64,000 bases of DNA, taken from Ceratodon purpureus. Taxonomy: Eukaryota > Streptophyta > Bryopsida > Pseudoditrichales > Ditrichaceae. The notes below the pieces were generated by a model, which had not been told where the DNA came from, did no database searches, and saw nothing but the letters and a program-made list of their open reading frames with translations. Position numbers and translations under genes: made by a program. This document shows positions 1 through 64,000 of this stretch, piece after piece. Where the stretch lies: NCBI GenBank assembly GCA_014871385.1, contig CM026426.1:91184893-91248892 (forward strand). The letters are read 5' to 3'. How positions within the stretch are numbered: the stretch's first letter is position 1; each line of letters begins with the position of its first letter.

Positions 1-34
1 TCAGAAATCCAAACTAGGAACTTCAACGCTAGAT

Positions 35-372
35 GTCGTTTAGGTCGCCTCGACCTAAACGACTGGTATGTGGCAGTACATATGATATAGAATCAACGCT
101 TTAGGGTACTATGTGAAAATCTACAAGAAGAACTATAGGTGACCTGTTGGTATCCCGCACTCGTAAAGTACGAACTTTAACGCCAAATGCAGTTTAGGTC
201 GCCTCGACCTAAACTGCTGCCTATAATGTGGTACACATGATAAATAAGGAATGGACTGAAGCACTTAAGTAGTGTTCCCTCCAACAAAATATATGTAATT
301 TGCTAGTATTCAAAACATAAATACGCTAGAACTAATACGCTAGAACTCATTAGGTCGACTCGAGCTAAACAT
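35..372. repeat. Three family-B' hairpin palindromes
   Basis: Two 29-nt hairpins sit at 35-63 and 189-217. Each has a 13-bp stem and the 3-nt centre CCT; the inner arms are TTTAGGTCG and CGACCTAAA. The outer two stem pairs differ between the copies (GTC/GAC versus GCA/TGC) yet stay complementary. A third, imperfect copy lies at about 349-372 with centre ACT. They are a variant of the family-B hairpins at 59.6-63.4 kb, with AGG/CCT in place of AGC/GCT. They lie just past the 3' end of the DUF7869-like fragment at 502-1224. Confidence 0.85.
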
Positions 373-501
373 CTACCTTTGTCTAGAAAACATAATGTTG
401 GATGAAGGGACGAACGAAATTCAGTTCAGTTGTCTTCAAACAAATATAAGTGATCTGACTAAATTCAGAACTTCAAGACTACCAACTTGAAAGCTACATA
501 T

Positions 502-1224
502 TTATTCAGAATCCGGAGAAACAAATCTCTCCAAGGAGGCCTTTATAATGTCCATTTGTTTGAGTGGGATCTTCAGCGTTGGATCCTTGCCAAGCCCCCG
601 CTCGTTGACATTTTTTTTAACTTTGGATTTCCAAGCTGTTATGACTGCATCAGTACTCTGGCACGACTCGGGTACATCCTTGCCAACTGTCCAACGAAGT
701 CTCCCATCCACATCCCAGCCGGTATAGAATTTCAAAACATTTTCATCTCAGGAAATTGGACGGTAGAACTCTACTTGGATCGTGTTTGGGAGATCAGGGT
801 TCGAATTAGGGTCAATCAAGGCCCTTGCAAGCCAAAAAGGACCATCGTCTTCATCGCAGGGTCGTAATGCTAAGAAGTACCTTGCAAAAAGGTCTCGCGC
901 AACGCGGAATGACGGTCCTGGGCGATCTCGTTTGTGACCAACAAAGTGATCATCCTCTGCAAACTCCTCGCGCAAAGTTCCATCTTCCTGAAACTCGTCT
1001 TCGACGGAATGAGCGAGCCGAGTGGATGGCCAGAAACCATGCTCTAAGGTGGGGACTGCATCAAAGGGGATGGAAAGAGCCTCTTTAACAGGGGGCAAGC
1101 ATCCTCGAGGTGGGCCACTAGGAACCAAGGACCAAGGAAAATTGGGGTTATTGGTGATAAAAAAGGAATAATAAAATGGATTTTTTCTAGTGGTCCAGGA
1201 CTTAGGAAGCCAGGAAGTCTTCAA
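502..1224 (-). pseudogene. DUF7869-like protein, C-terminal fragment
   Basis: Minus-strand reading frame resembling the C-terminal tail of the DUF7869-like proteins at 23.6 and 50.5 kb. The shared pattern is FLALRPxDxDxxPxWLARA followed by VEFY, matching VLLRPSDPDIYPVWLGRA and IEFWEP in the 24.9-25.16 kb segment. An in-frame TGA (748-750) splits the frame; coding-like sequence continues in the same frame down to 502. I think this is the last exon of a transposon-associated gene whose upstream exons are replaced by the divergent RING gene or lost. The stop fits a CGA-to-TGA change. Family name is from memory; function unknown, probably a transposase-related protein. Confidence 0.6.
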
Positions 1225-2086
1225 GCTGTCTAGGCATGTCTAGGGTTTCAAGCTGTGCTTTGTTTTTTTGCTATCTCTCCTTTGCCGTAGCTCTCGCATC
1301 GGCTCTTTCCTTCTCTATCACAATTCTCTAACTTTTTGTTACGACTCTCAATGTTTGTAGCAACGACTCTAAGCAACTTCGATATTAGAGCCCCATCGAA
1401 CAGGTAACGTTTCACTATCTGTGCCATTCACAAAGTTGTGCATTCAAGCTTTGTTCGTTGTTTCATGTTCAATGGATTCCGTAACTTCTTTGCTTGTGTT
1501 GTTTGCGCTTTTCAGTACCCTGATTTGAGAGTCTTTGTTACGGTTTTTTGTTGGGTTCAAGTTCAGAACCCGTAACTCAAAACTTATCGAAAGCAGTGGT
1601 TCTTTTATTTGTCTTCATGACGATGCTTGCGACTTTCACTCTTTTCAACCCACTAGGTTATCGAATTTTTTCATTTGCTTAGACCTCCCAATTTCTATAC
1701 TGCCGATAGGGTTAGACTTCAAGGCAAATGGTTAGGCCTGGAATTCAGTGTGGATACATTATTCACGTCAATTTCAACATTGTGATCTCCGTTTCAAGAG
1801 CCTGGAAGGACTTGATTCCGCATGCTAAAGATCCCCTTGTAGTACATAAGAATTAGCATTGGTTTGTATCACATGCTGTCGTTGTTTTTTTTGGGAACTC
1901 TCACTGTCTAGAGATTTAGCAGTGTTTGTTTTCTTATTTCAAAGTGTAATGCGTGAAAACGCCTTATGCTTTTGTTGCAAACTTGCGGTTTAATTTAATT
2001 CCTCTTCCAAAAGGGATCCTACTTCTACTCCCTCAATTCGTGGGTAATAGGTGTCTAACTGCTTTCCCGTTCTTTATTCCTTGTAG
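1225..2086 (+). other. Probable promoter, leader exon and first intron
   Basis: No convincing coding frame. A pyrimidine-rich stretch (about 1290-1345) and a possible donor at 1402 (CAG then GTAACG) suggest a non-coding first exon joined to the acceptor TTCCTTGTAG at 2086. This would be the 5' leader of the RING gene that follows. It could equally serve the oppositely oriented gene as its upstream flank. Confidence 0.3.
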
Positions 2087-5000
2087 GTTGTTTATGACCT
2101 AGAGTTTTTTACAAAGCGGCAAGGCTTGCGTGGGGATGAACGCATTGTGAAGACACTTGACAATGTTGTCTCTGTAGAAGAAATCACGCAGTTCCTGGGC
2201 ACTCGGTTTGATAAAAATGGCTGGAAAATCTTACCTCCTCGCGTGATTGCAGAAACGCAACTCTGGATTTCTGACCTCTACCGTCGTGTGTTTCGGAAGG
2301 ACATTCGCTTTATGAATGAAACCATCTCCCTAGAATTTGCAAGGGGAGTCATTGCAGAGTCGAAGAAGATAAAGGTGAACTAGGCGGCCTACGCTGTTGC
2401 TGCAAGTTCCAAGCGGCGGAACTTAATATTGACTAGAAAAGCCAGGTCTCAGCAACTTGGTCTCCTCCAAAAGAGATTAGTCTCTAGACTCGTTCCTGAC
2501 GTGGTTTCAGGAGCCCTTGGGATAGGAATTCCCGGAGATGGAGTAGGTTTAGGTCCTGTGCTTTCCGAGCCCAACTCTGTTCTCACTTCCGATGCTTGTG
2601 TAGGACGAGGTTTAGGCTTTCGAGAACCTCCACCTATCCGGTCAATACCTTGTCCGTCAGTTCCTCGTGATAATCGACTTGGTCGTCCCGTAGGATTGAG
2701 GGCCAAAATGGAGTCTACATCTTCTACCAGACGACGGGTCAAGGTGGCTCCTACAGGGTTGCTATCTGTTTTGGATCAAAGTGTTACAACCGTAGCTATG
2801 GAGAAGAATATTTCAAGAGTGCACCAACTTTTAGTAGATACACAGAGTTCCTACTTGTTAGAGAAAGAACGCTTGAAGGTTCTGGAACGAGAAAGGGATG
2901 ACAAAGACTTAGAACTTCGATGTGCAAAGTTGATGCGTGATGATAGACAAAGTTTGTCAGACGAAGCGATGACCGAGGTAGATCAAGTGAGGGTGGCATT
3001 AGAAGACTCTTCTAATTATGTCGACCAATGGACGAATTGTTTAGGGAGTGAACATGTAGTCCAGTCTTTGGCTTGTGGCGTAGGGGAAACTGAGGAGGAT
3101 TTGCAAGTTCGGGTTGCAGACTTACAACAACAACTTCTTTGTGAGGAGAGAAATAGTAGGCAAACACGGTTGAAGTTAGAAGCTACGGTTGCCAACTATG
3201 AGAGGTGTCACGAGGGGATGCAAGTTTTCAAGAAGCGATTTGATTCTTTACTTTAGAGTCAGAGTTGTACGGAGAAATTCATAGCCACTGTATCTGAGTA
3301 TCTTGCTAGGCTAAAGGCAGGTGTTCTGGACAGTTTTAGGCCGACACCTATAGTAAGGGTGAAAGATTATGAAAAGACTAACATCGTATATGTTGAAAAC
3401 TGCCCTCTGTGTGGGGAGCATTTCCACTGCAATGATATTGTTGTTGCATCTTGTGGTCACTGCTATCATCCTTTTTGCATCAGTTCCCTGTGCTCTAAGT
3501 CGAGGATTTGCATAGCTGACTTCTGCCAGGAGGAGTTCAATGTGCAGTGGAGGTTGTCATTTGGATTTCAGGAACCACCGAAGGCCCCTGCTTCAACCGA
3601 CGCTGCAATAGGGAGTCCACATTTTGCTGTTATGTCTGGTGAGTCCCAAAACCTTCAAGGACTAATAGATGTTTAATTATTTTTATTGTTATCCTTCTTG
3701 GATTTCCTTTTTTTAATTACTGTAATTTGCTTATTACAATGTCGTGTTCCAGGGCATTGGCCAACTTAGGAATGAAACTTAGCTATGATTGCTTAGGAAG
3801 GAACTAGAAGGGCTTTTGTTACAGTGTTTTCCTATGCTATTGTTGAATTCCCTGGATGTTCCTAGTTCCTTTGTTATCATTTCCAGCAATAATATTTCGT
3901 ACTACGTTAGATCTCATTTCCTACTATCCATGGAAACGATGGTCTCAGTGATTGGAATTCAAGGATGCTGTTCCTTTCCAGTTCCTATGTGTTTCCACCT
4001 TAAACAAGATTCCTTCCTACATGTATTATTATATGAATAATTTCTTGGTACAAAACACGTATTTCCTAGAGAAGTAGTCTATTTCCTGAATTTCATTTTG
4101 GTTTCAAGGAACTTCGTTTGTGTTCGGAACATATGTTGTCTACGAAATTCCTGTCTCATACTGTTCTTAGAGTCCTTCCTGTGCAAAGTATTCGTAGAAA
4201 TTGTCAGGAGTGATGTTCCTAGAGTCATTTTTCCTTTCGGTAAATGATCATTACTTGGAACAGTACATTATTTCCTATTGTTTAATGAGTACTAATAGGA
4301 CCCCTGACATAAAATCAACTGTCGTTGGGTTATTTGTATTCTTCCACGCGAGGTTCTGAGGTGGTTATATTTTAATTTCCTCTTAAACAAATGTGCAATC
4401 AGCGGACTCTGATTCTCCAAGGGGAACACCTATGGACATACAATCGGCTTCGCCCGCTCAGCAAAAGCATGCTACTAAAGGAGATTGGGAAGAGTTAGGA
4501 AAAAAGCCCAATGCAACTGTTTTGCCAATCAATTCCCAAAACTCTGAAGACGCCGGCACTTGCATTATTTGCCAAGAAGCTCACCATGTCATGTTTTCCC
4601 TTGAGGTATTGCGTTTTACTTTTTAGTGGTTTGGGGAATGTAACGAGTTGCCTTACCGTTCTATTTAAATAGATGTTATCGTCAATTACTTCAGATCCTG
4701 ATCTGACCATGATTACAATTATCTACTTCTACCTTCCTCTAACTACTATTTCCTGTTTCGTAACAGCCTTGTGGACATAGCGGGATTTGCAAGAGGTGTT
4801 CGAATGAGATACTTGTCTGCCCGGTCTGCTCAACAACTGTGGAGGGATCTAAAGATACCTACTTGATGTCTGCTTTGAAACCTTTGGCATTAGGGTCGGC
4901 ATTCAATTCTAGTGTTGAACCTGATGTAGAGGCTACTCCCAGTAGGTCTAACAGTACTAGGCGGAAGAGTAATGCAAGCATGGAGATTTTTGGAGGGAGA

Positions 5001-5638
5001 GAGCCAGAATTGGAGTCTGGCTCTGGAGAATCATCTGATGACGAGGAGGCCTTATTGATGACGCCATCAGCGTTTGTTTTAAACAAACCCAGACGCTTAT
5101 CCGCGGGTACTGCAAGTCAAAGGAATGACGATGGACAGAGGTGTAGTAGCAGTGACGACACCACCGATGGTGACGTTCCTGTGGAGATTTGTGGACAGGT
5201 GGTAGATGGTACTACGGCTGATCCTTCAACCGTGGACGACATGGATCGCAATGCAAGTACTAAGGTCGAGGAAGAGAGGTTAGAAGAGACACCGTCAAGT
5301 AATTTGATTACTGCTGTAGAGAGGGAAGAAGTACAGGTAATACACTCAGCAGAGGACATAGAGAGAGAGAGCTTAATTTCCTCTAAAAATCTAGACGATA
5401 GCAACTTCGGTAGTCAAACAAGAACGTTGTCAAAGAGACGTAATCCTACCGAGGCCAATAATGGTCCAAAACAAATCTTGAGGAAAGATGGGAAGATGGA
5501 TGTGTTGGTTCCATCTCAGAAGAAAGAGGTGCTGCGATTACTTGCGGACCAGCAAGCGAATTCCGTCACTAGAGAATTGGGGGCCTTGAAGAAGCAAGCG
5601 AAGCAGTTCCCGAAAGTGATTCACACAACATTTGTTAG
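2087..5638 (+). pseudogene. RING-type zinc finger protein, three or more exons
   Basis: Three exons join in phase: 2087-3638, 4403-4605 and 4767-5638. The donor at 3639 (GTGAGT, phase 1) matches the acceptor CAATCAG with two leftover bases; the donor at 4606 and acceptor at 4766 are both phase 0. Exon 1 encodes an unknown N-terminal region, a charged segment likely to be a coiled coil, then a zinc cluster with CPLCGEHF, SCGHCYHPFC and a further cysteine pair. Exons 2-3 encode a split RING: CIICQE, then PCGHSGICKRC and CPVC, followed by an acidic, serine-rich tail. Such proteins are usually E3 ubiquitin ligases. Two in-frame TAG codons (2381-2383, 3254-3256) interrupt exon 1 without frameshifts. 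The gene continues past a phase-2 donor at 5639. Confidence 0.6.
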
Positions 5639-6920
5639 GTGAGTAATATGTAGAGTGGGACACTTGTATCAACTTACGTGTACTATTCTTTTCTTGTGGT
5701 TAGTTAGACCAAATAACGATTATAGGATTTCATGTCCTCTTTGATAGAGTAGAAAAACCAGAATATGTGCTGCGTTCCTAGAGCCTTGTCAATGCTTGCT
5801 TATTACAGCAATTGTACCCTTACCCCATGAAGGAAGGACGTAGGAGTTGCATGTGAATAAATGGTGTTCTTTCATTGTAGCGTTTTTGTGCAAGTTTCTG
5901 GAATGTATCTTCAAACGCCTGTACAGTGGTTCATATACAATTTGAGTGCAACTTCCACTGATATAAGATTCAGCTGCATTTCTACGGTGTTGTAAACAAT
6001 TTGCTCAATTGAATTTAGTTAATCTCAGAACAAATCTGTGCTTGTTCATATGTTCATATTTTACTGTTCCATATCCCTACCATAGAATATGTTATTGAGC
6101 ACAGAATTCGGTTGTGCATGTGGTTGTCCTCATAAATGAAGGAAGTTTTGTTGAATCTTACATTTGGTCTCCTGAAGATATTCTAAGCTTTGGAAAATTT
6201 TAAGTCACACCACATCAAGGGGTAGTCAGCACACAATTCATTTCAAATGGCTTCCCACTAAGTCAGTCAATTCAATTTAGAATTATCACGACACTTGCTT
6301 CAGTCTTACATATTAGTAGATACTCATGTTATGTGTAAGGCTGTGTGTATGTAACTGTACCGTAAAATATACTTGTATAGTTCTTGCACCACATTTTAGA
6401 GCAAATTTTAAAGACCTCATTTCTTTCTGTTCATCATTCTGAAATCAGCTACTTCAATCTCAAATAATTGTATGCAGTATTGCTTACAGAAATCACCCAA
6501 TTCTAATACACTGTTAATGCTAATGCAATTGGTGAACATAACATAAACATCCACACATCAAACAGTTCGTCACACTTAAAACTGTAGAACTGTAGAACAA
6601 GTTTATGAACCTTAAAGCTTTCAAAATAAGCGTCTGGAGTTGAACTACAAAAGGTTTAAACTGTTTACCGTGCACTGGTCTAGTAGTTCATATAATAGAA
6701 ATGAAAATAAGGGCATACAATAGAGCTGTAAGAAACTGTATCTCTGTTGTGGTTGGAGAGAACTGTATAGACATGAGTGCTATATACACCGTACGATATG
6801 TATACACACACTATACTCCGAATGTTTACAAAAATTTAAAATAGTAATGACATTAAAGAAAAAACTATGAACCCGTGACTCAAACCCACGGTTCACCTCT
6901 TCAATGCGTCCAACTTAGAA
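5639..6920. other. Non-coding, AT-rich intergenic or intronic sequence
   Basis: No sustained coding frame on either strand. It may be an intron of the RING gene followed by intergenic DNA. At about 6870-6920, minus strand, a stretch with GGGTTTGAGTC loosely resembles a tRNA B box, but I could not build a cloverleaf. Confidence 0.4.
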
Positions 6921-9900
6921 CCAATCCAACCCCCAAATACTCTCGGTTCCTACCCCTGTTGTTGACTGAAGTTCATCTTCAACATCACGGCAAATCTGCA
7001 GAAAATAATGCAACCAAGTCAAATAATAATGAATTAAGAAAACTAGTATGATTCAGGCTAGAAATTATAGCATGTGTTATAAAAGAATTTGTGACAGGAA
7101 CTATACATACCTGATCTGTTGTTGTAAATGAAATGTTTCTCCAGTACCTTGTGAGCCTTACGCCCTTCTGTGATATTATCACATACACTTTGCTGTGTGG
7201 ATAAAGCGTCCTTTTCTTCCTTTGTAGCAACCTCCAGCTTTTCTTCTGCGCATTTCAAGGCTGTCTGAACGTAACGAACTTCACCTTGACTCACATCATC
7301 ATTGTTGTCGTGAAGAGCTTGTTTTGCTTGTAGCAGTTCCGTGAACAGGGCTGCCTTGGTGGACACCGCAAACGATCTTCTCTGTTTGGCACTGGCGTAC
7401 GCAACCTGAAGCTTGGCTTTCTGAACCTCGAGGTTGGAGAGAAAATCTTCAAACATATTCGGAATGTCACGTGAAAAACGCATCAAAGCACCCATAACTT
7501 CTCGTGGATAGGATGCTTGAACTGGAATCAAACCTGAATTGACGGGACTGCGTAGAAACAGAATTCAATCAATCATTACTAGATAAGAAGTAAATGAGTA
7601 AACAAAATTCAAAACGATAATTCAAGAAGTGACAACCACAATAAAATACAAATAGAATGTAAAATATTATAATAAACTATTTTTCTCACCCGGCAAAATT
7701 GGGCTCACTTGGCTTCGCTGGTGGCTCTACCATACTGTTGGGGGGTGTTTGGACCTGTGAAAGGGTCGTGGGAGTAGATATGGTCCCAACATCAATACCC
7801 GAAGCTCCTTAAGTCTGGCCCGACCTTGGAATCTTCGGTGCTTCCACATAAACCGCTGTCTTCCGAAGACGTTTTTGCTTCTTCTCTGAAATTTCGCTGT
7901 TGTCGGCATAGCTGTCTAAGCACGATTACTCTTTGAGCTTTAGTTTACGCGTGGAACGAGTCTCAGGTCTTGGCGTGTGAAGAACCTACCAAGATAAAAA
8001 GAGCATAGTCAGAATCAGTTACTATCCAATTTTTCTAAGTTGAAACAACCTTCGAAAACAAGTTGTTACAGTTAGCAAAATTTTACAAAGACATTAACTT
8101 CAGTAAGTATGAAACAGTTGATAGTGAGAAAGAGCACCTGATCAGGGGACAGTAGTGACCTTTGAATTGGTCGAGAGCCAGGAGTATTAGGAAAGTGATA
8201 GTTCGTGCCAACAGGTACACCTGTCGTGATGTCGATGGTCACACTAGGGTGAGCCCAAGCCCACAGAGGATGCACTTGCTTCACTCCACGTGTGCGGCTG
8301 AATCGGTTGATGGTGCAAACAGCCAACTCGGCCCAATCCACCTCCTCTCCGGTCTTGTACTCGTAGATCAGGCTTTGAGCAAAACTTAGACCAAAGTCAT
8401 TGTTTGGTGGTTTCTCTACCTGATGAACTCGAACCCAGATCCACTGTAGTCATTCGTTGAAGAACAAGCAGTAAGTATTGACTCTGTAGCCGTTGTTAGA
8501 ACACTCTCCCCCGTATAGAAACATCTGGCGGCATTCTTTCTTGCTGACGTGCTCCTCAGTAAGAGTTCCACCCGGGATGAGTCCAGTGTCATTCAGTTTA
8601 CAGACGTGCTTGAACCATCCTTTCTCTAGATAATAAAACGTCTCCATGGTGATGTTTTGGTGCACCTGAGAAATTAAACATCAACTTCTAAGCAACAGAA
8701 ACATAACCAATCACAAAAGAGAAATAATACGTAGATTCTACTAGACCAGGGAACTTCGAGGAACAAAGTAGAACAGTAACAATCAACTAACCTGGGAAAC
8801 AAGAAAATTGAAGTCTGGAACCAGTCCTGAGAAAATACACAGGAACAAGGACGATAAAATTATTATGGAAAGTTTAAAAAGAGTAAAAGGAACCAATATA
8901 TGGATCAAGTAAAAAGTAGTAGCATCAAATAGGAACCAGGAAATGGAACAAGTGGAAAACAATCCATAAATTGGAACCAGGACCGAAGAGCACTGCCAGG
9001 AATCTAAAGACACTTGGTAGGAAACAAGCAACTCTATAATCTCATAGGAAACAGGACGTCGGCTAGGAAATAGTACTATAGAGAAGATCAGGAATGTGGG
9101 AAATGAAGAATGGAAACCGACAATGGGAAAAAAGAGGAGAGTACTGAAGCCCGGAACTTGACAGGAATCCCAAGGACTAGATGCTACAAACATTTTTGAG
9201 CATGGACAGATGGGAAAGACAAAAGTACTTGTACTCCTGGTACGCTTTGTGTTATAGAATGGCGTCCTAGAACATACTAGCCCACGTTTACAGTGAACTC
9301 CGAAATATACAGAGTTCCGGGAACAGCAGACACCCCTAGGAAACCACACTTGTAATGAGGACGCATAGGTCTCACCTTTCTAGGACTCCGGAGTTTTGAA
9401 CCGCCATGGGAGGGATCTCCCAACAGTGCGACTACTTCTTCTGCCGACTCCTATGTCAATAGGAAAGTAGAGAGGTTAGCGACAGCAATTGCAGCATGAA
9501 GAGAAAAAAACTGAAGAATTGTGGGAAGCTCTAAGGAGGACTGGATCCTCGCAATTAGAAAATAACAACAAAAGCGAGTAATGTACATACAATGATCATT
9601 CACTATCTGAGCAAACTGAAGTATCACGACTTGAAACTAGTACAAATACATAATCTTCACCTCCAACCAACCTGGAAATTTAGGATCGCAATAGAAGAAA
9701 TATCCAGACCTTCGAAGCGCTTCCCAAAATACACCCTCGTCTGTGTAATGAGAAAACAGAGCAGACATAGCTTTTAAACTTTGACGCAATGGAAAACGCA
9801 ACCCTGAACTCCATAGCCTAGTTGTCTTGAACTTATTACAGCAGTAATAGATAACCCTAAATACTAAGGTGTCCCTTCTAACCCCAACTCTCAGACCCAA

Positions 9901-10386
9901 ACACACATGGCACACTTAACTATCATTCAATCCAGGAACACAACGACCTAGACTTAAGCATCATATCAACAATTGAACTGAACTACAAGTCTAGGGTTTC
10001 TAGGGTAGGCTAATAGTGCCCATCATTCACCTCCGGGACAGCAGACAAAGGATTTCCAATCGATAATGGAGATGTGATAGAGCAGAAGTTGCGCATTAGC
10101 AGCCATGTCTGGAAAATACAACTCCTCTTCCACCAGAGCAGTCACGTCTTCACCCAAATCAATCATCACACCTCTCTCATCCTGCAATAAATTTCAACCC
10201 CCGAATCATCATCCAAACTCACTTCCTATCATATGATCAATTGAAATGATTCGAACTTAGAAAAAACAAACTTGGCAAAACACATAACACACTCACCCGA
10301 CTCTGGTCTTCCACTGTCTTTGCGTGAATAGAAGAGGGACCTCCATAGCCTGCAACAGAGACCGACAACGCTTTCGCGACTTCCAT
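6921..10386 (-). pseudogene. Multi-exon gene of unknown function
   Basis: Exons read on the minus strand: 10386-10297 (starts with ATG, 30 codons), 10181-10031, 9450-9376, 8665-8138, 7985-7690, 7547-7111, and possibly a last one at 7001-6921. Phases match between exons 1-2, 2-3, 4-5 and 5-6; exon 3 to 4 does not match, so an exon may be missing. The protein has no domain I recognise. Exon 6 is charged and probably forms a coiled coil. Stops in frame: TAG 9380-9382, TGA 8450-8452, TAA 7926-7928 and 7809-7811; all are one C-to-T step from Gln or Arg codons. No frameshift is needed within the exons. Probably cargo of a mobile element together with the neighbouring RING and DUF7869-like genes. 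Confidence 0.5.
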
Positions 10387-10800
10387 GCTTTTCTGTGTCT
10401 ACTAAACCTTGCACAGTAGATAGAGAAATCACGAGCATGGAAACTGCAATTCGCTAGAACGGCTCCCTAACTCGCAGCATCATTCTAACAAGGAACGCTT
10501 AACCGAATACAACGAAACCCTAGGCGACCCCATTGAAGTGTAACACAACTCCTACAAATGAGAAAGAAACTCCAAAGAAACCCCAAGAGACCCAAAGGAA
10601 GTAAACCACACTAAACCTGGATACCGCAAACTCTTGGAGTATTATTCACCTCAACTGGCCACGACGTCTCGATAATCCACCTAGGAAGAAGTCAATATGG
10701 CGGGAGATACAGCTGTCGAAGCTCTTTAGGCGGGAAGTACAGGTGTCTCAATACAGATGGCGGGAAGAATACGAAGGAAGGTTTCTAGAGCGGGAAAAAC
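10387..10800 (-). promoter_or_regulatory. Promoter region with evenly spaced E2F-like sites
   Basis: Upstream of the ATG at 10386. Four copies of GGCGGGA or GCGGGAAAAA lie at about 10699, 10729, 10759 and 10790, spaced 30-31 bp, followed by a GGCGG motif near 10806. The reverse complement (TTTCCCGC) is the core that plant E2F/DP factors bind, so S-phase expression is plausible. The regular spacing, about three helical turns, is seen directly; binding is inference. Confidence 0.45.
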
Positions 10801-10819
10801 ACGTGGCGGTTTTTAATGG

Positions 10820-11955
10820 TATTATACTCAAATATAATGGAATAATATTCGAATACATACAAAATAAATCCGGATCAATTAGAATGAGTAACAAATAGAA
10901 TACTTCTTCAATAAAAAATATATGGGGAACATAAAATTAGGTGTTGAAGGATGACATTAAAGTACCTAATAAAATAAAAAAATAAAAATAATACACTAGT
11001 TATGAAACGGAAAATTATCTAAAATAGTATTTTAATGGATAATATAACCAACAATAGGTTGTCACGGATGACAATCTTTTCATTACAGTTTAAAAAAATA
11101 AAAAATAAAAAAGTACAATTAATACATGGGTTATCAAACGGAACATTCTCCCAATTAACACTTTATGCGGTAATATAACCAACAATAGAGTGTCACGGAT
11201 GACAATCCTTTCATTCAAGTACAAAAAGTAAAAATAAAAAAATTTGAATATGAAGAAAAAAATAAGAATATAAAGAGGATTGGTTAAGAAAGTAAATGTT
11301 ATTTAAAACAGTCTTTTACGGGATAATATAACCAACACTGGCCCGAAGGATGACATTAAAGTACCAAAAAAAGGAAGTAAAGATAAAGAAGAATTAGTAT
11401 TTTGGTTATGAAATATTATATTCCCTCAAATAGTACTTTATAGGGTAATATAACCATTAATAGGGTGTCAAGGATGGAACTTTTTTTAATAACTTAACCA
11501 ATCAAACAATTAAAAATTAAGTAATTAGTAGATTGGTTATGAAACGGAATATTCTTTCCATTAGTACTTTACAGGGTAATATACCCAACAATAGGGTGTC
11601 ACGGATGACACCTCTTTTTGGTCAAGTACAAAAATATAAATAAATAAATGAAGGAAAAAAATTAAATAATAATGATTGGTTAAATTTGTGAATAAAATAC
11701 AAAAATAAAAAACATGTCAGAATTAGCTTACCTATCATAATAGGATATAATGTTTCAAAAAGAATATTTTTTTAAATAATACTATAGGTGGATAATAGAT
11801 AAAGAATATAGAGTGCCAATGATGACATCACATTCCTCAAGGAATTAAGAAAAATAAACAATGATGACATCATACTTAAGACATCATTCTCCCCATAGTA
11901 TTTAAAAAGACTAAAAAAGGAAAATACATGAGGTAATTTGATTGGATATGAAGAA
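10820..11955. repeat. AT-rich degenerate tandem array, left part
   Basis: Diverged units about 115-150 bp long, recognisable by TAATATAACCAACAATAGGG followed by TGTCACGGATGACA near 11040, 11170, 11321, 11430 and 11575, changing towards a variant with GTGGATAATAG, CCAATGATGACATCA and TTTGATTGGATAT near 11950. The same variant resumes at 42.8 kb in the same orientation, so the array was probably split by the element between them. No coding frame. Confidence 0.75.
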
Positions 11956-11982
11956 ATGCCACATTTAAGTAAATCCGGACTT
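11956..11982 (+). repeat. Left terminal inverted repeat
   Basis: 27 bp, perfectly complementary to 42761-42787. A diverged third copy (CACATTTCAGTAAATCCGG...) lies at 54421. Left flank ends GGATATGAAGAA. Confidence 0.8.
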
Positions 11983-12033
11983 AAAGGTAAAAACCAGACC
12001 TCGAGTACACTTTTTGCATGATTATAAGACCGT

Positions 12034-12966
12034 GGGATCACACCATGATGTCGTGGGCAGTATCACAAAAATGCACTATTTACTGGTTTTCAGCCGAAGT
12101 TTAGACAATGTTGCACAAATTGAGCTTAATATATATTTATTGACAAGGTTATGTTTGTATACAGACGATGCAGTGGGATCCTACGATCCACCATCACTAC
12201 GTAGCACTCTTTCAATGTGCCACCTCTCAATCAGTCTACGCTTAAACTTTCCATCCTTCTGATTTCTACGCAAGTACTCCTTTACCGAGGCGGAATACTT
12301 TAGCGGCAGAATGAACGGAAGCAACGCTGTTGCTACGTCAGGAATTACGTTTGCTGCATTGGGTAACGTCATTTCACCACTCCACGGAGTTGGAAAGTAG
12401 CACGCCAGGTCTCCATTGAAAACATGCCTCATTGGCTGGTCATCAACCATCAGAATTTTGTCTGGACGACAGAAGTGCTTCGTCTTCTTGTCCGTTACGA
12501 GTCTGGATAGCTCCTTGTCGCAAAAAGGATACAAATGCGGCCTGGAACACTTGTTTCGTCCATAACAGAAGAGCAACCTCAATCTAATCTCATTGGGTAG
12601 GAGATATCGAATAACCTTACTTAGTCTTGCAGGGGCCATGGGGGACCATATTCCAACTTTGAAGTTGTTGAGAAGTATCTTGAAGAATTCCAGAAGACCG
12701 GGACGAGCCATAATGTTCCTCGGATTGAAGCAACGGGGGGTGCACTTGATATATTGCTCAAAACAAAGCAATCCGTTAACAGATAGCACTATAACCTTCC
12801 TCGAAACGTCTCGTCGCTGTGAACATAAAGCACCGCCAGATATTATAACCAACATAATGGATCATAGGATCCTACGATTCCGAAATAAAAACAATGATCG
12901 CAAAAGCATGGAAACCATAATCGGATGCGCTATTTTATCCATGGGCATCGCTGGATCCTACGATGT
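12034..12966. repeat. Degenerate family-A palindromes, left end
   Basis: Partial copies of GGATCCTACGATC near 12034, 12175, 12866 and 12953, each with one damaged arm. They flank the HAD gene at 12181-12855, suggesting the same intron or flank placement as the intact arrays further right. Confidence 0.6.
12181..12855 (-). CDS. FCP1/SCP-like HAD domain protein, probable pseudoenzyme
   Basis: 225-codon minus-strand exon with the layout of FCP1-type HAD phosphatases. It has a motif I strand with VIVLSVNGLL where the family has DxDGT, a region with ARPGLLEFF and VGIWSPM (motif II position), and ILMVDDQPM before FPTPWSGE (motif III/IV). The two catalytic aspartates of motif I are Ser and Asn, so hydrolase activity is unlikely. 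A related exon sits at 13470-14130, and both lie downstream of the ParB-like gene on the same strand. It could be a separate gene or a late exon of the same transcript; degenerate family-A palindromes occupy the gap. Start at 12855 is uncertain because an upstream splice acceptor is possible. Confidence 0.6.
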   Translation of the reverse strand: MLVIISGGALCSQRRDVSRKVIVLSVNGLLCFEQYIKCTPRCFNPRNIMARPGLLEFFKILLNNFKVGIWSPMAPARLSKVIRYLLPNEIRLRLLFCYGRNKCSRPHLYPFCDKELSRLVTDKKTKHFCRPDKILMVDDQPMRHVFNGDLACYFPTPWSGEMTLPNAANVIPDVATALLPFILPLKYSASVKEYLRRNQKDGKFKRRLIERWHIERVLRSDGGS

Positions 12967-12970
12967 GGAA

Positions 12971-13469
12971 AATTGGATTTATCCATATCCAAAAGGTCCC
13001 TAATTCACGTCTAGACCATAGCTCCTATACATCACTCCCTGACCGCAGAACTACTGTAAAATTGGGGGTTACAACACAGCCCTCCTCAATGTGCGTGGTC
13101 TAATCCTACAATCACATTACAATTTGCACTCTCCTCGTAGTGAACAAAATATTGTTCACACAACCTGTGGATAGAATGTTGTCACACCTGGATTCAAAAA
13201 GTTGAGGTATATCCTAGAAGTTTATGTAGATAAGAAATTTTACAAAGTGTGCAACTCAATACAAATATTGAAGTAGCTAGTGAATCGCTCATAGTTCAGT
13301 GCTTCAAAAACTGAAACCCACCTTGTTCACCGGTATTTACCCTTCACTACGAGAACTATATCCTCATTACTATGTGCGTCCTTGAAAGGAATGAAACAAA
13401 ACTTTACAAAGTATACACGACGCGCCTAACACTAAATTTGTGGGGTGATTATCCAAGATGATGACTGTC
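12971..13469. other. Non-coding stretch between HAD exons
   Basis: No coding frame found. Probably an intron or 3' flank; no intact palindromes in it. Confidence 0.4.
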
Positions 13470-14130
13470 CTATTTACATCCATCCAAAATTTCCTTAGCT
13501 AGTTTACTAGTGAAGTCCTTCCTATAGTCCTTGAATCCGGGCTCAGGGTAATTGTTACGGACATATTTCTGAACAGTCTGGCCAGATTTGAACATACTTT
13601 CGAGCCAAGGATGCAGAGTGGACATGAGGAACTTGTCTCCAGGCAACCCCGTCCACGGAATGGGAAAGATTGCATCATGGTAATCGTTGAGAAGATTCTT
13701 GTACCAGGTGTCGTCAATGAGCAATGTTCGGCTTAGGTCAACATGCTCAAGCTTATCCTGGACAACCTTAAGGTCCTTAAGCATGATTTGCTTGTCTGGG
13801 TTTTCCTCGTTTCGGTAACTGGACTTGGTAGCTTCGGTCTGCGTTAGCACTTTTAGGACCGCAGGCTTAAGTTTTGACCCTTCTAAAACCTTCGCTAGAA
13901 TCCTCTTTTTGATCATACAACTCCATACCACGACATTAGCCTTCTCTGCTAACAGCTCCATGAACTTTCCCGCGTCAGGCCTAACTTTGGTTTCATGACT
14001 CTTACTGCCGCCTCGCAATACAAGGAAACCATTCAAGTCCACCACAATAGTGTACCGAGGTTTCCTTACCTTCTTGACATTAGTCCCGGTTGACTTTGCG
14101 GGGTTAGTTTGTTTGCTTGCAAAAGACAGC
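13470..14130 (-). CDS. FCP1/SCP-like HAD domain exon
   Basis: Minus-strand frame running from an acceptor near 14130 (TTTTGCAAG) to TAG at 13470. It shows YTIVVDLNGFLV (motif I, second Asp replaced by Asn), VVVWSCMIKKR (motif II position), and LLIDDTWYKN followed by FPIPWTG (the VDD region). In FCP1/SCP phosphatases, which act on RNA polymerase II C-terminal-domain phosphoserines, motif I is DxDxT/V; here only the first Asp remains. I associate DLNG variants with plant FCP1-like families. The exon may be the 3' part of the ParB-like gene immediately upstream, but the splice phase from 14201 into this exon did not match, so I list it separately. Confidence 0.65.
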
Positions 14131-14333
14131 CAAATCGTTAATAAGAATCATCCTTGCAGAACACACGTCCTGTAAAATCAAATAGTGTGGCGAGAATTAC
14201 CTTCTCTAGACGATGCAGATCCCTTTCTCATTGGTACAATTGGTACATTTTTCTTGCTTTGCGTAGACGTCGAAGACTTTAACCCTTGAGATCAAAAGAA
14301 GACATTTCTGTTAGAACACTGAGACGAGCGTAT

Positions 14334-14498
14334 GGATCGTAGGATCCTACGATCCTGAAAGAGGATGTCACATTTCGACAAACCAAATAAAAGATCGTAG
14401 GATCCTACGATCCTTTTGAGAGATCGTAGGATCCTACGATGTGCAACGAGATGAAATAAGGATAAAATTTTTCCTTCTGGATCGTAAGATCCTACGAT
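14334..14498. repeat. Family-A palindrome array, 4 copies
   Basis: Copies of GATCGTAGGATCCTACGATC, some with one damaged arm, start at 14334, 14392, 14421 and 14479. Spacings are 58, 29 and 58 bp, that is, multiples of 29. They lie in the predicted intron between exons 5 and 6 of the ParB-like gene. Confidence 0.9.
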
Positions 14499-15866
14499 CC
14501 TCGAGTCCATAGAAAATGCCTGAAAAGGATTACTCTGATTCCGCTAAGAAAAGTGGTGGGAAATACCTTCTGTGGGAGTTCTCTTATTTGCAGGTGGGAC
14601 ATCACGGGAGCCAGACTCCGACCGGTAAATTTCCTGGGAAACTGTGAAGGGGTCCGATCCAGGAGGGCTGAAAGACCGCAACCCCGCTTCGTGGGTTTCT
14701 ACAAAGACACCAGTAATTACCTCTTTGTCCTTTGCTAAGTCGCTAGGCACAGATGGAAGAGCGTATGGATTCGGATCGTCCTGCATCCCGGCCAGCGTAT
14801 CCGCGACATTTTGCTGCTGCAAATCACCCTCGGACCCTTGGGCCTGACTTGCGGACGTAAATAAGTCGGTATCGATATGCATTGGAGACGGTTCAGTCCA
14901 TGGATAATGAACTGGCGAAGAAGATGTAATGCCAAAGGGAGGTGTAGAAACGACAACGTCTACCGCTGACGGCATTTCAGCATCTTGTCCAGGAGGGCCA
15001 TAATCGCCATGGAAACCTTTCTCTGCACTTGAACTAGTACCCCCCTGGTATTTTTCTTGATCTGGACTAGTCGAAGAGTAAATCCCGCGTTCACTTCGGG
15101 AAAGCTCCTTCGGAGGGGTGGACTCCGGCGTGAAAGCGGATCTCGTAAAGCATCCACCTCGAGATGGCGGGTTGTGGGGAGGGTTAACCTGCAAAGCGAT
15201 CAGTAACGGAAATAAATACACGAAATGTTTAACAATGACACATTGCATGGTTCGTTCCACAATAGACATTGATCTAGTTAATTCTGTACCATGTGTCAGA
15301 CACCACAACTGATTACTAGTACAGAAGGCGGGAACTGCATCATACTTGGTAAAGATTTTCATAAATCTCTTCTTCGACATCGTCGGTCCAACGTCCGCCG
15401 AGACTGTGTGAGCCATACTCGTATTCAGAAGATCCTTCCATGTTCAGTCTCTTGCGAGCACCTCCTCCACGGAGGTGCAAACCCTCCTCTTCTTCCCAGC
15501 ATTCATCATGCTCATCCTCTTCTTCCTCTTCTACCTCCTCTCACTCTTCTTCCTCCTCATCGTCGGAAAGCTCAATCGGACGTTTTTGCCGAGAAGTGGC
15601 ACCCTTCTTCGATTTCTCCCTCATTGTCAGAGCCTGCATAGCACGTACACTTATGGCGAGCGTTTTCGCACTTTCGAGAATATCACTCGCCGTTTTTGTC
15701 GCTTTCTCCACTTCATTCTCGAGATGCACGATTTCGAGGACTTGCGCGCCTCTTGTCTGTAACAACAGAAAGTAAGGTGGAAGAGTGAATAAGAGAAGCC
15801 CGTAGGTGATAAAATTACGACAATAAATGGAATAAGACATTGAAAGCAGAAAGGATTTAGGGAATG

Positions 15867-16171
15867 AGATCGTAGGATCCTACGATCCTCATACAGCTCA
15901 ATGTGAAACGGCACTGAACTTGGAGATCGTAGGATCCTACGATCTCCCAATGCATGAACGTTGAAGGGCGGAACTCATTCAGAGATTGTAGGATCCTACG
16001 ATAATTTGAACGCTAAATTCAATTTGTAATTTGATTTAATCACTGAAAGTAGTTATCGTCGTGGGATCCTACGATCCCAACTAGGTAGGGAATGATGTAA
16101 CTATAATAAAAAGAGGAGAATATGACAAGCAGCACGGGTTGCAGGGGATGAGATCGTAGGATCCTACGATC
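15867..16171. repeat. Family-A palindrome array, 5 copies
   Basis: Copies start at about 15867, 15924, 15983, 16056 and 16151 (spacings 57, 59, 73, 95). All lie in the predicted intron 16178-15757 of the ParB-like gene. Copies at 15983 and 16056 have one damaged arm. Confidence 0.9.
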
Positions 16172-17698
16172 CTCTTACCAGGCCAATCCAAGTGATCGAA
16201 GGACCGCCTCAAATGTTGACCAGAATGTTGTTAGGTGCTCCCAGGGTGCCAAGAATGTGTGTAACTGCATCGATGTTGAAGTTAGCATAACCATCTTGTG
16301 CCCATTGTGTCGGGGGATCCTTGAAATCAGCTGCAGATACAACCTGGTAGAAGGGCATGTCTGTACCGTAAGCTTGTTGGAAGCAAATAGAATCAGGCGT
16401 CCTCTAATCGAAGTCGTTTCCATAAACAAAATTGAAGTACAGTGGGAGTGTAGGTTCAGGGGTCGTCGGAGTGATAAATCCTTCCTTTTCCTGTGTAATA
16501 TAAAGAGTCGGGGTATGGAGCCACGGCCGAATTTGATTGACCCGGGAGCCTCTCTCCTCTACAGCGTTGGCAACGTCAACCAGTCCTGCCCGATCGGTGA
16601 TGAAGACCCCCGAATAATTTGCCCTCCTGAACTGCGCTTGATCGTGGATCTCCATCGCCCGAAGAGAACGCAACACCTGATCCATGATTGAGAAGTCAGG
16701 CGTCCCCTTCTCGATTCGGTTCAAGAAGCAGAAGACTATGGTAATCCGTGCATTCGCCTTCATCCAGGAAACAATCTCGCCATTTTTTGAATCAAGAACT
16801 GTAGCAAGATCCCCGTTTTTCTTGCTCATTCTAAGGCACTTGTACATCGATGCCACGGACGGTCCCGACGTTGCAAGCACGTCCTGAACCCGGTCGCCTT
16901 TGTCCTTTCTCTGGTACTCAAATAACATCCTGAGAAGAGTCGGAAAATCTGATTCCTTGTTGGATGGACACAATGCCGAAGACCGCAGCCTAAAAAAACG
17001 CTCTCCATTAACATCCTTGCTTAGCTTCTCGTACCACGTGTCTATGGTGGCCTCGGTTACATTGTACTTCAGCGCCGCGGTATCATACTCTTCATCGGTG
17101 TACGAGTCTGCTCGCATTGTCTTACACCTTAGTTCCTTTTTCTCGAAGTAGTGCATGAACTCGTTCTTGATGAGCCTGCGCTTCTTCTCCAAATGACACG
17201 CCTCATTCAGGCCCGGAAGAACGAGTTGTTTCTTGGTCGACTTTGTGGACTTCACAGACACCTTCTTCTGTAACACCAGCTCCGTAACCTTCGTGATGTC
17301 AATATCTCGCATGGAATAAAGCGGCATTAAGTCAGTCTGCTTCAGTGCTCGCACCTGGTATCTCTTTTGCTTCAGGCGCTCCTTCTTACTACTTCCTATC
17401 CCTTCGTCCCCGTCGTTGTTATCGTCCTCATCCACACCTGCGACGAAGGTGGAATATTGTCCAAACGCATCAGGAAGCAAACCATTTACCCAATTGTCTT
17501 GAATACCACACCACTTTCTGTAAATTTGCTCATCTACAAAGAGCAGAGGATATTTCGGTATGCCAGTGTTGCCATCTTCAATAGACTTGGAGTCGGAGCT
17601 GGAGAACAGAGCGGGCAGTTTGTCGAACCAACTCTGCGTTGCATCCAAATAATCATTTAGAACATCGAATGCAGAGATTGATGATAAATGTGTAGTTG

Positions 17699-17897
17699 GG
17701 GTCGTAGGATCCTACGATCTCCAAGTTCAGTGGCGCTTCATATATCAGCATTCCGAGGATCGTAGGATCCTACGATCTCTCACAGAGCCCGGAATCAAAG
17801 AGTGGAGCTCTGTACAAGATTGTAGGATCCTACGATCCTCGGAATGCTTGTTGGAAACAAACGCTGCTGAACTCAGAGATCGTAGGATCTTACGATC
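17699..17897. repeat. Family-A palindrome array, 4 copies (intron 2)
   Basis: Copies start at 17699, 17757, 17817 and 17877 (spacings 58, 60, 60). All lie within the predicted intron 17967-17634. Three spacers match, in order, spacers of the 19.5-19.7 kb array, so the two arrays share ancestry. Confidence 0.92.
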
Positions 17898-19366
17898 CGG
17901 AAGAACGTGGAGGATACATTTAACACATTGGAATCATTAACAAAACTGTAATACAATGTTGGCATACCTTGTAAGCTGGTGAGTGCACAAGACCCGTTAA
18001 TGATGGTGCTGGCGATCGAGCCTCTCTCCAACTTCTGCGGGCAAGTCCCAAAAGAGTAAGATAGTTCCCCTTTGATCGCACACCGGCAAGGTCTTGATTC
18101 AGGACCCGGGAATAATAAATGAGTAGATTCCACTCCTCTTTTTTGGCCCAGACCACAGTGACGATAAAACTTCGTGCATCTCTCCTATCCTCCTCACTTA
18201 GTCCACCCTCGGTAATGAGGGCTGTGTGTGCGGCAACACAGTGTTGCCCGCCTATAATGATGAAGTGCATTCTCTCATTAATGTCACTCCAGGTCGGTTT
18301 GTGATCAAAATACTCGTAAGTCTCCGTAGGCACATCCTTGAAGTCCTCCTTGCGAATTGGCGGTTCCCCCTTGACTGGCATCACGTAGAGGTGCTGGAGT
18401 GAAGGCTGAAATGGCATTGCCCGTTTCTGGTCCATCAGCTAATTCACTCGTTTAAGCTCCAAATTCCGATACACAATGCTACCCGCTGGAGCTCGGTGGA
18501 GCTTGTCAATGTCGACTAGCAAGTCGTCCATACTTCGTTCAGATTTTTTGATGGGCCGCTTCCCAAAGATGTTTAGCTTGGTGAACTCCTTCTTGTAAAG
18601 AGCCCTCACTTGCTGCAGCTCCTTTGCTGATTTCCCGGCCACTGTCTTGCTCATCATGTTGACCACCTTCGCGAGGGTCATCTCTTCTACCTTGGGGTCA
18701 GACTTCTTGCGCTGAGATGGTTTCTTCGCTGGAGGCTCATCTACTACTCTAAGAGAAGAACCCCTCTTCTTTTTCAAGGGCGAGGGTGGAACTTTCTTCT
18801 TACGTTCCCTATTATATTTATCACGATTTGCCTTCAACTCTGTCCAGCATTGCAGAATCCTATGAACTGGTAAATGATGCTTCGAGATCATGAAGCCATG
18901 GTCTTTCACAGAGTCAGTTAGCTTCGGCATCAGAGCGTCCTTCATAACAACCAGGGCGTATGTGCGACTAAGATTTACGCTCGCAACATACTCCAAAATT
19001 ACTAATACAATTAGCCAATCGTCGAGCTTGGCCATTTCCAGTACCTCCAAGTGTTTCGTGGGTAGCTTAAAAGTGTCTCCGCTAGGTGCGCCGTCATCCG
19101 TGATTGCCGTAACTAGCGCAATCAGAACTCGCTCCGTCTCGGCTTTGAGATGCCAATAAAGACCCCACTCGACAATTTTATCAGTGACAAACCACGCGGT
19201 TGGTTCAGGGTCGACGTTGATAGACATGGGAGGTATCACCAGCGCCGAGGAAACAGCATCCGCCAAAACCATTGGTTGCCAGTCGAGGTTAACGACCTCA
19301 ACATTTTCTAAGTTATCCCTGCATCGAACAGAACAGAATTATTAGATCTCGTTCATTCCTCATTTG

Positions 19367-19735
19367 AGATCGTAGGATCCTACGATCCCTATTCTCATTT
19401 GAAATTACAACACGTTTGTCTTAGATCGTAGGATCCTACGATTATTCAAATGCGCCGCTCGGAAAACCACTTCCTTTTGAGATCGTAGGATCCTACGATC
19501 TTTCGAAGAGCCACGGTCATCTTTCCGTAATCGTTGAGAGATCGTAGGATCCTACGATCTCCAACTTCACTTGCGCTTAAGTTTGCTTATTCCAAGGATC
19601 GTAGGATCCTACGATCTCTCAAAGGGTTCCAAATTGAAGGGGGAGCTCGAGAAGAGATCGTAGGATCCTACGACCCTCAGAATGCTCTTCGGAAATAAAC
19701 GGTGCTGAACTCGAAGATCGTAGGATCCTACGATC
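19367..19735. repeat. Family-A palindrome array, 7 copies (intron 1)
   Basis: Copies start at 19367, 19423, 19480, 19539, 19596, 19655 and 19715 (spacings 56, 57, 59, 57, 59, 60). Most are perfect 20-bp palindromes. The whole array lies in predicted intron 1 (19971-19319) of the ParB-like gene. Spacers of 36-40 bp are not identical to each other. Confidence 0.95.
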
Positions 19736-20012
19736 TCTCTCTGCTCAAATACTTATTGGGGCATCTAATAAGGATCGTTTTTCTCTGTATGATGTAATCA
19801 TTACTGCCGTACATATAAGGAATTCCAAAATTGAGCGATTGTTGAAACATTTGACATCAATGAAAATAAAATGTGTCCAATTCTGAATGAATCGTATCAC
19901 TGGTTTATTGGATTCAAACGCATAACACGAACCTCTAATGCATAGAATTGGAGAATTCAGTGAATACTTACTCGAGGAGAGCCTTATGCGTTGCTTTTAC
20001 TTGCGAAGACAT

Positions 20013-20868
20013 ACTGACGTTGCTCAATTTCCAATTCTGTAAACATGAGAGTAGAAAGCAGGATCGTTAAGGCAACCACTGTGATAACCCGAAGTCAATT
20101 TTGCAATAGTGCTGCACCAAAAATAACATCAACGTCGGTCCATTTGCTCGCCATTCACTACCATAAAGAAACCTTCAGCGAAGGCTAAGCTACATAGAAA
20201 GGATGGAATTGAACGAAAGGGCAGCTTTTGCAGGATAGTGTCGTATCAAGTAGTTTACCTGAAATCAAAGCGTCGCACTCTTCTCGAAGGATGCAGCTGT
20301 GTACCGACGCAACACCATCCACCGATGTTAGACCACACCCTTCAAATTTTGCACCAAATCGGATTCGAACACCGAGTACCTCTGTATAGGCAGGTTGGAA
20401 AAGTAAATGTAAGCTGGATGCAGGAATACATAAGGAAAGAAACTCAAGAAATTGGAGACTAAGACAATGATCGTAGGTCTGGAGACCACAAAACACCGAG
20501 TGGATGGGGAACAAATACATCGTAAGAGCATTGCTTACCTGCGTGCAAATGTAGAAATGGCAGAAATGGCGACAACAAAGGCGCAGGAGATGGCGAAAGC
20601 AAAGGTTTAAGAAGCGGAACACCAAAAGCGACAACGCACGGGACGATCGCGAAAATTCAGCAGCAAAACACATACGCTAGGGCTGAAACAGTGAATGCGT
20701 AGAGAATGCGAATGAAACCGAAAGGCAAGTCTCCGAGGAGTCGCAGGAAATCAAGAAACCGGGTTTGGGAAGATGAACGCGTTTGAAATGTCAGAAGCTC
20801 TGGAATAATTAGAATTCTAACTAAGGCGGCTATTCATTGAGTGCTGTCTACTAATTTGATGTGAATGA
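20013..20868 (-). promoter_or_regulatory. Putative promoter/5' flank of the ParB-like gene
   Basis: Sequence upstream of the ATG at 20012. No confident coding frame; the minus-strand frame at 20185-20673 is low-complexity and unlike a protein. No TATA box that I would trust. Confidence 0.3.
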
Positions 20869-20945
20869 AGAGCTGTCTAGTAGTTTGAGAGTTGTCTAGT
20901 AGTTTGAGAGTTGTCTAGTAGTTTGAGAGCTGTCTAGAAGTTTGA
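20869..20945. repeat. Short tandem repeat, 19-bp unit
   Basis: Four near-identical units of GAGAGTTGTCTAGTAGTTT in a row; the first and last differ by one or two bases. Confidence 0.85.
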
Positions 20946-22600
20946 TATACAGATTCCAATAATTAATGAAGGTAAATACTACACTATATATGGTTTACAA
21001 AAGCCAGCTTCCAGAAATAAAGGACCTAAATATCTACGAAGGTTAATATGAATATACATAATTAACAAAATAAGGAAGATATTAATTTATAGCTAGTAAA
21101 TTCAAAAAAATACCTTTTATATAGAAAGATAATTTAATAAATAAACGATGGAAAAACATCAAAACATCGAACTTGGTACGTTTCTAAACAATTAGCTCGT
21201 ATACATGGGTCCGTTCAATGTATTTTTATTAAATGCATGAAAAAGGGATTTGTGTTGAATGATTGAAATTATTAAATTATACAATGTGGTCTACTATTTT
21301 TCGTAAAATTACACATTTTACTAAAGGATGCATCTAACGGGAGTTGGAAATCTAACAACAGTATTACTATCTATTTTTAGTATCATGGGTTGCTTTTTAA
21401 TAGAACAATAAAAGAAAGGTGAAGGAAAACGGGGAAGAAGAAGGGTTTCATAAAAAAACCTAAAAAAATAAAAGATGAAAAAACTATATATCTTTCTTTT
21501 ATTTGTGAATTTGTGAAATTATAGCATTTGAGAAACTTGAGGAAAATGACCTGCCCATATCATAATAATCCTATGAAAAATGGAACAATCACTTATATTA
21601 TATTTATTAAGAGGGTTAAAAAAAATAATGGAGCATCTTGAGGAAGAAACATAACGCATGAAGAATAAAATCGAGATGAATAAATCTTCTTCAACGCATC
21701 TTCAAGAAGAAGCATTAGACATAAAAATACAGAAATCGTGACAATTTAAATAAATCAAGGTAAATAAATATATAAGTGAACATCTCCACAAAGACGCATA
21801 ATTTGAAAAAAAGCATCGCATCTTCTGGAAGAAGAATTATGAATCAAATAAATAAATATTAGTAACTAATATTTTAATACATTTAATTAATAAGACAATG
21901 TAATGTTTTTTTTTTTTTTTTTTTTTTTCAAAGTTGTACATTGTACACAATGTTGATAAATATACTACAACTTCGTTCGAAGTGTTGGACATAATTATTA
22001 ACATAAAATAAATATATGGTTGGTAAATTAAAACAGGACTTCATAATATGTATTAGAAAGATATTAATAGCAAGTTGGTCGTAGACATGTGTTTACAAGC
22101 ATGAGACGAGAAATTTGTGTTGAATGTTTGAAACTATTAATTTTACAAATTATGTGGTTTACTGTTTTGTAAATGCATACTAGAGGAGATTTGTGTCCAA
22201 TGTTTAAAACTTTTATTTATACAATGTAGTTTACTTTGTTTTTGTATATGCACACTTAATATGCTACAACTTCGAAAAAGTATAAGACATAATTATTTAG
22301 ATAAAATAAATATATGGCTAGTAACTAAAAATGAGAAATTAATATACTACGAAGATTAAAAAAATGAATAAAAAAGGGTAGGGAACAAAAGCGGAGAAAT
22401 ATGATACAAAATTGTGGCCATGGAGGCACGATCCTGTTTATTATCTAGATAAGAAGGGATTTTTATGTACAATGATTGGAACTTCCAATTTTTGACGAAT
22501 ATTTAATTGCTAATCATTTTATTTCTATTCTCAGAGAGGACTATTCATTTTGGTATTTTATTTTTCTTAAATTTGAAATTAAAAATACTTCAGGACACTT
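20946..22600. repeat. AT-rich degenerate repeats
   Basis: No coding frame. A motif like GGGATTTGTGTTGAATGATTG recurs in diverged form near 21247, 22110, 22190 and 22450, and GATATTAATTTATAGCTAG-like blocks recur, implying old tandem duplications. A poly-T run of over 20 bases starts at 21906. Confidence 0.55.
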
Positions 22601-22611
22601 CAGAGTTTAAG

Positions 22612-22655
22612 GTTTCAGGGTTTAGGGTTTAGGGTTTCCAGGGTTCAGGGTTCAT
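22612..22655 (+). repeat. Short interstitial telomere-like repeat
   Basis: Degenerate TTTAGGG-type units, best at 22616-22638 (GGGTTTAGGGTTTAGGG). This is the canonical plant telomere unit. Too short and degenerate to be a chromosome end. Confidence 0.65.
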
Positions 22656-23619
22656 GGATGCGAGTCACTGTTTCACTGAAGGTGGTTTGTCTAGTCAATT
22701 AGATACCCTTCCGAGCACACCTAATTATCATGATACTTTACAAGACGGACAATTTGCTGCAACTTCATGATTGGTAATGAATTACCCTGTGTTCAAGATG
22801 CTCATTGAATGGTCTCATGGCTTAGTAACAATTCCGACTACTCTATTGTTACTACGCTCCTTCAAATGATTACTTGTTCAATCAAAGGGAGTTGTTCATT
22901 TCCTCAGCACCTTGAGAATGATTTCGTCCCTACTCAAGCCTAGTATGCATACCAGTTCTTGATCTTGATCCAGACCTCATATGCATGAAGAAGTATTATC
23001 TGTGGTATTTCTCCTTTGTGGTTCGACTTCGTTTTCTAGACTTGGTTTCTTCTGCAAGTTTATTAGAACTAGTGCACATTCATACTCAGGGCGTAGCTTT
23101 GCTCTTCAGTAAAGGCATCAAGTTGCCAAGACTTCCATTAAAATTAGGTCGCCTCCATTTTAGACATATCGTTATTTGTTTTCATGTATCGACGTCATGT
23201 TCTCTAGACATTCAGCAACTACACACTGTCCTTAAGCTCCAGCGAAGGAGATCATTGATTCCGCGGCGTCAATTGAGCGCAACACGGACCGAGGACGATC
23301 TCCAACACAGGTCCGATTAGTTTCCTCTCTCTTAAATTGCTTGCTTGATCAACTTGATAATTCGTAAGAACTGCTAAATGACGAATCTTGCATGGACAGA
23401 AGAGTAGTCTTACTTGCTCCCTCGATTCCTGACTGATTTCCTATAGACCATAGGTTCTTGCACAATTAATGTGTTCCAGCAATTATTGATGCGCTCAAAT
23501 GTTCTTGGCGTCTGGATAGGCATTCTTGTATTAATTTTGCGAATGTAGATAACATGCATTGCAATGTTAAGTGCATCACAGTCATTCCAATGTTAAGTGC
23601 AATCTTCAGTCGTCTTGTA
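22656..23619. other. No confident gene
   Basis: Non-repetitive sequence upstream of the DUF7869-like exon. It may hold leader exons or the remains of the missing N-terminal coding part of that gene, but no frame can be supported. Confidence 0.3.
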
Positions 23620-25160
23620 GGCGTCTGTACCACACGTGGAGGGAGGAGTCAAAGAGGCAGAAGGGCGAAATACTTTGTATTATCCACGACAAAATGGATA
23701 TCGCAAAGACGGCTATTCCTCGAATGCGCGTTTCCACGAAACATACTTCACCGTTGGGACAGTTTCCTATGAATGTCACGGGCATGGTTACGCATGGGCA
23801 CGGCGACGGTGCCTACGCCCACTACTCGACAGACTTGTGGCCAGGCGACTCTAACTACACTATCTCCTCGCTTGCGAGATTGCTTCGGCGTCTTGAGGAA
23901 CCACCCATTCGTCAATCTGGCAAACTGTTCCCTCATGAGCCCGCTAACTCCTTCTTTCGAGCCATGCTCAAGGGAAAGTCCAGATGTTTTGACGTACTAC
24001 CCCCGGTAACAAATAACTCCAGTGAATGCGCTCCGCTCCCAGTGAAACTTTATTTGCATTTGGATAACTCCGCAAAGGACAACAAGAATCAATTCCTGAT
24101 GGGGTTCTTGTCGATGCTTACTTATTGGCGTGTATTCAAAGAGATCCAGGCTGGTTTCTTATTGGTGGGGCACACGCACGAGGTTATTGATGCCTACTTT
24201 AGCCATCTGTCTAAGACCTTGAAGAGTCAGAACACTTACATTGTTGCGGACTTGATGTTGGCTTTCATGAAATCCCAGGAATTGAGTTTCATGCCCGAGT
24301 TTGTTCAGAAGGTTGCGGATTTCAAAACGTTCGTGGAAGGCTATCTCATTGACGGAGCGGATGTTCTCGTGGGTTTGGGAAATATGCACCTCTTCAAATT
24401 CTATGTAGACGAAAGCGGGTGGCCCGTCATGCGATTCAAGGAGTTTGCAGTTGACCAACACTGGCTACCTAGGAACAAGCCGGCTATCCGTCTATTCAAG
24501 GCAGATGCTGATGGAAATCCGAAGATACCATCTGGCATCCCCAATCTAGTCCCTTTCAAGAATTTGTGGGGTGATGAGACTGTTGCGTCCACTGGCAACC
24601 AAGACAAGGCAAGAGAACAGGTTTCCAAAAATCTTGTTAAGAAGTCATTCCTCAAGGGTGGAATTCAAGGTTACATCGAATTTTGGGACCGCGGGATGCT
24701 TGAATGTTCCGGATATCGCAAGGATTTTCCTCCGTATATTGATTACTGGAAGGGCATTCTCGCAGAATTGGAGAAACCTCTTCCTCCAACCGTGACGACC
24801 TTGGTAGAGGGTTTCTGGCCTAATCATGATTGGTCAGGTATGGAGAGTGCACCTTTATGCCTCCTCCCCGAGACGGATGTCACACCTGAGGATGAAGAAC
24901 CCGAGCCCTATTGTGGCCCCAAGTCCAGTCAATAGAAGCCCGCCTTGAACCCATGGCAAGATGTCCTACCACGGGCTTGGGTCCTACTTCGTCCCTCCGA
25001 CCCAGATATTTATCCCGTGTGGTTAGGGAGAGCATGTTCAGGAGTCAATCGTGATGAACGAAATGCGGACTATGGGCAGTTCACTATCGAATTCTGGGAG
25101 CCCAGAAATTGCCACACCGACCGGAAGACGAAGTACCAGAATTGGTGGGACGCTACTTAG
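23620..25160 (+). pseudogene. DUF7869-like protein, N-terminally truncated
   Basis: Exon from the acceptor TCTTGTAG at 23619. Frame contains CIIHDKMDIAKTA, the HGHGD segment, LYLHLDNSAKDNKNQF and FLLVGHTHEVIDAYF, all hallmarks of the DUF7869-type family found in plant and algal transposon-like genes. The homologue at 50.5-52.8 kb has about 400 extra codons upstream, so this copy lacks its N-terminal part or that part lies on a lost exon. An in-frame TAG (24933-24935) separates the body from a C-terminal module (WVLLRPSDPDIYPVWLGRA, IEFWEP) that is also found at 0.5-1.2 kb. The gene ends at TAG 25158. Histidine- and aspartate-rich motifs suggest metal-dependent nucleic-acid chemistry, but no activity is established. 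Confidence 0.7.
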
Positions 25161-25361
25161 GTACGAGAAGATCGACGACCAGAACAAGTTCATGTAACTT
25201 CAGTGCTCTTTGCAAAGTCCACAACAAAAGAAAACCCCAAGACACGGAAGATCCCAAAGCAAGATTGAGTAAACGCATTGGCTAACCTTGATGCTGCTAA
25301 CCTTATGGATCTGTAGCCGTCGCATAATGTATCCCCCATATCCATCCAGAGTTTTGTCGCT

Positions 25362-25751
25362 AGATCGTGGGATCCCACGATCTCCTCTACCTGGTAGCTT
25401 TGAGGTTATTCAGTTTTAGAAGTGCTTCGTTTTGCCCAGGCGTACTCGTATAGAGATCGTAGGATCCTACGATCTCCTCTACTTGGTTGCTATGAGATTA
25501 TTCAGTTTTAGAAGTGCTTCGTTTTGCCCAGGAGTACTCGTAAAGAGATCGTAGGATCCTACAATCTCCTCTACCTGGTTGCTATGAGATTATTCAGTTT
25601 TAGAAGTGCTTTGTTTTGCCCAGGAGTACTCGTAAAGAGATCGTAGGATCCTACAATCTCCTCTACCTGGTTGCTATGAGATTATTCAGTTTTAGAAGTG
25701 CTTTGTTTTGCCCAGGAGTACTCGTAAAGAGATCGTAGGATCCTACGACCC
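25362..25751. repeat. 92-bp tandem array, each unit with a family-A palindrome
   Basis: Palindromes start at 25362, 25454, 25546, 25638 and 25730, exactly 92 bp apart. The first reads GATCGTGGGATCCCACGATC: both arms changed together and the dyad is kept. Copies 3 and 4 share a one-base arm defect (CCTACAATC). The non-palindromic part is almost identical between units, unlike the 58-bp arrays. It lies 200 bp after the DUF7869-like gene. Confidence 0.95.
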
Positions 25752-26040
25752 TGTTGAACATTCGCTACATCTGTTCGGATTTTACTTTTTTTAATCAAAC
25801 TGCACTCGTTTATGCTGCTTTTGCCTCTGCCTGGTTGCTGTGAGATTATTCAGTTTTAGATGTGCTTCTTTCCTTCAGCAGTCAGCTAGTTAAGCTAGTC
25901 CTAGTCCTAATAATGTTTTCTTATCGCTGAGTAGGAGCCTACGCGCTACTAGGATTAGTGAACGTTGGCTAGTAGACGTCTAGAAACCCTAGAAGAAGTG
26001 GATTACTAGAACTTTTACCAGTTTAGTAGACGAACTCCAG

Positions 26041-26112
26041 CCGGATACTGTAGAAGAACGTCGCATACTGTAGAAGTTAGTCACAAACTGTAGAAGTTAG
26101 TCGCATATTGTC
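26041..26112. repeat. 20-bp tandem repeat upstream of the 26.1-kb gene
   Basis: About 3.5 units of TCGCATACTGTAGAAGTTAG with period 20, ending 16 bases before the ATG at 26128. May contribute to the promoter or leader. Confidence 0.8.
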
Positions 26113-26127
26113 AAATATTTTGTCGTT

Positions 26128-26934
26128 ATGGGGAGGCGGGGTAGCAATGTGTGGTATCCGCAGTATCAGAAGACACCGGCTGACGTCGAGGAGCTCCGGC
26201 CATGGTTTAGGGCGGTGGTCGCCCGTTCTCGCAACACAGCTATTCCTGCTTTCAAATACATCAGTGAGATTCTGCAGCCAGGTGCGGAGTGGTTTTGGAG
26301 TATTGCTCACACCATAGAGTTGTTGGAGATCTCTGACGCTTCCGGCATCGCCTTCCCACTGACATTCGAGGAGTCCGAGGAGTCTGAGGAGTCCGAGAGT
26401 GTTGGCAGCGTTCACTTCAGCCACACAGGGGAGGTGTCAACGCAAACCATGTCAACTGCAGGGTGGCTCTGCATTGTTAGCGAAGCATACGACATCTTGG
26501 AGGGTGCTGGAAGTCGTTGCTCTGGCCAAGATCAGTGGTGCGGAGGGAACGCAAGCCCGCAGTCCACGTATTTGTCGTTTGGATCCGTGCATCCATCCGT
26601 CGATACTGGGTGTAGTGCTGTCCGAGCCAAGTCCTCCAAGCCGGATAACAATTCACTCGTCAACGCCACACGCACTTCAGCAACAAGGCGACAACATCCC
26701 TCGGTAGCAGATACCTCTCTCACCTCCGATTCGGATAATTTCAACCCCGAGAATGTCCAGCTTTATGAGGCAGCGGCTTCTAGCGATCGAGACCACACTG
26801 CGGAGGAAGCCGACCGTCTTGAGCTGACTACAGAGTCGGAGGAATACAGAGATTGCTGGAGAGCTATGCCCTACTTAGGGCCGAATTTCCTGACCCCATC
26901 TTTCAAGGAATTGTATCCTCCTGGTCGAAAATAA
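26128..26934 (+). CDS. Unknown protein, VEELRPWF family, copy 1
   Basis: 268-codon intact frame from ATG to TAA. Residues about 20-76 match the protein at 54.6 kb over the shared pattern VEELRPWF...A, AIPA, LQPG, W.W.IAH, EI.(D/N)AS, FPLT. The rest is acidic and Ser/Thr-rich with no domain I recognise. It lies within the 30.8-kb element just after the DUF7869-like gene and its 92-bp array, on the same strand. Unlike most genes here it has no internal stop. Two homologous copies in different repeat contexts suggest mobile-element cargo. Splice sites inside the frame cannot be excluded. Confidence 0.55.
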   Translation: MGRRGSNVWYPQYQKTPADVEELRPWFRAVVARSRNTAIPAFKYISEILQPGAEWFWSIAHTIELLEISDASGIAFPLTFEESEESEESESVGSVHFSHTGEVSTQTMSTAGWLCIVSEAYDILEGAGSRCSGQDQWCGGNASPQSTYLSFGSVHPSVDTGCSAVRAKSSKPDNNSLVNATRTSATRRQHPSVADTSLTSDSDNFNPENVQLYEAAASSDRDHTAEEADRLELTTESEEYRDCWRAMPYLGPNFLTPSFKELYPPGRK

Positions 26935-27713
26935 GTTCTCAAGTATCACCATCCACCATCAGCGGCCTTCGTTGGCATTCACTACTGCACATACTCGGAG
27001 GTTCTAATCTCGGGGCAAGCTTTTTGGTTTTTTTTGTCTACATACTATTGGCTTGTAAGTATTTAGAAATTGCTTACAAGCTGGAAGTGTGAGCATTGGC
27101 GGATTCCTCTTGCACCTGCTCACTTTTCATCCCCGGCAACGGTTCTCTTCTACACGGGAATCTGAAGACTCTGTCAATCAATACGACATTGTTCACCTTA
27201 ATTTTGCCATTCACGGATTAGTCTCATCTAGTTGAAATGGGTTGAAGTTTTAGTTAGCCTGAGTAGATAGTACATTAGTTGCTCAGGGTAGCTTTCATTT
27301 TAGTCCTTTTTAGTTTTGGACACATTCACGCCCCTTTGTTCCTTTTGATTAGTTTTTTGTGCTCTTTTGGACTAGGTGGTGACTGTGAGTTGTTTCAGGA
27401 CTTTTCCCGAGCTTGTCTCGTTCCTGGAGGTTTTTCCTCTTTTCAGGTCCTTTGTTTCCTCTTTTTCCGATCCATTGGATTGGTTCAGTGAGTTTCGACT
27501 TGAGGTACACGAGAGAGAGATGAGTAGCTAAGGAGCTCGACGTTTTCCGGTGAGGAGAGGGTTAGGGAGTTAGTCGTTTGAGAGGAAGTGTGCAGGCAGC
27601 ATAGGGGCTGGATTTGCTGTGGAGTCCTATGTATACTTGCTAGATCTGCGATTTTGTGTGGGGGTAGAGAATATGTGTTGAAAAGGACTCAAGTTTGAGA
27701 GAAACTAGATCTG
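26935..27713 (+). other. No confident gene
   Basis: Pyrimidine-rich sequence without a supported frame. It could be the 3' end of the preceding gene followed by the 5' region of the LINE. Confidence 0.3.
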
Positions 27714-30554
27714 TTGCAAGTTTGTGCTGGAAGTTCAATGGAGACAAGCAATGGGCTGGGACATGTGTTGGTGCTCCATTTCCTTACTACCCACAATCTT
27801 TGCACCTCAAATCTAGTGTCTATCATCCTCAGACGGTGCAAGGAATTCTGTGAAACCCTCACACCAAACTCCCTACACTCTCTAGATCCGAAATATCCGC
27901 ATCTGCAAATGGTCAAAACACTACACAAACAGAGGCAGTTTTCTCCCTACCTCACTACTCCTCTATTCATTCTCATTGCATTGCTTGTTATTGAAATTAC
28001 TCACCCTCAATCTTACAGCTTAGAAAGCATAGACAGAATAGGCAATTGCAGAAATGTTTACACTATATTCCAACACTACGCAGATTGCTCAGTAGATCAG
28101 ATCTATACTAACCAAGCTACACAAAAGCATTGTCTAGACTACTATTGTTGCAGCAGACTCAACCATACAGCCCAGCACCTGCAATCACAGTCGGCACAAC
28201 CATTCAGCACAAGCACTTGGCAATATACAGATCAACTCTTGACACATGTTCCCAGCACCAACACTCAACTCTCGAAGCTACAACTGTCGGCACATCACCA
28301 CGAAGCGAACACCGAAGTCTTAGACCTGCACATCAACCAAGTGAGCCAAGACAAAGACCACCAGCCGCAGCAACAGGAGATGCACAGGAGATATAACACT
28401 TCACAGGAGATGCAGCTGCGAACACCACTACAGCAAGCGTCACCTAGAGACGGCACCAACACCACTCTCAACGTACATTCCAACAGTCCTATGAAGAAAC
28501 GCGTTTCTTACAAGGATTCCTGCGAGGCAGGAGTATTCTCAACCACCAAGACTCAACACAGGCGTAGGAGCTTTTCAGATCTGCGATTATACCTTGCTGC
28601 CAGAGAGATCTGCACAAACAATCAACACTACTCTGAATATCGGCAATGCACCTGCAGGAGACGGATGGTAAACAGAGAGTACCAAAGATGTCATCACCGA
28701 AACTGCACACATCAACACCTGCGAGAACATCATCACAGTACCATCTGTACACAACACAAGCAAGCACCTGCTTCGAAAGCAGCTCAAGCAGCGACGCTCA
28801 AAGCCATACAGCAAGCATTTACACCTGCACCGCAACGTACCCAACCAGCAACGTCCACGAAATCACACCAAGCTCCTGCACCACAAAACGTCGACAACCA
28901 GCAACATGAGACGAATCAGCCGCTATTAGAGATCAAGAAATTTCACAAGAACATTCAACGTAAATGCTGTAGAGGAGCTCAAGGTGATATATTGAAAGAG
29001 CTTACACAACAGATCAACAGGAGACATGAGCGAGACAACAGAGAAGATCGCAGGAGCCTGCACAAGCAAAAACCTGCACCAACCATGACACCAATTGGGA
29101 TTAAACTCGACCACTTAGGAACCAACAACCAAGCTGCAAAACACAAGTTGCAATTCAAAGAGATTATACAAACTCAGCTGAAGATGGAGACCACAGCTAC
29201 GTTCAGCACCAACCGCAGCTGTAATAGTGATGGGGGGAGCGGCTTCACCAGCTGTTCCAACAGGGGCAATGAAACCAAAGTCCTCGGCTACTTCGAAGTT
29301 AACCAGCTGCAATCTATGAAGCCAGCAAGAAGATGCTCCGGGCAAGAACAGTGTGGATGCAAAGTGTTACCTGAGGCAGCATGGAGCGGTGCACACAAAA
29401 ACCAAGAGATGAAGGCTGAAGTAAGGAGGAGGAACCAAGGGAGCAAAGAAGCACCCTCTTCTCGACACACCAACGACACTGCAAAAAATCAGGTAAGTCC
29501 TCTGAACCCTAAAACAAAATTAGTGTGCACAACTACTGTTCATTCTCACACACAAGCACTGTGCGATTTCAGTAACACAACATCCAATGGCTACGCACAC
29601 ACAAACCCTAAACCACAGCACAATAATCACCATAGCCGCCATGTAACTCTTAGGAACCCTAGGACTCTTTCCACCTGCATCTGCAAGTATATAACGGCCC
29701 ATTCCGTGAGCCTCCATCACTCTGAGTTTCAAAGTGTATGCGTAGTCAGAAACATTGTTAGACAAGTTGCATTTACGAGAGAGAATAGAAGTAAGTGGCC
29801 ATACCAGGAGTGTGTAGCAGAAGATGGTAGCAGAGTAAGAGAGCTGGCAGTATTCTTGGTGAAGACACGATCAAACACCCTGAAGTCCAAGACTAAGGTG
29901 GTAATCAAGAGGAGCGCCACGAAGATCAAGAGTTGGGCTGTGGAGGACCAGCGCTGGGATTTGAAGGACAAGCTGAATGTCGGTGGGAGTGCATGCTCGG
30001 CTGTGAAGGATAAGAATTCCAGTCGAATTAGTGGGTCGACAGAGAGTGTGCCGAGGTGGGTTACAGCAACTGCGAACTCAATACATACGGCCATTACCTT
30101 GGCAGCATCGAGGCAGGCGATATCGGCAACTTCGAAGGAGCAGGCGACTCCGGCGACCTCGGCGACCTCGGCAACCTTGAAGGAGCAGGCGACTTCGGCG
30201 ACCTCAGCAACTTCGGCGACTGCAGTGACCTCGGCGACTTCGGCAGCTTTGAAGGAGCAGGCGACCTCGGCAGCTTTGAAGGAGCAGGCGACTTCGGAGA
30301 CCTCAAAGGAGCAGGCGACTTCGGAGACCTCAAAGGAGCAGGCGACCACGAATGAGGAGCCGATCTCAGGAGAAAAGAAGGCTACTGTGACAACGGAAGG
30401 AAAGAAGACTACTGCGGTTGATCTCCAAGTGACCCTTGGAATAGTATCGATAAGTGCAGTTGTACTGCCGGAAGCAACCTCGAGGACAGAGTCGATTGCG
30501 AAGAGAGTATACACAGAGACGCGGGAAGAGGCGGCCGCGGCCACAACATTGTAG
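27714..30554 (+). CDS. 946-codon open frame, doubtful protein
   Basis: A very long open frame in a region of low-complexity codon content (His, Gln, Thr, Ser rich, then Ala/Thr/Lys repeats). Length makes chance unlikely for ordinary DNA, but the sequence is C/A-rich and stop-poor by composition. A good donor (CAGGTAAG) at about 29491 lies inside it. The antisense strand is also open over 29729-30544. No domain recognised. It may be an upstream ORF or long 5' UTR of the LINE whose ORF1 starts near 31441, or unrelated cargo. Confidence 0.25.
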   Translation: MQVCAGSSMETSNGLGHVLVLHFLTTHNLCTSNLVSIILRRCKEFCETLTPNSLHSLDPKYPHLQMVKTLHKQRQFSPYLTTPLFILIALLVIEITHPQSYSLESIDRIGNCRNVYTIFQHYADCSVDQIYTNQATQKHCLDYYCCSRLNHTAQHLQSQSAQPFSTSTWQYTDQLLTHVPSTNTQLSKLQLSAHHHEANTEVLDLHINQVSQDKDHQPQQQEMHRRYNTSQEMQLRTPLQQASPRDGTNTTLNVHSNSPMKKRVSYKDSCEAGVFSTTKTQHRRRSFSDLRLYLAAREICTNNQHYSEYRQCTCRRRMVNREYQRCHHRNCTHQHLREHHHSTICTQHKQAPASKAAQAATLKAIQQAFTPAPQRTQPATSTKSHQAPAPQNVDNQQHETNQPLLEIKKFHKNIQRKCCRGAQGDILKELTQQINRRHERDNREDRRSLHKQKPAPTMTPIGIKLDHLGTNNQAAKHKLQFKEIIQTQLKMETTATFSTNRSCNSDGGSGFTSCSNRGNETKVLGYFEVNQLQSMKPARRCSGQEQCGCKVLPEAAWSGAHKNQEMKAEVRRRNQGSKEAPSSRHTNDTAKNQVSPLNPKTKLVCTTTVHSHTQALCDFSNTTSNGYAHTNPKPQHNNHHSRHVTLRNPRTLSTCICKYITAHSVSLHHSEFQSVCVVRNIVRQVAFTRENRSKWPYQECVAEDGSRVRELAVFLVKTRSNTLKSKTKVVIKRSATKIKSWAVEDQRWDLKDKLNVGGSACSAVKDKNSSRISGSTESVPRWVTATANSIHTAITLAASRQAISATSKEQATPATSATSATLKEQATSATSATSATAVTSATSAALKEQATSAALKEQATSETSKEQATSETSKEQATTNEEPISGEKKATVTTEGKKTTAVDLQVTLGIVSISAVVLPEATSRTESIAKRVYTETREEAAAATTL
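30111..30352. repeat. In-frame minisatellite
   Basis: Imperfect units built on GCGACTTCGGCGACCTCGG and TTGAAGGAGCAGGC. Units are multiples of three, so three frames remain open; this explains the open antisense frame opposite it. Confidence 0.75.
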
Positions 30555-31440
30555 ACTATCGTGACAGAAGTGGAAAGAAGACCCGCGCCAAAGCTGCAGA
30601 CCTCGATTGAAGAAAAGCTAGCGACGGTGGAAGCAAGCTCGGGAGGAGTACACGCGATTTCGGCAAAGGAGGGGATCTTGGCGATAGAGAGCAGAGAAGT
30701 TAGGTTGTGGAAAATAACGCAGGAGCAGGTTCAAGATCAGCGTAACCGAACATCACCCTGGCTGCTACCAAAAAGTGAGCGCGGCTGGAGCTCCGCAACT
30801 CAACCAGGTTTTTGTTTTTCATTTTCTCCATCTTTTTGCATATCCTACACCCCAACATTGGGTTGCATGTATCTGTGCAAATGCACACAATATTATGAAC
30901 ATTGGACTAGTTACTTACTTGCCACCAGCAATGAGCTGGGGCAAGCTTGTCTTTGTGTACTAGATTTTAGGACTTACACCCATTATTTTGTTAACTTGCT
31001 TTATAATTGCAATAGGTGTAGATTGTGTTACATGCATTCCTTAGATATTGGTAAGAGTGGGAAAATTGATAAATGCAACAAGTTTGCATTTTATCATCTT
31101 CTCACTGATTCCCAACCTAACTCATGCATAGAATTTGAAATGGTGCTTGGTGGTGTTATGTTTGATTGTGATATTTTCCAATGTATGTCTACTTGTTTCC
31201 TGTGCAAGTTAACACATTATAGTTGGTACAACAACTTTGTACTTCACTTTAATTGTGTTGCACAATTTAGCTTTGTTAGATTTGATTGGTTTGGTATTCA
31301 TTAACACTTCTTCCGAACTGTAATACTCCAACTAGGCCCACAACTTAATTTGTGGAATGGGGTTTTCAGTAGGATGATAAGAAGTGCCCTCCTCACATTT
31401 AGAATGGAATACCAATACAATTGCTTTGTTTTCTACAGAA

Positions 31441-33795
31441 TGGCATCACCCTCCAACTTTGCATTAACTTCGAAAAAACTCTTTGATGAAAGTGGTATGG
31501 TGGAAGTAGAAGTCCAGAGTCAGAAAAGGACAAGTAGTGTTCAAGTTTTGTCTAGCCAAAAGAAGGTTAAGGGCAAAGAAATTGAATTTCAGCGCCCTCC
31601 CTTTTGGCTAGGTTTTCATGCTTTAAACCTCCTTGCAAAAGAGAAAGATGCACCAATGGAACCCTCTCATTCTGTGAGCCAATTGGTTAGAATGGGAGTA
31701 AGCAATGAAGAGGCATTAGATTGTGTGCAAAGTGAACCGGCCTTCCCATATGTGCTCCAAGAGGAATGGCCCTCGAAGAGGACGGATGGGAAGGAAGGTA
31801 ATCACTACAATCTCACCCAGGGGGGAAGCACAATAAAGTGAACCAAAAAAGTGCTTATCTTTTCACCAATTTCAGCCCCTTCTGTAAACACTAGGGAAAG
31901 TGGAATCTATGTTATGTCGATGCAAGATTGAGTTTGGGATATGGAAAGTAGACTTGATCTTCTTCAACTTCCCAAAGTTGCGAGAAAGGACATTGAGTTC
32001 ACAATGGAAAACGGGGACGTCGAACTCAAGCAAAGTGAATGGACTCATTTGGAAAAGTGAACAAAACAGTTTAGGGTTTTGTCCAAAATCACTTTTAATT
32101 TCGCGGGGCCCTCTGTATGTTTAAGAGGTATTCTAAAATAGTCAATTCATATACTCATTGATTGATTTAGGGTTCCAAAAGTATCGCAAGGATGCTTTTT
32201 AAGAGGGTCTTTTCCGCGATACTTTTTGTCACTTTTTTTTCACCGAACATTGTTTTTTAAATTGAAAAAAACATCATCTAAAGACAATAGAGGGCCCCAA
32301 AGGAAGAACTCGAGACTTTGGAAAAGTTCATTTTCTTGATTTAGAACTAGTGGTCAAATTTAGTTTCAATTCAGGATGTTCTTTTTATGAAGGTGTGTGT
32401 AAGATACCTTATGACACCTTAGAAAGTGACTAAAATGCTCAAAAACTACACCAAAATCCTCAAAATCAGCTTTGAGCCTTCAAAAACAGCACACTTCATA
32501 TTCACTTGTTAGTGGTCACATTTTGCACTTTGTGGTCCACTTTATTGTGCTCTACCCCCCCAACTCCCTCATGAACTTGAGGTCGATGAGTTTGGGTTTG
32601 CCCTTGACTACCATGTGGCAATCTTTTTTGAACTTGGTGAAATGGAATTATTAAAAGATGATGTGATGGAAATGGTCACTGCAAGATTGAATTATATGCA
32701 TATTGAAGTGGGGGATTTACTTGGTGAACCCATTGCAATAATGTGTTACCACGGATCAAAAAAGTGGAGTGGGTCGGTTAAAATTCACCTTAAGGATCCT
32801 AAGACGGATGGATGTGGCCTTCTTCAAGGTCTTCGTCCGTTCATCCTTAAATTGGATGGACAACATATCCGGAGGGGAAAGGTGTGTAAAAGCTTTGACT
32901 CCATTGCCATTGCTGGTAAACAGCGAGCAATTGAAGGGAAAAAAATGGTATAATATGTATGAAGAAGTTGTGACTGATAGCTTTGAAAGATGCCACGATT
33001 TTGAAATTACCAATATCCAAAAAAATGAAGGGGCGGATTTTGCTTGGATAAAAGCACCGTCACCGGATGAGGCAAAAAGGATAAGGTTACTCAAAATCTC
33101 CTTTTCCAATGAGCTTATGGATGCAAAATTTGCAAGCAAGGAAAGGATGTCGGATGATGACAAGGCTAGAAAGAACGCAATAGTTCTCATAGCAAAAAAT
33201 CTCAACAAATCCAAATCTACCATTGCTCTTGAAGAAGGAATCAAGGCACATATGGGTGAGAAAAATGTGATTGGAGTATTTTTTCACCTTGAAAACTATA
33301 AACATGTTGGATCTTGTAACATCCAATGTGCTAGTGCAGCAGTCTATAAAAAAGTATGTCAAACAAAATGCAAAAATTTTTGGGAAGTATGTAGAATTTT
33401 GCCCTCATCCAAAGAGTTTGGACGGAGTTAATGCACCAACATCCGAGGAATTAACAAGACTAGGATTCAGTGATGTCAACACTGCCTTAGCTAATACAGT
33501 ACAAGCCATGGAGAATGGACCTTCCAACAACCTCTCCAAATCTGAGCTTAACCGTATGGTTGAAGATGCGGTAAATAAAGGAGCAGTAGAAATAAGGAAA
33601 GAAATGAGTTTGCTTAAAAATGAGATTGTTGAAGAAGCGAAAGTGTATGCGGACAAAGTCCAAGCAGAAGCAAACAAGAACTCAAGAGCTCAAATGGCAC
33701 TCCTTCAAAAACAATTAAGGTTGACTCTCGATTCCATCCAAGCCGACCACCCCGAGAACCTTGAAATTGAGGGTCCAATGGACATGTCAAACTAG
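31441..33795 (+). pseudogene. LINE ORF1 (RRM-like, coiled coil), broken
   Basis: Pieces in different frames: 31441-31841, remnants with in-frame TGA codons around 31880-32090, 32571-32953, 32933-33431 and 33340-33795. The middle part (MELLKDDVMEMVTARL through LKDPKTDGCGLLQGL and GVFFHLENYKHVGSCNIQ) resembles the RNA-binding ORF1 proteins of plant LINEs. The last 120 codons are Lys/Glu/Ala-rich and likely a coiled coil for oligomerisation. At least two single-base frameshifts and several stops are needed to join them. The ORF1 protein would coat the element RNA. Confidence 0.55.
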
Positions 33796-33833
33796 TTTTG
33801 ACCAATGTAGCTACAAATATCTCTACTTCTATA

Positions 33834-34250
33834 GTATATATATATATATACTAAAAATCAAAAACTAATAATAAAATACTATAATAAAGTATCCCTAGAT
33901 ACTACTTTTTTAAAAGAATACTTATCACCTCGAACTCATCCAAAATTTAAGATTCATCCAAAATCTCAAAATCATCCAAAAGATAAAATTCATCCAAAAT
34001 CTAAAAATCATCCAAATTACAGAATTCATCCAAAGTGCAAAATTCATCCAAAATCTAAAAATCATCCAAAATACAGATTTCATCCAAAATGTAAAATTCA
34101 TCCAAAATACAAGATTCATTCAAGATGCAAAACTCACTCAAAATCTATAAATCATCCAATCTTCAAAGATCATTAAAAATCCAAAATTCATCAAAACCTC
34201 AGATTTTATCCAAAATACATATTACACCCCGAATTTAAAATCCATCCTAA
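33834..34250. repeat. AT dinucleotide run and ATCCAAAAT minisatellite
   Basis: An (AT)n tract at 33834-33850 is followed from 33926 by about 15 loose repeats of TTCATCCAAAATCTAAAA-type units. They fill the spacer between ORF1 and ORF2. A stop-free minus-strand frame across them (FWMNF repeats) is a composition effect. Confidence 0.8.
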
Positions 34251-34698
34251 AATACATGCAAAACTAAAAACCTACTAAAACCATATGCCTCATCTAAAAG
34301 TCAAAAGTCTTTCCAAACTAAGAACCCACTCAATACCTAAAACTCACATAATATTAGACACTATACAAAAACAAAATCTCTTAAACAAACACTCGACAAC
34401 CATGGCCTATCAACACCTCAAGCAAATAGAATACACCTATCTACATCACGAGAAATTAGAAAATGAGAGAAACAAAAACCACCACATATACAACTGGTTT
34501 GCTAACTCAATTACAAACCATTCAACCAAAGTCATTACAACCTCACATTACTTACCCTCACGTTTCGAACAAATAATACCTGCATTACCTAATCTATTTA
34601 ACACAACAAAATATATAACAACAAAATATTATAAATTAAATTATAAAAACCCTAAAACTAGTATTTACCAAGGATACTACTTTGTAAATAAATTAGCC

Positions 34699-34737
34699 CT
34701 ACTTCAATGCGGGGACATTGAATCAAACCCAGGGCCA
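34699..34737 (+). other. 2A-like ribosome-skipping peptide
   Basis: Codons for LLQCGDIESNPGP at residues 139-151 of the ORF2 N-terminal frame. This matches the DxExNPGP consensus exactly. In 2A elements translation skips the bond between the last Gly and Pro. 2A sequences are known in LINEs of trypanosomes, sea urchins and lancelets. Here it would release a 150-residue N-terminal protein from the enzymatic part. Confidence 0.85.
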
Positions 34738-37700
34738 ATGCCCAACATACTTAGAACTCATCCAGCGGATCACAAGAAAAGAGCTAGAAGATACTTTATC
34801 CCTAGCACAATTAAATTGCGCCCGGAATACCAACATATTGCAAACTCATTTGCTCCAATTTTAAAAACTAACCACCATCTACACCATCAAGCAATCATGG
34901 AATTTCCACACCTACATCGATATATACAAATACAAATACAATCTCCACTACCTCACATACTATATGCATTAATCGTTACCATACACCCACTAATAAATAC
35001 ATGTAATAATATATTAGCTCAGCCCCGCATTTACTACTTCAATGATATTTGGACCAATACAGTATTGATCAGACTATCCAACCTAAGAAACCCTCCGGAA
35101 AGACACATCCTCACTCAACATCCTTATACCAAATTCATTGAAATGAACCAAGACCTAATATCCCCAAAAAACTCAATTCATGATGAACTTTACAAATTTA
35201 TCCATAACCACGATATACCACCAACACCTATCATACTCCAAAGAAAATTTCCTTTCCTATCAAACAAATTAATCACTGAAGCTTTACACTGCTTCGAAAG
35301 TCTAAATGAAAACTCACATCCACCACCCCTTCCAAACATCCCTACACCTCCGCCGAGAATAAACATCAACACCAATGACGAAACAAAAATAATAACTTGG
35401 AATGCATCTTCGCTTAATACAGCTTTACCAAACCTACAAAACCTTGTATACAACTCCTCAAGGAGTACGGCAATTATAAACATCCAAGAAACAAAACTCA
35501 CAGCAACCAAATCTACTAAATGGATACAAAATCTATTTCCTGAGTATAAACTCATTTTTAATAACACACATGCCCTCACAAGATGCATGCAACAAAGAAT
35601 GCCCTACACCCCCGGAAGAGGAGGATTACTTACACTTATACACAATAAATATGCTTTCCCTGGAAATATTACCAAAATCCCTACACCACCAAACATTTCC
35701 CCATATCTACAAATAATAAAAATAAACAACCATCCGTTATTACCATGGTTAATCATACATTTATATATGCTGACACACCTAGAAGACATCCGCCACATTC
35801 AAACTACAATCACAAACCAAATAAATGCACACCCTAATCATACATACATCTTGTGTGGAGACTTCAATCGTGATATAGCACTAAACGGAAGACAAAATCA
35901 CAACACCAACACCCCACCACAAGAAGAAGATATTCAATAGAAAAACTTTACAAATTCACTAAATCTAGAATACATCCTAACAAACACAACATTCACAAGA
36001 CAAGGTGGTTACAACTACACATCAACTAGTCTCATTGATGGTTTCTACATAAAATCCCTAGATAATATTAGACTCACCTCCACGACAAACACAAATTTGA
36101 ATCTAAACTCAGATCATTATCCAGTCACCTTACACATTCCACAAAACCTATTGATAGCCAGACCACCGGCCCCCATCAATACCCCAACAATTAGAATCTT
36201 AAATCCAATACCTCCAGAAAACTTAGAAAAATTTAATATTGAATTTTTTGAAAAAAAATCTATACAAATAAATGAATTAACCAGACTTCTTGAAAATAAT
36301 GACCATCTTACCCCCGCTTTATGGCAAGAAGCTTGCGCATCCTTAGACAAAATTGTAGAAAAAATCTCAGAAACCATTGAAAAAACATGTAACGCACCCC
36401 CACTACCACAACTCACAAATAGAACAAGACAACAAGGCGGCTTTTTACCGCGAGAACTAGCCAAAGAATGGAAAAACACCTTGCCACATACCATCTTATC
36501 AGAAAAACTATATATATCGCAAAAAACAACCCCCAATGGCAAACACACCCCATTTTGAACGAAATACGTAGCCACCAATACATACAAATCCCACATCCAC
36601 CAGCAATGGACTCTATACCGAACGAATGGATCGATGACATAGCTAATATCGCAAAAACCGCTAACAAAGAAGCTAGGAAAATAACCACAAAATACACTAA
36701 AGATTGCATCCACAAAGCTATATCAAAATATCGACAGCTGTATGAAAAAAGCCCCAAAAAAGTAAATAAAAAAGTCTTCAAAAACTCTGTAACTTCACCT
36801 CTTGACTCTATAATGGATAGACAAAACCACATCTTAACTAGTCCGGAAGATATTGCTCAAGAAATTTACATCCAACAGTCCATTAGTAACCGGCCAACAG
36901 TCCCCACATGTCACTATCAAACTACACATCCTGCACAATGCACATGTAGCGTCAGACAATATCCATGGCATGACTTAGACGGATTCACAATTGATCAACG
37001 TGGAGAACCACAAATCTCCCTACACACATATTTTGATCAAGAAACTTACGATCTATGCCTCAAAAACCTAGGAAATAACAAAGCCCCAGGCCCTGACAAA
37101 ATACTTAACTCTATTCTGAAAAATATGCCCCCACGATTCCACAAACTACTATTTCTATTCTTTAAACAGTGCTACAAAAAAAAACAAATACCTGCAACAT
37201 GGAAAACCAGTCTAACTGTCTTATTATATAAAAAAGGTGAACCATCCCAACTTACAAACCATAGACCTATCGCTTTAGCGAACACCATATACAAACTCTT
37301 TACTAGCACATTAACCTTTATCCTTTCCACGTACGGTGAAAGACATTAAATTCTCCATGACAGTTAAGAAGGATTCCGAGCAGAAAGAGGAACATCCAGA
37401 CAACTTCAACTACTTATTGCAGCCTTAGAAGATGCAAGATTTACAAATCAAGATATATATATTCTCTACATTGACTTCAAAAATGCTTTTGGCTCCATTG
37501 ACCATGCGAGACTCTTAGCCATAATGAAAGATCTCGGATACCCAACCGATGCTATAAACTTGGTAGGAAATATATACTCACAATCTTCTACTATATTTTC
37601 TGGAGAACATTTTGGTAAAACTCTACCTATTCCCATCCAAAGAGGAACAATACAAGGGGATACTCTTAGTCCATATCTATTTATAATATTCTTAGAACCA

Positions 37701-39582
37701 CTTCTTCGATGGTTACAACAAGGTGACAATGGATACACCTTTGGTACATCCAAAGTTACAATCTCATCTGCAGCATATGCTGATGATTTAGCAGCTATTG
37801 CTAACAAATTAGCATCACTACAAATACAACTAAATAAATTAGACAAATTCTGCGAATGGGCTGGAATGGATCTTGCTATACCTAAATGTGCAGTGACCGG
37901 ATGCCCAAATAAATCAAAAATGAACCCCATAGCATTCAAAGCACAGATCTAAGCCACTAATATAAACTACAGAAACCAACCAATACCAATTTCGGACCAA
38001 CATGACCCTTATACATACCTTGGAATAAACTTAGCACCATCACTTAAATGGAAAACACAAATAAACACCACCACGGCTAAAGTCATCAAACAATGTCAAG
38101 CCTTAGTGGCTTGCCCAGCCACTATGAAACAAAAAATCAACATGGCCGATACAGTCATACGTGTCGGGATCGCATACAACTTCTACGCAGTACCATACTC
38201 TATACCAGCCATTAGAAAACTTGACAAAAAGATCATAGCACTCCACAAAACAATATATGGACTACCAAAAAGTACATCTAATATAGCTACACAAATCCCA
38301 CACGATCTATTCGGAATGGAATTCTTTTCGTTAAAAAATGCCTATCTACGATGTATTGGAGAACAATTACAAAATGGTCTCAATGACAAAGGCAGACTCG
38401 GTAAAATCTACTTTGGCTTAATACAATTCATACTTGCAAAATTTGGAGGCTCCGAAGAAATAGACCGCATCAAATATCAAGATTGTGTGAGATCCCCTAT
38501 CACTAGAACATTGTTTTTACTTAAACATGAAGCCGGAGTCCACCTTAAAAGCACTATAGGAAATTTTCTATTAAATCCATCCCCACTCGAAACCGCATGG
38601 ATGCAAGAAGCACAACACCTTCATGGCCTAAATCCCAAAACTTCTCTCAAACTACTACAAAAACTACTATTACATAATATAATAAATTTAGAACAAATAA
38701 CCATGCCTAACGGGACCACCCTAATGAACCGAGACGAATATAAAATATACCACTCCAACCCCACAAAACTCATAAAAAGTGCGCTAAATATTGCCAGTCA
38801 ATTATTTTGTAAACCCACTTGCCATCAAAGATGCCAAATACCATGTAGATACCGATTCCACTCCCCCCCAAGAACTCTAAAAAATGATTACATATTATTA
38901 AACCACAACATTCTACCACAACAATTGAACCCCCCAATACACCCCCCCAACCCTCCTATTCCCGAACTTCCTCCTCCTCCCAACAATATGCTTAAATATC
39001 CAAGACAATTTCCCATACACACAATACTAAACCACAAACAAAATAAAATCAAAGATCCAAATGGAATAAACTATAAAGATACAACATATTTATGCCAATG
39101 GACCACGCCAAATAATAATACATACAACAAATGACGTAGTCAAAGAGAACTTTTCCCGTGTAGCGACATTAACACTTGTCTCCACAATACTGAATTACTT
39201 ACTCAATACTACACTAAACAACAACATAAACATTTTTTAAACATCATCGAAAAGCACTTCTCCATAGAACAACAAAAAGATACAAGATACGTTACTCCGG
39301 CCACAATTATCCCACTGGCACATGTCTCCATTAATGAATGCAACTCAGAAAATGACATCGAAACAGACTCGAACATTATCTAAACACAACATGACGTCGC
39401 ACACATATACAAAGATAATGGCCGACACCTCATCACCATTCCGAAAACTAGACTACTATGGCTATGGAAACAATATCAACATGCAAAAAATACTCCACAT
39501 GGCCTTGAGCCATCCACCCAATCATTTGAAACCGAAATTGTCTGACTATATTAAAGATATAAATATCGTATTCCAAAATTGA

Positions 39583-40080
39583 TCCACTTAAATGCGCTCA
39601 ATATACAATACCAACTGAAATACTAGATTTTCTAATATCAACATTCAACATCCAGCAATCTTACTTTTCATCACCAGTTACATGCCCTACACAATTTATC
39701 CAATTTTACTCACCATTTTCACGAGATATAATATTTGGCTCCCTAGGAAAAGCATTTGATCATAAATGGAAAGGAATTGGCTACGCTCACCCCCACAATG
39801 AAACCGACTTACAACAAGCCATTCATTGGGCCCGCCTTGCGGCAAAAAATGACCCAAACAGTATCACCATAGTCATCTCTCCTGATACTAACTGGTACCA
39901 AAACTCCAACCCCTACACTGGTCAATTCCAGACACACATATTATTGCCCATTTTGCTGCAGACACCATTACATATGACGAGCCAACAATTCCCCCCGAGC
40001 TTAAACTCGAAAGAAAAGAACTTTCTACGCTCCGAATATTCTGTATCCATCACCAAAACAACAGCATCGGTACGCACGAG
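39583..40080 (+). other. Possible PCIF1-like methyltransferase segment in LINE ORF2
   Basis: Frame 39583 onward encodes FYSPFSRDIIFGSLGKAF, then GYAHPHNE, AIHWARLAA and ITIVISPDTNW. This order recalls the PCIF1-type adenine methyltransferase fold (SPF/FGS...F, NPPF motif, then a VxxPxW strand). The catalytic NPPF position reads AHPH here, so it would be inactive or a relic. It lies between reverse transcriptase and RNase H. The match is by eye and tentative. Confidence 0.35.
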
Positions 40081-41339
40081 CAAATAAATCAACTCGTTTA
40101 GACAATTAACAATCTCCAAATATTACAAATTCACACACAAATTGCATCTCCGACCCCCTTAAACACTCATGTCAATCCCAGTAAAAAATGGTCCAAATCA
40201 TATTATCCAAACACCCCCGCAAATAACTCAACACCTATCCCACAACTACCAAATTACCAAACGAATCTACCACTAAAATTCCACCCCCAATTCAGTTATT
40301 ACACAGATGGATCATTCAAACCCCCAAAAGAAATTGGCAACGGTAAATGGCGGAGAGAAAAAGCCGGATACGGTATTTACAGCCCCAAAGGCCTCAATAT
40401 CCCCAAAAGACTCCACGGACACCAAAATATACTACGTGCAGAAATGATGGCAGTACACAAAACACTCAGAATTATCAACACACAATTCCCTAACGAACTT
40501 GCATACATATTTACCGACTGTCTAAATGTACTATACTTACTTAATACACAAATAAAACATCCCACACTACATAATAGTCACCCCAATCAAACCACACTTG
40601 CCTCCATAGTAGAACTACTCCAACAAAGAACACAACCAACTTCACTATACAAAGTTAGAGCACACGTCAGCATTGACGGTAACGAAGAAGCAGATTATCT
40701 AGCAAAGCAAGGTCTAAAACTAGAACACAGAAAAGCCCTACACCCATACGAACATGCCCATGCCACTCCGTTCTACTTCCAAAAAGATAACTGGCCTTCA
40801 AAAAATGATGTTCCAGACAAAGGACCAGTTAGAACTCTAGAAAAACAAATCAAAAAATACGACAGAGAAAACAATCTAGAAATCATGGCCATACAAACCC
40901 CCAACATTTGCAAATGGACGGGAAATGTAGACATAGACAATGTACTTTCTAACAGATTTTGGGAAAACCCAGCCATCACTGACAAACAAAAATCATGCCT
41001 CATAAAATTCCGTACGGGAACTTATATGGGCCAAGCTAGAAAACAAATGTTCTTTGGTAGAGAAAGATTTCCATCCATCACATGTCCCATTTGCAACTCA
41101 CGCGAACCGGATACATGGCTACATGTATTACTCACATGCCAACAACAACATATACACTCCCTCCGAGTCAAAAGACACAACAAAGCAGTATCGGAAATTA
41201 GAAAACTACTAGTCTCATCGGAAAAATCCCGTTGTTTTATTCTAATGAATGCGGGCACCTTTAATGATAAACCCTCAGAAAATACCATTCCCAATTGGTT
41301 ACTTCCATGCACATGTGGCACTCAAAGATGTCATTGTAA

Positions 41340-41600
41340 CTCTAGATTTAGACCAGACATTCTTTGCGTTAAAGGTTTACCGTACCAAAGTGACCCCCCT
41401 ACAGAAATAAACCCCAATCTTACCATACAATTCATTGAATTCACATACTGCAATGACAGATTCTCACCAGAAACATTTGAAGCTAAAACCAACAAATACA
41501 ATCCATTAATTGCCAGTATTACCGCTAGAGGATGGAAAGTCGACCCCCTTATTGTCATCACAGCAGGCGCTAGAGCTACCACACACATTCCTTCAATGAA
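41340..41600 (+). other. Possible restriction-like endonuclease at the ORF2 C-terminus
   Basis: After the CCHC knuckle the frame has RPDILCV, then FIEFTYCNDRF about 25 residues later, then a Lys-rich helix (AKTNKYN) and GWKVDPLIVI. The RPD...E...K order is the pattern of the PD-(D/E)XK endonuclease found in R2, Dualen and Utopia elements. With an APE at the N-terminus, the element would have two endonuclease types, the defining trait of Dualen/RandI. Confidence 0.55.
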
Positions 41601-41954
41601 ACTACTTGCAGACAACTTCAAAATACCATGGCTTACCATCAAAAACACCTTTAAAAACATAAACACTATTGCCATACAATATGCCATGTCTATACTTCTC
41701 CACAAAAGAAGAATAGAAAACCACCAACCATTACCTGAAACATTAGACCCCCCATAGTCAAAGAAAACCCCTAAATAATCAAAAATATTTTAGTAGCTAG
41801 AGCTACTTAATTTGAATTGATAGCATACAGGTGTCAAGTCTCTTGTCAACTTCTCACAGAGGGGGCTGTTGGTTGGCACAACTCATCTACTGCCTGCGAT
41901 TGCTCACTCAGCAGTACCAAGCCACTTCATCCCCCACATCCACTCAAACGAGTC

Positions 41955-42040
41955 CATCAGGGTTCGAACCCGGACCAGATAAATGAGACAAACGCTCACC
42001 TCCAACCAACAAATGAGCTCGTGGCTTGGTCTCCAAAATT
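41955..42040 (-). repeat. tRNA-derived, SINE-like segment
   Basis: On the minus strand, an A-box-like GAGCTCATTTGTTGG is followed about 40 bases later by a perfect B box, GGTTCGAACCC. Together they resemble an RNA polymerase III internal promoter of a tRNA-derived SINE. The arms do not fold into a full tRNA by eye. It lies directly 3' of the LINE ORF2. Confidence 0.45.
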
Positions 42041-42081
42041 GCAATCAAATGAATCTTGAGTACATAATCACTACTATTACT

Positions 42082-42122
42082 GGTTACTTGTTACTTGTTA
42101 CCAGTTACTAGTTACTTTGTAA
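42082..42122 (+). repeat. GTTACTT simple repeat, possible LINE 3' tail
   Basis: Units of GTTACTT, GTTACCA and GTTACTA in a row. LINEs without poly(A) often end in short tandem repeats; this is the most likely 3' boundary. Confidence 0.5.
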
Positions 42123-42224
42123 CTAAGTGTCTACTCTCGAAAGGGGGGAGTAGATCTTTACTTCCATACCTTTGTCCTGTGGGCATTGGCTTGGGGGTGG
42201 ATCGAACAGACACTTAATTCACTT

Positions 42225-42243
42225 CGGTCTCCTCCGGAGACCG
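42225..42243. other. Stem-triloop inverted repeat
   Basis: CGGTCTCC, centre TCC, GGAGACCG: 8-bp perfect arms with a 3-nt centre. Single copy, inside the right end of the 30.8-kb element. Confidence 0.6.
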
Positions 42244-42384
42244 TAGTTTCTCTCTCTTCAGTGAGTTTCCGGCTTTCTGCTGGTTTCCTACTATCCTGAA
42301 AGACGCTGTACTCCAATTCGGATTTTTCTCTACAGTTCACAAAATCCAAATAATGTGATGTGTTTTTACACCTAGGTTGGCAAA

Positions 42385-42711
42385 CATCGTAGAATCTTAC
42401 GGTCCTGCTTACTACTTGCCAATATTACAATACCCACATGTTTGATAACTTTCGTATATTGAATACTCTTGGAGTCTTCTTTACTGTTTATGTAATGTTC
42501 TAACGTGAAGTGTTTATATGTACCTACTTACCATGGATAGTAGGATCTTACGGTCTTGTACAAGTTGCCAATCTTTGATATCCACATGCTTGATAAGTTT
42601 CGCACTTAATCCCGAGCATTGTTTGCTGTATTTTGCATTTCTAACCTTTATCGTCTCTCTCAATTTCATAAAACGGTTAGGTCTTTGCTGGATCATATGA
42701 TCCTACGATTC
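42385..42711. repeat. Degenerate family-A palindromes, right end
   Basis: Three damaged copies near 42388 (ATCGTAGAATCTTACGGTC), 42539 (TAGTAGGATCTTACGGTC) and 42689 (GATCATATGATCCTACGATT), spaced about 150 bp. They are the last ones before the right terminal inverted repeat. Confidence 0.7.
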
Positions 42712-42760
42712 ACCCTACCCATCATATTTCAGTTGGACTTTGACCAATCTGGACTATTGA

Positions 42761-42787
42761 AAGTCCGGATTTACTTAAATGTGGCAT
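42761..42787 (-). repeat. Right terminal inverted repeat
   Basis: Perfect reverse complement of 11956-11982. Going inward it continues with TTCAATAGTCC and GGTCAAAGTCC (minus strand), which match the copy at 54421 better than the left end does. AGAAGAA follows directly outside. Confidence 0.8.
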
Positions 42788-45000
42788 AGAAGAATATTCA
42801 TTTTAAATAATATTCTTTCACTTAGTAATGTTTGTGGATAATAGAAGAAGAATATAGGGTGCCAATGATGACATCATAATGTGCAAAGTATTTAAATAAT
42901 AAACAATGATGACAACATGGTGATGACATCATACACTCCAAAGTATTTAATAAGACAAAAAATAAATTAAACAAAATACATGTGATAATTTGATTGGATA
43001 TCACTAAAATTTATTATTTTTAAATAATATTTCTTCAATTAGTAATGTAGGTGGATAAATGATGCTGGCATCATACTAGATCCAAATTTTTTATAAAATA
43101 AACAATGGTGACATCATACTCCGTCGTGTACTTTAAAATGAAAGTGAAATTAAAATAATATAAAATAAAATAAAATAATTTTTAAAAAATATATTTAAAA
43201 AAAATAACGAATCATGTGATTAGAAGATCATCTTTATATAGCTTAAATTTATATTTAGCAATATAGGTAGACAATACTAGAAGAAAATATAGTGTTAATT
43301 ATGACATCATAGACCCCAAGGTATTAAAGAAATTAAAAAACAACAGGTGTGAAAATTATATTGGCCATTAGTTAGAATATTCCTTTAAATAGTAATATGA
43401 GTAAATAAAATTAAAAAAATATATATCGTCAAGGATGATAAACTAATCTACGAATACTTGTTAAATTAGAAATTCACATAAATCATATACATAATCAAAC
43501 TATATTGGTACATACGTCTATAATCACAGTTACATGAATATAGATTTATTTTTAGAAAGTATAAATGATATATAAAAATGAGAGAATTAAAAAGTAAAAA
43601 AGAAGAAATGTGGTGAACTTGTTGTGGGAACATTATGTTACTTCTAAGTTCTTTAAGGTCATTTTTCATATAATGGAAAACAAATACATTCAAGTTGAAA
43701 AAAGACATGGAGCAAATCTGAGTGCACTATTGTTCACCAATTCTGCAATGAATAGTTACCGTATTCTTCACTTAGCCATAATATGTGGTTAAAACGTAGG
43801 AAAATATAACAAAGGTTTTGGGTCTATAAAGATAAAGTATATCATGTTTGCAACAGCTGTCCATAATTTTGGTTTAGTAAGGAGCGAAGACTTCTTGAAA
43901 TGTACCCAGTGACGTTAATTTGATATCCAGGTTGTCAACCCTGAACGTAAATCTAGGAATTGGGTAGAAAGTTTATCATTTTGTAAAACGAATAGTAAGG
44001 GCTCTACAACGCTTCTAGATTTGGATAGTTTTAAAAATCCATAAACCGAGTTTAGACTGAACTTATCCCATATCGTATGCAAGGTAACCCAGCTGCGGTA
44101 ATATATGATAATTTTTACAATTCTCTTCTCGTCAGTTGGTAACCGAGTCCCAGTTCAGAGCTGGGACGAGAGAAATCAAATGGAATGACGTACGTCGCCC
44201 CAGACTGTGCGGGGACCGGCTCCAACATGACATAATGCAAAATTAAACAGGAGCCGGTTGTAAATATATGTTGACGCCACATTTTTTATCCACGACCGCT
44301 TTCGTTGAATTCTAAACATCTTTCGAATAATATCATACAATGATCCTAATTTAATTTGACTTCAATAGAAAGGTCGCACATATTTATGTTAATTTGCAAT
44401 ATCTAGCGTGTCATGTGAAAGTTCAGCTAATTGATGCACTGGGAGTATATGATGAACTATAGTACATAGGAAATTACAGGGTAGTAACTACTGACTGTGT
44501 GCCTGTGAAACAAACATAAAGTAAGGATTACTAAATTGAATAATGGTAACTGTATTGGTCAAACATAAAATAAATTAACTAAACAGCCAATAAAAAGAAA
44601 TTCAATTAAAAATATAGAGGGAATTATCATATTGTTCATTAATACATATCCAGAATAGTATAATAAGGCATGTGACAGTGGTGAATAAGTCCACATATAT
44701 CATATTATATAATTTATTTTATATTTAAATTTCTGATTGTCGCAAAAAAATATACAACAATAAAGTGTCACGGATGGCACCCTTTTCATTGAACTTTTAG
44801 GAAAAAAAAAAAAAAAAAACTAATTTGTACATTGGTTAAATAACGGAATATTCCCTGAAATAGTACTTTACGGGGTTTAGTAACCAACAATAAATTGTCG
44901 AAGATGACATTGTTTCCCTTCAAGTACTTAAATAATATAATAAAAGTAAGATATATAAAGGATAACAATCAGGATTTAAAGTGGATAGGTTAAGAACGAA
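42788..45000. repeat. AT-rich degenerate array, right part
   Basis: Same unit types as 10.8-11.95 kb: GTGGATAATAG with CCAATGATGACATCA near 42840, repeated in part near 43050 and 43265, and the CAACAATAAAGTGTCACGG type near 44755. A poly-A run lies near 44800. An inverted pair ACCGGCTCC / GGAGCCGGT (44215-44260) could form a hairpin. No coding frame. Confidence 0.7.
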
Positions 45001-45561
45001 ACATCTCCATATTTACATGTGGAAACGAATAAAGTTTCCTGGTACAAAGAAAATCATCATGTTATAGACTCGCAGGAAAAGATGTGTTCCTTCCTACTGG
45101 TATTCTCAATATTCATTAGTTTGATCACCAATTCATCCAAATAGGATGTATTTCATTTCATTTGCATGTTTTTTGATTCTGTGCACTACTGGCATGTAAT
45201 GGTTCATTCGTTTCAGGATATGCTTTCAAATTATGCACTGGTATGCGCTCTCCATATTTCAGTAGTGTATTCAAAAACAGGAGTTCCCAAAACCATACAA
45301 GTTTTTTCTTTCTATTCAGATAACCACTGCAAATGAAGGAAAACTGATAGGAGCAAAATTCATTTAATTATAATTATGTAATATGCCTAGAATACTATGT
45401 CAACAGCAGTGTTGTCTATGACCGAAACAAACCACTACAAGCAAAGAATGAAAAAAGCCTGAGCCACCGAAACACCGTGTGATTCAGGGCATGCGAATCA
45501 AACAACTATGGGGCATAAACGAATAATGAACCTCCTAGACAATCTCTTGGGTATGAATCCC
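45001..45561. other. No confident gene
   Basis: Probably the 3' flank of the transposase-like gene on the minus strand. No repeats or frames worth calling. Confidence 0.35.
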
Positions 45562-48500
45562 TTAGTCAACTACTAGAAGCTCAGAATGGATGTGATCTTG
45601 GGCCTCGGTGGTGAGTTTGTACACCTGGGTACCTCCACGTCCTCCTTTCTGACGGTGCGTGGCTGCTGGCAGGTCAAATTTCGTGGCCACTACCAAGTGC
45701 GAATAAATGAAAGCTGGTCGACATGGGTCTTCTCTGATGTAAGATGTACTGCTACTACCCCTTTGCTTATAATAAGTCCCAATCACAATTTGCTCCCCGC
45801 AGTAGACTGTCTGACCCTAGGTATCTTCCTTCCTATCCTCTTCAACGCCGTGTAAGGGCTCTTGACACTGAAGTATCCAGAATTCAGGAAACCCGGATCC
45901 GTCATCTGCTAAGACTGCAAAGTGATCACCAACCTCCAAAGTGGCAGCCAGTGACTCTCGAGCGCTCATGCGTGGATGGAGCCGACTCTCCTGAGCATCA
46001 AGCCGAGCTCTATCACGCCTTGTTAGTGTTTGCGGCTCACATGGCTCTAGCCTGATTAGAGTGAAAGGTTCAACAAAACCCGCACTATCGCATGGTCCAT
46101 CGCCGCCATCTAAGCAAAACCCGCAGAAGCAAGAGAGTCGCCGGGTCTGTAACGATGTCCCCTCTAATCCTACACTCCGAACTTGGTGAAAAGATTTGGT
46201 ACCTTCTACAGTGCGAGCATTTGGAGCCTGGAATTGGTTCACCTCAGCCTCTTTGACATCATAGAAGTGGCGGTGTATTGATCTTCGAGCAGTGTGGTAA
46301 CCTGCATTATCGCGGTTCATCCCCTGACGCAGGAAAGTCACCACGTCGGATGAGTTGTGCAGTCGCACTCCATCAGGCTTCACTTGCTCCCTGCGTAGTG
46401 CCTCCTTCACGTGAGCCCCTGCTCCATCCCACTGGCCCTTACCGTGACCCGTACCGAAATGATTCCATTGCATCATACAGCCAACCGGTAAGTCCTCCGA
46501 TCTGGTTAGAGAAGGATACCTCGCAACGAAGTACAATGACTTCGCACATTTAAATTGCGAGGCGCAGCCATCAGAGAAGACTATGTGCTCTACCGGGAAA
46601 AGAAACCCCTGTTCCTTCAAAAAGTCTCTGTGGAGCCCAAAACAGTACTGAACAAAATTGTTATCATGGGATTTGTCATCGCTGATATAAAAATGATACT
46701 CTGTAAGTATCTTATTTTCAGGATCCAACCCGTCCCATTCAGGATGAATTCGAAATGTAATGTGAACCAATATTGTCACCTGAAAACTAAACCAGTGTTG
46801 GGATTGAACCTCATTTTGCCACTTGAAAGCATAATTTTTGGCAAAATCTATGACAGACACAATTGTATCAGGACATAGGTTTCCCATGCATACCTTGAAC
46901 TGCTGATCCTGCCACTTTGCCTCGAAATTGTGGACCAAGAACTCCTCTAAATGGGAGCGCAAATCAACAACTAGTTCTGAAGGCGGCGTCATCTTGTGTT
47001 CTAAACGCAGTGCGTGGCGGTCATTACCATCATCTCCTCTCCCGACAAATACCATCTCAAAGCGCTTCCAAGAAACTAGGGCACTGCTGGAATCAGAGAC
47101 CTCCTGTGGACAAATCCGCAACTTCGATGTCCCACATGCCGCACAGTCTCCACGAATGCATCCTAATGCATGAAACTCATGCTCTTCAGGCTTCGAGCAT
47201 AGAACTAATTCGCACAGCGCCGTAACTGATGGAACAGTTAGCTCCGACGCTCTACATAACCCGGATCCATCCTCTGTTTGACACACATCACAATTGCTGA
47301 TGCAGTTTTTGTGAACTGTTCCACGCCGCATGTAGTTGAGGGCGTCCTTCAATTTGCCCATCTGAACGTGATATCTGCAACAGCAAGAATTAAATTCCTT
47401 CATCCTCCTGACATACCATGGTTGCAATGACTCAAATGACCGCACCCCGATCTCCACACCCAAATGCTCGGCTCTGAACCGCGTATACAAGGAAAGCTGC
47501 GGAAACCATCATCCACCAAAATACTAGTTAGGAAAATATACTTCTAGCTAATTACTTGGAAACTAGGAAATTAGATGAAACGACGACTTTGTCAAACTCT
47601 GACTTGGATACATGCTCGAATCCAGATTCAAAGCAGTCCGCCCAGATTCAAATCCACTTAAAGCTCCATATACACTAGTGAAAAAATTCAAATGGAGCCC
47701 ACAAAGAGACATCTCCGTTGTCAGACTTCAACAAGTCCAGAACCCGTAACACTCAATGCACTCAATGCAGACGCTACACCTAAATTGCACAAGGATTACT
47801 GTTCCTTGCATTACTGTTCCAAAGCCTACTGTTCCTTGAATTACTGTTTGTTGAATTCCTAGACGGGACTGTTCCTGGAAGTCATTGACATTACTCTTCG
47901 TTTTTTTAGATGATGACAGAGTTGAAGTAACCGTGCCTGCACTCACTACAGTGTCTCGTGATGAAGACAGTGAACATGATAGTACTTCAACATTACATCT
48001 ACTTCGAGTTCTTGTAAAATATGACGTTAATCATCTAACGAAAGGAAAAATGAAAATGAACCGAGAAACTGAATTGTGTTGAAAAATGTGGAGATAATAC
48101 TATAAACTAACGGAATGAAATAAGTCTAAGCGAATTAGCCTAGAACAATACCAATGTCATTTCAAGAGACCACTACTCCCAGATTATAGATCAAGGCCGA
48201 CACTGAGTAACAAAGACTGCATCGACCAGTCACTGTATTTACGTTATTTGCAAAGTGAATATACTACTACCTTGGACATTACCTCTAACACTAGACATTA
48301 CCACTCTAATAAACTTTGTCTACAACAATGTGATTAATCAACTGACCTGAGATTCGGTGAGGTGGTGTGTAGGGTGGTAAATCCACTCCTTTAAACCGAT
48401 GCGTTTTCTGGCGACGTCTTTTCTGTTGGGATTGATTCGGGTGTTTCCAGTCCAATAGTCTTCTACCAACTTCGTCACATGAAGAGGTAGACAATCAACT

Positions 48501-49917
48501 CGCCTTTGCCGTCCACAAACAGCCCACAGGCTTTTATCAGATTTTGACTCTAATGCTAACCTCCTCACCAAACCCGACTTCAAGTTTCTTCTATGAATTC
48601 CTATCAAGAGACTGGTCTGTCTAGCGCTGATACCACCAGAGCTTGGAAGCATAGGAATGATCACATTCCTGGCTCGTTGTTGGTCTTTTGAATGTCCACC
48701 TTTAACATACTGCCATCCATGAGAAATATTTGTCACCGCATTATGAGCTACCTCCATGTTAGAGTAATTAGGGAGTACACTACGCCAAATACTGTGCTTG
48801 AGAATCTTCGGTAGCAAGGCTTGTTGATACTCTATTCCCCTATTGCTTGTCTCATCGAACCATCTGAGAGCTAAATCCTCTACTGCACGAGTAGAGGACC
48901 TTTGAATATTGACCACACTAACTTCACTCTCTAAACTATCCTGACATACCCTCTGTAATCTCTCCTTCCTCCTCTCTCGGCACTTCTTCTGTCTGAGAGC
49001 CGCTTTCTCCCTCAACAAAGCTAAGTTCTCCTGAACAGCTAATCGGGCTCTTGTACCTTCTCCAACTCGTCTAGCCATCCTATCGTCTGTTAGAAAATAA
49101 CAGAAATACGTAACAATTGGACTTGCTAGAATATTGATCGCTACAATGACAACCACAAGGTTTGTTCCAAGTTCCCGGCTGCACAGGAAGTCGACAAACT
49201 CTACAGAATAATCTCAGCGATTGGAATGCAATAGCTAGTTTATTAAAGAGAGTCAGTGGTGGAGTATCACCCCCCAGCTACTGAGTTTACTCCACATTAA
49301 CGTTTTCACAACGAGTCGCAAATTATATGAGGCTGCTCTATCTATGTATCACTTAGCTGGCTCAAGAGCTCTAATCTACTTCGAACTTCTTCGTACCGAA
49401 ACCAGCGCAATCATACTTCCTTTCCGATTTGGCACCGAATCTTGTACCTGCGAAAAACGAAGTCATGATTAGAGAGTGCGAAATTCTTGAAAACGAAATT
49501 AAATGAAATATGAAAGAAACACATTAGGCATTCCAAAAGAGACAGTCAACACTTACCTCACCACAAGCATTTACGCATCTGTGACTGAACCTCTGAATCA
49601 AATTCGAAGTTGGATCTTGCAACTCTAGTTTCAGGGGTTTCGGAAACATGGGTGCAATCTGAGTATCTCAAACTTAATTCTGAGACTGGGGTTTGCGGCT
49701 CTATGTCCAAGAGGCTACGGAACTCTAAATTAGTGAGGCTATACTCCGAAACTGATGGACCGACTTCTATTGTTTCTTCACTCTCCCTGTAGAAGTCAGT
49801 AATCAACGTTTGATAAAACACCCACTCATCAACCTTTGGTTCTGTCACTCGATCTTGGTAGAAAAAATCCGTAATCAATGCTTGTGAAGCAGTTGAAGAG
49901 CTTCTTCGTGAACCCAT
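45562..49917 (-). pseudogene. Transposase-like gene, three exons
   Basis: Exons 49917-49557, 49086-48347 and 47496-45562; both junctions match in phase. Exon 2 has a basic, Arg/Lys-rich helix (KKCRERRKERLQ), likely DNA-binding. Exon 3 has a Cys-rich cluster (CDVC, CAACG), YHFYISDDKSHD, IVFSDGCASQFKC and HFGTGHGKGQWDGAGAHVK, the signature of a widespread eukaryotic transposase-like family with acidic catalytic residues. The tail (WILQC, then VIGTYY, AFIYSHLV) follows an in-frame TAG at 45817-45819. A TGA at 49558-49560 ends exon 1 one base before the splice donor. No frameshift seen, so decay is recent or limited. Family assignment is by motif memory only. Confidence 0.65.
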
Positions 49918-50529
49918 ACGTACAAAATCTCCTACAACTTAACTGCACGCAGGGAGTCTCTAGGCCGCGGACCATGTCGACGAGAGAGACCCAGGTGAGA
50001 GAGACGACAGTACCTCAAACGTGGTGTCGTCACATGCAGTAGGATTACGATCTAACGGCTCAGATTTAAAGTGACCAAACAACTAAGGGTCATAGGAATG
50101 AACGACTTTACTGGAATTCAACGGTTTCCTTTTCCTATTTCCAGATTCTATATGGTCGTTAAGTCCTAGAGAACATAGGTCGCAGGCACTCAGCAAATAC
50201 AAGCCGTTAAAGGAGTTAAAATCCTAGGTGCCAAAACTGGAATAATACAAATCAAAGTCGAATTTCCTTTCCTTACTCCCAGCGCCCTCATAATTCCAGG
50301 ATGCGGCCACTTCAATAATTCCCGAAAAAATTGGTTTCTAGCCTATTGCAAAATAAAAAACAAAATCAAGTAGCATAACGTTGTACGCACAAATCCAATC
50401 AATGCATCTAAAAAACTAACACATTGTGTACTTATAACAAGTTCCTGACTGTATGACTTCTCCTTGTGACATTCCTGAAATATTTAGCAAATTCGACTCA
50501 TAGGAATACAGAACACCAATCATTTCTAA
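49918..50529. other. Intergenic sequence
   Basis: Promoter side of the transposase-like gene and 3' flank of the next gene. No supported frame or repeat. Confidence 0.35.
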
Positions 50530-52766
50530 TTATCTCTTCATATTATGCAAAAACAAAGAGTGTTGGAACGTGCTGAAATACAATAATACAAAAAGTTCTT
50601 TTTCCCTAAACCAAATCACAAGGTCAAAAATCTCTAATTCAGAGGAAATGACATTGTGACGTTCCTTCCTAGACATCCTAGGATGCTTCCCCCCAACATC
50701 GTTCAATACGATCCAATAGTATGAGAGTGGCTTATAGATTCTTCTGGACTGGACTGAATCCGAAGATAGCCTCTCCCAATGATCTACAAAACCCGACAAG
50801 CCCTTAATCACATCAGGCAGGTGCCGCATCTCGCGAGGCGCCACGGCACCAGGAACACCACGGGGCCATAAAGACCGACCTTCTGAATCCTCCTTCCACA
50901 ACTTGATGCCACAACCATCTCCTTTTGGCAACCAGTCGTCGTCGTGACTGAAGATTTTATACTTCATGACTGGGCATCCTGAAGAATCTACATAGAATTT
51001 GAACTGATGAGCTTTAGTGTGACCCATTAACGTATTGTCGCCAACAAGCATCCACTCCGCGATGAATTTCTTGAAATCTGGGACCTCCTGAATGAGATGA
51101 GGAATTGTTGGTACAGCTTCATTTTTCATGAAGGACTTTATGTGAAGAGGTACTGTGGGGAAGTCCTCCCTCCGCAAAGCCATGCTCCATCGCCCAAAAA
51201 GGGCATCAATATCGTCATGGGTATGGCCGACCAGCATGAAGTTCACGTACACTTCACAAAACACGGATTTTCAATAAAGAGTTCCCTGGAGGTGGATTTA
51301 GGGGGTGACTCAAGATCCCGAAGGAGCTTCGCAAACGATCCAACCGTGTAATTAGCGTCGTGTGAGTAAATGTCAAGGCCATAATGGGCGTAACGCTGAT
51401 CCACATGCCCATGAGCAAGCATTTCCGTGATAGCGAGAGGAAGCTTCATGAGACCGTCTAAGTGTTTGACCTTGTGGGATAAGGCCGGCGACGCCGTCTT
51501 CGAGTGGTCCATCTTGTCATGCATAATAGTAAGAACTTCATGCGGAGTAGCCTTCGACCTGAATCGATTTAGGTAGTACAAGTCCCTATGCGCCATTGCA
51601 GAGTCATTGTGCAGCCTCATTTTCTTAGACCACAACAGGGACGCCTGAGATCCTGTAACCGTCAACTTCTTCTGGGACTGGAACTCATCACATTTTGAGC
51701 AACGAGCGAAGTTGTCTCCTGCCCGTTTGGCGTAATATTCTGGATAGCTAAGCCTCCTGATCTTGCTCAAGTTAGAAGCGGACATAGGAGGCAATCTGCA
51801 GTCCGCTAAATGCTCATCGAGGATGGGAATCTGTTCCTTCCATTTGAAACTGGAAGGCAGAACTTTAGCTACAACTGTCTCCCCTGAAGGCAGAACACGA
51901 CTCTTGTGGGGCATGTGGTCGGCATGCCTGTCCAGGATGGCCCCTAGGACGGCAGTTGCTACGACTGTGTGATTTTGAGGTTTACGTAAACCAGTATTAC
52001 CGTGAAATTGAGCCTCGAAACCAGCAGCAGCAAACTGGGCATTTCTATAGAATGTACTGGAGCTCACTCCCATAATCTTCATCCAGGCGAAGGGGCAAAC
52101 ATCTATGCCCTCCAGAGTCACCACACTCCTCCCCACTGAATTCTTGTGAATCTGTCTATGCTCGTCGAGTTTTATGTGGTTACAGAGCTGCACTGTGGTC
52201 TTGTCGTACATACGCAACCGTAGAGTAGAGATTTTATCTTTGGGATAGTGTTGGACGCATAGGTGAGCGCAGCACGTGTTTGCCGCTACAGAGTTGATTG
52301 ATGGCTGGGTCATCAGAAACTCAGCGTGACGTGATATAGGTAGGGGGGTATTCCTAGAGGAGTTATCATACGATCGGGTACGATCTCCCAGGGATCGGTT
52401 ACGCTCCGCAACCCAACGGTTATATACATCACGTTGACTATGGTGCTCTAGGCTAACTCCATCCAGAAAGACGTGGCTGATAGGCCACGTTTTGAAGGAG
52501 TACCTCCAATCATCCTCTGACTCTTCTTCGACTAACGAACGTGGTACCTGGACGACGACAACGGAATCACCAAGGGGGCCAACCGTGTCAGATACCTAGC
52601 TGGACCGTGGGTTCCGGATCAAACCCTCTGCTAACACGATATTGTCGTCACTGAATATAGTTACAGTCTTGTTTTGCCACAATCTTGAGGGTATAACCAC
52701 AAAGTCTGGAAGGTCAGGGTTTAAGGGCGCTTTAACCGATACCTCGTCATCTAAGGAGTAATCCAT
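50530..52766 (-). pseudogene. DUF7869-like protein with internal deletion
   Basis: Frame opens at ATG 52764-52766 and runs through TAG 52596-52598 to about 51260, then shifts to a second frame ending at 50530. It has a Cys-pair region (CSKC), TIMHDKMDHSKTA, a HGH segment, and after the junction FMLVGHTHDDIDALF. Compared with the copy at 23.6 kb, about 50 codons holding the LDNSAKDNKN segment are missing at the junction, so an internal deletion inactivates it. It supplies the N-terminal region that the 23.6-kb copy lacks. A family-B hairpin sits 100 bp before the ATG. Confidence 0.7.
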
Positions 52767-52863
52767 TGTACGTGGAATGCAACAGATCCAATTTTATGAG
52801 AACATATTATACTCCTTGAAGATAATTCATCTGCAAGTTAGAGAACTTAACCATGGCAGCAGA

Positions 52864-52888
52864 AGTTTAGCTTGAGTCGAGCTAAACT
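52864..52888. repeat. Single family-B hairpin in a 5' leader
   Basis: AGTTTAGCTTG, centre AGT, CGAGCTAAACT: one G/T-type mismatch in the stem. It lies about 100 bp upstream of the ATG at 52766. Confidence 0.85.
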
Positions 52889-53816
52889 GCAGTCTGCAAA
52901 AACCGGCGCTTTAACAGGTGCTCACATGGGGGAATTCAGAGTTGCAGACTCAGAGTATGCTGACATTTTCCGCTCTCAAACGTTTCCAAGTAGTAAAGAG
53001 AGACACTACTATTACACCAAGAATTGCAACAATCGCAAGCATAGAACAACCAAAAATCAATGATGTGTGCTGATGATCGGAGAAAACTAAAGGGAAGACG
53101 TACAAGAGAAACGGCGCAATACAGCTTCCGCCCAGAAAACAACGACCTCCAAGTGAGCGTCAAGAGCTCCTATACGCAAGAGAAGCAAGTGAGTAGAGAA
53201 AAGACTTCGAGCGGGGACGATTCCAGAGGTTATTCCCAAACGTGTGACCGTTTTCATGTCGCTTGAGTTTTGAAAATAGGCGGGAATCAGGCATGACCAT
53301 TCGTCCCTCCACATTTGGGGGTGTGAGCAAGCGTGGGAAATACAACTTTCCATACTTCTCGGCCCTTTAGATGGATGCAGATGCGAAATATTTGGTGCAT
53401 TAATTGTATCAAATGGGATGGGTTGGACACGTCATAGCGCCAGACAGAATGTTTGAAATCGAAAATTGATTGAAGCTATTTGCATTTCGTGAGTAAGGTT
53501 CATACAGGGAAGTACATCGTTGCAAATGTTCATATCTCCATGTACTAGAGTATGTACTTTTGCTCAATTTCATTATTATATATGATGTATGAAATCAAAT
53601 CATTATATGTGAGTTCATGAATAGTTCTTGATAGACCTAGGTAGATATATTTCTAAATCTAAAATTATTTCTTTATTCTAAATATTTAGTGAGATATAAT
53701 TATCATGTATATATATATATTCATGTATGTTTATTTATGTCTTTATTTATTTCATAATGTATTCATTACGCTGTGAATGGTGTAGACTTGTTTTTTCGTT
53801 TCTGGAATTCTATATC
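52889..53816. other. Upstream flank and start of AT-rich DNA
   Basis: Up to about 53340 the sequence is mixed-composition and may be the promoter of the DUF7869-like gene; GGCGGGAA at 53279 is an E2F-like core. Beyond that it becomes AT-rich with no frame. Confidence 0.35.
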
Positions 53817-54294
53817 TTATCATTATATTCTTAAAATACATGTTAGTATCATAACATGTATAGTATAATAATATATTATAGTATACTAAGGTACTAATAT
53901 ATTCATTAACAATTTAATGTTCAATTAAGAATAGTACGAGAATAATAAACTATATTCTAATATATACAAATCTTAAAATGATATACAAGTATATTCAAGT
54001 ATATATACGAAGTACATTGTTAAAAATAATAGTATTAAATTATAGAATTCAATTCATTTATTATGGCAAATTATATACGTTTTTTAGAAGATTGAATTTT
54101 TTATATTTAATCATGAGAAGCAAATATTTTAACCATGGTATGCCTTGTATGATTGGCATGTAAAATACATAAATCTTAACCAATTCATTAACGTTCTCCC
54201 TTGACTTATATTTGTACAATTCTAATAAGGAAGTGGAATATTTGGTTCATTCATATAATTTTAAAAAACAAAATTCATAATTCATGGATTCAAA
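53817..54294 (+). repeat. Left arm of a long inverted repeat
   Basis: About 480 bp, AT-rich. Its reverse complement matches 56442-56936 at roughly 85-90 percent by eye, including TACATGTTAGTATCATAA, AAATGATATACAAGTATATT and CATGAGAAGC landmarks. Confidence 0.85.
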
Positions 54295-54420
54295 CGCAAC
54301 GTCTTAAATCAATGATCATAACTATAGATGTAGTATTAATATATGATATCGACAAATGCTCTAGATGCTTATGCAAGCATACAATCCCATTAATCAATTC
54401 TTTAATAATAAATTAAATTT

Positions 54421-54453
54421 CACATTTCAGTAAATCCGGACTTTCAAAAGTCC
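54421..54453 (+). repeat. Third copy of the terminal repeat motif
   Basis: CACATTTCAGTAAATCCGG followed by a short inverted pair GGACTTT/AAAGTCC. It matches the 30.8-kb element's right end (read inward) for about 50 bp including GGTCAAAGTCC. It marks a related element end whose partner is not in this window. Confidence 0.7.
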
Positions 54454-54624
54454 ACATCGGTCAAAGTCCTGTTCTCGAGTCTGGTCAAAGTCCCCTTCGT
54501 TACTCTGGATCATTTGGCTTTTTGCTCGAACCCCTTCTTAAGCATAAGTATCTTTGTGCAACGAAACAGTTGTTCCATTCTTAGTTTTCCTTCTATTTCA
54601 TCTGCTTCTAGTTCATTTGCTGTG

Positions 54625-54960
54625 ATGAGGAGGGCGGGCGGTGGTTTTAGGGTGTCAAGTTACCCGCCAGACGAGTGGGAGGTGGTTGTTCCCTCACAAG
54701 GAGTAGAGGAGCTTCGTCCGTGGTTTATGGCGGTGGAATGCGCCCGTGGTCACGGCGTAGCCATTCCCGCGTGGAACCGGATTGCACGCCTAATGCAGCC
54801 AGGTGTGCAGTGGGATTGGAATATTGCACACGGTCTAGAGCAAATGGAGATTATGAATGCTTCCAACATCAAGTTTCCCCTCACCTCCGGCGAGGTCTCC
54901 TATATGGCTGATTCTAATGAGGAGGGTAGCGGGAATTTGGGGAGCCCACCACATGAGTGA
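54625..54960 (+). CDS. Unknown protein, VEELRPWF family, copy 2
   Basis: 111-codon intact frame, ATG to TGA. The central 60 residues match the 26.1-kb protein: VEELRPWFMAVECARG, then VAIPAW, LMQPGVQWDWNIAHGLE, NASNIKFPLT. The long acidic tail of copy 1 is missing. It lies about 170 bp downstream of the terminal-repeat motif at 54421 and inside the long AT-rich inverted repeats, so its context is again a mobile element. Function unknown; a small folded domain with several buried Trp residues. Confidence 0.6.
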   Translation: MRRAGGGFRVSSYPPDEWEVVVPSQGVEELRPWFMAVECARGHGVAIPAWNRIARLMQPGVQWDWNIAHGLEQMEIMNASNIKFPLTSGEVSYMADSNEEGSGNLGSPPHE

Positions 54961-56441
54961 GGAGGTGAAATGTTATCTCCTCGTAACCCTTAACCTCGCC
55001 CTTAGTTTGATGTTTACATAGTAATAGATTACGGTTGCTGTATGTATTGCGCAAAATTCCATTGCCTGATGCTGAGTTCGTGGTGAGTGTCAAGAGGATG
55101 AGTCCTTGCTTTTGACCTGCCCTTTTGGTTTAACCCCTAAATTTCCTTGTGTTTTTGAGAGCTTGAATCCTCAAAATTGCGATTTTTTACCACTATGCTG
55201 TCCCGAGGATATGAAACAAATTTTTTATCTTTTTTTGAAAATTCAACCGTAAGATCTTGTACCTAACCCTACTTGGAAGAACCGATTCAAATTTCAACCG
55301 TTGGATGTTTTTCATTAGTGAGATCGTAGTGTTCAAAGTTTCAGCAGATATTTTTTTGGGCCTTAGCCGAGAGGCATGGTGCAAATGGGCCAAAGGGAGA
55401 CTTGATGATTATTACTTCAAACATTTTGGTCACATTTTTTTCCATGTAGCTAACTAGGTTAGGTATGCTCATGCAAAAATTTAGGCCAAGAAAACGCTTT
55501 TTAGACCTTCATAAAAATTATTTTCTGTAAGAAGGTATAAAATTGACAAAATAGTAAAACATGCATTACAAAAACAATTTGTGAGCTAAAGAAAAATTGA
55601 ACAGTGAGTAGGTACCTTCATAAATTTGTGATTTTTAAAAGAAAACAAAATTTAAAAATTCAAAAATCTCGAATTTTGACAAATTTTTAAAGGAAAAATT
55701 CAAAAATTACTAAAAACTTTGAAGCTTGTCTTGTAAGTTTTGGAGGCTGCCCTTGTAAAATTGGTAAAATTTTTGACTTGGGTCACTATGGAATTTGTAT
55801 AGTGATTTGGTTATGAACATATTTCAGTTTTTGTTTTTGTAAAAAGACCTAATTTTAGACTGCCCGTTTTGGACTTGAAACCTATAATTTCTAGATGAAG
55901 GTTCTAAAATTAGAATTTGGCTTCAAAATTTTTACTACATAGACCTTACCGTAAAGGGAGCATCCAGTAAAAATCTTGAAAAAAAATATTACTTTTAACC
56001 CCTCCATCTGGGCTGCCCGAAAGTGCAAAAACCCATTTTGGGTTTTAAGGATAGTTGGGGGTTAAAACCCTAAACATCATACCACTTGACCCTTTTTTTT
56101 CCCTTTGCTCCTGAACTTGCAGGCATCTTCGATATACTCCTACGGTTTAACTTCTTGCTGCTAATCAACTCAGATATGGAAAGGAGACTTCAGGAAGTAG
56201 TTAGCAGGACCGTTATATTATACGATATTTGGCAACCATAGATGTAAAAACAGATGACTTTCATCTTTTGGTAACTTTCGCTGATGGTGTTCCCCGTGTG
56301 GGTTGTAAACTATTTTTGGAATGGAATGCCTTCAAAACGGGGTTGTTTTAGATAAAAAACAGTGTTTCATTTGATGCTTTTATTTTTGTATATTTCGTTC
56401 TAATATTTCCATGCTTTATGATAAATTTAGTAGTAAATTTT
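54961..56441. other. No confident gene
   Basis: AT-rich, with many A/T-run words (for example CAAAAATTTAAAAATTC types near 55640). Likely 3' flank of the preceding gene plus non-coding interior of the inverted-repeat unit. Confidence 0.4.
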
Positions 56442-56936
56442 GTTTGAATCCATAAATTATGAATTTGTTTTTTTTAAAATTATATGAATGAACCAAACAT
56501 TCCACTTTCTTATTAGAATGTAATAAAATTGTACGAATATTAGTCAAGGTAGAATGTTAATGAATTGATTAAGATTTATGTAATTTAATGCCAATCATAG
56601 AAGCCATACCATGGTTTAAATATTCGCTTCTCATGAATAAATATAAAAAACCCTAAACGTTCTAAAAAATATAAAGAATTTGCCATAATAAATGAACTGA
56701 ACTCTATAATTTAATATTATTATTTTTAACAATGTACTTTGTATATATATTTGAATATACTTGTATATCATTTTCAGATTTGTATATACTTGAATATTGA
56801 TTATTATTCTCGTATTATAATCATTAATTGAATATAAAATTCTAAATGAATATATTAGTACCTTAGTATACTATACTATATTATTATATTATAAATAAGT
56901 TATGATACTAACATGTACTTTAAGAATATGATGATA
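56442..56936 (-). repeat. Right arm of a long inverted repeat
   Basis: Pairs with 53817-54294. Parts of it recur in direct orientation just outside: 57065-57140 resembles 56545-56640, and 57290-57340 resembles 56388-56440, showing a later tandem duplication of about 520-900 bp. Confidence 0.8.
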
Positions 56937-58130
56937 ACATTTATGTAAATATGTTTCCAATTAGAGTATATGAAAATCATTTTCATTGCTAATAGTGTAT
57001 TCATATTTGATGCTTTAGTCAAATAATTACAAATTATTATTACAAAATTAGAAGAAGAAGTTTTTTAGGTAGAACGTTATTGAATTGATTAAAATTCAGT
57101 TAATTTCATGCCAATCATACGAGGCATACTATGTGAAAAGAATTGTCTTCTGTTAAATAAAATTGTACATTTTCATCCTTTACAATTGTTCATAATTTGG
57201 CCACTTCGAAGTTCAAAATTGTGTATTTTTTCAAAACATTCAAAATTGCGTGCAATTTCTTTTGAATAGAATTTTAATTCATAAACCCTATTTGTATATT
57301 TTGTATTATAATATTTCCATGTTTTACTGTAAATTTAGTAATGGAGAGGCTTAAAAATAATAAAACCAATAAAAAACATACTTCTCTATCTTTCATTCAT
57401 AGAAATTCAAAAATCAAAATCTAATGTAGATCCATTAATTTATGTGAATCCAAATATAATCAATATGCAATACCAACTTCACATAATGCAAGCATGTTTT
57501 GAAGCATTGTAAAAAATTACCAATACATTTCATCAGAATAAAAAAAAAAGGAGTTCCCTATCCTGTTTGGTTTTCATTGGAACTCACACTGGGTTGGCAA
57601 CCTCAACCCCATTCACATTACACATTAAGGGACATGGTTCATCAATCCCATGTGAGTTATTGGAGCCATCATGATGAATTCTTCTTGAGGTAAGAAAGAG
57701 CAGGTTTACCAAACCATATGGGGTTAACAATATGGAGAGTGAATTGCACTATCTATCTTTAAAGTAACTTCCTAAACAAAAGTTATTTTCACTTTCTCTC
57801 AACCCGAATCAGGTTAACACAAATAAAATAAAAAAATGGACAGTAATATTTAACTCGCAATTCTTACAAATATTGATATTAGCATTTAGTGATTCTGATA
57901 TAACTAAAATTATTATTCCAGAATGAAAATTAAATTTTTAAATTGCAGTTTCTATGTACATGCTTGTATATGAATTGTGAATTATCAAAATCTTCAAAAT
58001 TGCATGGAGTTTATTTGGAATAGAATTCTAATTCATAGCTCTAGATACAGAAATTTTTTATTGACTACTCTAAACACCAAAAACTCCCGAATTTCAATTT
58101 CCAAGCATTTTAATTTAAACTTCAAAGAAC
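56937..58130. other. AT-rich non-coding sequence
   Basis: Contains the diverged direct duplication of the inverted-repeat arm and otherwise simple AT-rich DNA. It ends sharply at a GC-rich stretch from 58131. Confidence 0.5.
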
Positions 58131-59490
58131 CCCGCGGTAAAGGGCCACACGCTTTGGCGGCGCGGTCACAGGCCCGTGCGAGGGGGCGGAACTGTTCCCC
58201 ACCGCAACCTCGTCCACGAAGTATTCTCTTTTCTTCTCTCTTTGTCTGTGTGTCTTGCGCTTGTTTTCTGGTGGTGGCAGGAATGTTTTTTGGTTGTGGC
58301 GCGCTCTTCTTCTGTATTGCTGTACAAAAATCTGCCACTGTAGTGTTTGCCGCGAAGTGGTGTGACGGTTGTTCCTTTGTAGTGTTTCCTACGTTCTGTT
58401 CGCATTGTTTTGTAGGTTTGAGAGGGTAAAAAGCTGGGTTTTAGGTTTTGGGGTTTCTTGATTCCGTGAAGCATGCGTTTGTTCTCGATTACGGTTTCAG
58501 CAGTTTCTAAGGAATACTTCGTAGGTTTGGTTGATTAGAATAGTTGCGAGGGTGTTTCCTTTGGGACTTTGTGGCTGATTTGCGTTTTAGGTTTTGGGCG
58601 ATTGGGTTCATCTTCAAATTCCGGAACTTTGATTTCGTAGTGCGGAGGTTCTGGAACGTCGATTTCTTAGTGCGAAGGTTTGCTCTTTCGACAATCGCGG
58701 TGGAGCGAGGAGACTGCAGACTTCTCCGCAATACTACTAATTGAGACAATATCCAGGTCAGTAGATTCCCTTCTTGTTATTGAATCAGTTCGCAAGTTAC
58801 ATAATATTACTTTGGCATTTCAAAACTGAATCTGAATTCCGAAAGCTAGCTTGGTATTAAGTTTTCTTGAGATCAAATCGAGTCATACATGCGTATTGTG
58901 GATTGCATACTGCTGTGTAGAAAGATTTCAGCTATAATTTCTATAAAAGTGGAGTCTTTGTAATTTACAACAAATTGTGTATTATCCTTGTTTGACAGTA
59001 ATTGTAATGTATGTATAACTTTGTGTGTCTATCCGAGAATTGTGTCTGATTTTGAAAATTAGATTTAATACTGTCAACCATTTTGTTAAATTCATCCGAA
59101 GCCGAATCGCACGCACTTGTTTATTTCATTTACTGTTCGAATGGTGCTTGTGCGAATCTTCATGTAATTTTTTGCAATTGAAAATCATTGTGAACGGTGT
59201 TTTTTTTCTCTTGTCTAAATTAATGTATGTTTTCATATAACTGTGTCTATGTATGTGAGAATTAATTTATGATTGCAGTAGCATGTTCGGTGTCTCTGGT
59301 TTTACATTTCAAGTTCATTTGCATTGCCTCTGAAGTTTCCAATTATGTTTATTTGAATATCAATTTTGTTACAGTCGCCTTAGAATTTGTTTATACTTCC
59401 GCATTTTTTGGGAATAAGGTCAAAGGATGTCACACATTGGTCTCATTCTGGAATCGTTTTCTCACCCTTTAAAAACCTTCCGTACTGCAG
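58131..59490 (+). promoter_or_regulatory. Promoter, leader exon and leader intron of copy B
   Basis: GC-rich start (58131-58210), a pyrimidine- and T-rich leader, a donor at 58757 (ATCCAG then GTCAGT), and an acceptor at 59490 (TACTGCAG). The spliced leader would join 59491, 25 bases before the ATG at 59516. No frame inside is supported as a protein. Confidence 0.4.
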
Positions 59491-59603
59491 GCAAGCAAGT
59501 TTTATCAGCTTTACCATGGCGGAATCTGAAGAAAAAACAATAAAATGGCCGAAAGGTATTTCAAAGTGTGCAAACTGCGTTAAAATCATTTAAAAATCAA
59601 GAA

Positions 59604-60215
59604 CAGTTTAGCTCAAGTCAAGCTAAACTGCTTGCGGAAGACAACTATCGCTCGACAGTTTAGCTCAACTCGAGCTAAACCCACATTCACAATGAATATA
59701 TAATGATACAAACTCTAAAAGGTCTTCAAATTAAACTAATAAATTGCTACAATTTAGCTCGATTCGAGCTAAACTGTAGTCAGATACTACTGTCTATCCT
59801 CCAGTTTAGCTCGCGTCGAGCTAAACTGCAAGTTAACTTTAGTATCTGACTACAATTTAGCTCAAGTCGAGCTAAACTGCTTGGGTTTCAGAAAGAAGTA
59901 CTCAGAGTTTAGCTCGAGTCAAGCTAAACTGTATGTGAACCTCCCATAAACTACTCGGGAGATCCACCTACAGTTTAGCTCGACTCGAGCTAAACTCGGA
60001 GTGCTTCTTTCTGAAACCCAAGCAGTTTAGCTCGACTCGAGCTAAACTGCAAGGGACCATGCTGGGAGCTCTACAGTTTAGCTCGAGTCGAGCTAAGCTG
60101 CTCCACCCCTACCATGGGCCCCTTGCAGTTTAGCTCGACTCGAGCTAAACAGCTGGGATGTCATGTGATATATTTTATAATTGAACCGCCATTTAGCTCG
60201 AATCGAGCTAAATGG
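59604..60215. repeat. Family-B hairpin array, 11 copies (intron 1)
   Basis: Hairpins of about 27 nt (12-bp arms around a 3-nt centre) start near 59604, 59656, 59750, 59802, 59853, 59905, 59971, 60023, 60074, 60126 and 60189. Seven of the ten spacings are 51 or 52 bp; the others are 94, 66 and 63. Arms are CAGTTTAGCTCG and CGAGCTAAACTG with centres ACT, AGT, ATT, AAT or CGT. The last copy has CCATTTAGC/GCTAAATGG. All lie in predicted intron 1 of copy B (59556-60254). Confidence 0.95.
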
Positions 60216-61721
60216 TTTTGAATTTGTCTAATGTTAAACGTCTCTTCCTTGCAGTGAGGAGAGAGCAAGGGTACTTGAGGCGCTACAGCATTTTTTCAAG
60301 CCCGTTCCTAACTCTGATTCAGATGACGATGACGGGGATGACTCAAGAAAATTTGAAGCTTGGACCTTCAAAGACCCCTCGAAGGTCAAAAATTGGACAT
60401 TGCGATGAGTTGCACACACATTATATCTAGCGTTCGCAACCATTTACATAGGAGAAGTACAAGATCCCTTGGTCATCGACATGGAAACCAAGGTCACCGA
60501 GTTTGACCATAAGGAGAAAAGCCAAATAAAGATCCTGTGCTCATCTATGGGGACTAATCCATACCTCTTCACCATAGTAGTAGACGTAGAAAAGAACCTC
60601 TTCGACCCGATTTCCTTAATGGAAAGTCTGTCGAATTCATACTACGATGAGATAGTGAACACTTTGAGGCAAGAAGTACTGGACAGGAAGTGGGCAACAA
60701 AAGATGGACGTACTCTCCCGGCAAAGTCCCTAGCTTGGAAACTCAGGAATGTTGTTAGCACCCTTACGCTCGCCGCAACAGAGGCAAAGGTTCGGCAATC
60801 CCTCAGAAAATCTTCTATTGACGTTTCTGGAGTGACAGCAACCGGGAGCCACATGGGAAGCCAACAGACAGGACGCAGTAGGGGGAGAGCAATAGTTCCT
60901 TCCCAAAGCCGGGGCGCTTCTGCAACTCCCACACCCCTCTCACCATTGAAGAAGAAAGGCCTCGAGAAGAAAACTGACAAGCCTAAGTCCAAGAAGGACT
61001 TGCTCTTATCTGCGGAGGACTTGGCAACAAGTTTGAACTCTGTTCTTGTGGAACTTCCAAAGGTGAACAAGGTTGGAGAGGTCCTGGACTTCGATAATGC
61101 CAATCGAATTTACGAGGGTTTCTTCGCTGATTGCCAGGAGGAGTTCGTCTTCAAAACGAATGGGCAACCAAAGAAGTTCAGTGTGGACGTGACGCGGTGC
61201 AAGCCCGCACCGGCCCATTGGACTATCCATGCTTATGAGAAGCGGGGCATGGAGGAGATGAAGAATTACTTGATCAACATGCCGGATAGGACACAGAAAC
61301 AAACCCTATGTGTGATGCCAGATACGGCTGCAAGACCACAACAAGAAGACGATCTAAGGGGCTGTACATTGTGGATCATCAACGGGCAACACAGCGTTGC
61401 GGCGTCCAAATCAGTCATCGAGGATAACGCCAATGAGGTGTTGTTGAGGGACTTCAGGAGGTGGGACGCGCACATCGTTTGGATCCACGATTATGATAAG
61501 CTGCGGAAGATCTCAGCATTCTATAATCGGGTGAACCATCTGGCACCCTTTAAGCCAACTTGGGCGAGCAATATCATTGCTGCCAGGACAGTGTGGAAGA
61601 AGTATGGTAAGCCGCAACCAAAACATGCCGCCGGTGGTGCAACCGAGTCCAGGACAAGAGGTCCGGAAAGAAATCCAGCCTCGAAGACGTAGGACGTAAG
61701 TTCACTGATTCATTAGCATTA

Positions 61722-61848
61722 GCAGTTTAGCTCGACTCGAGCTAAACTGCTTGGAGTTTAGCTCGAGTCGAGCTGAATGTATATAATCTTCTTTGTTTTC
61801 AATGATCTAGTATATCTAACGCACTTTAGCTCGAGTCGAGCTAAAGTG
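61722..61848. repeat. Family-B hairpins, 3 copies (intron 2)
   Basis: Copies at 61722-61750 (GCAG...CTGC ends), 61754-61778 (one damaged arm) and 61822-61848 (CACTTTAGC/GCTAAAGTG ends). All are inside the predicted intron 61696-61895. Confidence 0.92.
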
Positions 61849-63303
61849 TAATTGCGTGAAATCATCATCTAAGGTTTCTTCCTGTGCGTATGCAGAACTT
61901 TGTGGAAGCAATCAGGGAGCGCTTTGCAATGATTGATGTGGCGTAGCATCAAGCCCTGGTGGCGAAGAAGGGAGGGAAGAACACTATCTCCCTGACAAAC
62001 GAGCTCAAGATCATATGTTCTAGTGATGAAACATGGGACATGCGAACATGGGACATGATGTTGTGGAAGGAGGTGATCGCGTCTGCGGCATATGGTGGAC
62101 TCATAGATCCCGACACCGAAGAACCTCACAAGAAATTTTATGAGAAGAAGGGGTTTGTTCCAGACAAGGATGGAACGCTTCCGAGGGAGTTCTTCAAATG
62201 GTTCGGGAACTTGACAGAGGCAGATCACCAGAAGCTGTGTAAGCACATCCTACATATGTCTGGGCCAAGTCGGAAGTACACATATCCGAAGGTTGTTATC
62301 AAGCAGAATACGAATGTACTGGAGGACTGCTACTCGGTCAGGGAGTGGGTGGAGCAGAGAAAACGTAAGGCAGTAGCTGAGGCGGAGCTCAACAACATTA
62401 AACCAAAGCTCCATCTATTCAAGAGAGATGGCCTTGATGTACCCGCTTGGAAGCATTTCAAGAAGGCTTACCATGTCTCCAAGGAGTCCAAGCACGTTCT
62501 GCTTGATTGGGGTATTCTAGACTCGTACTGGACTAACTCCAGAGCTACACAGTTTCGCAACAAGTCCGCCAAGGATCTCTCCCCATATGCGGTTGAGTTC
62601 TTTAAAACCTTCCTTAAGGTTCGAGATGCGTTTCAGAGTCCATCAGCTCAGATGTGGTTTCTCCCATTCATCAGGGAGCCTCGACTCACCTTCGGATCTT
62701 GGCCCTCCGATATATGGAGGTTGTCGTCCGAGGCACTCACATTTGGAATCATCGACTTCCGGTTCCTCCCAACCTACAAGACGAGGCATAACTACACTTT
62801 GGAGAACCCCTTGTTCATGGAGTTCTTCAAAATGATCGATGACTATGGACAGCCCCACTTCAACGATGTTCGGCACTGGCTTCTGATTTGCGAAGACGAT
62901 GAGGACTTTGCCCAGGTGCTAACTTGGGTGGAGCGGAACACCTTGAGTGGTCGCAGAAGAGTCAATTCCGAATATTTACCCGCTCCTAACGAGTGACTCG
63001 GTGGACATCCCCCAAAGAGCAGAATCGCGATGGAACCCGTCAAACTCCTGTTTCTCATTGATGATAATTTACTTGAGAACGAAGTGTCAAATCCAGAACC
63101 TCTGAGCGAGTACAGAACGGCGGATCACCCACTGTACAAGGACAAAAGAAAGTTCAACGAAAGGAGGTACGCACTGTATCCAATCGGAGTTAAGGATGGA
63201 GTTCTACTTGCAGGTCCACGACACTTTCTGCAAAAACGGGGGTGGTGTGTATCAGCTATATGGTGGAACGAAGCCCCTACTGGCCGCCACGGTAAGTGTT
63301 TCC

Positions 63304-63400
63304 ACACTTTAGCTCGAGTCGAGTTAAATCGTTCTACTGTTTTGATCCTATGGACCATGTATGCATACACTTCCACACTTTACCTCGAGTTGACCTAAAC
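63304..63400. repeat. Family-B hairpins, 2 diverged copies (intron 3)
   Basis: Imperfect copies at about 63304-63330 and 63376-63400, in the predicted intron 63292-63430. Confidence 0.8.
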
Positions 63401-64000
63401 CTTGTTTACCTTGCCTTTGGTATTTTTCAGATGCTCTCGATCTCGGCTTCCGTCGTCGCGGATGATAGTGACTCAGCTCATATGATCAAAGCACAGTCAC
63501 TTGGTTTGATTCTGGACCCAATCGATTTTAATGCCGACGCATATTATGTCGATAAGGAACGGTTTCCGGAATATGGCAGAGCTGTGCGGAAAGGGAAAGG
63601 CAGAGCTGTGGAGGAGGGTGACGATGAAGAACTGGAGGAGGATGCCCCTACCGAAGAACAAACCCCCTCCTCCAGTGCTGCAGACATCAGCAATGAGGGC
63701 GATGCTCCGCCTTCAGATCCGGTGAGTCAGACAGCATCTGAAGGTGGAGTGGGGAGAAGACTTGATTTCCCTGACGTCGACATTACGCGTACAGACAATG
63801 AGAGACCGGGTTCTGCACCGGAGCTGGGATCAGGAAGTGGGAGAAAGACTGGCGGTGCGCGAAGTACTCGAAAGCAGGCACAGAAGAAAAAGAAGATCAA
63901 TCCTACAGCTCGGCAAGCCTCCCCGTTCGGGAGAGCCGCTCCCTCTCCGGATGTTTAAGCTCTTATCGCAGAACTACAGGCGTCCAGGGATAGGGAGAAA

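Follow-up and report, generated by a model that had tools for sequence, protein, structure and literature searches.

What keeps eleven palindromes in an intron of a moss gene: pairing in the RNA or recognition of the DNA, and, in the latter case, recognition by which protein? The question is raised by the window, a stretch of 64,000 nucleotides of Ceratodon purpureus contig CM026426.1, for which the original prediction described hairpins whose arms change together, as if pairing and not sequence were preserved. The array is laid out as follows, in window positions.

59604..60215, no strand: array of 11 palindromes TTTAGCTCGA-N-TCGAGCTAAA, in the intron 5' of the ParB-fold exon
59607, 59659, 59753, 59805, 59856, 59908: starts of array cores 1-6
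59974, 60026, 60077, 60129, 60192: starts of array cores 7-11

All 11 palindromes share the 21-bp dyad TTTAGCTCGA-N-TCGAGCTAAA as a common core, and their sequence is, as predicted, distinct from that of another group in the window, family A. A period of 51-52 bp had been proposed; it describes seven of the ten start-to-start spacings (52, 94, 52, 51, 52, 66, 52, 51, 52 and 63) and fails for 94, 66 and 63. Across arrays, spacings of 47, 52 and 57-59 bp occur, and helical phasing is not claimed since 39, 63-66, 88 and 94 bp occur too. The invariant three-base centre also stood up, being A-N-T in 10 of 11 copies, so that the site, taken as a duplex, is a dyad around one free base. In arrays this base is balanced between G and C (G 124, C 115, A 7, T 7), which gives a site without direction. 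The outer-stem variants singled out earlier (CAC/GTG at 61822, CCA/TGG at 60189 and AGG/CCT at 35-217) are present, but outer-stem pairing is not kept: the outer trimers are fully complementary in only 5 of the 11 palindromes, the remainder reading CAG/CCC, CAA/CTG (twice), GAG/CTG, CAG/CTC and CAG/CAG. The label "first intron" for this location relies on splice signals judged by eye, and an additional intron further 5' is possible. Throughout the 362-Mb genome (151 contigs), the dyad, hereafter family B, occurs at 4592 sites with at most three mismatches, relative to a single site for the reversed pattern.

Comparison of genomic stretches demonstrated that the palindromes are parts of one mobile element. 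Its compact copy, E1 (C1:298018-316955), measures 18,938 bp and has terminal inverted repeats (TIRs) AACACCATATTCGTTATTTTGGGAGAT and the target duplication TTGT. A second copy, E2, is flanked at both ends by GAAG and reaches 37.8 kb because of an insertion of approximately 19 kb near its left end. The window copy occupies window positions -481 to 67520; its left end has one mismatch, and its flanks match only with a one-base shift. Its length is explained by a 49.6-kb insertion that splits it. Overall, a 4-bp target-site duplication (TTGT, GAAG) was found in two of the three copies in which both ends were read. In E1, a DUF7869 gene comes first, on the minus strand (Pfam match, E 1.4e-41). It is followed by a small gene, then by the plus-strand multi-exon gene, and finally by a NIF/FCP1-like phosphatase frame (PF03031, E 1e-13; L008:8486-9310). 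The window contains the following coding features and insertion.

748..1090, minus strand: DUF7869 gene, 3' part, across the nested insertion from the 5' part
1091..50708: 49.6-kb nested insertion splitting the family B element, with ends GGGGG(C/G)AAGCATCCT and target duplication AACA
14335..19735, minus strand: ParB-like gene relative belonging to family A; 20-bp palindromes GATCGTAGGATCCTACGATC lie between its coding frames
25363..25750: 92-bp tandem array of family A palindromes
50709..52595, minus strand: 5' part of the DUF7869 gene (transposase candidate), its frame broken in the window copy
54412..54960, plus strand: small element gene with a VEELRPWF stretch
59516..59555, plus strand: possible short upstream coding exon, whose frame joins the next exon poorly
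60255..61695, plus strand: ParB-fold exon, degenerate, interrupted close to its end by an in-frame stop; limits from splice signals
61896..63291, plus strand: exon with a methyltransferase-like fold in its E1 equivalent; frame broken here
63431..63958, plus strand: following exon, start only; the element continues past the window end

The nested insertion holds family A genes together with its own DUF7869 and VEELRPWF frames, a relative of the multi-exon gene, and a NIF frame (E 5.1e-11; window 13473-14147, minus strand). Pfam matches are absent for the small E1 gene and its counterpart in the insertion, and likewise for a further large frame at 45820-47508. NIF/FCP1-like phosphatase frames accompany both gene families (13473-14147; L008:8486-9310); in hosts, such phosphatases act on RNA polymerase II tails. 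Separately, frames at window 34279-41757 resemble a non-LTR retrotransposon on a strand with strong G/C skew, and the first of them includes GDIESNPGP, which we take to resemble a 2A self-cleaving peptide.

Two neighboring exons of one strand in E1 may encode parts of a single protein. A predicted model of window 60409-61689 places a ParB-fold domain at about residues 250-380, and structure comparison identified it as a ParB N-domain fold; outside this domain the whole-exon model is weak (mean pLDDT 64, pTM 0.42). The motif INGQHSVAAS (GQHS) lies at a position judged by eye to be equivalent to the GERR-like motif of ParB, which is a nucleotide contact. The E1 equivalent of the next exon (L008:5494-6867) has a predicted DNA methyltransferase-like fold. 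The DPPY motif is absent from all 48 aligned methyltransferase-fold sequences, 46 of which have DFR at the position judged equivalent; this part of the protein therefore probably does not methylate in the usual way, and it may instead help DNA binding or dimerization. Pfam scans, which barely cover the regions outside the two matched domains, returned no HTH above the cut-off and a weak Mu-type HTH match in one of the 48 members (E 0.078). A PDB sequence search gave nothing significant for either exon (best E 0.065 and 0.69). In viral_contigs, the exact palindrome was found in 0 stretches, and none of 11 pattern matches to the protein profile was confirmed.

The sites accompany this gene closely. 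The protein search scored 98 of 516 candidate exon copies, and 30 of those 98 were fetched; sites occur at the same place in 29 of the 30, including the window copy, and in none of the 29 does a site overlap the ParB-like exon. The exception, L027 (C6:26380771-26385051), is a ParB-like exon piece, 88% identical, that ends at the donor site amid palindrome-free surroundings. It was considered as a spliced retrocopy and rejected as such, given that the donor site is kept and unrelated DNA follows; it is an exon fragment captured elsewhere. Among the best 98 of the 516 copies, a set biased by its ordering by likeness to the window copy, 65 lie on the window's contig, C6, which at 110.5 Mb makes up 30% of the assembly, a size that we take to be compatible with a moss sex chromosome. 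Beyond the element, a host HIT-domain gene (PF01230, E 8.7e-7) was observed to carry a lone exact family B palindrome in one of its introns, at L012:4500-4603 (C1:15616499-15616602), demonstrating that sites can land outside the element. This palindrome is immediately preceded by a half-site with an identical 12-bp stretch on each side, an arrangement suggestive of copying during break repair.

Within the element, the ParB-fold gene has sites in three of its introns; others form an array next to the DUF7869 gene or lie in the terminal regions. In addition to the main array, the window holds the following.

39 and 193, with a chimeric site at 349 (span 39..369): left terminal class TTTAGGTCG..CGACCTAAA
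52866..52886: what is left in the window copy of the 47-bp-period array next to the DUF7869 gene
61726..61845: next intron, with three palindromes (cores 61726, 61757 and 61825) for which other copies have orthologous sites
63308..63399: third intron, with two decayed palindromes

In E1, E2, a third copy (E3) and the window copy, the terminal variant TTTAGGTCG..CGACCTAAA lies at 155 and 848-865 bp, measured from the right end. Measured from the left end, it lies at 520 and 674 bp in both E1 and the window copy; E2 has the same left-end pair behind its insertion, and the left end of E3 is outside coverage. Weaker sites of this variant fall between these positions, and mixed sites occur at 830 bp on the left side (E1 and the window copy) and at 966-983 bp on the right (four copies). 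The sites at 35-217 accordingly form a separate class near the left end, found in all three copies read there (E1, E2 and the window copy). The interior has the main class only: an array at 47-bp steps beside the DUF7869 gene (9 copies in E1, 8 in E2), the array with steps of about 52 bp ahead of the ParB-fold exon, as many as three sites in the next intron, two in the third and one beyond. Array length differs among copies.

Considering all of the evidence, the explanation that we favor, and regard as rather likely, is that the palindromes are DNA target sites carried by a giant transposon for its own ParB-like protein. The strongest competitor assigns the sites to the DUF7869 transposase, or to another element protein, which would use them for synapsis and excision in the manner of the subterminal repeats of CACTA elements, with the ParB-like protein having some other task. 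The fixed distances of the terminal class (at the right end in four copies, at the left in two) and the direct adjacency of the 47-bp array to the DUF7869 gene speak for it, and such a protein could be the reader; co-segregation does not separate the two candidates because both accompany the sites. However, most E1 sites lie kilobases inside, many of them in introns of the ParB-like gene, where excision needs none, and the internal class differs from the terminal class by a symmetric base change. We consider this alternative unlikely.

That the ParB-like protein is the reader, a binding that we infer and hold to be somewhat probable, draws on other site families as well. Public databases yielded 115 protein homologues (38 and 77 for the two exons), of which 32 continue beyond the exon into palindrome-compatible peptide. 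There were 36 such matches, all within the last 60 residues, relative to a mean of 0.21 in shuffled proteins; the peptide patterns were fixed only after the first alignment had been seen. Half-sites read from these peptides are TTTAGCTCGA, TTCAGCTCGA and TTTAGGTCGA. Two homologues, P0031 and P0080, are filed under uncultured cyanobacteria and are probably misassigned moss DNA, the P0031 sequence running into the palindrome. A fourth half-site, TTCAACTCGA, was read in DNA in family D (C3:20300-25200), where 10 sites match TTCAACTCGA-N-TCGAGTTGAA exactly: six precede the homologous exon, one lies in the intron that follows it, and three occur at the expected third intron. Family C has the palindrome CATCGGGrGATCyCCCGATG, with 14 sites flanking the exon on both sides in L050 and 0 for the reversed pattern, and its protein aligns to the B profile with an hhalign E of 1.6e-5 (probability 79%). 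The family A and family C proteins align with each other over their frames, and both families are more distant from B. In family A, the palindrome GATCGTAGGATCCTACGATC (14335-19735, 25363-25750) was observed to contain three GATC words at 8-bp steps.

In a tree of 40 proteins, 21 labeled with a site class and 19 without a label, each of the three multi-row site classes makes up one side of a branch (branch supports 100/100, 98/90 and 100/100). The four classes need three changes on the tree, which is the minimum, against a mean of 9.0 in shuffles, 0 of 200 of which were as low; near-copies in the tree favor such clustering, the family D row sits on a long branch, the classes of homologues from other sources were taken from protein only, and some TTCAG labels come from one arm. 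Half-site type agrees with the lineage of the ParB-like protein. Between lineages both arms of the site shift together, and within a lineage single sites decay one arm at a time; joint shift combined with one-arm decay is the behavior of a site read by a symmetric protein dimer. Across the four families read in DNA, the site centers are GANTC in B and D and GATC in A and C, and GANTC is retained in 309 of 360 B sites. Both words are classical targets of adenine methylation, and adenine marking at the dyad center, or the reading of such a mark, is possible; equally, these words may be there by chance in a dyad ending in GA.

Selection for pairing, with the palindromes acting as pre-mRNA hairpins or as a source of dsRNA, is the reading closest to the original prediction. 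The intron does fold far better than its shuffles (-340.9 kcal/mol, z -19.5, 20 shuffles), and the window copy includes a 93-nt inverted repeat that is 91% complementary. Nevertheless, the covariation check that had been proposed over genomic copies went against it. Among 360 sites with at most four mismatches from 29 element copies, core changes affected the 5' arm only in 78 cases, the 3' arm only in 70, and both arms in 4, so that 148 one-sided changes stand beside 4 two-sided ones, with 2.6 expected under independence. The core is thus near invariant, its arms change independently, and there is no excess of paired changes. Three of the four double changes restore a pair, all at CpG positions, which hold 79 of the 156 changed bases. 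Moreover, at CpG positions of the sense strand, G-to-A changes number 41 and C-to-T changes 27, and that C-to-T is not the commoner argues against RNA, in which it would leave a G-U pair and G-to-A would not.

Outside the core, pairs are in excess at flank positions -1 (267 against 197 expected) and -2 (293 against 248) over all 360 sites. In arrays alone (253 sites), however, -2 and -3 are at expectation (232 against 232.5; 176 against 177.0) and -1 is slightly above (219 against 200.9), and most of the overall excess at -1 and -2 is therefore put down to site classes inherited by all copies. The outer-stem changes offered as the showcase of co-change are likewise single inherited sites counted repeatedly, and outer-stem co-change was rejected on that ground: across 29 copies the CCA/TGG site reads ACA/TGG in 23, CCA/TGG in 5 and TTA/TGG in 1, and the CAC/GTG site has CAC/GTG in 6 of 30 copies and CAA/GAG in 12. 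A further pairing excess in arrays, at -4, -5 and -7 to -9, is attributed to spacers that recur inverted within arrays; among 149 spacers of 28-33 bp tested (out of 217), 99 match another of their own array better inverted and 38 better direct, with 12 ties. Nor is the long fold-back kept, its spacer arms differing by 2 edits in 31 in the window copy and by 7-16 in the 11 other copies tested, with same-copy matches slightly better than permuted ones (p 0.044, 12 copies). Finally, sites are present near the element ends too. RNA covariation was consequently rejected on the pair counts and the fold-back, and selection for pairing as a whole is very improbable. The palindromes are, with good confidence, two-fold symmetric DNA sites rather than RNA stems.

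What did survive from the original prediction is the constraint itself, with halves that have stayed complementary over long evolution. In alignments of 29 copies, core diversity outside CpG is.033 in the second intron and.015 in the first. The remaining non-CpG positions of these introns give.106 and.150 (one-sided Mann-Whitney p.004 and 1e-7), and the exons alongside give.096 and.080. The core therefore varies 3-10 times less than the surrounding intron, and the DNA sequence of the site itself is conserved; part of this low diversity could reflect exchange between sites. Neutral growth of palindromes in arrays through slippage, template switching or gene conversion would account for the variable array lengths and the inverted recurrence of spacers, and the lone site in the host gene, beside its half-site copy, suggests that repair can copy sites. 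Yet core mismatches are 0.44 in arrays and 0.38, 0.38, 0.17 and 0.76 in the four non-array classes, the loosest being the second (b) site of the second intron, that is, the intron after the ParB-fold exon; three of the four thus match the consensus at least as closely as arrays do. Conversion confined to 21 bp is also unlikely, and the same dyad follows the same two exons in distant homologues. Neutral growth is accordingly a highly unlikely explanation. A guide array (CRISPR- or TIGR-like) was dropped, the spacers being inherited between copies and recurring inverted within arrays.

If the element's ParB-like protein is indeed the reader, it would bind the palindrome as a dimer, with one subunit per half-site, and would be loaded at its intronic arrays, at the array next to the DUF7869 gene, and at the ends of the element. 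By covering or marking the non-coding DNA of the element, it could keep the genes transcribed and the ends recognized, with the ParB fold as a possible means of spreading from a palindrome; it might also assist at the element ends. VANDAL elements are acted on in this way by their VANC proteins. An anti-silencing role for the protein is put forward tentatively. More doubtful is the fuller scheme of a parS-like self-recognition, in which a ParB-derived clamp with a methyltransferase-like domain would spread from the palindromes and block silencing, with site and reader co-evolving.

Several known systems provide partial parallels. In bacterial ParB-parS, a palindromic site is repeated near ParB's own gene. 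The moss element likewise has copies of a palindromic site close to the gene for its ParB-fold domain; unlike ParB-parS, it is a eukaryotic transposon, its nucleotide-contact motif is seemingly different, and ParA was not recognized among the eight E1 frames scanned with Pfam. In En/Spm, a CACTA element, TnpA is associated with subterminal repeats, numerous short sites that lie close to the ends in either orientation, a feature shared here. CACTA elements have CACTA/CACTG ends and a 3-bp duplication, whereas here the ends are AACACC, the duplication is 4 bp, and most sites are internal. The 4-bp target-site duplication is shared with the Sola superfamily, although it is not unique to Sola.

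A closer parallel is Sola1-1_Ec32 of Ectocarpus, described in the available passages of its source as a 21.5-kb transposon encoding a protein with ParB-like and DNA methyltransferase parts, its gene lying opposite the transposase (PMC12477816). As in that description, a giant DNA transposon here carries an accessory gene on the strand opposite the transposase candidate, and neighboring exons encode a ParB-like domain and a predicted DNA methyltransferase fold. The Ectocarpus protein, according to the same passages, has a canonical DPPY and a predicted N4mC or N6mA activity, whereas DPPY is found in 0 of 48 sequences here; palindrome arrays resembling the protein's targets are present here, whereas the passages of PMC12477816 name no target. 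In Arabidopsis VANDAL elements, VANC proteins are reported, in the portions of the sources available, to bind short motifs in the non-coding DNA of their own element (introns, intergenic stretches and termini), the motifs often forming tandem arrays and binding causing loss of methylation (PMC5735166; PMC10398659). As far as those portions allow comparison, the moss motifs similarly pile up in the element's own non-coding DNA as variable tandem arrays and differ between related elements. As points of difference, the candidate reader has a ParB-like fold, and its motif is a long dyad, "palindrom" being absent from the main text of PMC5735166.

In the literature searched, which covered few subscription journals, no palindromic targets were named for such ParB-like/methyltransferase proteins, and DUF7869 and transposon were not found together; the titles and abstract openings of the Ceratodon palindrome literature mention nothing on these repeats. 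ParB-like and methyltransferase proteins had already been recorded as puzzles in giant algal transposons. A comparable combination is now seen in a moss, together with thousands of well-defined candidate target sites, several site families and a matching protein tree. The vague idea that transposon proteins bind and mark their own element thereby becomes one that a simple binding assay could decide.
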